From an uncultured Bacillota bacterium (GTDB lineage Bacteria; Bacillota; Clostridia; Oscillospirales; Oscillospiraceae): 36,958 bases of DNA. The DNA lies in contig CANEFX010000025.1 in assembly GCA_947426945.1 (NCBI GenBank), forward strand, positions 1 through 36,958, given 5' to 3'. The stretch's first letter is position 1. Each line of letters opens with the position of its first letter. Both the position numbers and the translations under genes were made by a program. The notes under the pieces are model-generated. The model saw nothing but the letters and a program-made list of their open reading frames with translations, was not told the DNA's origin and ran no database searches. Below, one piece after another: positions 1-36,958 of the stretch.

Positions 1-74
1 TTACATTTTTTCCTCGGCCTTTTCTTACATTTTATCACTGGCGCTGACAGGTTGTTCGGTTTCCCTTTTGGCAT
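1..74 (-). CDS. possible 5' end of a gene cut by the window edge
   Basis: An open frame starts with ATG at 74 and runs leftwards to the edge without a stop (24 complete codons, starting MPKGKPNNLSAP and rich in Lys/Arg). A weak ribosome site (GGGGTG) lies about 9 bases upstream, and a promoter-like extended -10 sits inside the inverted repeat at 82-129. Too short to identify. It may be chance; a basic N-terminus behind a palindromic operator would fit a small DNA-binding regulator, but that is only a guess. Confidence 0.25.
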   Translation of the reverse strand, partial: MPKGKPNNLSAPVIKCKKRPRKKC

Positions 75-81
75 AATATAA

Positions 82-129
82 CACCCCATTCGTTAGATAG
101 TATACCATACTTGTCTAACAAATGGGGTG
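82..129. repeat. 48-bp inverted repeat with promoter-like core
   Basis: Two 16-base arms (82-97 and 114-129, CACCCCATT-n-GTTAGA) pair with one mismatch around a 16-base loop. There is no T-run on either strand, so it does not look like an intrinsic terminator. On the minus strand the loop holds TATACT (104-99) preceded by TGG, an extended -10. It may be an autoregulatory operator for the gene running off the left edge. Confidence 0.5.
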
Positions 130-424
130 CAGTTCAATTCTGTGGCTTGGGCTTTAATTTTGCTTTTTTTATGGCTACGTTCACTGAGTGTTTTCGATCC
201 GCCCTTAGGCGGCAAAAAAGGTTGGCCAATATCCCGCCGCCCTTAGGCGGCAAAAAGCGGAAGTAGGGAAAATTGGATGAAAAACGACGAGCCCTGTTTG
301 CGGCTTACTGCACGGGATCTCACCCTCTCCTATTTCTCTTTTTTCTGTAAAGTCCAACCCTTTACTTGTCCAATTTCTTCTTGACATTTGCCAAGATTTT
401 GCGTCAGGACTGCATCTGAGGTGC
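130..424. other. gene-poor stretch with two tandem mini-hairpins
   Basis: No convincing gene. Two exact 20-base copies (199-218 and 237-256), each a CCGCC-CTTA-GGCGG hairpin followed by AAAAA, are separated by 18 bases. The A-run follows the hairpin on the plus strand and the T-run precedes it on the minus strand, so neither is a usable terminator. A 79-codon minus-strand frame at 205-444 overlaps the ANTAR gene's end and has no ribosome site; I do not call it. Confidence 0.4.
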
Positions 425-1009
425 TCAGGTGTACAGCCTGACAATCTCCTCCGCCACTTCTCTTTTGGAAATGCACCGGTCCATGGCCTGGTGGGTGATG
501 TAGTGGTGGGCGTCTGGCTCGGACATCTTCAGCTCGCTGATAAGCAGCCATTTGGCCCGGTTTACCAAACGGATCTCTTCCATCTTCTCTTCAATGGGCC
601 TTGCCTTTTTCTCGTATCCCCGCAGCCGCTCCCGGGCGGCGGTCATCCAGTTCAGCGCACGGAGGATGGCGTTCCTGGGGATAGGCCTGGGCAGGACGAA
701 AACTCCATGCTCCGCTACCTTGGTGAGCACCTGATCATACAGCGCCGCCGCCGTGAAGAGCACTGTTACTGTCCCGCCGTTCCGGCAGCAGTCGATGGCA
801 AATCGGAGGCCTGCATCGTCAGGCAGAGGGGAGTTGATAAAGATAAAATCGAAATCCCGCAGGTTTCTGGCCTGCTCTGCCGTCCCCACACTGGCGGCAG
901 TGACAATGGGGGAGTAGGAAGCCTCGGGTAGGAGAGGAAGCAGGGAGCCTTGGAATTTCTCCGAGGACGATACGATCAGCACACTGTATACCCGTTCCTG
1001 TAAGCTCAT
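425..1009 (-). CDS. ANTAR-domain RNA-binding antiterminator with pseudo-receiver
   Basis: 194 residues. The N-terminal ~120 residues resemble a CheY-like receiver, but the acidic pocket is replaced by Ser (S14-S16) and the phospho-acceptor position reads Asn (about N59, in FINSPLPDD), so it is probably not phosphorylated. After a helical linker, residues ~135-190 form the three-helix ANTAR domain (AKWLLISELKMSEPDAHHYI...AMDRCISKREVAEEI). ANTAR proteins bind paired hexaloop RNA hairpins and prevent transcription termination. Start chosen at 1009, 9 bases after AAAGGAGGGGG; an ATG two codons upstream lies too close to that site. It follows glnA by 31 bases and is probably co-transcribed with it. 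Its likely target is the attenuator in the divergent glnN leader. The RNA-binding role is known for the family; the target is inferred. Confidence 0.9.
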   Translation of the reverse strand: MSLQERVYSVLIVSSSEKFQGSLLPLLPEASYSPIVTAASVGTAEQARNLRDFDFIFINSPLPDDAGLRFAIDCCRNGGTVTVLFTAAALYDQVLTKVAEHGVFVLPRPIPRNAILRALNWMTAARERLRGYEKKARPIEEKMEEIRLVNRAKWLLISELKMSEPDAHHYITHQAMDRCISKREVAEEIVRLYT

Positions 1010-1040
1010 GCACATCCCCCTCCTTTCGCCCAAACCGGCG

Positions 1041-2249
1041 TTATTTAAAGTATTCCGCCGCCACAGCGTCTGGAACGGCTTTTGCGATAAACTGACTGAA
1101 TTTCGCTGCCTGAATGGCTGCCGTACGGCTTTGGGGCAGGGGCCTGAATTGGGCCAGGAGTTCTGGAGCTGCCTGATAGAAGTTAAAGTCGGCGGCGGGG
1201 GGCAGTTCCATATTTTTCTTGATGCCCTGTAGCCCTGCCTGGATCATCAGGGCAAAGGCCAGGTAGGGGTTGGCGACAGGATCGGGGGAGCGCAGCTCTG
1301 CCCGGCGGTATTCTCCTGCGGCGGCGGGGATGCGCACTAACTGGGAGCGGTTTTCCCGGGACCAGGAGATATACCGGGGGGCCTTGTGGCCGCCGAAACG
1401 GCGGTAAGAGTCCTCCGACCGGTTGAGAAATACTGTCATATCCTCCATCCGATCCAGTACTCCCGCCACCATCTGGGGCAGATAGTCTCGGTCGTCCGGG
1501 CCCTTCACAGACATGTTGATGTGAAAGCCGCTGCCCGGAGCCTCCGCCAGGGGCTTGGGGGAAAAGTCGGCATACAGGCCGTTGCGCTCGGCGATGAACT
1601 TTACGATGGCCTGAAAGGTCATTACATTGTCCGCTGCGGTAAGGGGGTCGGAGTAGCGAAAATCGATTTCGTTCTGTCCCGGTCCTTCTTCATGATGGGA
1701 GCACTCGGGGGAAATGCCCATCTGGGCCAGTGTGAGGCATATCTCCCGGCGAATACTCTCACCCTTGTCGTCGGGAGCAATGTCCATGTAGCCCGCTGTA
1801 TCGTAAGGAAGCTTGGTAGGCCGGCCGGTTTCGTCCCGTTTGAACAGATAGAATTCCTGCTCTGCGCCGAAGAGGAAGGAGTATCCCTGTTTTCCCGCCC
1901 GGGTCGCGGTATCCCGGAGGAGGGTGCGGGTGTCACATTCGAAGGGCCGCCCATCCGGGTAGACCACCGAGCAGAACATGCGCACCACCCGGCCGTGCTC
2001 CGGCCGCCATGGCAGGGGCATCAGAGTGTCCGGGTCAGGACGAAGGAGCAGGTCGGACCGGGTTTCGTCCCCGAAGCCGGTGATGGCCGAAGCGTCGAAA
2101 GCGATGCCATGCGCAAAGGCCCGAGGCAGTTCGGCGGAGACGATGGAAATATTCTTCTGCCGGCCGAACACGTCGCAGAAGGCCAGGTGGACAAAGGCGA
2201 TTTCCTCCTCCTGGACGTATTGGATGACCTCTTCTTTGGTATACTTCAT
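1041..2249 (-). CDS. glnA: glutamine synthetase, type I
   Basis: 402 residues, slightly shorter than the usual ~440 of GlnA. It makes glutamine from glutamate, ammonia and ATP in the cytosol. The N-terminal beta-grasp includes FVHLAFCDVFGRQKN; catalytic-domain motifs are GAEQEFYLF (metal-binding Glu), GPGQNEIDFRY, GSGFHINMS (ammonia/ATP site), NRSEDSYRRFGGHKAP and RAELRSPDPVANPYLAF (active-site Arg). No NLYDLP-type adenylylation site is seen, as expected in Gram-positives. Start at 2249 is set by AAGAAAGGTGG upstream; longer in-frame starts have no ribosome site. It heads a two-gene transcript with the ANTAR regulator, from an extended -10 promoter, and is divergent from glnN. Confidence 0.96.
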   Translation of the reverse strand: MKYTKEEVIQYVQEEEIAFVHLAFCDVFGRQKNISIVSAELPRAFAHGIAFDASAITGFGDETRSDLLLRPDPDTLMPLPWRPEHGRVVRMFCSVVYPDGRPFECDTRTLLRDTATRAGKQGYSFLFGAEQEFYLFKRDETGRPTKLPYDTAGYMDIAPDDKGESIRREICLTLAQMGISPECSHHEEGPGQNEIDFRYSDPLTAADNVMTFQAIVKFIAERNGLYADFSPKPLAEAPGSGFHINMSVKGPDDRDYLPQMVAGVLDRMEDMTVFLNRSEDSYRRFGGHKAPRYISWSRENRSQLVRIPAAAGEYRRAELRSPDPVANPYLAFALMIQAGLQGIKKNMELPPAADFNFYQAAPELLAQFRPLPQSRTAAIQAAKFSQFIAKAVPDAVAAEYFK

Positions 2250-2285
2250 GGTGGCGTCCACCTTTCTTTGTTGAAATTCCCAAGT

Positions 2286-2314
2286 ATTATAACATACGGC
2301 GGAGCATTTTTCCA
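2286..2314 (-). promoter_or_regulatory. glnA promoter (extended -10)
   Basis: Minus strand: TATAAT at 2291-2286 preceded by TGT (extended -10), with a 4/6 -35 (TGGAAA, 2314-2309) at 17 bases. The leader to the glnA ATG is only about 30 bases, so there is no room for an attenuator. Confidence 0.65.
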
Positions 2315-2351
2315 CCATTGAAACATAAATTTAAGAGAGCGAAAAAAACAG

Positions 2352-2380
2352 TTGACAGCCGCCATGCGCAGGCGTATAAT
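2352..2380 (+). promoter_or_regulatory. glnN promoter, consensus sigma-A
   Basis: TTGACA (2352-2357), 17-base spacer, TATAAT (2375-2380): a perfect consensus promoter. Predicted start near A2387, leaving a leader of about 165 bases before glnN. A promoter this strong in front of a terminator hairpin suggests control by antitermination. Confidence 0.85.
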
Positions 2381-2388
2381 GCGTCCAT

Positions 2389-2443
2389 AAAGGCAAAGAT
2401 GTCTTTTGGGTTAATTCCTGAAAGGCGTCTTTGCCTCTTTTTT
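2389..2443 (+). promoter_or_regulatory. glnN leader attenuator with ANTAR-like hexaloop hairpin
   Basis: Two mutually exclusive folds. Terminator: AGGCAAAGATG (2391-2401) pairs over 11 positions (one G-U) with CGTCTTTGCCT (2426-2436), followed by C and T6. Alternative: AAAGGC (2389-2394) pairs with GTCTTT (2401-2406) around the six-base loop AAAGAT (2395-2400), which has A at loop position 1 and G at position 4, the ANTAR consensus. The small hairpin uses the same bases as the terminator's 5' arm, so protein bound to it would block termination. ANTAR targets normally have a second hexaloop; I could not find a clean one after the predicted start. Confidence 0.7.
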
Positions 2444-2451
2444 GCATGGAA

Positions 2452-2518
2452 GGGGCGGCTTCTGTGCCGCCCCGCATATGCGGGACCGGCGACAAAGGAG
2501 CGGCACGGAAGCCGTCCC
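2452..2518. repeat. palindromic intergenic repeat in the glnN leader
   Basis: A 19-base arm (2452-2470, starting GGGGCGGCTTCTGTGCC) is complementary, with two differences, to 2500-2518, with a small CCCGCATATGCGGG palindrome between them. The left arm also folds on itself (GGGGCGGC/GCCGCCCC, six-base loop TTCTGT, which lacks the A1/G4 ANTAR signature). It looks like a dispersed palindromic element inserted between attenuator and ribosome site. Confidence 0.6.
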
Positions 2519-2554
2519 TGTAGAAGGGCCAAAACAATGAAAGGGTGAGTGAAA

Positions 2555-4651
2555 ATGGCAATAGTACCGGAATATTTCGGAAGTTTGGTGTTTGACGACA
2601 GGGTGATGAAGGCCAATCTGTCCGCTGAGGTATACCAGTCCCTGAGAAAGACCATTGACGAGGGAGCCAGACTGAATATTGGGGTGGCTAACGCCGTGGC
2701 CGCCGCGATGAAAGACTGGGCGGTCGCCCAAGGCGCCACCCACTTTACCCATTGGTTCCAGCCCCTCACCGGCGTCACTGCCGAGAAGCACGACAGCTTT
2801 ATCTCTCCCTCTCCGGACGGGGGCGTGATTATGGAGTTCTCCGGCAAGGAGCTGATTCAGGGGGAGCCAGACGCCTCCTCCTTCCCCTCCGGGGGGCTGA
2901 GGGCCACCTTTGAGGCCCGAGGCTATACCGCCTGGGACCCCACCTCATATGCATTCATCAAGGACCGTACTCTGTGCATTCCCACCGCTTTCTGCGGCTA
3001 TAATGGGGAGGCCCTGGACAAAAAGACGCCTCTCCTGCGTTCCATGGAGGCGCTGAATAGGCAGGCCCTGCGCATCCTGCGGCTCTTCGGCAACACCGAG
3101 GCCAAGCGGGTGCTCCCTGCCGTAGGTCCGGAGCAGGAATATTTTCTGGTGGATGCCAGAATGTGGGAGAAGCGCCGGGATCTGCGCTTTACCGGACGGA
3201 CCCTCTTCGGGGCCAGGCCCCCCAAGGGCCAGGAGATGGACGACCATTACTTCGGCGCTATCAAGCCGCGGGTGGCCGCCTACATGGAAGATTTGAACGA
3301 CGAGCTGTGGAAGTTGGGCATCTTGGCTAAAACCCAGCACAACGAGGTGGCTCCTGCCCAGCACGAGCTGGCTCCCATTTACGCTACCAACAATGTCGCC
3401 ACCGATCATAACCAACTGACTATGGAGATTATGCAGAAGGTAGCCGCCCGCCACGGGCTGGTCTGCCTGCTTCACGAGAAGCCATTTGTGGGGGTGAACG
3501 GTTCGGGCAAGCACAACAACTGGTCTCTGGCCACCGACACGGGACTTAACCTCCTCTCTCCCGGTCAGACCCCCTATGAGAACGCCCAGTTCCTGCTGTT
3601 CCTGTGCGCTGTCATCAAGGCGGTGGACGACTATCAGGATCTGCTGCGTATCTCGGTAGCCACCGCCGGCAACGACCACCGCCTGGGGGCCAATGAGGCG
3701 CCCCCCGCCGTTGTGTCTATGTTCCTGGGGGATGAGCTGGCTGCCATCCTGGGTTGCATTGAGCACGACGCCCCTTATACAAGTATTGACACCGGAAAGG
3801 TCCGGCTGGGGGTGGACGTGCTGCCCAAGTTCCGCCGGGACACCACCGACCGCAACCGCACCTCCCCATTTGCTTTTACCGGCAATAAGTTTGAGTTCCG
3901 TATGGTGGGCTCCGCTGACTCCATTGCCTGCGCCAATATCATGATAAATACTGCCGTAGCCGAGAGTCTGAAGGTTTATGCTGATCGTCTGGAGGGGGCG
4001 GAGGACTTTGAGGCGGCTCTTCAAGTTATGATCCGCAAGACTATCCAGGACCACAAGCGGATTATTTTCAATGGAAACGGCTACGACGATGCCTGGACCA
4101 GAGAGGCCGTCCAGCAGCGGGGCCTGATGAATTTCCGTACCACCCCCGACTGCGTGCCCCACCTATTGGATGAGAAGAACGTAAAGCTGCTTACCAGCCA
4201 CGGGGTGCTGACCAAGGCGGAACTGGTTTCCCGCTGTGAGGTGACGCTGGAAAACTACTGCAAGACCATCGTCATTGAGGCGGATACCATGGTAGATATG
4301 GCACGTACCGAGATCATTCCCGCGGTCCAGGCCTTCGCGCTGGATACCGCCCGGGCTGCCGCTGCCAAAAAAGAACTGATTCCTGACTGCCCCTGCGAGT
4401 ACGAGGTCGAGCTGGTAAAGAAGCTGTCCGCTCTCACCGGTCAGATATCCCGCAGGGCCGGGGATCTGGAGGAGGCCGTACTGGCCCTGTCCGCCGCCGG
4501 GGATATCAAAACGGAGTCAGAACTGATCCGTGACACGGTGCTGCCCAAAATGGGGGAACTGCGCCTGCCCTGCGACCAGGCCGAGACCCTTACCGCCAGA
4601 AAGTACTGGCCATTCCCCACCTACGGCGAGCTGCTGTTTGGAGTGAGATAA
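2555..4651 (+). CDS. glnN: glutamine synthetase, type III
   Basis: 698 residues, the normal length of GSIII (about 700, far longer than GlnA). It makes glutamine from glutamate, ammonia and ATP. Family-specific stretches are [10 protein letters not shown] (about residues 190-199), [51 protein letters not shown] and [20 protein letters not shown]. Start taken at ATG 2555 (GAAAGG 9-10 bases upstream); an in-frame GTG two codons earlier (2549) is too close to the site. It is the first gene of a rightward cluster with asnB, purC and pyrG, and has its own consensus promoter plus attenuator. Carrying both GSI and GSIII divergently around an ANTAR regulator suggests the two enzymes are adjusted against each other. 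Confidence 0.97.
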
Positions 4652-4717
4652 CATAAGCCCCGGTCCTGACGGCGCCATCCCGCCGCCGGGGCCGCCAATG
4701 GGCGGAAAGAGGAAATT

Positions 4718-6301
4718 ATGTGTTCTATCATCGGATATTGCGGCCCTGTGGCCGATCTGGACGCGTTTCAGGCGGGCTTTGCCCGCACCAAAAGCCGGGG
4801 GCCGGACGACAGTCGGGTGGTCCGGGCGGGGGAGGGGCTGCTGGGTTTTCACCGGCTGGCCATCATGGGTCTGACGCCAGAGGGGATGCAGCCCTTTGCC
4901 CTGGACGGCAGCTTGGCCGTCTGCAACGGGGAGATATACGGCTTTGAGGCGCTGAGAGCGGAACTGGAGAGGAAGGGCTACGCCTTTCAGAGCGGCTCCG
5001 ACTGCGAGATACTTCTCCCCCTGTACCAGGAGTACGGTGTGGAGATGTTCGCCATGCTGGATGCGGAGTTTGCCTGTATCCTTTACGACAGCCGTACAGA
5101 CGAGTTCATCGCCGCCCGTGACCCCATCGGCATCCGTCCCCTCTACTATGGCTATGACGGCCATGGGACCGTCATCTTTGCCAGCGAGCCCAAAAATTTG
5201 CTGGATCTGGTCTCCGGGGAGATCAGACCCTTCCCGCCGGGGCACTACTGGAAGGGCGGCAGGTTCGTGCACTACCGGGATATCGCCAAGGCGGACCGGG
5301 TCTGCCATGACGATCTGGATGTGATCTGCGCCAACGTCCGGGAGAAGCTGATTGCCGGGGTGGAGAAGCGGCTGGTGGCCGACGCCAGGGTGGGCTTTCT
5401 CCTGTCCGGCGGGCTGGACTCTTCCCTGGTGTGCGCCATTGCCGCCAGAAGGAGCAAAACGCCCATCAGGACCTTTGCCATCGGCATGGACGTGGATGCC
5501 ATCGACCTGAAATACGCCAGAGAGGTGGCAGACTACATCGGCAGCGACCACCGGGAGATCATTATTACCAGACAGGACGTGCTGTCCTCTCTGGAGACGG
5601 TGGTGGAGCTGCTGGGTACCTATGACATCACCACTATCCGGGCCAGCATGGGCATGTACCTTATCTGCAGGGCCATCCATGAGCAGACAGATATCCGGGT
5701 GCTCCTCACCGGAGAGATCTCCGATGAGCTCTTCGGATATAAATACACCGACTACGCCCCCTCGGCTCAGGCATTCCAGGAGGAGGCGGAAAAGCGGGTG
5801 CGGGAGCTGCACATGTACGATGTGCTCCGGGCCGACCGGTGTATCTCCTCCAACTCCTTGGAGGCCAGGGTGCCTTTTGGTGACCTGGACTTTGTGGAGT
5901 ATGTCATGTCCATCGCCCCGGAGAAGAAGCTGAACACCTACGGCAAGGGCAAGTACCTGCTGCGCAGGGCCTTCGAGGGGGACTGGCTGCCCGAGACCAT
6001 CCTGTGGCGGGAGAAGGCGGCCTTCTCCGACGCGGTGGGCCACTCCCTGGTGGACGACTTGAAGGAGTATGCCGGGAGCCTCTACACCGACGGGGAGTAT
6101 GAGTCCCTGCGGCAGAAATACAGTCATGCCCGGCCTTTCACCAAGGAATCTTTGCTCTATCGGGAGATTTTTGAGAAATACTACCCCGGGCAGAGCGGTA
6201 TGGTGGCGGATTTCTGGATGCCAAACCGAAGCTGGGAGGGCTGCGACGTAGACGACCCCTCCGCCCGGGTGCTGGCTAACTACGGTGGCAGCGGGGTATA
6301 G
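4718..6301 (+). CDS. asnB: asparagine synthetase, glutamine-hydrolysing
   Basis: 527 residues. It transfers the amide nitrogen of glutamine to aspartate with ATP. Cys2 (MCSIIGYCG) becomes the N-terminal nucleophile of the class II glutaminase domain (about 1-190: [35 protein letters not shown]). The synthetase domain has the PP-loop [16 protein letters not shown] (about residues 229-244) and [13 protein letters not shown]. Ribosome site AAAGAGG 7 bases before ATG. It follows glnN by 66 bases, a gap with a GC-rich stem (CCCCGG...CCGGGG) but no T-run, so readthrough from glnN is likely. Placing a glutamine consumer directly after a glutamine producer is metabolically coherent. Confidence 0.95.
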
Positions 6302-6338
6302 GGAGCTGTCCGCGGATAGAGAAGCGAGGAGGAGCGCT

Positions 6339-7052
6339 ATGGAAAAGCGGGAACTGCTCTATGAGGGCAAGGCAAAAAAGGTTTATGCGACGGAGGACCC
6401 GGAGCTGCTCATTGTCTCTTACAAGGACGACGCAACCGCGTTCAATGGGCTGAAGAAGGGGACCATCCCGGGCAAGGGGGTTATTAACAATCAAATGAGC
6501 AATCTGCTCATGTCCAGGCTGGAGGAGCGGGGCGTCCCCACCCACCTGGTCCGGGAGTTGAGCGATCGGGAGACTCTGGTGAAGCGGGTGTCCATTATTC
6601 CCCTGGAGGTCATCGTGCGCAACATTGCGGCAGGTTCCTTCTCCAAACGATATGGTGTGGAGGAGGGAGCGGCCTTTGACGCGCCCGTGCTGGAGCTTTC
6701 CTATAAAAATGACGAGCTGGGCGACCCCCTGCTCAACGACGACCACGCGCTGGCGCTGGGTCTGGCCTCCCGGGAGGAGCTGGCCCTGATCCGGAGGTAC
6801 GCCTTTGCCATTAACGGACTGCTTCGGGATATCTGGGCGTCCGGCGGTGTCATTCTGGTGGACTTTAAGATAGAGTTCGGCCGGCTAAAGGACGGGACGG
6901 TGGTACTGGCCGACGAGATCAGCCCGGACACATGCCGGCTGTGGGACGCCGGGACCGGTGAAAAGCTGGATAAGGATCGGTTCCGCCGGGACCTGGGCGG
7001 CGTAGAGGAGGCCTATGTTCAGGCGATGAAACGGCTGACCGGGGGCCTGTGA
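6339..7052 (+). CDS. purC: SAICAR synthetase (phosphoribosylaminoimidazole-succinocarboxamide synthase)
   Basis: 237 residues, full length for the bacterial monofunctional enzyme. It condenses CAIR with aspartate using ATP in purine synthesis. Motifs: [11 protein letters not shown] at the N-terminus (ATP-binding), [16 protein letters not shown], and [20 protein letters not shown] with the C-terminal [12 protein letters not shown]. Start at 6339 is fixed by GAGGAGGAGCGCT upstream; an earlier in-frame ATG overlaps asnB and lacks a ribosome site. It is 37 bases after asnB and 19 before pyrG, so it is part of one transcription unit. The other pur genes are not nearby, which is unusual since purC commonly sits in a pur operon. 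Confidence 0.96.
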
Positions 7053-7071
7053 CCGGCGGAGGGGGAGAGGA

Positions 7072-8691
7072 ATGACGAAGTATATTTTTGTGACCGGAGG
7101 CGTGGTCTCCGGGCTGGGCAAGGGGATCACGGCGGCTAGCCTGGGCCGGCTTTTGAAGCAGCGGGGCCTGAGAGTGAAGGTGCAGAAGCTGGATCCCTAC
7201 CTTAACGTGGACCCGGGCACCATGTCCCCCTACCAGCACGGGGAGGTCTTTGTTACTGACGATGGGGCGGAAACCGATCTGGACCTGGGTCACTATGAGC
7301 GTTTCATCGACGAAAACCTTACGGTGAACTCCTCCATCTCTGCGGGCAGGGTATACTGGAGCGTGCTCAACCGGGAGCGCCGGGGGGACTACCTGGGGGG
7401 CACCGTCCAGATCATTCCCCATATCACTGACGAGATCAAGCGCAGCATCTACACGCTGGACAATCCGGATACCGACGCGGCCATTGTGGAGATTGGCGGC
7501 ACAGTGGGAGACATTGAGAGCCAGCCCTTCCTGGAGGCCATTCGCCAGGTAGCGGCGGAACGGGGGAGGAACCATGTAATGTTCATCCACGTTTCTCTCA
7601 TTGTCGCCATCCCCGGTACCGGAGAGCTGAAGTCCAAGCCAACCCAGCACTCGGCCAAGGAACTGCTCAGTCTCGGCATCCAGCCCGACGTCATCGTCTG
7701 CCGCAGCGACGCCCCGGTCCCCGGGGAAATTTTAGACAAAATCGCTCTGTTTTGCAGCGTTCCCCGGGAAAATGTTATTCCAAACCTGACGGCAGGCCTG
7801 CTCTATGAGGTGCCCTTAATGCTGGAGCGAGAGGGGCTGTCCGATGCGGTGATCCGTCGTTTGGGGCTGACCGGCCGTACGCCGGACCTCACCGAGTGGG
7901 CGGACATGGTCCACCGGGCCAAAAATCCCGCCGGGACGGTGGAGATTGCCCTGGTGGGCAAGTATGTAGCCCTCCATGACGCTTACCTTTCGGTGGCCGA
8001 GGCCCTGACCCATGGGGGCATCGCCAACCGGGTGAAGGTAGATATCCGCTGGGTGGACAGCGAAACAGTTACCGACGAAAATGCCGCTGAAGTTCTGGCG
8101 AATGCGGGCGGTATCCTGGTTCCCGGCGGTTTTGGCAGCCGGGGAATCGAAGGGAAGATTGCCGCCATCCGGTATGCCCGGGAGAACAAGGTTCCCTTCC
8201 TGGGTATCTGCCTGGGGATGCAGATGGCGGTGGTGGAGTTTGCCCGCCACGTCTGCGGGATGGAGGACGCCCATTCCAGCGAGTTCTCCCAGACCACCGG
8301 TTACCCGGTCATCGACTTGATGGCGGGCCAGCGGGACATCACTGACAAGGGGGGAACCATGCGGCTGGGAGCCTGTCCCTGCGTCCTGACGGGGGAAGGC
8401 ACTCTGGCCTATCGGGCTTACAGAGCCATGGAAGTATCCGAGCGCCATCGCCACCGCTACGAGTTCAACAACAGCTTTCGGGAAGCTCTCTCCTCCGCCG
8501 GCCTTGCTCTGGCCGGTCTGTCCCCTGACGGACAGCTGGTGGAGATCGTGGAACTGCCCGGCCACCCCTGGTTTGTGGGGGTGCAGTTCCATCCGGAGTT
8601 GAAGTCCCGGCCCAACCGGGCCCATCCCCTGTTCCGGGACTTTGTAGCGGCGGCGGCGGAGAACTCCAGACGTGGGACGGCGGAGCCATGA
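7072..8691 (+). CDS. pyrG: CTP synthase
   Basis: 539 residues, standard length. It aminates UTP to CTP using glutamine and ATP. The N-terminal amidoligase half carries the P-loop [20 protein letters not shown] (about residues 6-25) and the conserved [20 protein letters not shown]. The C-terminal class I glutaminase half has LGICLGMQ (nucleophile Cys) and GVQFHPE (catalytic His/Glu). ATG is 6 bases after GGGGGAGAGG. It is the last gene of glnN-asnB-purC-pyrG; a strong terminator follows at 8722-8755. Confidence 0.97.
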
Positions 8692-8721
8692 GCCGCTCTG
8701 CAAGCTTTTTTGACAGACTGA

Positions 8722-8755
8722 GGCGGGGACGTGCGATTGCACGCCCCCGCCTTTT
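8722..8755 (+). terminator. intrinsic terminator after pyrG
   Basis: Stem GGCGGGG-AC-GTGC / GCACG-CCCCCGCC around GATT, followed by TTTT at 8752-8755. It closes the glnN-pyrG unit. The minus strand has no T-run after the hairpin, so it does not serve the leftward gene at 8783. Confidence 0.8.
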
Positions 8756-8782
8756 CCACGGTCGGCCTATCTGGAGGGAATG

Positions 8783-8992
8783 TTACGTCAGGGATGGCCC
8801 TCCTTTGGTGGGCGTATCCTGTGCCTTTTTTGCTTCTTCCCGTTCTTTTTTCAGCTGCTTCATACCCATTCGGATCAACTCCAGTGTTGCGGCAGAACGG
8901 CTGGGGAAGCGATTTTCAAAACGGAAATCATCAATTTCTTTTAGCATTTCTTCATCAACGATTACTGTGTAGCGCGGTTTTTCTGTTGGCAT
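8783..8992 (-). CDS. small ribbon-helix-helix protein (RHH-A)
   Basis: 69 residues. RYTVIVDEEMLKEIDDFRFE is a beta-strand plus first helix, and FPSRSAATLELIRMGMKQLK is the second helix of an Arc/MetJ-type ribbon-helix-helix fold; a charged tail (KKEREEAKKAQ) follows. Such proteins bind DNA as dimers, often repressing their own promoter. Start at 8992 is set by GGGAGGTGG 7 bases upstream; a longer frame to 9025 has no such site and would cross the promoter. Divergent from a second RHH gene at 9234, and both promoters carry the same 14-base operator-like sequence. No toxin or other partner gene is adjacent, so it may be a plasmid- or phage-derived regulator rather than an antitoxin. Confidence 0.75.
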   Translation of the reverse strand: MPTEKPRYTVIVDEEMLKEIDDFRFENRFPSRSAATLELIRMGMKQLKKEREEAKKAQDTPTKGGPSLT

Positions 8993-9016
8993 CGCCGCCA
9001 CCTCCCTGCAGTTCAT

Positions 9017-9045
9017 ATTATGCATAAGTTCATACGTTCTGTCAA
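9017..9045 (-). promoter_or_regulatory. RHH-A promoter with operator-like 14-mer
   Basis: Minus strand TTGACA (9045-9040), 17-base spacer, CATAAT (9022-9017). The spacer holds AGAACGTATGAACT (9040-9027), which matches 13 of 14 bases of a sequence in the same position of the divergent RHH-B promoter. Confidence 0.75.
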
Positions 9046-9158
9046 GCGGGAAGTAAGGAGTGTTTCGGGCACAGAGATTTTATCTGTGCTTCCCTTGCCC
9101 CTGGCGAGGAAAGCGTGTTAACTGGTATTCTCTGTGGACTCCCGAAAAGTAAAAAGGC

Positions 9159-9214
9159 TTGACAAGTTCAGAACCTATGAACTATAATACGATAGAGTTC
9201 ATAAGTTCAGAACT
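9159..9214 (+). promoter_or_regulatory. RHH-B promoter with repeated operator motifs
   Basis: TTGACA (9159-9164), 18-base spacer, TATAAT (9183-9188). The spacer contains AGAACCTATGAACT (9170-9183), and further half-sites (GTTCATAAGTTCAGAACT) lie between the -10 and the ribosome site. The density of GTTC/GAAC half-sites over the promoter suggests repression by an RHH dimer, most simply one of the two flanking products. Confidence 0.75.
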
Positions 9215-9233
9215 AAAAAAGGAGGCATATGCC

Positions 9234-9425
9234 ATGGCTGCTGGACCGAAACGGATGACGTTTGCTATTGCGCCCGATATGGAAGCGCCGCTGGATTCTA
9301 TCAAGAAGGAGTTTTTCTATGCTTGCACCCGGTCAGAGATGATAAGGGAGCTTGTGTCGGCCGGTATGCGTGCGATGAAAGCCGAAAAAGCAGAAAAGGA
9401 AAAGCAGTCCGCCAGAGCCGGATAA
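9234..9425 (+). CDS. small ribbon-helix-helix protein (RHH-B)
   Basis: 63 residues. KRMTFAIAPDM is a likely beta-strand, EAPLDSIKKEFF the first helix, and CTRSEMIRELVSAGMRAMKA the second helix of a ribbon-helix-helix fold, followed by a lysine-rich tail (EKAEKEKQSARAG). It resembles RHH-A in layout (the second helix ends ..GM+xxK in both). Start at 9234 is 8 bases after AAAGGAGG; an ATG/AUG-like start further upstream (9159) would lie inside the promoter. No terminator is obvious before ogt at 9640, which has its own promoter. Confidence 0.72.
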   Translation: MAAGPKRMTFAIAPDMEAPLDSIKKEFFYACTRSEMIRELVSAGMRAMKAEKAEKEKQSARAG

Positions 9426-9553
9426 ACGGTGTCCGGAGGACTGTGCAGCTTGAAATAGGATAGGCATTTTACCGGCCCGAGGGGGAAAGGGCCTGTTCTG
9501 ATACCGGATTCAAAATTTAACTGATTTGTACAAAAATCCCGGCGGCCGCCCGC

Positions 9554-9582
9554 TTGATAGCGGTCAGATTGTATGGTACAAT
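9554..9582 (+). promoter_or_regulatory. ogt promoter
   Basis: TTGATA (9554-9559), 17-base spacer, TGG-TACAAT (-10 at 9577-9582, extended). Leader of about 50 bases to the ogt ATG. Confidence 0.7.
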
Positions 9583-9639
9583 AAAAATGACACTGCAATT
9601 TCAGGGCGGTGCCGATGGAGTTATGGACGGAGGCGGGAT

Positions 9640-10206
9640 ATGACAGATATATCGTATTATGATTCCCCTGTCGGCAGACTGCTGCTGGCCGGGCGGGACG
9701 GAAAACTGACTGGCGTGTGGATAGAGGGTCAAAAATATTTTCCAGATTTTTTGGGAGAAGAGATGCGGGAGTGGGCGGATTCTCCCGTCCTCCGGCAGGC
9801 CGGAAGCTGGCTTGACCGCTATTTTGCGGGGGAAAAGCCGGTAGCTGGAGAACTGCCCCTTGCGCCCGCGGGAAGCGATTTCCGAAGAGAGATCTGGCAG
9901 CTTCTGTGCGAAATTCCCTATGGAGAAACGGTCTCCTACCAAGAGATTGCCCAAAGGTTCGCCGCCCGCCGGGGGCTTGTTCGGATGTCCGCCCAGGCGG
10001 TGGGCGGAGCCGTAGGACACAACCCGGTTTCCATTGTCATTCCCTGCCACCGGGTGGTAGGTTCCAACGGGAGCCTGACCGGCTATGCGGGAGGATTGGA
10101 GAGAAAGCTCAGGCTGCTTGCCCATGAGGGCGTGGACACAGAGCGCCTTTTTCTCCCCAAAGGGATTACGGCTGTACGGATTCCCTTCCGCCCAGCCAGT
10201 AGCTGA
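9640..10206 (+). CDS. ogt: methylated-DNA-protein cysteine methyltransferase
   Basis: 188 residues. It repairs O6-alkylguanine by moving the alkyl group to its own cysteine in a single-use reaction. The C-terminal domain has FRREIWQLLCEIPYGETVSY, the helix-turn-helix SAQAVGGAVGHNP (with the Arg finger replaced at or near the usual AxRAVG position: here the local sequence is SAQAVG, so the customary Arg reads Gln), and the active site IPCHRVVGSNGSLTGYAGG with Cys136. Start at 9640 has GGAGGCGGGAT upstream. Its 3' end overlaps the convergent LytTR gene by 41 bases. The Arg-to-Gln change at the nucleotide-flipping finger is worth noting and might reduce activity. Confidence 0.92.
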   Translation: MTDISYYDSPVGRLLLAGRDGKLTGVWIEGQKYFPDFLGEEMREWADSPVLRQAGSWLDRYFAGEKPVAGELPLAPAGSDFRREIWQLLCEIPYGETVSYQEIAQRFAARRGLVRMSAQAVGGAVGHNPVSIVIPCHRVVGSNGSLTGYAGGLERKLRLLAHEGVDTERLFLPKGITAVRIPFRPASS

Positions 10207-10915
10207 GCCATCTCTGTCGGGCCTGAGCGGCTAAGGCCCGGGACAGGGGAATCCGCTTTCCACCGTCCAGAAGAAAGTACCTTTTCTCCGCAGAGATGAC
10301 ATAGAATAGATTGACCGCGAAGCTGGCTCCGCATTGCACAAATCTGGAATCGACCAGCAGGGGGGCGATTACCTCGTGAAAGGTGCCGCGTACCGTCACG
10401 CTGTCCAGCCGCTCTCCGCTGGCCAGGTAATAATGCACCGACCGGCTTGCCAATTCCGCGTACAGGATATCGTCCAGCCGTACCCGGCGCAGGCTGTCCT
10501 TTGTCTTTACCGTGATACAGGCGGCTTTCTGCCGTTCCAGCTCCGCCGCCGCACTGTCCAGCACTGGATACAGCTGTTCCGGGGTAATAGGTTTAATCAG
10601 GTAGTGGAAGGCGCGGGCGGCGTAGGAGTCCACCGCGAATTCCGGAGAGACGGTGAGATAGATAATCAACCCGGAGCTTTCTGTCTCACGCAGGCGGAGT
10701 CCCAAGTCGATTCCGGACAACTCCGGCATCACCACATCCAGCAGGTACAGGTCAAAGGGACCCTCGTCCTCTACCGCGTCCAGCACGGCGAGGGGAGAGG
10801 AAAAGACGGCCGGTTTGACAGTCAGTTCAGGATGGGCCGCCGCGTACCCGCGCAGCAGCGGGACTATGGCGGCGCGCTGTTCTTCGTCGTCGTCGCAGAA
10901 AGCGATTTTAAGCAT
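10166..10915 (-). CDS. LytTR-family response regulator (orphan)
   Basis: 249 residues. N-terminal receiver domain: DDD at 8-10, phospho-acceptor Asp about D60 (YLLDVVMPELSG), Lys in YLIKPI. C-terminal LytTR DNA-binding domain (about 145-245: VKTKDSLRRVRLDDILYAEL, SGERLDSVTVRGTFHEV, FVQCGASFAVNLFYV, KRIPLSRALAAQ). These regulators usually control surface, peptide or virulence genes with a membrane kinase of the HPK10 type; no kinase is adjacent. Start at 10915 follows AGGGAGG by 8 bases. Its 3' end overlaps ogt by 41 bases. It is divergent from the giant pilin gene, so control of the pilus locus is a reasonable inference, not shown. Confidence 0.92.
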   Translation of the reverse strand: MLKIAFCDDDEEQRAAIVPLLRGYAAAHPELTVKPAVFSSPLAVLDAVEDEGPFDLYLLDVVMPELSGIDLGLRLRETESSGLIIYLTVSPEFAVDSYAARAFHYLIKPITPEQLYPVLDSAAAELERQKAACITVKTKDSLRRVRLDDILYAELASRSVHYYLASGERLDSVTVRGTFHEVIAPLLVDSRFVQCGASFAVNLFYVISAEKRYFLLDGGKRIPLSRALAAQARQRWLSYWLGGRESVQP

Positions 10916-11293
10916 GGGAACAACCTCCCTGGGGTGCGGATTTTGCGCAAACCAACACATAATTTTCACATGGTGTAGAAAAGAGAAGTTTATCTGATAC
11001 AATGAAGATACCATGAGAAACGCAGGTGTGTCAAGCGGGATTTGGAGGGGGTACCCCCTCCATCGTTTCCGGGCCGCCGGAAACGATAGTCCCTCGGGAA
11101 TATTCCGCCTCCCGCGGAGGCGCGGGACGGAGTTCCGTAGGAGGGCAGAAGCGTCGGCTGACCGATTGGAAATTAAAGATTTTCGATACATTGTATGTCC
11201 GAGTCGGATGTGGTAAAAGGTTTTATGTAACCCAATCGGGTGTGCGGCGAGGTTTTTTGTCAAATGGTGTCTGTTTGAGTCTGAGGTAGCGTA
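10916..11293. other. 378-bp divergent region upstream of the pilus locus
   Basis: No gene. A TGA-TACAAT extended -10 (10998-11003) points right but has a poor -35. A second weak rightward candidate is TTGTAT-17-TAAAAG (11191-11219, with TGG before the -10). A multi-hairpin repeat occupies 11044-11121. From 11161 an ACCGATTGG/CCAATCGG pair (about 11161-11169 and 11232-11239) could close a ~60-base leader loop. The giant pilin start has GAGG 8 bases upstream. I cannot say which promoter drives the pilus genes. Confidence 0.5.
11044..11121. repeat. multi-hairpin palindromic repeat
   Basis: Three consecutive palindromes: perfect 18-base GGAGGGGGTACCCCCTCC (11044-11061); ATCGTTTCCGG/CCGGAAACGAT around GCCG (11062-11087); and GCCTCC-CGC-GGAGGC (11107-11121). 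No T-run follows, so it reads as a dispersed repeat rather than a terminator. Confidence 0.65.
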
Positions 11294-14200
11294 ATGGAAA
11301 AGAGATGTTTAGACAACAGAAACAGTGGATTTTCCATGGTGGAGATGCTGGCAGTGGTGGCAATCCTCATCATTCTGCTGGGTATTTCCATGGTGTCTGT
11401 GGCACATTACCGGGATTTGCTGAAGATCACCGAGCTGGATAACGCGGCCCGGGAGATTTATATGGCCGCCGAGAACAGGGCGGTGCTGCTGTCCGGGGCC
11501 CGGAGGTTGAACAGTCAGGTTGGTAAGGCGGGCACGCCAACAAAGCTGACCGGACGGGCCGGGGACGGTGAGGCGGCGGGACTGTACTGTGTGTCCAAAA
11601 CCGGTGTAGAGAATTCCGGAGAGCTGCTGACCCTTGGGAGCATTGACCCGGCCCTGCTGGACGGCGATTTTTATATTGTCTACGACCTGGATGGCGGCAG
11701 CGTCACCGACGTGTTTTACGCTGAGTCCTCCCTGTCCAGCCTTATAGACGGCGGTTTCGATGCGTTTTATGCCGACTGGGCCAAGAGCCGTTCCGAGCGG
11801 TTAAAAATGAAGGACGAGATGCTGGTGGGCTGGTACAGCGGTCAGGCGGCCCAGAGCGGAATTTTTCAGCCCGATCCCCCTCCGGACAAGGTTAAGCTCT
11901 GGGTGCGGATCAAAAATGGCGAGGAGCTCACTGTAGAAGTCGGGTACAAAGGAGCCCCCGGTCCGGCGGAACTGTCGGTAAAGCTGGGGAACCTTGATCT
12001 GGCGGATCCCAATAAACAGGATTCAATATATGGCGACCGCAAAAGAGAGGAAAAGCCCGATCCCAGCGGCAAGTCCTATAGCTGTATCTGGGTGCTGGAC
12101 AGCCTGACGAAAGAAGAATGGAAGTTTAGCGAATTAGGCGTGAGCGGCGGCTTCTCTAACGGCGACGACTTTACCGTCACTGCTACGCTTACACCCAAGG
12201 ATGGGACTTCCTTTGCGCCGGTGTCCGCCAGCGACACAAATAACAGTCTGTTCCAGGAGGGGAGCAGCGAAGAGACAGCTTACATCGGATGCCTGCGCCA
12301 TCTGCAAAATCTGGATACCGGCTTTTACCGCTCCGGCGTACAAAACAAGACCTCCGCTGTCCAGACCGACGATATCCGATGCAGAGGCAACGAGACATAT
12401 GGGGATTATGACTTTGTCCCGATTTACAACCCGAAGCTGGAGAGCTACGACGGCCGGGCCAATGAACTCCGGGACCTGTACGTAAGCGGAACAAAATTCA
12501 ACACCCACGCCGGCCTCTTTTCCAGAATGGGGACCGGGACCTCCAATCAGCCGGCGCTGACGGTTTCCAATGTATATCTGATAAACGCCTGTGTAAGTGC
12601 CGCTTCAGGAAGGTACGCCGGCGCGCTGATGGGCGAGGCCCATCAGGGGGCGGAATTTCGCAACTGCCGGGTCTATTGGGATACGGACGGGGGTGCGGTC
12701 GGCCTGAAGGACGCGCTGGGCAGCGACGTGGATGGGTACAGATACAAAGACAGCGGCATATACGGCAAATATGCCGGAGGTCTGGTTGGGTTTATGACGG
12801 GCAGCTGCAGGATAAGCCGTTGCCTGGCCGCCACGCTGGTATATGGAGAGGCTGAGGCGGGCGGTCTGATCGGCCATTATGATTCGAACGATCTCACGAT
12901 CCGCTACTCCTACGCCGACTGCTGCCTGAGCGGAGGCGAGAGCGCCGCCGGGCTGATCGGTCAGCTGCCCGAGGGGAAAGCGGTAGAGCTGATCGACTGC
13001 TACGCGGCGGGATACGTCACGGGCGGGAGCGGGGCCGCCGGGCTGTGCCTGGGCAAGGGAAAGACCACTGCAGAGAACGTATACACGGTGGTGCGGCGCA
13101 TCGGGAGCGGCGACTTTTCGCCCCTGACGGGCGCCCCTTCGGGGGATTCCTTTACAAATACGTACTTCCTGGAGCCGGCGGATTGGGCTTCAACTGATCC
13201 AGCGCCGGCCGGGACAGAAGCCCTGACCTTTTCCGAGATGTCCGACCCGAACCAGAACAGGATGGCAGCGATTGTTGACAGGAGTGAGAAGGGCGACGAT
13301 ACCGCCCGCAGCTTCCGGTGGAAAACCGGGACGGACGGCCAGAGCTACCCATACAACCTTCGCGAGGGTCTGGTGCTGACCGTTTACGACTACCCCGGTC
13401 TGAAGAACATGCCCCATTACGGCGACTGGACCACAGATTTCAAGGGGACCAGTCTGGTTTACTATGAGCAGTATGAGGACGGCTTCTGCGGCGTCTCAGG
13501 CGGAAATATCTACACCCTGGACCCGAAAAAGCATGGGTCCATCCTGTCCGACGGCTACGCCGTGCTGTGCCGGCGGGAGGACGTGGAAAATAAGGGTGCG
13601 GTATCCGTTGACTGTACCTGGTACCGGGATGGAGCGGAAGAAACGGCCGGCAGCGTCTATTCGCAGCAGGTTGACAAGGATTGTTATGACACCGACTGGA
13701 CCAATCTGGAGGGCAAGCCTGTTTACCTGCGCGTTTTTCCTCTGCCCGAGTCGTTGTCTAACAGCGAGTACGCCGAGGACTGCTTTTACCGGTATTTGAA
13801 CATTGCCGTCAGTGCGGGCAGCGGTACGAATGCAGTGAACATGAACGCGCGGGCCTTCTACAATCCCCACTTTGCCGAGACGGCCATACCCATTATCGCG
13901 AAGGACGGCAGCGTCACTGCCGGCAACGTCGCGGAGCTTGCCGGCAATCTGGCAAAGGGCATGTTGGAGATTAAAATCCGCACCCCCCGTCATCTGTACG
14001 ACCTGAGCCGGTTTAAGGAGTACTATACCCGCCGGGACGTATACCGTCAGATACTGGACCTGGACTACGCCCGCTACACCGGGTATAACGGCCTGGTCCA
14101 GGCCAAAGGCGGGAAGCCCTATGCCCAGCAGCCCATCGGCAGATACGGCGAGGCTTTTGCGGGGACCTACAACGGAGATTTCCACAAAATCAAAAACGTG

Positions 14201-17200
14201 GAGCCCGACGTCAAGGAGGCGGCGGAGCGCCGGTACGCGGGTCTCTTCGGCTGCTCAACGGGCACGCTGCGCAACATTGTTTATGAGATGGACCCCCAAA
14301 ATCCGGTGGTAGCCCATCTGGGCAGCGTTGCCGAGAGCCTGTACGTGGGCGCCCTGGTGGGCGGCAACGACGGAGGTATAGTGGATAATTGCGCCGTTTC
14401 GGGGGCGAATCTCCAGGCGCAGGCCTCCGGCGTAAACCTCTACGTGGGGGGCCTTGTGGGGCAGAATAATGGTACGATTCGAAACTGCGCCGCGGAGTTT
14501 GCGAAGCTCAGTGCCGAATGCTACAACTTTGCCAGAGTTTACATCGGCGGTTTGGTGGGGGAGAACGCCCCCTCTCGTTCGGTCAGCACCTCCTACGCGG
14601 TGGGCCGTATCGACACTGCGGTGGACGCTACCATTAAAACGGCCCGTGTCTGCGGTTTTGTGGGGTGGAACTACGGGAGTATTTCCAATTCCTACGCAGC
14701 GGTGGACCTGCGGTCCAGCGGCGAGAATGTAGAGACTTACGGCTTCTGCGGCGTGAGGGCCGGCACACAGAGCGGGACGGCCTACCTGGATCAGGGGAGC
14801 TTTGCCTATCGCGGGACAGCCTACGCCGCCAACTATCGCCGGGACGGCGACAGGGCCAATTCTGCTGTCTACGTGGACCTGGCAAACAGGGATAAGGCCG
14901 ATGAGCTGGGAATGGGCGTACTCTGGACGGGGGAGAAACCGGACCCGGAGAAGGAGTATCCCTATCCTGCCGCCGTAAAGGACGAGAATGGAAATTATGT
15001 TCATTACGGCCAGTGGCCCGAGCCTATGCCTCTGGGTGAGATGGGTATATTCTACTGGGAGAAGCTGGTGATTAACGGCAGAGAGACCTACCACATGAGC
15101 GCCCTGGCAGTGGACCCGGTGAAAAAAACCATTGCCAAGCAGACAAATCTGTCCCAGGTCCACAGCGACAGCGGCGTGGTCACCGACTACGGTTACGGCT
15201 ATTATTCCCAGGAGACGGTCAAGGATGCTGTCTCATTGTCAGTAAGCAATATCGGATATACCGGGTATGTGCCATATGATTCAAGAAAACAGCTTCTAGG
15301 GCTTACAGATATGGTGCCGGGGAATCTGAAGCGGGATGAAAACTCGCGGTCGGATAAAAGAGAAATCGATGCGGAAAACGCCTTGTCAGCTCTGGTAGAC
15401 GGATATGTTTTTCACTGCTGGAATACCTACCGTGAGGCGCCGAAGAGGGCTGATAACAATGCGGATGATTATCGATCCAAAAGAGCCGTGTCCGGCCTGT
15501 GCCTGTTTAAAAAGACTAAAGACGGCGTGCTTGATCCCAACAGCGGAACCTTTACGCTGTCTCAAAGCGGAACCCAGGGAAATCAGACCATCAAGGTGGA
15601 GTTTATTGTCAATCCCCAGTTTGCAGACGCCATGTCGGTGAAGGACAAAGGGGGCTTGACCGTGACCGGCGGCGCGTCTGAAGAGGCCCCCGGCACGGCG
15701 GGCAACCACTACCAGGTGCGCTGCGGCATGCAGCTGCAGGATATCAACTGGTATGACACGGCCTATACCGACGTGCCTGTGGGCCTGGGAGATTACAAGG
15801 TTTACCGCTTCCCCTATTTGAACAAAAGCTATTATTGGGACCAGACCCACGATATTGACTGGGTCAAGGAAAGGAAGTCCTACGATATTCCCGGTGAAAA
15901 AAATGATGACGGCGTATTTTTCCCCATTGCGCAGGGCTTTGCCAGAGACGGTGACATGTCTCTGTCCGGCTGGTTTGGCGGCACCTACGACGGCGGCAGC
16001 TATACCCTGAAAAATTTCAGTATTGGCATAAACGAGAACAACTACCAGATCAATACGATGGGTCTTTTCGGAGTTGTGAAAAACGCTGCGCTGAAGGATA
16101 TTGTGATGTTTTCTGAATCCGGGAACGACGTAGTAACAGTAAGAGGAAGGAGTAAAGATAAGCACGACGACTCTACCAGGCTGAAAGACGATGCGCATGG
16201 CTGGTACGCCGGCGGCGTGCTGGCGGGCGTGGCGCTGAACAGCGAAATTTCCAACTGCGCCGTGGCGGGCTACACCGTCCGGGACGAGACGACCTATGCG
16301 CGCTATAAAGCAGGATATAATTCGGGCTCTTGGCGTCCGCAGTGGAATCCGGCCGAGTTTGACGCAGGCGGAGCTGTCGGCGGCCTGGTAGGGATGACCG
16401 ATGGAGAACTGAAAGGCTGCACGGCGGCCGCCACAATAGAGATATTGTGCGACCACTCAGCTGCTGCTGATCAGGATGGAAAAGGAATGAAGGACGCGCC
16501 TATCCGCGTGGGTGGTCTGGTGGGCTCCACAACAGCCGCTGTGACCAACTGCTACGCCGGCGGAGAGATTATCGTGTCGGAAAAGGCGGACAACGCCAAG
16601 ATCTACGTCGGGCGGATCATCGGCGGTTCGGGTGTAGAGCCGTTTGAGGCAGGTGCAGATAAGAGCAGGTCGGCCAGCGTCAAAAACTGTTACAGCTACC
16701 TGACCCTGCCTGCGGCGGGGAGAATAGTTGATACAGTATATCAAATCGGTGGCCACGGCGGAAGCGGCAGAGACGTGCCACTGTCCAACAACTACTACCT
16801 GAGCGGCACGGCGACGGCAATGACAGACGGCGTCCAGGCCGTCACCTACCGTCAGCTTGCGAATCTGGAGGATATCGACCCCGGCCAGAAGATTTACGAC
16901 AAGCTGAACGCCGGTCAACCCACGAAGCCTTACAGCCCGGTTACCTCTGAGGTGGGCGGACTGGCCGTGGCGGGCCGGTACAGCTACGCGCCCCAGAACC
17001 GGACGGATCTGCAGGGAGTGGATTATCCTTTCCCCACCGTACTCACCCAAACCCGTGTATCGGATGGCAAGAAGTTCAATGTCCATTACGGTGTCTGGAC
17101 GCTCAATGGCATTCAGCGGGAGGCGGGCGGAAAGCCTGTTGAACTGGATATGTTTACCCAAAGGGAATACACAGAAAAGCTGAAGCTGAGCGGAGGCTTT

Positions 17201-17998
17201 TCCACCGATGGAATTTGGTCGGCAGAGGGCGGAGACGGTATTATTCAAGTGTCGATTCCGGAGAAGCCCGGCGGTGCGGAGAATACCCTGACCATAACCG
17301 CCCTCAAAAAGAGCGATACCCCAGCGGCTGTAACGGTGAAGTATACTATGGACAGCGTGGAGTACTCCCTGTCTGTTACCGTCTATGTGACCGCCGTGGT
17401 GGAGCTGCGGCCCAGCACAGTGCGCATTTTCCCCAACGATACCGTGGACGTGGAGTTGACGCCCCATGGCGCCGTCCCGGGCAGCAAGGAGTACATACCG
17501 ATTGACGGCGGCGTGCTGAGCGATATTAAGGTTGCGCCGCTGGGCCAGCCCCTTGCCGCAGTAACGCCGGACGATCCGGACGCAAAGCCCGCCGTCAGGC
17601 TGACCCGGACAGGGGAAGAGGCTGCGGAGAAGCTGATGTGGATGGACGTGACCTATACCTGCACCAAGGACGGTTACGCGGAGGAGAACGTATCTCAGCG
17701 GATCGCGGTCACCCTGCTGGATCTCCCGGAGGGCATGTGGGACGAGAACGGCAGAGTCTGGTACGCCGATTTTAAGGATTATGCGCCCACGGAACTGAAA
17801 GCCGGACTTCCGGAGGGCGCTCTGGAAGGCTTTGAGGTCAAGGTGGATGGAACCGTCGTCACATTGAAAAAAGTGGATCCTGATGCTGAGGTCACAGAGA
17901 ATGCCAGTCTGAAGCTCTCCCTGACCATGGACGGCCTGGTCCACGAGCTCACCGTCGCCGTGCCGCCGCCTGAGAAGAAAGAGGAGCCCGTGCCCTAG
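11294..17998 (+). CDS. giant type IV prepilin-adhesin with GLUG/beta-helix modules
   Basis: 2234 residues in one uninterrupted frame. N-terminus: basic leader, prepilin peptidase site SG|FSMVEML (cleavage after G12, Glu5 of the mature form = E17), hydrophobic helix to about 38 and an amphipathic pilin helix to about 65, so it should enter a pilus. A pilin-like domain and an Ig-like stretch (about 195-310) follow. Then come three large modules, each opening with a HL/QL-type line (IGCLRHLQNL, about 331; IRTPRHLYDL, about 897; VRCGMQLQDI, about 1474) and each closing with YP...HYGxW (about 708, 1237, 1931). Within them are about eleven GLUG repeats, e.g. GGLVGQNNGTIRNC (about 1052), GGLVGFMTGSCRISRC (495), GGLVGSTTAAVTNCY (1738). 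The C-terminal ~290 residues are Ig-like (TVRIFPNDTVDVELTP) and end in a proline/lysine tail without LPXTG. It is the first gene of the minor-pilin group. Adhesin function is inferred from GLUG proteins. Confidence 0.88.
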   Translation: MEKRCLDNRNSGFSMVEMLAVVAILIILLGISMVSVAHYRDLLKITELDNAAREIYMAAENRAVLLSGARRLNSQVGKAGTPTKLTGRAGDGEAAGLYCVSKTGVENSGELLTLGSIDPALLDGDFYIVYDLDGGSVTDVFYAESSLSSLIDGGFDAFYADWAKSRSERLKMKDEMLVGWYSGQAAQSGIFQPDPPPDKVKLWVRIKNGEELTVEVGYKGAPGPAELSVKLGNLDLADPNKQDSIYGDRKREEKPDPSGKSYSCIWVLDSLTKEEWKFSELGVSGGFSNGDDFTVTATLTPKDGTSFAPVSASDTNNSLFQEGSSEETAYIGCLRHLQNLDTGFYRSGVQNKTSAVQTDDIRCRGNETYGDYDFVPIYNPKLESYDGRANELRDLYVSGTKFNTHAGLFSRMGTGTSNQPALTVSNVYLINACVSAASGRYAGALMGEAHQGAEFRNCRVYWDTDGGAVGLKDALGSDVDGYRYKDSGIYGKYAGGLVGFMTGSCRISRCLAATLVYGEAEAGGLIGHYDSNDLTIRYSYADCCLSGGESAAGLIGQLPEGKAVELIDCYAAGYVTGGSGAAGLCLGKGKTTAENVYTVVRRIGSGDFSPLTGAPSGDSFTNTYFLEPADWASTDPAPAGTEALTFSEMSDPNQNRMAAIVDRSEKGDDTARSFRWKTGTDGQSYPYNLREGLVLTVYDYPGLKNMPHYGDWTTDFKGTSLVYYEQYEDGFCGVSGGNIYTLDPKKHGSILSDGYAVLCRREDVENKGAVSVDCTWYRDGAEETAGSVYSQQVDKDCYDTDWTNLEGKPVYLRVFPLPESLSNSEYAEDCFYRYLNIAVSAGSGTNAVNMNARAFYNPHFAETAIPIIAKDGSVTAGNVAELAGNLAKGMLEIKIRTPRHLYDLSRFKEYYTRRDVYRQILDLDYARYTGYNGLVQAKGGKPYAQQPIGRYGEAFAGTYNGDFHKIKNVEPDVKEAAERRYAGLFGCSTGTLRNIVYEMDPQNPVVAHLGSVAESLYVGALVGGNDGGIVDNCAVSGANLQAQASGVNLYVGGLVGQNNGTIRNCAAEFAKLSAECYNFARVYIGGLVGENAPSRSVSTSYAVGRIDTAVDATIKTARVCGFVGWNYGSISNSYAAVDLRSSGENVETYGFCGVRAGTQSGTAYLDQGSFAYRGTAYAANYRRDGDRANSAVYVDLANRDKADELGMGVLWTGEKPDPEKEYPYPAAVKDENGNYVHYGQWPEPMPLGEMGIFYWEKLVINGRETYHMSALAVDPVKKTIAKQTNLSQVHSDSGVVTDYGYGYYSQETVKDAVSLSVSNIGYTGYVPYDSRKQLLGLTDMVPGNLKRDENSRSDKREIDAENALSALVDGYVFHCWNTYREAPKRADNNADDYRSKRAVSGLCLFKKTKDGVLDPNSGTFTLSQSGTQGNQTIKVEFIVNPQFADAMSVKDKGGLTVTGGASEEAPGTAGNHYQVRCGMQLQDINWYDTAYTDVPVGLGDYKVYRFPYLNKSYYWDQTHDIDWVKERKSYDIPGEKNDDGVFFPIAQGFARDGDMSLSGWFGGTYDGGSYTLKNFSIGINENNYQINTMGLFGVVKNAALKDIVMFSESGNDVVTVRGRSKDKHDDSTRLKDDAHGWYAGGVLAGVALNSEISNCAVAGYTVRDETTYARYKAGYNSGSWRPQWNPAEFDAGGAVGGLVGMTDGELKGCTAAATIEILCDHSAAADQDGKGMKDAPIRVGGLVGSTTAAVTNCYAGGEIIVSEKADNAKIYVGRIIGGSGVEPFEAGADKSRSASVKNCYSYLTLPAAGRIVDTVYQIGGHGGSGRDVPLSNNYYLSGTATAMTDGVQAVTYRQLANLEDIDPGQKIYDKLNAGQPTKPYSPVTSEVGGLAVAGRYSYAPQNRTDLQGVDYPFPTVLTQTRVSDGKKFNVHYGVWTLNGIQREAGGKPVELDMFTQREYTEKLKLSGGFSTDGIWSAEGGDGIIQVSIPEKPGGAENTLTITALKKSDTPAAVTVKYTMDSVEYSLSVTVYVTAVVELRPSTVRIFPNDTVDVELTPHGAVPGSKEYIPIDGGVLSDIKVAPLGQPLAAVTPDDPDAKPAVRLTRTGEEAAEKLMWMDVTYTCTKDGYAEENVSQRIAVTLLDLPEGMWDENGRVWYADFKDYAPTELKAGLPEGALEGFEVKVDGTVVTLKKVDPDAEVTENASLKLSLTMDGLVHELTVAVPPPEKKEEPVP

Positions 17999-18071
17999 GG
18001 GGCGGCCTCTGCGCCGCCTGAGCAGGGACCGGCCCCTGGACGGCCCGCCGTAAGAGAGGAGGGAGCCCCCT

Positions 18072-18869
18072 TTGGAAACGCTGAAGAAAAAACTGAACAG
18101 CAGCCGGGGGGCTTCCATCCTGATGGCGCTGCTGTTCCTGCTGGTGTGCATGATGGTGGGGGCGTCCGTCCTGATGGCTGCGGCCTCCAATGCGGGAAAG
18201 ATCCGCAGCAACCGGGAGGAACAGCAGAAGTATCTCACCCTCTCCTCCGCCCTAACCATCATCTGCGATGAGCTGGAGGGTGTAGAGTACCGCGGGCGGT
18301 ATCAGTACCAGAAGAAAGAATGGACGCACGAAGAGACTTATGCGGACGGGACCAAGGACAGCTGGAGCTGGAATGAGCATATTTATACCAGGCTGGAGGG
18401 CTCTGTCCGCGCCAAAGGCACAAATTATGCCGCCGCGACTGAGTGGACACTGAAGGAGCTCCTCCCCCTGTACAAAAACCTGGACGCCGTTTTTGCAGAT
18501 GGCGACAATTTTGAGGTATCCATGGGCCAGAGAAACCCTGTGGACCAATACACATATGATCCGAAGAAGCCGGCCAGCCCGCCGGAGAAGCTCTATACTC
18601 TGGAGTTTACGGTGGATGCGGGCACAGTCGATTACGGGGGCCTGACGGAGCCGGTGAAGATTGTCGTCTCTGTGGGCGATGACGGCGCGATCGTGCTGAC
18701 GGCCTGTCTGGCAAACCACCCGGACTACATCATGGAGGCGGCGCTGACAGCCAATGACAGGCTGGAAGATCTGCTTGTCCTGGACTGCCCGGCAGCAGAC
18801 GGCGTCTATGAGACCAGGCCTGTCCGGTGGACTCTGGACTACATTGTGAAAAAGGGGGCGGGCGGATGA
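18072..18869 (+). CDS. PilX/GspK-like minor pilin lacking Glu5
   Basis: 265 residues. Leader METLKKKLNSSRG followed by the hydrophobic helix ASILMALLFLLVCMMVGAS; a prepilin peptidase would cut after G13. The fifth mature residue is Met, not Glu, as in GspK and PilX-type subunits, which are thought to cap the pilus tip because they do not need the Glu5 contact. The remainder is mixed beta with no recognised domain. The start is an unusual TTG at 18072, with AGAGGAGGGAG upstream; no ATG fits. It follows the giant pilin by 73 bases and overlaps the next gene by four bases (ATGA). Confidence 0.8.
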   Translation: METLKKKLNSSRGASILMALLFLLVCMMVGASVLMAAASNAGKIRSNREEQQKYLTLSSALTIICDELEGVEYRGRYQYQKKEWTHEETYADGTKDSWSWNEHIYTRLEGSVRAKGTNYAAATEWTLKELLPLYKNLDAVFADGDNFEVSMGQRNPVDQYTYDPKKPASPPEKLYTLEFTVDAGTVDYGGLTEPVKIVVSVGDDGAIVLTACLANHPDYIMEAALTANDRLEDLLVLDCPAADGVYETRPVRWTLDYIVKKGAGG

Positions 18870-19168
18870 AGAAGCTGGGAGACAGACGGGGGGAGACGCT
18901 GGTGGAGGTGCTGGCCTCCATTCTTATCGCCGCCCTGTCGGTGACCCTGCTCTTTGGCTGCATCATGGCCTCCTCCAACATGGACCGGGAGGCCAAGGGC
19001 CTGGACCAGAAGCATTATGAGGCGCTCACTGCCGCGGAGACCAGGAGCGGGGTGGGAACCTCCGGAAAAGTGAATATCCAAAACAATAAAAACAGTGTGA
19101 CAAAGGACCTGCCCGTTGAGATTTACGGCGGCGGGGGGATGTATTCCTACAAGAGGGCGGCCCCATGA
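18866..19168 (+). CDS. PilV/GspI-like minor pilin
   Basis: 100 residues, short for a pilin. RRG|ETLVEVLASILIAALSVTLLFGC carries the prepilin cleavage site and Glu5, followed by a helix and a short Gly-rich C-terminal region (YGGGGMYSYKRAAP). The ATG overlaps the preceding stop (ATGA), and its own stop overlaps the next ATG in the same way, so the three minor pilins are translationally coupled. Probably a core member of the tip-initiation complex (the GspI position in GspH-I-J-K). Confidence 0.82.
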   Translation: MKKLGDRRGETLVEVLASILIAALSVTLLFGCIMASSNMDREAKGLDQKHYEALTAAETRSGVGTSGKVNIQNNKNSVTKDLPVEIYGGGGMYSYKRAAP

Positions 19169-19683
19169 GAAAGAAGCTGAACAGCGAAAGCGGCCTGACC
19201 CTGGTGGAGATGCTGTGCGCGGTGATTATTCTGATCCTGCTGGGCCTGCTGCTGAACACTGGGCTACAGATGGCGGTGCGCAGCTATCGGGACCTGACCG
19301 CCCAGTCGGAGGTGGAGCTGCTGCTGTCTACCGCCGTGGACGCCCTGGCCAACGACCTGCGTTACGCCCGGAATGTCAATGGGAGCGGGACGACCTTTAC
19401 CTACGACAGCGACTCCTATGGAGAAAATACTGGCTTGGGAGTGGACGGTAAGGGTCAGATTGTGGCGAAAAACGGGAGCGGGGAAAAGCGTATTTTGTCC
19501 ACAGGGGCCTACGGGGCAGGCGGAGCGTACAAGGTGGCAGCGATGGAGATTACTCTGGGCAGTGCGGGCGATGAGATTACCTTCACCATTGCATTGAAGG
19601 TTGAGACCTCCGACGGAAGGATCAGCGCCGGGACACCCGACGGAGGCGTGAGCGTCCGGTGTCTGAATCCAAAGAAAGATTAG
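19165..19683 (+). CDS. PilW/GspJ-like minor pilin
   Basis: 172 residues. SG|LTLVEMLCAVIILILLGLLLN is a prepilin cleavage site with Glu5 and hydrophobic helix; the globular part (AVDALANDLRYARNVNGSGTTF..., GRISAGTPDGGVSVRCL) matches the GspJ/PilW pattern of a helix followed by beta sheet. The ATG overlaps the previous stop by four bases and pilB starts 14 bases after its stop. With the preceding two genes and the giant pilin it completes a four-member minor pilin set, as in systems where such a set primes pilus assembly and stays at the tip. Confidence 0.84.
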   Translation: MRKKLNSESGLTLVEMLCAVIILILLGLLLNTGLQMAVRSYRDLTAQSEVELLLSTAVDALANDLRYARNVNGSGTTFTYDSDSYGENTGLGVDGKGQIVAKNGSGEKRILSTGAYGAGGAYKVAAMEITLGSAGDEITFTIALKVETSDGRISAGTPDGGVSVRCLNPKKD

Positions 19684-19697
19684 ACAGGGGGAGGATC

Positions 19698-21395
19698 ATG
19701 AAATATATCCGATTAGGCGACCTGCTGGTTAAAAGCGGGACTATCACCAAGGAGCAGCTGAACGAGGCGTTAAAGATCCAGTCGGGTACTGGCGAGCGGC
19801 TGGGCGCGGTGCTTCAGAAGCACGGCTTTATCACCGAAAAGCAGCTCATCGATACCCTGATGAGCCAGCTGGGTGTGGAGTTCATCGACCTGAACGGTTA
19901 CAGCATCCCCTCCGAAATGGCCCAGGTCCTGCCTAAAAGCATTGCAAAAAAGCACGGGGTGGTCCCTGTCCGTGTGACCCGGACGGACGTCTACCTGGCT
20001 ATGGCGGACCCCCTGAACTTTGTGGCTATTGAGGAAGTCCGGTCGGTCACCCGGCGCAGAGTGATTCCACTCATCGCCGCTTCGGCGGCGGTGGACCGGG
20101 CGGTCCAGAACCTGTACAGCAACCAGGGGGCCATGCGGGCCATTGAGGATATGCAGCGGGACCTGCTGGGAAGCCAGTACGGCGGGACGGAGGTCACCGC
20201 TCTGTCCCAGCCCATGGCGGTGGACGAGGACGAGGCCGACGCTGCCCCGGCCATCCGACTGGTGAACTCCATTATCGATCGGGCCTGCACTGAGGGGGCC
20301 AGCGACATCCACATGGAGCCCGGCGAGGACAGCATGACCATCCGCATGCGCATCGACGGCATTCTGCGGCCTATCATCCCGGTGCCTCAAAAGCTGCAGA
20401 ACTCAGTTATCTCCCGTATGAAGATCATGGCCCGAATGGACATTGCCCAGAAGCACACGCCCCAGGACGGTCGGGCTAACGTCACCGTCCGGCAGGAGAC
20501 GCTGGACCTGCGTATCTCCACCCTGCCCACCATCCACGGGGAGAAAGTGGTCATCCGCCTGCTGCGCAAGCTGCCGGAGCTGGCCACTCTGGAGGGCATC
20601 GGCCTGGAGGGAGAAAACCTGGAGCGGTTCTGCCGCATGGTGGACCGCACCACCGAGGGGGTCATCCTGATGGTGGGCCCCACCGGCTCGGGCAAGACCT
20701 CCACCCTGTACGCCATGATCGACCGGCTCAAAAGCGACGAGATCAACCTGGTGTCTCTGGAGGACCCGGTGGAGTACCACATCGGCGGAGTGTGCCAGGT
20801 GCATATCAACGAAAAGACGGGACTTACCTTTGCCAGCGTGCTGCGCTCGGTACTGCGTCAGGACCCGGACGTCATCGCGGTGGGCGAGATCCGGGACGGG
20901 GAGACGGCGGAAATCGCCATGCGGGCGGCCATGACGGGCCACCTGGTGCTGTCCACGGTACATACCAATAACGCGGTCTCCTCCATCGACCGCCTGCTGG
21001 ACATCGGCGTGGAGCCATACCTGATCGCCGGAGCGCTGAAGGGCATCGTGTCCCAGCGGCTGGTGCGGCGGCTGTGCCCCCACTGCCGCCGGCCTTACAC
21101 CCCCTCGCCGGAGGAGGCGGCCGCCCTGGGTATGCCTCCGGGGGATTATACATTTTACCGGGGCGAGGGCTGCGGCGACTGCTTCGGCACCGGCTACCGG
21201 GGGCGGACGGGCGTCTTTGAGATTCTGGAGTTCACCGCCGGCATGCGGCGGGCGATCCACGCCCGGTCGCTGAAGGATTTGGAGAAGGCCATGGATACGG
21301 CCGGCTTCCAGCCCATTATTGCAAGTTGCCGCAGGCTGGTCCTGGAGGGAACAACCTCTGCCGAGGAGGTTTACCGGGTCCTGGGCGGCGGATAG
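19698..21395 (+). CDS. pilB: type IV pilus extension ATPase with MshEN c-di-GMP domain
   Basis: 565 residues. The cytoplasmic hexameric ATPase that drives pilin polymerisation. Residues 5-28 and 34-57 are two consecutive 24-residue MshEN motifs (RLGDLLVKSGTITKEQL..., RLGAVLQKHGFITEKQL...), each with the invariant R-L-G, G10, I12, L17, L21 and Q24 that bind c-di-GMP in MshE. The ATPase core has Walker A GPTGSGKTSTLYA (about 327), Asp and His boxes (EDPVEYHIGG, STVHTN), Walker B DPDVIAVGEIRD and the zinc tetracysteine CPHC (about 460) and CGDC (about 493). Start at 19698 follows GGGGGAGG; a longer frame would overlap the minor pilin. Confidence 0.95.
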   Translation: MKYIRLGDLLVKSGTITKEQLNEALKIQSGTGERLGAVLQKHGFITEKQLIDTLMSQLGVEFIDLNGYSIPSEMAQVLPKSIAKKHGVVPVRVTRTDVYLAMADPLNFVAIEEVRSVTRRRVIPLIAASAAVDRAVQNLYSNQGAMRAIEDMQRDLLGSQYGGTEVTALSQPMAVDEDEADAAPAIRLVNSIIDRACTEGASDIHMEPGEDSMTIRMRIDGILRPIIPVPQKLQNSVISRMKIMARMDIAQKHTPQDGRANVTVRQETLDLRISTLPTIHGEKVVIRLLRKLPELATLEGIGLEGENLERFCRMVDRTTEGVILMVGPTGSGKTSTLYAMIDRLKSDEINLVSLEDPVEYHIGGVCQVHINEKTGLTFASVLRSVLRQDPDVIAVGEIRDGETAEIAMRAAMTGHLVLSTVHTNNAVSSIDRLLDIGVEPYLIAGALKGIVSQRLVRRLCPHCRRPYTPSPEEAAALGMPPGDYTFYRGEGCGDCFGTGYRGRTGVFEILEFTAGMRRAIHARSLKDLEKAMDTAGFQPIIASCRRLVLEGTTSAEEVYRVLGGG

Positions 21396-21410
21396 AGGGA
21401 GGACATATCC

Positions 21411-22502
21411 ATGATGGTAGAAGAATTGATACATGAAGCACGGACCCGGCGCGCCTCAGACGTGCATCTGGTGGCGGGGCTGACGCCCAGGTGCCGGGTA
21501 GACGGTTCCATCCGGGAGATGGGAGAGACGCCCCTTACTCCCCAGCAGTGTGAGGAGATCATCCGGGAGCTGGCCGGCGGGGAGTTTGCCACCCTGCGAG
21601 TGGTGGGGGAGGCCGACCTGGCCCTGACCATCGCCGGGGTGCGGTGCCGGGTCAACCTGTTCCGCCAGCAGGGGGCATGGTCGGCGGCCATCCGCCTGCT
21701 CAACGAGCGGGCGCCCGACATGGACGAGCTGGGCCTGCCCAGGGCGGCGGCCGAGTTTCCCGGCTACAGCCAGGGCCTGGTCCTCATCACCGGTGAGACG
21801 GGCTCGGGCAAGTCCACCACCCTGGCGGCCATCCTGAACCGGATCAACAAGAGTGAGTGCAAGCACATCCTCACCCTGGAGGACCCTATCGAATACGTCT
21901 ACACCCCGGATCGCTGCGTCATCAACCAGCGGGAGGTGGGCAAGGACACCCAGTCCTTCGCCGCCGGCCTGCGGGCCGCCCTGCGGGAGGACCCGGACGT
22001 GATCCTGGTGGGCGAGATGCGGGACCTGGAGACCATTGAGACCGCCCTCACCGCCGCCGAGACGGGCCACCTGGTGTTCGGCACGGTGCACACCAACTCC
22101 GCAGCCGATTCCATCGACCGCATCGTGGACGTGTTTCCGGCGGCCCGGCAGCAGCAGATACGCCTGCAGCTGTCCATGACGCTGAAGGCGGTGCTCAGCC
22201 AGCAGCTGCTCCCCAAGGTGGGGGGCGGACGGGTGCTGGCCTGTGAGGTCATGAAGACCGACGGCGCCATCCGCAACCTGATCCGGGAGGGCAAGACCCC
22301 CCAGATTATCAACGCCATCCAGACCACAGGCAGCGTGGGCAATATCCTGATGGACCGCTGCCTGCAGAACCTGCGCACGTCCGGGACCATCAGTGAGGAG
22401 ACCTACCGCGCCGCCCTGCGGGACCAGTCCCAGGCGGACCGGGCTCCGGCCCCGCCGCCCGTGAACGCCATGCGCGCCCCGGGCTTCAAGCGGCCGCTGT
22501 AA
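21411..22502 (+). CDS. pilT: type IV pilus retraction ATPase
   Basis: 363 residues. Hexameric ATPase that depolymerises the pilus, giving retraction and twitching. Motifs: Walker A GETGSGKSTTLAA (about 127), Asp box EDPIEYVY, Walker B DPDVILVGEMRD, His box GTVHTN, and the retraction signature AIRNLIREGKTPQI that separates PilT from PilB. No MshEN domain and no tetracysteine. ATG 7 bases after GGGAGGAC; 15 bases after pilB. Its presence means the pilus is probably retractile. Confidence 0.96.
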   Translation: MMVEELIHEARTRRASDVHLVAGLTPRCRVDGSIREMGETPLTPQQCEEIIRELAGGEFATLRVVGEADLALTIAGVRCRVNLFRQQGAWSAAIRLLNERAPDMDELGLPRAAAEFPGYSQGLVLITGETGSGKSTTLAAILNRINKSECKHILTLEDPIEYVYTPDRCVINQREVGKDTQSFAAGLRAALREDPDVILVGEMRDLETIETALTAAETGHLVFGTVHTNSAADSIDRIVDVFPAARQQQIRLQLSMTLKAVLSQQLLPKVGGGRVLACEVMKTDGAIRNLIREGKTPQIINAIQTTGSVGNILMDRCLQNLRTSGTISEETYRAALRDQSQADRAPAPPPVNAMRAPGFKRPL

Positions 22503-22520
22503 CGGCAAAGGAGACAGTTT

Positions 22521-23729
22521 ATGCCAACATTCAAGTACGAGGGCGCCTACGCCAGCGGGGAGCGGGTGACGGGAATCGTGGAGGCGGTGAGCCAAAACGA
22601 CGCGGTAGCCCAGATCCGGCAGAGCTGTGAAGTGGTCCTGTCGCTGAAGGAGGTGCCAAAGGCGGCCGCCCGGGACCCGCTGGCCCGGTTCCAGAAGATC
22701 AGCGCCAAGAGCCTGGCTCTGACCTGCCAGCAGTTCGCCATCATCCTGAAGGCGGGCCTGCCCCTGGTGCAGACGGTGAATCTGGTGGCGGACCAGTGCG
22801 GGGACAAGGTGCTCAGGCAGCTGCTGTTGCAGGTGTCGGAGGATGTGTCCAACGGCTGGGCCCTGAGCTACAGCCTGGAACAGCGGGGCGGGCGTAAGCT
22901 GCCCGTCACCTTCCGGGAGACGGTGCGTGCCGGCGAAGAATCCGGCGACCTCCTCTCCTCCTTCAACCGCCTGTCCGACTATTTCCAGCGCATGAGCAAG
23001 ACCCATGACAGCGTGGTCAGCGCCCTGACCTACCCCGCTTTTGTCCTGTTCGTGGCGGGGATCGTGGTGGCCATCATCATGGGCTACGCCGTGCCCACCT
23101 TTACCGGCATGTTCGAGAGCATGGATATTGAGCTGCCCTGGGTCACGGTAGCCCTGATCGCCGTGTCCAACTTCTTCCAGAAGTACACCCTGGTGCTCAC
23201 CGGGCTGGTCGCCCTGGCGATCCTTCTGGTCCGCCTCTACGGCGCCACCGAGAAGGGCGGCATGATTCTGGCCCGGGCGCAGCTGAGGCTGCCCATTCTG
23301 GGCGGCGTGGTCCGCATGTCGGGAGCCAGCCAGTTCTCCCACACCATGTCCACCCTGCTCACCGCCGGGATGCCCATCCTCCAGGCCATTGAGGTGGCCG
23401 GGCGGACCATGACCAACCGCTGTATGGCCGGCGAGGTGCTGGACACCCTGCCCGGCGTGGAGGGCGGCCGGTCCTTCGGGGAGTGCATGTCCTATACCAA
23501 AGAGCTGCCCGCCATGCTGGTGCAGATGACCGCCGTGGGCGAGGCCACCGGCTCCATGGAGTCCACCCTCAGGGTGCTGGCCGAGTACTACGACAACGAG
23601 GTGGAGGTGCGCACCAAGCAGGCCCTGTCCCTGCTGGAACCCGCCATCATCGTGGTCCTGGCGATTTTTGTCGTGTTTATCCTTATGGCGGTCTATCTGC
23701 CCATGTTCAGCATGTATTCCGCCATTTGA
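22521..23729 (+). CDS. pilC: type IV pilus inner-membrane platform protein
   Basis: 402 residues, the usual length of PilC/GspF. Two GspF cytoplasmic helical domains (about 70-190 and 270-390; typical FAIILKAGLPLVQTV, FRETVRAGEESGDL, FSHTMSTLLTAGMPILQA, MTAVGEATGSME) with membrane segments at about 168-192, 212-235 and 373-400 (IIVVLAIFVVFILMAVYLPMF). It links the ATPases to the growing pilus. RBS GGAGACAG precedes ATG 22521; 18 bases after pilT. The pilin cassette follows after a 383-base repeat-containing gap. Confidence 0.96.
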   Translation: MPTFKYEGAYASGERVTGIVEAVSQNDAVAQIRQSCEVVLSLKEVPKAAARDPLARFQKISAKSLALTCQQFAIILKAGLPLVQTVNLVADQCGDKVLRQLLLQVSEDVSNGWALSYSLEQRGGRKLPVTFRETVRAGEESGDLLSSFNRLSDYFQRMSKTHDSVVSALTYPAFVLFVAGIVVAIIMGYAVPTFTGMFESMDIELPWVTVALIAVSNFFQKYTLVLTGLVALAILLVRLYGATEKGGMILARAQLRLPILGGVVRMSGASQFSHTMSTLLTAGMPILQAIEVAGRTMTNRCMAGEVLDTLPGVEGGRSFGECMSYTKELPAMLVQMTAVGEATGSMESTLRVLAEYYDNEVEVRTKQALSLLEPAIIVVLAIFVVFILMAVYLPMFSMYSAI

Positions 23730-23744
23730 TTCCCCCGCGGGGAC

Positions 23745-23959
23745 AAGGCCCCTTTGGCAAAGGGGCTGTCAGCCGGAGGCTGACTGGGGATTGTATTTTG
23801 CGAAGCAAAATGTACGAAGTATCCCCAGTTTGCTGAACCCCGGTTTGCTCCGCACATTCCGGCTTCGCCGGAATACAATCCTCCGTCACGGCTCCGCCGT
23901 GCCACCTCCTTTGCCAAAGGAGGCTTTGGAGAGCCCTGCCCCCTCTGTCGGCTTTGCCG
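23745..23959. repeat. 215-bp direct repeat, copy 1
   Basis: Nearly identical (about 18 differences by eye) to 25895-26109, in the same orientation. It is built of consecutive hairpins: GGCCCCTTTGG/CAAAGGGGC, GTCAGCC/GGCTGAC, TTTTGC/GCAAAA, TTCCGGC/GCCGGAA, CACGGC/GCCGTG, CCTCCTTTGG/CAAAGGAGG. Non-coding. With copy 2 it brackets the three-pilin cassette. Confidence 0.9.
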
Positions 23960-24094
23960 GCATCTCCCCCTGTCAGGGGGAGTCGGCCCTTTGCCAAAGG
24001 GGCCTTTACAAAAGTCAACCCCCGAAAGGTTGTTATTCCGAGCCTCCGCCAACCCGGGCTCTGAATATATAAAATCCAGGTTTTAGGAAGGAAA

Positions 24095-24112
24095 GGAGGA
24101 AATTTTCCTAAG
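24095..24112 (+). promoter_or_regulatory. unusual ribosome site of pilin 1
   Basis: GGAGG (24095-24099) lies 13 bases from the ATG, longer than the usual 5-9, and overlaps a 13-base near-palindrome AGGAAATTTTCCT that could pair half of the site and shorten the effective distance. It could act as a translational brake or thermo-sensitive hairpin. Confidence 0.4.
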
Positions 24113-24583
24113 ATGAAAGGGTTGAGGGAAAAGTTCCGTAATAAAAAAGGTTTTACGCTGGTCGAAATGCTGATTGTGGTGGCCATTATCGCTATCCTGA
24201 TCGCTGTGTCGATTCCGCTGGTGTCCAATGCACTGGAACGTGCGAAGGTTGCAACTGACCAGGCAAATGAACGCTCGGCTGCTGCGCTGGCAGAAATCAA
24301 GTGGCTGACTTATCAAAATGATAGTACTGAAATTACTTGGGATGCCACTGGTGATAAAGCGACTCTCTATTATAAGATTGTCGGCTCTGCTGGCTCATTA
24401 GAAAGCACTGTACCAGGAGCAACACCGGGCAAAGAATATAGCTATGGTAAATGTTCTAAACATGCTGGGGCATATATCAAAGTTGAACTGGCAAAAGCAG
24501 ATGGCTCGATTAAGATGGAATGGGCTGGCGGCACAGGTACAACAGCTGATACTGACGGTGGGTACACAAAAATTACGACCTAG
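24113..24583 (+). CDS. type IV major-pilin-like protein 1
   Basis: 156 residues. NKKG|FTLVEMLIVVAIIAILIAVSIP is a full class III signal with Glu5; the mature helix continues through ANERSAAALAEIKWL. The C-terminal half is a small beta domain ending ADGSIKMEW and a Gly/Thr tail; only one Cys (KCSKH), so no disulphide loop of the classic type. It is the first of three pilin genes with almost identical N-termini and different C-terminal domains, lying between the 215-bp repeats. Base composition is richer in A/T than the pil genes on either side. Confidence 0.9.
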   Translation: MKGLREKFRNKKGFTLVEMLIVVAIIAILIAVSIPLVSNALERAKVATDQANERSAAALAEIKWLTYQNDSTEITWDATGDKATLYYKIVGSAGSLESTVPGATPGKEYSYGKCSKHAGAYIKVELAKADGSIKMEWAGGTGTTADTDGGYTKITT

Positions 24584-24597
24584 TTAACCACACACAT

Positions 24598-24781
24598 CCC
24601 TCAACCAATCCCTGGGTTGGCGAAAGACGGTTGGGGGCGAGTAACCATCAAACTGGAGAAAACATTTCAATATCTCCTTCCCACGGAGGGCAACAATCAT
24701 GATGATTGTTCGTCTACCCGTGGGTAGACGATGGGCGCTCACCCCCGCAAGGGTGGTAGCCTAAGCTGCCAGACCTACTCC
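24598..24781 (+). ncRNA. structured RNA/leader of unknown class before pilin 2
   Basis: A run of strong stems fills the gap between pilin 1 and pilin 2: CCCTCAACC/GGTTGGGGG (24598-24606 and 24629-24637) enclosing AATCCCTGGGTT and GGCGAAAGAC; GGAGA/TCTCC (24655/24673); AACAATCA/TGATTGTT (24692-24710); GTCTACC/GGTAGAC (24712-24729); CACCC/GGGTG (24740-24755); GGTAGC-CTAA-GCTGCC (24755-24770). GGAG (24685) and CTCC (24778) could close the last four into a multi-branch unit ending just before the ribosome site. No T-run, no coding frame. It does not fit the c-di-GMP-I or -II riboswitch consensus as I know them. Regulatory leader is my inference. Confidence 0.55.
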
Positions 24782-24799
24782 AAGAAAGGAAGATATGAG

Positions 24800-25228
24800 A
24801 TGAAAAAACTGAAAGAAAAACTGAGCGCAAAGCTCAGCAAAAAGGGCGGCTTTACTCTGGTCGAAATGTTGATCGTGGTCGCCATTATCGCCATTCTGAT
24901 TGCGGTTTCTATTCCCATGATGAATAATAATCTGGAGAAAGCCAAACATGGTGTTGACGAGGCCAATAAGCGGAGCGCTGTTGGTCTGGCATCTACCTTA
25001 TATTTAGCCGGTAGTGATCAAGAGCGGACTGATTTGGAAGCTGGCAGTTACAAGTATTTTGTTAATAATAATACCCATCAGGGTCAGCTTGCGAAAACCA
25101 ATCCAGGTGCATCTGATGGCTGGGTAGAAATAGCGCCTCAGTGCGCAGCGTGCAAAGCTGAAGGTTCAGGACTTTCCATTGTAGCAGATACTAATGGTGC
25201 TGTAACTGCAAAGTGGGCTAATCCATGA
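24800..25228 (+). CDS. type IV major-pilin-like protein 2
   Basis: 142 residues. Leader MKKLKEKLSAKLSKKGG then FTLVEMLIVVAIIAILIAVSIP (cleavage after the second Gly, Glu5 present). Helix EKAKHGVDEANKRSAVGLAS, then a beta domain with a CAAC pair and a closing strand GAVTAKW as in pilins 1 and 3. Start at 24800 has AAAGGAAG 8 bases upstream; a longer frame from 24731 would run through the folded RNA and has no ribosome site. It sits 216 bases after pilin 1 and 104 before pilin 3. Confidence 0.9.
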   Translation: MKKLKEKLSAKLSKKGGFTLVEMLIVVAIIAILIAVSIPMMNNNLEKAKHGVDEANKRSAVGLASTLYLAGSDQERTDLEAGSYKYFVNNNTHQGQLAKTNPGASDGWVEIAPQCAACKAEGSGLSIVADTNGAVTAKWANP

Positions 25229-25332
25229 CTGAAATATATGAAACCGGCTAAACCCGAGATTAAGATCTAAAAATTTCTTGGGTGCCCGCGAAAACGGGCC
25301 TCCGCTGGAAAGATGAATAAGAGGGAATGAGA

Positions 25333-25788
25333 ATGGCCGGAAAAAAGCGGAAAAGCCAGGGTGGCTTTACCCTGGTGGAAATGCTCATCGTGGTCGCTGT
25401 CATTGCGATTCTGATTGCGGTGTCCATTCCCATGGTTACTTCCACACTGGAAAAAAGCAGAGTTGCCGTAGATCAGGCCAATGAGCGTGACGCTCAAAGC
25501 TTGGCGGCGGCGTGGTATTTAACGGCTGACCAGCAGGAGAGGAAACTGGCGTCAAATGACGGCACTCGACCATATTGGTTGGTCTATACGGTTGATGCTG
25601 AAAGTCATCAGGGAAAGATTGGAATGATAGGTGTTCCCTACTCGGGTTATGGGTTATCCACAGCAGAAAGAGGATTTGGCAATGGCGCTGTAAAGAAAAG
25701 CCCCAAGGGCCGAACGATTCTTATAAAAATGGATACGGATGGAACAATCATAACACTTGAATGGGTAGATCCAGGTGACTTGCACTGA
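25333..25788 (+). CDS. type IV major-pilin-like protein 3
   Basis: 151 residues. SQGG|FTLVEMLIVVAVIAILIAVSIP signal and Glu5; helix EKSRVAVDQANERDAQSLAAAW; beta domain ending DGTIITLEWVDPG. No Cys in the mature domain. Start at 25333 is 8 bases after GAGGG; an ATG two codons earlier (25327) is too close. A GCCCG-CGAAAA-CGGGC hairpin lies just upstream (about 25277-25292). Followed by further hairpins and repeat copy 2, which end the pilin cassette. Confidence 0.9.
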   Translation: MAGKKRKSQGGFTLVEMLIVVAVIAILIAVSIPMVTSTLEKSRVAVDQANERDAQSLAAAWYLTADQQERKLASNDGTRPYWLVYTVDAESHQGKIGMIGVPYSGYGLSTAERGFGNGAVKKSPKGRTILIKMDTDGTIITLEWVDPGDLH

Positions 25789-25894
25789 CATCATTTATCC
25801 AGACCGAAGTAAACCGGGGTACGCCCGCGAAAGCGGGCGTCCTCCAGGGCCTGCGGGTGACCGCGGGTCCTGGAGGGCGTCTGAGCGGCGGAAA

Positions 25895-26109
25895 AAGGCC
25901 CCTTAGGCAAAGGGGCTGTCAGCCGGAGGCTGACTGGGGATTGTATTTTGCGAAGCAAAATATACGAAGTAAACAAGATTTGCTGAACCTCGGTTTGCTC
26001 CGCACATTCCGGCTTCGCCGGAATACAATCCTCCGTCACGGCTTCGCCGTGCCACCTCCTTTGCCAAAGGAGGCTTTGGAGAGCCCTGCCTCCTCTGTCG
26101 GCTTTGCCG
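25895..26109. repeat. 215-bp direct repeat, copy 2
   Basis: Same orientation and near-identical to 23745-23959; start to start distance 2150 bp. The most different part is the short stretch after GTACGAAGTA. The pair encloses exactly the three pilin genes and their leaders. Confidence 0.9.
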
Positions 26110-26211
26110 AAGGGGGGGCCTTATCCCCGCGGGGGAGAGGGAGCAGGAGGCCGCCCACACAATGCACAGGCGGTTATACTGGGCGGCCGCCGCCCCTGCA
26201 AGACGGAGCGC

Positions 26212-26234
26212 AAAAAAAGCCCCCGTAAGGGGGC
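26212..26234 (-). terminator. terminator of the toxin-antitoxin operon
   Basis: Minus strand: GCCCCC-TTAC-GGGGGC followed by T7, starting a few bases after the toxin stop codon. Confidence 0.85.
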
Positions 26235-26239
26235 GGGGG

Positions 26240-26503
26240 TCAGTCCTCGTAGTGGCCCATACAGGAGATGATTTCCAGCGCATTGTCCTTCACGCGGTAA
26301 ATCAGCCGGTGCTCGTCGGTAATGCGGCGGCTCCAGCACCCGGAGAGCTGGCCCTTCAGCGGCTCGGGCTTGCCGGTGCCATCGAAGGGAGTGCGCCCGG
26401 ATTCTTTGATAAGGTCATTCAATTTTTTAAAGGTTTTTTTATCTGTGGCGTACCATTCGAGGTATTGATTCATAGCTTTTCCGCGAAAAAGTACGTCGTT
26501 CAT
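26240..26503 (-). CDS. yoeB: YoeB/Txe-family mRNA interferase toxin
   Basis: 87 residues, close to the 84 of E. coli YoeB. A ribosome-dependent RNase that stops translation. Strong family match: TFKKLNDLIKESGRTPFDGTGKPEPLKG, CWSRRITDEHRLIY, ISCMGHY. The catalytic residues correspond to E47, R66 and H84 (YoeB E46, R65, H83), all present, so it should be active. Its ATG overlaps the antitoxin stop by four bases (ATGA), giving coupled translation. It is located inside the pilus locus, on the opposite strand, between the pilin cassette and pilD. Confidence 0.94.
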   Translation of the reverse strand: MNDVLFRGKAMNQYLEWYATDKKTFKKLNDLIKESGRTPFDGTGKPEPLKGQLSGCWSRRITDEHRLIYRVKDNALEIISCMGHYED

Positions 26504-26871
26504 GGCCGGGCCGCTTCCTTCTCTTCCCAAATGCGCTTCTTCTCCGCGATCTCCGCGCGCCGCCGCTCCAGCTTTTGGTAAGTGGGCCCATGGGCAGGCT
26601 CGCGCTCCATCGCCTCCAGTTCCTCCAGGCTTACCGGGACGCCGAAGCCGGCGTCCAGCTCTTGGATGCCCTTACGCAGCTCATCCACAGTGACGACCGT
26701 TTTATGGGCCGGATCGCCGTTGAGCGCAACAGAAATTTTATTCTCCCTGACCGACTGCTTCATAAAGACATTGAACGCGGTGGTCATGTTCATGCCCACG
26801 TCCCGGCAGAGCCGCTCGAAGTCGCGTTTCAGGTCTGCGTCAATGCGGATGTTGATATTTGCCTGTGCCAT
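26500..26871 (-). CDS. RelB/DinJ-family antitoxin
   Basis: 123 residues, longer than DinJ (86). N-terminal ribbon-helix-helix (ANINIRIDADLKRDFERLCRDVGMNMTTAFNVFMKQSV) binds the operator; the C-terminal charged helix (YQKLERRRAEIAEKKRIWEEKEAARP) should wrap the toxin. The middle carries VPVSLEELEAMEREPAHG. Start at 26871 follows AAAGGAG. YoeB toxins classically pair with Phd/YefM-type antitoxins, so a DinJ-type partner is a mixed pairing. Promoter and operator lie directly upstream. Confidence 0.9.
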   Translation of the reverse strand: MAQANINIRIDADLKRDFERLCRDVGMNMTTAFNVFMKQSVRENKISVALNGDPAHKTVVTVDELRKGIQELDAGFGVPVSLEELEAMEREPAHGPTYQKLERRRAEIAEKKRIWEEKEAARP

Positions 26872-26892
26872 ACAGATCACTCCTTTGAGTAC

Positions 26893-26921
26893 AGTATAAT
26901 ACAGTATGATGATAATATCAA
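26893..26921 (-). promoter_or_regulatory. toxin-antitoxin promoter/operator
   Basis: Minus strand TTGATA (26921-26916), 17-base spacer, TATACT (26898-26893). The region repeats TACAGTA (26890-26896 and 26900-26906, separated by TAA) across the -10, a likely site for the antitoxin's ribbon-helix-helix dimer. It lies only about 50 bases from pilD, so antitoxin binding could influence that promoter region too. Confidence 0.7.
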
Positions 26922-26968
26922 TACATAATACGCACAAAAGCTGAAATTGTGAAAAGGAGTTGACAAAT

Positions 26969-27748
26969 GTGCCGGCGGACGAGATAATAATAACGGTATA
27001 TTTGTGCATTTGGCTGGGGATTTTCGGCGCGGTGTGGGGCAGCTTTGCCGACTGTGCCGTCTCCCGCTGGGCGGCGGGTGAGCGGATGTTCACGGGACGG
27101 TCGAAATGCGCCTCCTGCGGGCACGTTTTGTCGGTTCCGGATCTGATTCCGGTATTCAGCTGGCTTTTCCGACGGGGAAAATGCGGATATTGCGGGGAGA
27201 AGATCCCGGCGGACTGTCTGGCCGCCGAGCTGGCGGGGGCGCTGGGCCTTGTGTGTCTGGGTCTGCGGTTCGGCGCCGTCCCGGCGCTGGGCCAGTGGCT
27301 GGTCTGGGGGGCGCTTCTGCTGTGCCTGTCTCTGACAGACGGGGCGAAGCGGATCATCCCGGACGGGCTTCTGCTGGCCCTGGCGGTCAACCGAATGATA
27401 TGGTTTTTTGTGTTAAAAGAGGACTTTGACGCAGTTTTGAACGCGTTAAAGGCCTGTTTTGTGCCGCTGGCCCTGCTGGGGCTGGTGCTGCTGGCGGAGC
27501 GCCTTCTGGGCCGGGAGGTCATGGGCGGCGGAGACCTGAAGCTGCTGTTTGCCCTGGCCCTGTACCTCAGCTGGGCCCAGCTGCTGCTGGCTCTGCTGGC
27601 GGGCTGTGTGCTGGGGCTGCTCTGGGCGGTCTCCGCAGGCCGGAAGCGGGGAGAAGCGTTGCCCTTCGGGCCCTTTCTGGCCGCCGGCGCGGTGCTTACC
27701 GTGTGCTTTGGAGACCCGGTCCTCCGGTGGTATCTGGGGCTTTTTTGA
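26969..27748 (+). CDS. pilD: prepilin peptidase / N-methyltransferase
   Basis: 259 residues, polytopic membrane aspartyl protease (A24 family) that cuts prepilins after Gly and methylates the new N-terminus. The N-terminal domain keeps two CxxC pairs (CASC about 47-50; CGYC about 75-78). Catalytic Asp residues are in SLTDGAKRIIPDG and in the family motif GGGDLKLL (about 185). About eight hydrophobic segments. Start taken as GTG 26969 (AAAAGGAG 9 bases upstream); a TTG at 26960 touches the ribosome site. It should process all seven prepilins of this locus, including the giant one. Confidence 0.95.
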   Translation: MPADEIIITVYLCIWLGIFGAVWGSFADCAVSRWAAGERMFTGRSKCASCGHVLSVPDLIPVFSWLFRRGKCGYCGEKIPADCLAAELAGALGLVCLGLRFGAVPALGQWLVWGALLLCLSLTDGAKRIIPDGLLLALAVNRMIWFFVLKEDFDAVLNALKACFVPLALLGLVLLAERLLGREVMGGGDLKLLFALALYLSWAQLLLALLAGCVLGLLWAVSAGRKRGEALPFGPFLAAGAVLTVCFGDPVLRWYLGLF

Positions 27749-27761
27749 GAGGAGAGAGGAT

Positions 27762-28742
27762 ATGTCAGGAACCAGGCTTGGCTTTGATATCGGGAGCAGC
27801 AGCATGAAGGTGGCGGTGCGCCGCGGCGGCACGCTGCGGGTGGAGGAGGTCCGTCTGCCGGAGAATATGGTGGACGGGAACGGGGATATTACCCTGCCTC
27901 ACGCTTTTGTGCAGTTTTTGAAGCAGACGAAGAGGGAGCTGTCTCTGCCCGGGGGCGCAGCTTCGCTGGTGCTGCCCCCCAGCCAGGTGATCTGCCGGCT
28001 GGTAACCATGCCAAAGATGACCACCCAGCAGCTGATGATGAACCTGCCCTATGAGTTCACCGACTTTATCCAGGGGGTGGCAGATCAGTATTTCTGCGAC
28101 TACGCCCTCTGTTCTCCAGGGGAGGGAGAGAGCGAGGAGCACGGCGTGCCCATGATGGCGGCGGCCGCCGCCAAGCAGACCCTGGCGGAGTATGTGCAGA
28201 TGTTCTCCCGGGCGGGCGTCCGGCTTAAGACTATCCTGCCCCAGGAGATGGCCCTGATTAACCTTGTGAAGGAACAGGGCGGCGGGGCGGAGGAGTTCTG
28301 CTTTGTGGACCTGGGTCACCAGAGCACCCGCATTACGGTGGTCTGGCGGGACCGGGTTCAGGCTACCCGGAGGATCGCCCTGGGCGGCCGGAATCTGGAC
28401 CTGGCGGTGGCGGACAGCCTGGGGGTGGACGCCTTCTTGGCAAACACCTACAAGCTCAGCGATTACCAGGGCGTGCTGTCCTCCGATGGGGTGATCGACG
28501 TGTGCGACCGCATTGCGGTGGAGATTTTAAAGGTAATCAATTTCTATCAGTTTACATACCGCTCCAGCAGCCTGGAGGGAATCTATCTGGTGGGCGGCGG
28601 GGCCGCCCTGCCCTATATTCGCAAGGCCGTCGAGGATACGGTGGGCATGCCTCTGCTGCCTCCGGACCGCCTTTTGCCCGGTGCGGGCGAGCGGGCGGCG
28701 GCGGGCATCTTTGCCGTCGGTGCGGCCGGGGGAGGGAAATGA
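27762..28742 (+). CDS. pilM: type IV pilus assembly actin-like protein
   Basis: 326 residues. FtsA/actin-like fold on the cytoplasmic face of the membrane, holding the PilN tail and linking to PilB/PilC. Motifs: LGFDIGSSSMKVAV (phosphate 1), FVDLGHQSTRITVVW (phosphate 2), ALGGRNLD, and IYLVGGGAALPYI (adenosine motif). ATG 27762 follows GGAGAGAGG; 13 bases after pilD. First of pilM-pilN-pilO. Confidence 0.93.
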   Translation: MSGTRLGFDIGSSSMKVAVRRGGTLRVEEVRLPENMVDGNGDITLPHAFVQFLKQTKRELSLPGGAASLVLPPSQVICRLVTMPKMTTQQLMMNLPYEFTDFIQGVADQYFCDYALCSPGEGESEEHGVPMMAAAAAKQTLAEYVQMFSRAGVRLKTILPQEMALINLVKEQGGGAEEFCFVDLGHQSTRITVVWRDRVQATRRIALGGRNLDLAVADSLGVDAFLANTYKLSDYQGVLSSDGVIDVCDRIAVEILKVINFYQFTYRSSSLEGIYLVGGGAALPYIRKAVEDTVGMPLLPPDRLLPGAGERAAAGIFAVGAAGGGK

Positions 28743-28743
28743 G

Positions 28744-29301
28744 ATGAACAGAAAATCAGCCTACCCCACCAAAACGTCCATGAATCTGTTTTATAAGCCA
28801 GACCGCACCACCAAGCCTGCAACCGTAGCGCTGTACGTGCTGTTTGCACTTACCTGTCTGCTGGGGCTGTCCAAGCTGCTGGTATACGATTTGTGGATGG
28901 AGAACCAGGAGGCCCAGCGGGCCCTGGCCGTGGCGGAGGAACAGCTGAACAGCGCCATGCTCCAGCTGTCGGACTACAACGAGGTGCGGGAGCAGTACAG
29001 CCGCTACTCCGCCACCGAGGAGGAGCGGGCCCTCGTCGACCGTATGGAGGTACTGAACTTGCTGGACACGGCGGTGAGAGGTACCGCCCGGCTGGACAGC
29101 GTATTCATCAGCGGCGACACAGCCCAGGTGCAGATATCCGGGGTGAACCTGTCTCAGACGGCACAGATCGTCCGGATCCTGGAGAGCTCTCCCATCGTGG
29201 CAGGCACTGTGGTGAACACGGCCTCAACCACAGAGAACGCCGGGACGCTGGTTCAGACCAGCATCCAGATCCAGCTGCAGAAGGAGGAGGGCGAGGGATG
29301 A
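28744..29301 (+). CDS. pilN: type IV pilus assembly protein PilN
   Basis: 185 residues. A short cytoplasmic tail (MNRKSAYPTKTSMNLFYKP) holds the INLxP-like PilM-binding segment in altered form (MNLFYKP); one membrane helix (about 27-48), then a coiled coil (NQEAQRALAVAEEQLNSAML) and a small ferredoxin-like external domain. It starts one base after the pilM stop and ends overlapping pilO by four bases. In the absence of PilP/PilQ the PilN-PilO pair would end at the outer face of the membrane, as expected in monoderms. Confidence 0.86.
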   Translation: MNRKSAYPTKTSMNLFYKPDRTTKPATVALYVLFALTCLLGLSKLLVYDLWMENQEAQRALAVAEEQLNSAMLQLSDYNEVREQYSRYSATEEERALVDRMEVLNLLDTAVRGTARLDSVFISGDTAQVQISGVNLSQTAQIVRILESSPIVAGTVVNTASTTENAGTLVQTSIQIQLQKEEGEG

Positions 29302-29837
29302 AGCGAAAACTGACAGCCCGGGAATGGATGCTGCTGGCTGTACTGGCCGTGCTGGTGGCAGTCAGCGGCTACATCATGCTGTTCTATATACCCGTCACCA
29401 CCCAGCGGGACAACGCCCTTAATGAGGCGGAGGCCTGCCGGATGGAGCTGGAGGCTGTCCAGCTGCGCCTGGAGGAGAAGCGGCGCATGGAGCGAGAGCT
29501 GGAAGAGCTTTTTTCACAGCCGGAGGAGCCGCTAAGCCTGGCTCCCTATGATAACCTCCAGCCGGTGATGATGGAGCTGCACGCCATTCTGGACGGGGCG
29601 GGGGACTACAGTCTGTCTTTCGGCACTGTAGACACAGAGGAGACCATCGTACGCCGGAGTATCTCCATGACCTATACCGCCGGCAGCTACGCCGCGGCCA
29701 AGGATATTCTCCAGCGGCTGCACGACAGCGCCTACCGCTGCATGCTGGACAGCGTGAACGTGTCGGTGGGGCAGGAGGGAGACGGCCGGATATCGGTGAA
29801 CAGCACCATTGTGTTCTTTGAATATCAGAGGCGCTAA
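29298..29837 (+). CDS. pilO: type IV pilus assembly protein PilO
   Basis: 179 residues. One membrane helix (about 13-33, LLAVLAVLVAVSGYIMLFYI), then a coiled coil (about 42-75) and a ferredoxin-like domain (SLSFGTVDTEETIVRRSISM ... INSTIVFF-like end). It partners PilN in the alignment complex. ATG overlaps the pilN stop (ATGA). Last gene of the pilus locus; a symmetrical hairpin follows at 29873. Confidence 0.84.
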   Translation: MKRKLTAREWMLLAVLAVLVAVSGYIMLFYIPVTTQRDNALNEAEACRMELEAVQLRLEEKRRMERELEELFSQPEEPLSLAPYDNLQPVMMELHAILDGAGDYSLSFGTVDTEETIVRRSISMTYTAGSYAAAKDILQRLHDSAYRCMLDSVNVSVGQEGDGRISVNSTIVFFEYQRR

Positions 29838-29872
29838 GGATGCGCCAAACCTTGAGAAGGCGATAAAGGATT

Positions 29873-29910
29873 AAAGGCCCGCAGAAATGTTGAAATTTCT
29901 GCGGGCCTTT
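29873..29910 (+). terminator. hairpin after pilO, probable terminator
   Basis: Perfect 16-bp stem (AAAGGCCCGCAGAAAT with its complement) and a six-base loop. The T-run is only the three bases at the stem end, but the A-rich left arm makes it usable on both strands. Confidence 0.65.
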
Positions 29911-30025
29911 GTCATGTATTGATAAAAAGATGCAATCGTTAGGTTTGCGCCTAAAACCAAACCGGAGTCCGGCGCAACGGATCCGGTTTGCAGGGAAAGA
30001 GCAAGGAGACGGATGGCAATTCTGT

Positions 30026-30063
30026 AAAAAATCGTCGAAGCAAAGTTCGCTTTGCTTCGACGA
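30026..30063 (-). terminator. terminator downstream of tRNA-Arg
   Basis: Minus strand: perfect 14-bp stem TCGTCGAAGCAAAG with a CGAA tetraloop (UUCG on the plus strand), followed by T6 (30031-30026). It serves leftward transcription from the tRNA. Confidence 0.8.
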
Positions 30064-30111
30064 CATGGACTAATGATCGGTAGAAAATGATTATTACCAG
30101 ACATAAAATCA

Positions 30112-30160
30112 GCGAGGGTATTTTGGACTTTCCAAAAAAGATTGTCCAAAATACCCTCGC
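30112..30160. repeat. perfect 17-bp inverted repeat next to tRNA-Arg
   Basis: GCGAGGGTATTTTGGAC (30112-30128) and its exact complement (30144-30160) around a 15-base loop containing A6 (T6 on the minus strand). It lies 10 bases from the tRNA 3' end and may be a processing or pre-terminator hairpin. Confidence 0.7.
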
Positions 30161-30169
30161 CAATTCAGT

Positions 30170-30246
30170 TGGTACGGCTGAAGGGATTCGAACCCCCGAC
30201 CTACTGGTTCGTAGCCAGTCACTCTATCCAACTGAGCTACAGCCGC
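30170..30246 (-). tRNA. tRNA-Arg (anticodon ACG)
   Basis: 77 bases including an encoded CCA. Acceptor GCGGCTG/CAGCCGT (G-U at the first pair), D-arm GCTCAGTTGGATAGAG, anticodon stem ACTGG/CCAGT with loop CTACGAA (anticodon ACG, reading CGN after A34 deamination), T-arm GGGGGTTCGAATCCC-like. Own promoter at 30282-30310. Confidence 0.97.
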
Positions 30247-30281
30247 ATACCGCAAAGAGGTTTCCTCTCGACAGCTTCGTT

Positions 30282-30310
30282 ATTATAGCACAGGGGCGTT
30301 TGGAATGCAA
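30282..30310 (-). promoter_or_regulatory. tRNA-Arg promoter
   Basis: Minus strand TTGCAT (30310-30305), 17-base spacer, TATAAT (30287-30282), about 35 bases before the mature tRNA 5' end. Confidence 0.75.
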
Positions 30311-30385
30311 GAGGAATTTTCCGTTTTTTTCAGTTTTTTTATGCGTCGGGGCCGCCGGAAAGGTGCGGCGGCCCCGGCTGGTCGG

Positions 30386-30769
30386 TCACGTTGTTTGTGT
30401 GTTTTGGGCGGCGATGGCCTCCCGCTCTTTTAACAGCTCCTCATACAACTGCATGGTAGTCCAGGAGCGGTTAGAGTCGGTGAGGACGGCCTTCAGGGGG
30501 ATGGGAGGCAGTTTAGATACCCGGATAATCTCCAGTACCTGGTTAAGCAGAGCCTGTCCCATGCCACAAAACACCAGCATAGATTCAGGCAGGGCGGCGG
30601 TCGGTTCGGCGGTGTCCCCTGCGCCGTGGGACAACTCGTCTAGGGAGACATGATAGCGATCGGGCTCTACTGGCCGCATGCGCAGGCGGAGCATCGCAAA
30701 AATCTGCTTCAGCTTGGAGAATTCTTCCCCAGAGCAGTTGTACATCAGAACGGTTCCGGCATTTTTCAT
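30386..30769 (-). CDS. DUF3783-like small protein
   Basis: 127 residues. Starts MKNAGTVLMYNC, with a C-terminal part KAVLTDSNRSWTTMQLYEELLKE that matches the DUF3783 pattern known from Clostridia; the middle (MLVFCGMGQALLNQVLEIIR) fits a small alpha/beta fold. Function unknown. Start at 30769 has GAGGTG 6 bases upstream. It follows metY by 10 bases and is probably co-transcribed. A GGGGCCGCCG/CGGCGGCCCC hairpin (30348-30375) follows, without a T-run in the right place. Confidence 0.75.
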   Translation of the reverse strand: MKNAGTVLMYNCSGEEFSKLKQIFAMLRLRMRPVEPDRYHVSLDELSHGAGDTAEPTAALPESMLVFCGMGQALLNQVLEIIRVSKLPPIPLKAVLTDSNRSWTTMQLYEELLKEREAIAAQNTQTT

Positions 30770-30779
30770 CGTCAGCACC

Positions 30780-32063
30780 TCATACCTGGGCCAAGGCCTG
30801 TTCAATGTCGGCGATCAGGTCGGCGGCGTCCTCTATGCCGCAGGAGAATCGTACCAGGTCGGGAGTGATGCCGGCAGCGGCCAGTTCTTCGTCGTTCATC
30901 TGCCGGTGAGTGGCGGAAGCGGGGTGGAGTGTGCAGGTGCGGGCGTCGGCCACGTGGGTCTCAATAGCGGCCAGGTGCAGATGCTTCATGAAGGTCTCGG
31001 CGGCTCCGCGCCCGCCCTTGAAGCCAAAGGATACCACACCGCAAGTCCCGTTGGGCATATACTTCTGGGCCAGGTCGTAGTACTTGTCCCCCTCCAGGCC
31101 GGGGTAGGTGACAAAGCTGATTTTAGAATGGTTCTTCAGGAATTTGGCCACCGCCAGGGCGTTTTCGCAGTGGCGGGGCATGCGGACATGGAGGCTCTCC
31201 AGGCCCAGATTCAGCAAAAAGGCATTCTGGGGGGACTGGATGGAGCCGAAGTCCCGCATGAGCTGGGCGGTGCACTTGGTGATAAAGGCGCCCCCCTGAC
31301 CGAATTTTTCAGCGTAGGTGATCCCGTGGTAGCTGTCGTCAGGAGTGCACAGGCCGGGGAATTTGTCGGCATGGGCCAGCCAGTCGAAGTGTCCGCTGTC
31401 CACAATGCAGCCGCCCACGCCTGCTCCGTGGCCGTCCATATACTTGGTGGTGGAGTGGGTGACGATGTCACAGCCCCACTCGAAGGGGCGGCAGTTCACC
31501 GGGGTGGCGAAAGTATTGTCAATAATCAAGGGTACACCATGGATGTGGGCAGCCTTGGCAAATTTCTCAATATCCAGGACGGTAAGGGCGGGATTGGCGA
31601 TAGTCTCGCCAAAAACGGCCTTAGTGTTGGGCTGAAAAGCGGCGTTCAGCTCTTCCACGGTGCAGTCGGGGGAGACGAAAGTAAAGTCGATGCCCATCTT
31701 CCGCATGGTGACGTGGAAAAGGTTGTAGGTGCCGCCGTAGATGGTGGAGGAGGCCACCACGTGATCGCCGCAGTTGGCGATGTTGAAAATGGCGTAGAAG
31801 TTGGCCGCCTGGCCAGAGGAGGTGAGCATGGCGGCGGTTCCGCCCTCCATGTCGCAGATCTTGGCGGCTACCATGTCGTTGGTAGGGTTCTGGAGGCGGG
31901 TGTAGAAGTAGCCGCTGGCCTCCAGGTCGAAGAGCCTGCCCATATCCTCGCTGGTGGCGTATTTAAAAGTAGTGGACTGGATAATGGGGATCTGGCGGGG
32001 TTCGCCGTTGCCGGGGGTGTAGCCCCCCTGGACGCATTTGGTGTTGATTTTATAATCGCTCAT
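30780..32063 (-). CDS. metY: O-acetylhomoserine sulfhydrylase (aminocarboxypropyltransferase)
   Basis: 427 residues, PLP enzyme of the Cys/Met metabolism family. It makes homocysteine (or methionine) from O-acetylhomoserine and sulfide (or methanethiol). Motifs: PIIQSTTF, YFYTRLQNPTNDM (phosphate-binding Tyr/Arg), SSGQAANF, VIIDNTFATP-like LIIDNTFATPVNCRP, and HSTTKYMDGHG with the PLP lysine. The C-terminal VRFSCGIEDAADLIADIEQAL is typical. Start at 32063; in-frame upstream starts have no ribosome site and lie upstream of the promoter. DUF3783-like gene follows. Confidence 0.95.
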   Translation of the reverse strand: MSDYKINTKCVQGGYTPGNGEPRQIPIIQSTTFKYATSEDMGRLFDLEASGYFYTRLQNPTNDMVAAKICDMEGGTAAMLTSSGQAANFYAIFNIANCGDHVVASSTIYGGTYNLFHVTMRKMGIDFTFVSPDCTVEELNAAFQPNTKAVFGETIANPALTVLDIEKFAKAAHIHGVPLIIDNTFATPVNCRPFEWGCDIVTHSTTKYMDGHGAGVGGCIVDSGHFDWLAHADKFPGLCTPDDSYHGITYAEKFGQGGAFITKCTAQLMRDFGSIQSPQNAFLLNLGLESLHVRMPRHCENALAVAKFLKNHSKISFVTYPGLEGDKYYDLAQKYMPNGTCGVVSFGFKGGRGAAETFMKHLHLAAIETHVADARTCTLHPASATHRQMNDEELAAAGITPDLVRFSCGIEDAADLIADIEQALAQV

Positions 32064-32094
32064 GAGACGCCTTCTTTCGTTAAAATCCTTGTTA

Positions 32095-32123
32095 AGATTA
32101 GCGGGAAACAATGGATTTGTCAA
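32095..32123 (-). promoter_or_regulatory. metY promoter
   Basis: Minus strand TTGACA (32123-32118), 17-base spacer, TAATCT (32100-32095). The leader is about 25 bases, too short for a SAM or T-box riboswitch, which often control met genes in Firmicutes. Confidence 0.75.
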
Positions 32124-32145
32124 GTGTTTTGTGTAAATACAGGTT

Positions 32146-32661
32146 TTATGATGCAGTATCTGCCAGCTCGTCCCAAAGCACCGCCTCCTGGGAGGAAAGC
32201 ATCTGATGGCTGCGGTAGCTGACGCTGCGGCCGCCGGCGGTGATTTCCACCGTCTCCACCCCCTCCACCTGGGACAGGGTGAGCACGATGCAGTAGTCTG
32301 CCAGGGTGAGGGAAACGTCAGCCAGTGCACCATATTGTTCGGAGAGCCCTATCAGCAGGACGCCGGGGCGTTCCTGGTCCCAGTTCCACTGCCGCAAGGT
32401 GACGCCTCGGGGAAAGGGAGAGCGGAGCCCCTCCTGGGCGGGCCCGGCCAGCAGAGCGGACAACAGCTCCTCAGGCCCGGGATCCTCTTCGCCTGTGTAG
32501 GCCTCATTGCCCAGAGCCGGACCGTGGCCGTAATCCGCTGCCTTTTCGTCCACGGCGAACCAGAGCTGAAAGCCTTCCTCCTGCTGCTTTTCCCGGCCGC
32601 CACAGGCGGACAGCGGAAGAAGCAGAGCCAGCAGGACGCAGAGCCATGTTGCGTTACGCAC
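32146..32661 (-). CDS. GerMN-domain lipoprotein
   Basis: 171 residues from a GTG start at 32661 that overlaps the kinase stop by eight bases, with AGAGGGGGC upstream. Signal peptide NATWLCVLLALLLPLSAC with lipobox LSAC (lipidated Cys), so it should be anchored outside the membrane. The rest (LLSALLAGPAQEGLRSPFP, SLTLADYCIVLTLSQVEGVETV, GGRSV) is the GerMN fold, known in the sporulation protein GerM and in lipoproteins beside two-component systems. Probably an accessory of the upstream kinase. Confidence 0.85.
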   Translation of the reverse strand: MRNATWLCVLLALLLPLSACGGREKQQEEGFQLWFAVDEKAADYGHGPALGNEAYTGEEDPGPEELLSALLAGPAQEGLRSPFPRGVTLRQWNWDQERPGVLLIGLSEQYGALADVSLTLADYCIVLTLSQVEGVETVEITAGGRSVSYRSHQMLSSQEAVLWDELADTAS

Positions 32662-34075
32662 CGGACCGCCCCCTCTCTTTTGGTTTGGGAACATGCCGGG
32701 GGAATCCGGCGGTAAACAGACTGCCCTCCGGGCTTCTGGGCCGGGCGGTGACCCAGCCGCCGTGGCGGCGCACCGTATCCCGGACGATGGACAGCCCCAA
32801 TCCGGTGCCGCCGGCGGCCCGGGAACGGGCCTTGTCTACCCGGTAGAAGCGATTGAACACCTTGGGCAGGTCGTCCTCCGGGATGCCAACGCCGGTGTCG
32901 CCCACCTCCAGAAGCACCTGATCTCCGTCCCGGAATACCGAGACGAATACGCTGCCGCCGGTGTAGTTATATTTTATGGCGTTTTCCACCAGGTTGAAAC
33001 AGACCTGAGACAAATCGTCCTCCGTGCACAGGATCAGGCAGTCCGGCCTGAGATTTTTTTCCACCGTTACCCCGGCGGCGTCGGCCACCGGCTGAAGCAG
33101 GGCGACGGTGCGCTCCGCCACCTGGGATACGTCCACCGGCCAGCTTTCGCCGGCCGGCAGACTGTCCAGCCTGGTGAGGGCCAGCAGATGCTCGGTGATG
33201 CGGGTGAGCCGTTCAGCTTCAGAGCCGATATCAGTGACAAAATCCCGCACCATGGCCGGGTCCATCTCGTCTGTCTGAAGGATGGAGTCGGCCAGCAGAC
33301 GGATGGAGGCCAGGGGAGTTTTCAGCTCATGGCTGGCATCGGAGACAAAGCGTCGGCGGACCTCCTCCGTAGTCTGGAGGCGGTCGGTGAGGCTGTTGAA
33401 CTCCCCGGCCAGCTGGGCCATCTCATCCCGGCCCACTGGCTGGAGCCGGTGGCCGTACTCCCCCTCTCCCACGATGCGGATGGCCCGCAGCAGGGCGGCG
33501 ATGCGGGAGGTGAGCAATTTGGAGAAAAAGGTGGACATGACCACGGTGACTGCCGCGATGACCAGGGAGATGGTACGCAGGTTCTGCTGCAGGCTGTACA
33601 GCAGCTCGCCCTGGACCTCGTCCACCTCCAGAATATAGATTGACCCAATGACCATGCCCCGGTAAACGATGGGCATGGCGGCGGTAGAAATAAATTTTCG
33701 GTCGGTATACCGGGAGTAGGATATGTCGCTGCCCCGCAGGGCAGACACTACCTCCTGATACAGAGCGTAGCGGTACTCCGGTTCTGTCTCCGGGGGCGGT
33801 TCCCCCTTCTGGGGCTGCCGGGTACTGTCATAGAGGATCAGCCCTGCCGGGTCAGTAACCAGAATGCGGGTCAGCCCCATGCTGTCCAGCATGTTCATCA
33901 CCCGGGCCACCTGGTCAGCGGACAGGGATTCCAGTTCCATCAGAGCGGAGGCCATCACCGCCGTCTGGCTCTTCAGAGAGTCCCGCTTGGAGGTGAACAG
34001 CAGGTCCTGAGAGGCCAGCACAGGGTAGGTGTTCAGCAGCACCAGTACCACCGCGAAGATGACAAGATAACTCAT
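32654..34075 (-). CDS. membrane sensor histidine kinase
   Basis: 473 residues from the ATG at 34075. TM1 at about 1-22, external sensory domain (about 23-165), TM2 (about 168-190), HAMP (RIAALLRAIRIVGEGEYGHR), dimerisation box SDASHELKTPLASIRLL with His about 248, N box NLVENAIKYNY, G1 DTGVGIPEDDL, F box FNRFYRVD, G2 GTGLGLSIV. WalK/PhoR class. The ATG has no good ribosome site and leaves almost no N-terminal tail; 18 codons upstream in frame an ACG (34129-34127) stands 9 bases after GGGAGG and would add TNKKNKVPFFASLQVKYA, a natural basic cytoplasmic tail. I think translation starts at that non-standard codon. Confidence 0.93.
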   Translation of the reverse strand: MSYLVIFAVVLVLLNTYPVLASQDLLFTSKRDSLKSQTAVMASALMELESLSADQVARVMNMLDSMGLTRILVTDPAGLILYDSTRQPQKGEPPPETEPEYRYALYQEVVSALRGSDISYSRYTDRKFISTAAMPIVYRGMVIGSIYILEVDEVQGELLYSLQQNLRTISLVIAAVTVVMSTFFSKLLTSRIAALLRAIRIVGEGEYGHRLQPVGRDEMAQLAGEFNSLTDRLQTTEEVRRRFVSDASHELKTPLASIRLLADSILQTDEMDPAMVRDFVTDIGSEAERLTRITEHLLALTRLDSLPAGESWPVDVSQVAERTVALLQPVADAAGVTVEKNLRPDCLILCTEDDLSQVCFNLVENAIKYNYTGGSVFVSVFRDGDQVLLEVGDTGVGIPEDDLPKVFNRFYRVDKARSRAAGGTGLGLSIVRDTVRRHGGWVTARPRSPEGSLFTAGFPRHVPKPKERGRSGA

Positions 34076-34171
34076 GGCGTATTTTACCTGGAGAGAGGCG
34101 AAAAAGGGGACCTTGTTCTTTTTGTTCGTAGGATGTCACCTCCCAAAAGATATTCTCTGCCCGGGGATGCT

Positions 34172-34858
34172 TTAGATTTTCGCCAGATAGTAGCCAACGC
34201 CCCATTTGGTGCGGATATACTCCGGATTGGCCGGGTCCAGCTCCAGCTTCTCCCGCAGGCGGCGGACGTGGACGTCCACCGTGCGGTAGTCGCCGATATA
34301 CTCATAGCCCCACACCACGTTGAGCAGATTTTCCCGGCTGTACACCCGGCCGGGATTGTGCAGCAGCAGCTCCATCAGGTCGAACTCCTTGGCGGTGAGC
34401 TCCACCGGCGTGCCGTCCCGCCAGGCCGCCCGGGCAACCGTGTCCAGCCTGATGTGACCGGCCTCCAGAATGGCTGAGGCTTTTTTCTGTTCCGCCGCGC
34501 CGGAACGGCGCAGCAGAGCCCGGACCCGGGCCTTCAGTTCCAGCAGGTTGAAGGGTTTTGTGATATAGTCGTCGGCCCCGCACTCAAAGCCCATAATCTT
34601 GTCCGTGTCCTCTCCCTTTGCCGTCAGCATGATGACGGGGACATTGGAAAACTCCCGGATGCGCATGCAGGCTTGCAGCCCGTCGATCTTGGGCATCATC
34701 AGGTCCAGCAGAATCAGATCGAAGCCCCCCTCCCGGGCCAGCTCCACCGCCTGTTCGCCGTCACAGCCTGTTTCCACCTGGTAGCCCTCATGTTCCAAAT
34801 TGAACTTGATGCCCTTCACCAGCACCTGTTCGTCGTCTACTACTAAGATTTTTGCCAT
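34172..34858 (-). CDS. OmpR/PhoB-family response regulator
   Basis: 228 residues. Receiver: D8-D9, phospho-acceptor D52 (LLDLMMPKIDG), Thr and Lys of MLTAKGED and ITKPF. C-terminal winged helix (about 130-226: VELTAKEFDLMELLLHNPGRVYSRENLL, RTVDVHVRRLREKLE, IRTKWGVGYYL). Very close in style to WalR/PhoP. Start at 34858 (CAGGAGT upstream). It precedes the kinase and GerMN lipoprotein in one unit; ComEA lies 95 bases upstream on the same strand. Confidence 0.95.
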   Translation of the reverse strand: MAKILVVDDEQVLVKGIKFNLEHEGYQVETGCDGEQAVELAREGGFDLILLDLMMPKIDGLQACMRIREFSNVPVIMLTAKGEDTDKIMGFECGADDYITKPFNLLELKARVRALLRRSGAAEQKKASAILEAGHIRLDTVARAAWRDGTPVELTAKEFDLMELLLHNPGRVYSRENLLNVVWGYEYIGDYRTVDVHVRRLREKLELDPANPEYIRTKWGVGYYLAKI

Positions 34859-34953
34859 ATTTTTACTCCTGTTCATATTTTTATCCCTGTAAGGGCCGTT
34901 GTTTTCGACGATCCACTCTTTGCCGCAGACGGAGGGGCTGCATGGACTCACCG

Positions 34954-35349
34954 CTACTCCACACTTACGTACTCCCGCAGGCCCTCCAGAATTGCCGGAC
35001 CGATACCGGACACATTGGTCAGCTCGTCCACTGTTTTAAAGGGCCCGTTGCCGTCCCGCCAGGCAATGATATCCCGTGCCCGCTTTTCTCCAATGCCGGG
35101 CAGACGCTGGAGGTCATAAATATCCGCTGTATTCACGTCAATCACCTCGCCGGGGAGGAGACTGTCCGGATATGGGCTCTCTGAATCCAGCTGCGCGGAG
35201 GAGGAAGCCTCCGCTGCGGGCCGGCGGGCAGAGGATATCTGCCAGGGCTCCGGCGTGCTGGCCCGGGCCAGATACCAGGTGCCGCAGATCAGGAAAAAGG
35301 CCGCCGAAAGAGCCAGTACCGCCAGCCCAAATCTGGATTTTCCTTCCAT
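34954..35349 (-). CDS. comEA: ComEA-like helix-hairpin-helix protein
   Basis: 131 residues. One N-terminal membrane anchor (about 8-27, [20 protein letters not shown]), a flexible Ser/Ala/Pro linker, then the double helix-hairpin-helix: VNTADIYDLQRLPGIGEKRARDIIAWR and VDELTNVSGIGPAILEGLREYV. It should bind double-stranded DNA outside the membrane. Shorter than B. subtilis ComEA (about 205), lacking the oligomerisation domain. ATG 35349 follows AAGGGGGGAG. In the company of a retractile pilus it could take part in DNA uptake; no ComEC or ComFA is in the window. Confidence 0.88.
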   Translation of the reverse strand: MEGKSRFGLAVLALSAAFFLICGTWYLARASTPEPWQISSARRPAAEASSSAQLDSESPYPDSLLPGEVIDVNTADIYDLQRLPGIGEKRARDIIAWRDGNGPFKTVDELTNVSGIGPAILEGLREYVSVE

Positions 35350-35363
35350 AAGCAGCTCCCCCC

Positions 35364-35392
35364 TTGCGATTTTGGCCGCGTTTTGTTATAAT
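35364..35392 (+). promoter_or_regulatory. promoter upstream of the D,D-carboxypeptidase gene
   Basis: TTGCGA (35364-35369), 17-base spacer, TATAAT (35387-35392). The leader to ATG 35508 is about 110 bases. It contains a TTG-started frame (35435) with AAGGAG upstream that overlaps the real start out of frame, and a second possible -10 (TATCAT) near 35484. Confidence 0.65.
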
Positions 35393-35507
35393 GGAGACGG
35401 TCGGAATCATACCGTAAATTTAAGGAGTTCTTAATTGCCTTTTCTCCCTAAGTGCGCTACACTGAGGAGGACATTATTCATTATATCATACATATGGAGA
35501 TTTTCCT

Positions 35508-36875
35508 ATGAAAAAATATCGTTTTCTCTCCGTCTTTCTTCTTGCCGTTATGATGTGCTCCCTGCTGGTCCCGGCTTCCGCTGCCCAGGAGGACCTGAAC
35601 CTCTTCTGTACTCACGCCGTGCTGCTGGATGCCAACCACGGTGAGGTCCTGTATGACATGAAGGCGAACGAGCGGGCCTACCCCGCCAGTACCACCAAGG
35701 TGATGACCGCTCTGCTGGTGATGGAGGCCATCCAGACAGGCCGGCTTACCAGCGGCACCGTAATTACAGTGAACGAAACGGCCATTCAGGATATTCCCGG
35801 CAGTTATGTGGTCAGCGGTTTTAAAGGGGGGGAGGAAATCACGGTGGAGGAGCTGCTGTACTGTCTGCTACTCCCTTCCTCCTGTGACGCCAGCAACATT
35901 TTGGCCGAGGCGGTGGACGGCACCGTGGAGGATTTTGTAGCCCACATGAACCGCCGGGCGGGGGAGCTGGGCTGTGAGGGGACCCACTTTACCAATACCT
36001 ACGGCCGCCACAACGAGGAGCACTACTCTACCGCCTACGATCTGGCCCTCATCATGAGGGCCGCTCTGGAACATGACCTGTTCCGCACCATTATCAAGAC
36101 GGCCTCCCACACTGTGCCAGCCACCAACATGGCCAAGGAGCGGTATTTCTTCAATACCAACGGCCTAATTTCCAATCTGTATCTGGAGGGCTATGTCTAC
36201 GACAAGTGCATCGGCGGAAAGACGGGCAATACCGATGAAGCGGGCCGCTGTCTGGTAGCTGCCGCCGAGGACGGGGACGAGCTGCTTATCTCCGTGGTGC
36301 TGGGCTCCGGGCCCATGGAGGTCCCTGGCGAGGCCAAGCTGAAACAGGGCCAGCTTCGGGAGAGCAGGCGGCTGCTGGAATACGGATTCAGCAATTTTCA
36401 CCGGGTGACAATTACCCGGGGGGAGGAGCCGGTGGAGAAGGTAAAGGTCACCATGTCCCGTCAGGCCGACGAGGTGAATGTAAAGCCCCAGGGATCTATC
36501 ACACGGACCCTGCCCAAGACCATGGATATGGACGACATCGAGACCCGGATCACCCTCTTTTCCAAGGAGGTAGAGGCCCCGGTGGAGGAGGGGCAGGTGA
36601 TGGGTACCATGACCCTGTCCTATGAGGGGGAGGTCTACGGGACTCTGGACCTGGTGGCAGTTACCTCTGTGGAACGCTCCGAGCTGCTCCATAAGAAACA
36701 GCAGTTTTTTGAATTTTTCCAGAGCACCGGCGTAAAGTTGATCCTGGCCGCCGTATTTCTGACGGCTGCTGTGATCCTGCTCCGTTTGCTGGTGTTTCGC
36801 AAGAGGCGGCGGCCCAGGGCCGGAGCGGGCTCACGGGTCCAGGGCCGGGGCAGCTACCGGGGCAACAAGAGGTAG
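35508..36875 (+). CDS. dacF: D-alanyl-D-alanine carboxypeptidase (PBP5/DacF type)
   Basis: 455 residues. Removes the terminal D-Ala of peptidoglycan stem peptides outside the membrane. Signal peptide KKYRFLSVFLLAVMMCSLLVPASA; catalytic S61-T-T-K64 (YPASTTKVMTALL); second motif reads S125-C-D (PSSCDASN), where SxN is standard, so Asn is Asp; third motif GGKTGNTDEAG (about 236-246). The C-terminal PBP5 beta domain (about 300-395) ends in a membrane helix (about 406-432) and a basic tail [11 protein letters not shown], a true anchor rather than the usual amphipathic helix. RBS TGGAGA 7 bases before ATG. Confidence 0.94.
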   Translation: MKKYRFLSVFLLAVMMCSLLVPASAAQEDLNLFCTHAVLLDANHGEVLYDMKANERAYPASTTKVMTALLVMEAIQTGRLTSGTVITVNETAIQDIPGSYVVSGFKGGEEITVEELLYCLLLPSSCDASNILAEAVDGTVEDFVAHMNRRAGELGCEGTHFTNTYGRHNEEHYSTAYDLALIMRAALEHDLFRTIIKTASHTVPATNMAKERYFFNTNGLISNLYLEGYVYDKCIGGKTGNTDEAGRCLVAAAEDGDELLISVVLGSGPMEVPGEAKLKQGQLRESRRLLEYGFSNFHRVTITRGEEPVEKVKVTMSRQADEVNVKPQGSITRTLPKTMDMDDIETRITLFSKEVEAPVEEGQVMGTMTLSYEGEVYGTLDLVAVTSVERSELLHKKQQFFEFFQSTGVKLILAAVFLTAAVILLRLLVFRKRRRPRAGAGSRVQGRGSYRGNKR

Positions 36876-36958
36876 ACAGAAGAATAAAGGGCCTCTCCTT
36901 CTGTGAACTGCTCCAGTAAAAACGGACAATAGACAAAAGGCCCCCTGTGTAGGAAAAT

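Follow-up and report, generated by a model that had tools for sequence, protein, structure and literature searches.

Whether a monoderm type IV pilus can export a very large folded cargo through the cell wall is a question raised by a gene on a 36,958 nt contig, here called the window, from an uncultured gut bacterium of the Oscillospiraceae (host genome 92% complete, in 52 contigs). The gene begins as a pilin, and its product is around ten times the size of the usual pilin subunit, with three large blocks aboard that are predicted to be beta-helices.

A pilin signal ahead of three modules

Positions 11294-17998 form one intact frame of 2234 aa, from ATG to stop codon. It opens with a prepilin signal, G12 followed by FSMVE and a hydrophobic tract, with Glu at position 5 of the mature protein, which would begin FSMVEMLAVVAILIILLG after the 12-residue leader and has a calculated mass of 240 kDa and a pI of 4.9. 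Only two Pfam families were detected at E values of up to 1: GLUG (E 1.8e-20) and N_methyl, the latter scoring 21.2 bits on the whole protein, exactly the cut-off, 22.9 bits on the first 720 residues and 27.4 in the scan of the genome. Both are families named in a preliminary description of this DNA. All 45 rows of alignment A2 match N_methyl, and the four matches over the cut-off in the genome are all at the pilus locus, being the giant and three ordinary pilins. No LPxTG or HExxH motif was found in the sequence, and the Pfam search revealed neither an SLH domain (E up to 1) nor a catalytic or protease family; no NCBIfam family was found for the protein, the head of which had no match to any H-type family. 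Hence the unbroken frame, the signal with Glu5 (by sequence, N_methyl and A2) and the absence of LPXTG and SLH all hold as first described, whilst the eleven or so GLUG repeats originally counted are reduced to five by Pfam and seven to eight by relaxed patterns. A promoter scan of 10900-11400 detected three sites, where shuffled sequences averaged 0.5; one of the three is on the forward strand at 10976-11003.

The architecture is summarised in Table 1. Two structure models, with mean pLDDT values of 85.8 and 74.7, predict that modules 1 and 3 are beta-helices; module 2, the best Pfam GLUG stretch of which spans residues 1048-1068, appears from its sequence to be the same kind of module. The claimed boundaries of the three modules were located, as opening lines at residues 336 (HLQNL), 899 (RHLYDL) and 1480 (QLQDI) and closing HYGxW motifs at 708, 1237 and 1931. 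Across 2000 shuffles HYGxW averaged 0.001 occurrences and the GGxxG core 0.245, against three and seven, respectively, in the protein itself. As the modules exhibit weak similarity to one another in BLAST comparisons (best E 1.8e-4, between modules 2 and 3), they are not recent duplicates. Over the alpha1 helix, the A2 profile matched 21 solved chains at E values of up to 0.1, nearly all of them pilins or pseudopilins. Strands are predicted in the globular head; that no pilins appear in the list from the fold search says nothing about this domain, because the list is filled by beta-helix matches. The Ig-like C terminus previously proposed was supported by structure model and fold search for the first two domains, the third being only probably of this type.

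Table 1. Features of the giant pilin and of the downstream pilus genes, in window coordinates
Feature	Residues	Position	Strand	Basis or remark
Class III prepilin leader	1-12	11294..11329	+	sequence, N_methyl; cleavage expected after G12
Pilin alpha1 helix	13-68	11330..11497	+	AlphaFold2 helix 15-68
Pilin globular head	69-190	11498..11863	+	strands 125-131, 136-143 among others predicted
Probable Ig-like domain between head and cargo	197-320	11882..12253	+	
Module 1, predicted beta-helix	324-712	12263..13429	+	RHLQNL opening, HYGDW close
Linker between modules 1 and 2	713-890	13430..13963	+	LVYYE..DGY region; alignment A1
Module 2, GLUG repeats	891-1245	13964..15028	+	Pfam GLUG, alignment A1; HYGQW at 1237
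Linker between modules 2 and 3	1246-1470	15029..15703	+	structure model 2
Module 3, predicted beta-helix	1471-1935	15704..17098	+	HYGVW at 1931
C-terminal beta-sandwich domains	1937-2231	17102..17986	+	Ig-like in two cases and probably in a third; lowest conservation
K-like minor pilin (GspK/PilX type), without Glu5		18072..18869	+	RGASILMALL; NCBIfam GspK
I-like minor pilin		18866..19168	+	RGETLVEVL
J-like minor pilin		19165..19683	+	SGLTLVEML
PilB-type extension ATPase		19659..21395	+	MshEN and T2SSE
Second T2SSE ATPase, PilT-like		21411..22502	+	name from length and order
PilC-type platform protein		22521..23729	+	T2SSF, two stretches
Three ordinary-size pilin genes, probable major pilins		24113..25788	+	starts at 24113, 24731, 25327
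Prepilin peptidase PilD		26960..27748	+	
PilM		27549..28742	+	frame as given; its real start lies further on
Two genes in the PilN and PilO positions		28681..29837	+	by position; frame at 28893 has a T2SSM match below cut-off

Relatives and neighbouring genes

Of 200 genomes of the family, 28 contained a match to the giant protein. Relatives were collected from named genomes using one pattern, [VI]x[YC][GAL]RHLQNL, derived from alignment A1, which includes RHLQNL only and nothing concerning pilin signals; it hit 172 stretches, of which 119 code for relatives, and the 80 best of these were retained. Forty are labelled Oscillospiraceae, Oscillibacter, Flavonifractor, Lawsonibacter or Intestinimonas, and the other 40 are from other Clostridia or unplaced Bacillota, among them single MAGs labelled Erysipelotrichaceae, Coriobacteriaceae, Christensenella and similar. 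Oscillibacter sp. MSJ-31, O. valericigenes An907 and An890, and Oscillospiraceae bacterium MH27-2 are among the records without a MAG label; the type strain of O. valericigenes has been reported as being without type IV pilus genes (PMC3558957).

Further module proteins starting as prepilins, which the preliminary description suggested looking for, are common in this set: an in-frame prepilin-type signal precedes RHLQNL in 76 of the 80 by a relaxed pattern, and in 71 by a strict one. The cleavage site is 289-410 residues from RHLQNL (median 329.5, n=76). Three of the four relatives lacking the signal are at the end of a contig; in the fourth, from a Candidatus Oscillibacter excrementavium MAG (L057, 8800-9300), the pilin start lies in another frame and contains a stop, representing either a pseudogene or an assembly error. 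One relative, L127, has Gln in place of Glu5. The 59 complete members are 561-4565 residues long (median 2190), 57 of them exceeding 860 residues and 37 exceeding 2000, and the longest frame seen, of 5,261 aa in genome G117, also starts with a prepilin signal. HYGxW is invariant at the end of A2 by construction, since the rows were trimmed at this motif; in A1 the first HYGxW, which played no part in trimming, is present in 9/9 rows, and HYG.[WFY] occurs at least once in 72 of the 80 loci. Some genomes carry several such pilins, as five accession prefixes recur, each being shared by two or three of the 80 relatives, and G117 and G078 each have three long-pilin matches.

Other arrangements are also found. 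The shortest complete relative, of 561 residues (L123, 1032-12892), is overlapped by a frame of 3465 residues and may be a frame-broken giant. Single-module pilins at L051 (3050-13483) and L052 (2305-17621), in frames of 708 and 781 aa, have directly behind them huge frames of 2768 and 4319 aa, each truncated where its locus ends, with ordinary-looking export signals; these could possibly be a split form, consisting of a pilin and a separate giant effector. In genomes G322 and G416, from other families of the class, module-like matches lie in open frames of 18,042, 7,036 and 7,153 residues.

The giant gene had been described as heading a group of minor-pilin genes, and three do lie directly downstream of it. 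The K-like pilin of the window scores 16 bits with NCBIfam GspK, the cut-off of which is 130, and this profile matches 20 of 31 K-like relatives at E values of up to 0.01 (best E 4.4e-6). Glu5 is missing from all 45 readable K-like pilins (of 47), and is retained in 44 of 45 readable I-like pilins (of 48) and 42 of 43 readable J-like pilins (of 51); the giant has both the cleavage Gly and Glu5 in 45/45 rows of A2. Members of the I-like and J-like groups partly match ComGE, ComGF, PilV, GspI or XpsI profiles, and since these profile names are weak, the letters I and J are readings rather than proofs for the minor pilins of the window. When compared with solved structures, the K profile matched no pilin, and the I and J profiles matched the Geobacter geopilin (J also major pilins) and no minor pilins. 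Downstream of the pilus locus is a tRNA gene (30173-30246, reverse strand), the sole Rfam match in the window, in which no riboswitch was detected at the gathering threshold.

Forty-six loci have 2.5 kb of upstream and 2 kb of downstream flank. In 38 of these, all three partner pilins are no more than 2.5 kb away, and in 42 at least two are; at the other four (L088, L095, L122 and L134) pilus genes were not found, and the genomes containing L088 and L122 hold another giant copy among the 80 kept. Counting all 80 loci, at least two partners are present in 52. The K-like profile, which is biased through being derived from giant-linked loci, is found in 20 of the 200 family genomes, and the long-pilin profile in the same 20, when counting matches that begin no later than model position 10 and reach at least position 270, a cut chosen after the table had been seen. 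Some of these 20 genomes have short pilins, in frames of 379-843 aa; in G064, G008 and G176 the match is confined to the head, in frames of 3167-3261 aa, and the K-like profile finds nothing. Six of 61 genomes of the genus have the giant and five the K-like pilin, all five being among the six. Continuous matches to head plus module occur in 3 of 391 genomes sampled from the class and 3 of 398 from the phylum, the genome of the window included in each case, and in G225 the match is in two pieces in both samples. Hence, with few genomes of the class, phylum or genus having it, the family is wide yet patchy in its distribution.

Possible position and role on the pilus

The reading we favour, with a probability of about 0.65, is that the giant is a modular type IV minor pilin belonging to a K/I/J priming complex, with ligand-binding cargo at or beside the pilus tip. 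The intact frame, the pilin signal, the modelled folds, the operon and the co-occurrence are results; cleavage, assembly, tip position and binding are steps that we infer. To judge from the sequence, the prepilin would be exported and cut after G12 by the PilD of this gene cluster, its alpha1 helix keeping it in the membrane. As its partners are a K-like pilin without Glu5, an I-like and a J-like pilin, the giant is likely to be the fourth member of a tip-type complex, taking the H position by elimination, and the four would constitute the priming complex from which the filament starts. The K-like pilin would form the cap; the giant, which retains its own Glu5, would be the remaining subunit beneath it and not the outermost. 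Since filaments grow from tip to base, the cargo of approximately 240 kDa would be the first to emerge and would come to lie at or beside the tip, where the beta-helix modules might serve as a stiff rod that binds ligands, possibly glycans of host, dietary or bacterial origin, with the variable C-terminal repeats outermost, although the modelled beta-helix fold by itself shows no function. Of the tip-mounted adhesin originally suggested, what is supported is a pilin fused to a giant predicted beta-helix cargo, encoded in a minor-pilin operon and itself lacking both a sortase-type and an SLH anchor; its Glu5 argues for a place below the cap rather than as the outermost subunit. That the family is wide and occurs together with genes for pilus-tip subunits makes it probably a built-in gripping device, and a testable candidate for how Oscillospiraceae hold on to mucus, fibre or neighbours.

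The effector would be fused to a pilin, rather than being a separate PilY1; a search for PilY1 (PF05567) gave no match in the genome, which is uninformative as all 14 control genomes were negative as well. No sortase was detected in the host genome (3 of the 14 controls were positive), and the 32 SLH matches in this genome lie outside the giant. The genome has one further GLUG match, in a protein (L147, 4669-8235; G000 C19) in which an export signal, an insert rich in helix and a membrane segment at the C terminus, but no prepilin signal, can be made out by eye; the giant therefore appears to be mounted differently.

That such a cargo would have to cross peptidoglycan without a secretin counts against the favoured reading, as do the rarity of the giant in its genus (6 of 61 genomes) and the reported lack of type IV pilus genes in the O. 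valericigenes type strain. The giant is very large for a filament subunit and pilins sit in the membrane prior to assembly, hence it might instead be retained there by an unassembled alpha1 helix as a wall-spanning surface adhesin outside any pilus, in keeping with the four well-flanked relatives that have no pilus gene nearby and with the Gln5 of L127. We consider this unlikely, given the conservation of Gly and Glu5 throughout the 45 aligned sequences, the operon shared with K, I and J, and the distribution across the 200 family genomes, which is the same as that of K. Less probable again is that giants are spread along the shaft as side spines: their Glu5, and a place in the filament body that is possible if the linker is flexible (PMC8179133), would permit this, but the gene is grouped with K, I and J, and the published modelling of smaller modular pilins favours the tip. 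An enzymatic role for the modules, with polysaccharide or protein as substrate and the pilus as carrier of a catalyst, is more doubtful still, as both a catalytic Pfam family and HExxH are absent. Finally, although the window is one contig of 52, the joining of a pilin gene to an unrelated giant gene by misassembly or frameshift is very improbable, since the same junction recurs in 76 relatives, non-MAG records included, and third codon positions are the most divergent in every segment of the comparison with the closest kept relative, L055.

The cargo may be the part that changes. Relative to L055, identity is 73% in module 3, 72% in module 2, 66% in the pilin head, 56% in module 1 and 43% at the C terminus; in alignment A3, the C-terminal domains have identities of 0.16-0.20, against 0.35 for module 3, and InlB-type Flg_new repeats are matched in 8 of 19 members. 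Four other large pilins from the class sample (L176, L177, L178 and L179), whose lengths following the cleavage Gly are, in descending order, 3276, 2759, 2425 and 2017 residues, have a related head and no RHLQNL; two contain Flg_new repeats, and three are encoded beside pilin-like minor genes, the fourth (L178) being beside PilC. The system thus seems to have a constant part, made up of the head and its partners, and a variable one, the cargo. We suggest tentatively, at slightly worse than even odds, that in these Clostridia the fourth tip subunit became an effector carrier, combining initiation and adhesion in one product with exchangeable cargo and secretin-free passage through the wall. If so, pili would start from pilins of widely differing size, with a single small module in a frame of 379 residues at one extreme and the 5,261-residue frame at the other, with GLUG beta-helices as cargo here and other repeat arrays at related loci, and a monoderm machine would pass a folded rod of several hundred kilodaltons through the wall without a secretin.

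Comparison with known systems

The serine-rich repeat protein of Lactobacillus reuteri relies on other means of secretion and wall anchoring, and is not known to involve a pilin. It is among the closest known systems to the giant (PDB 5nxk, title from the fold search), as are GLUG beta-helix proteins (PDB 3n6z; the IgA1 proteases 6xja and 7uvk), from which the giant differs in having no protease motif and a pilin helix as its anchor. An IgA1 protease (M26) identity was rejected, there being no HExxH and no protease Pfam family. No description of a giant GLUG-pilin family was found in the open-access library searched; the supplementary dataset of PMC8179133 may list an entry.

The preliminary description credited known modular pilins with a single additional domain each, which was too strong: PMC8179133 reports 264 modular-pilin architectures, multi-domain cases included, the most extreme of which is an 860-residue protein with 12 repeats. 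Thermus ComZ is likewise a minor pilin bearing a beta-solenoid, but one inserted in the pilin sheet and thought to bind DNA (PMC8179133). In Streptococcus sanguinis, PilB and PilC similarly have C-terminal binding domains on a pilin and are encoded with other minor pilins, one partner lacking Glu5 as at the giant's locus, and PilC, like the giant, runs from pilin through an Ig-like domain to a binding module (PMC8179133, PMC9934059). The PilA/B/C set of this species is a precedent for the arrangement proposed here (PMC9934059, PMC10191384). However, these proteins are around 50 kDa, against approximately 240 kDa, three modules and several Ig-like domains in the giant, the partners of which look like I, J and K, unlike the S. 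sanguinis set. Hence a known grafting of a binding domain onto a pilin would here be extended to 2000-5000 residues in many gut bacteria, the adjacent K-I-J set offering a route into monoderm pilus tips beyond Streptococcus.

HIJK pilins form a tip-located complex at which filament assembly starts, capped by K, which lacks Glu5 (PMC9934059, PMC10191384). As in this complex (FimU/PilV/PilW/PilX; GspHIJK), four minor pilins are encoded together at the giant's locus, K being without Glu5 (PMC7541494, PMC10191384), and a tip and priming role is expected in both. PMC7541494 supports PilY1 and four minor pilins as both primer and adhesive tip in Myxococcus; whereas PilY1 is a separate effector, that of the giant's locus would be fused to the pilin itself.
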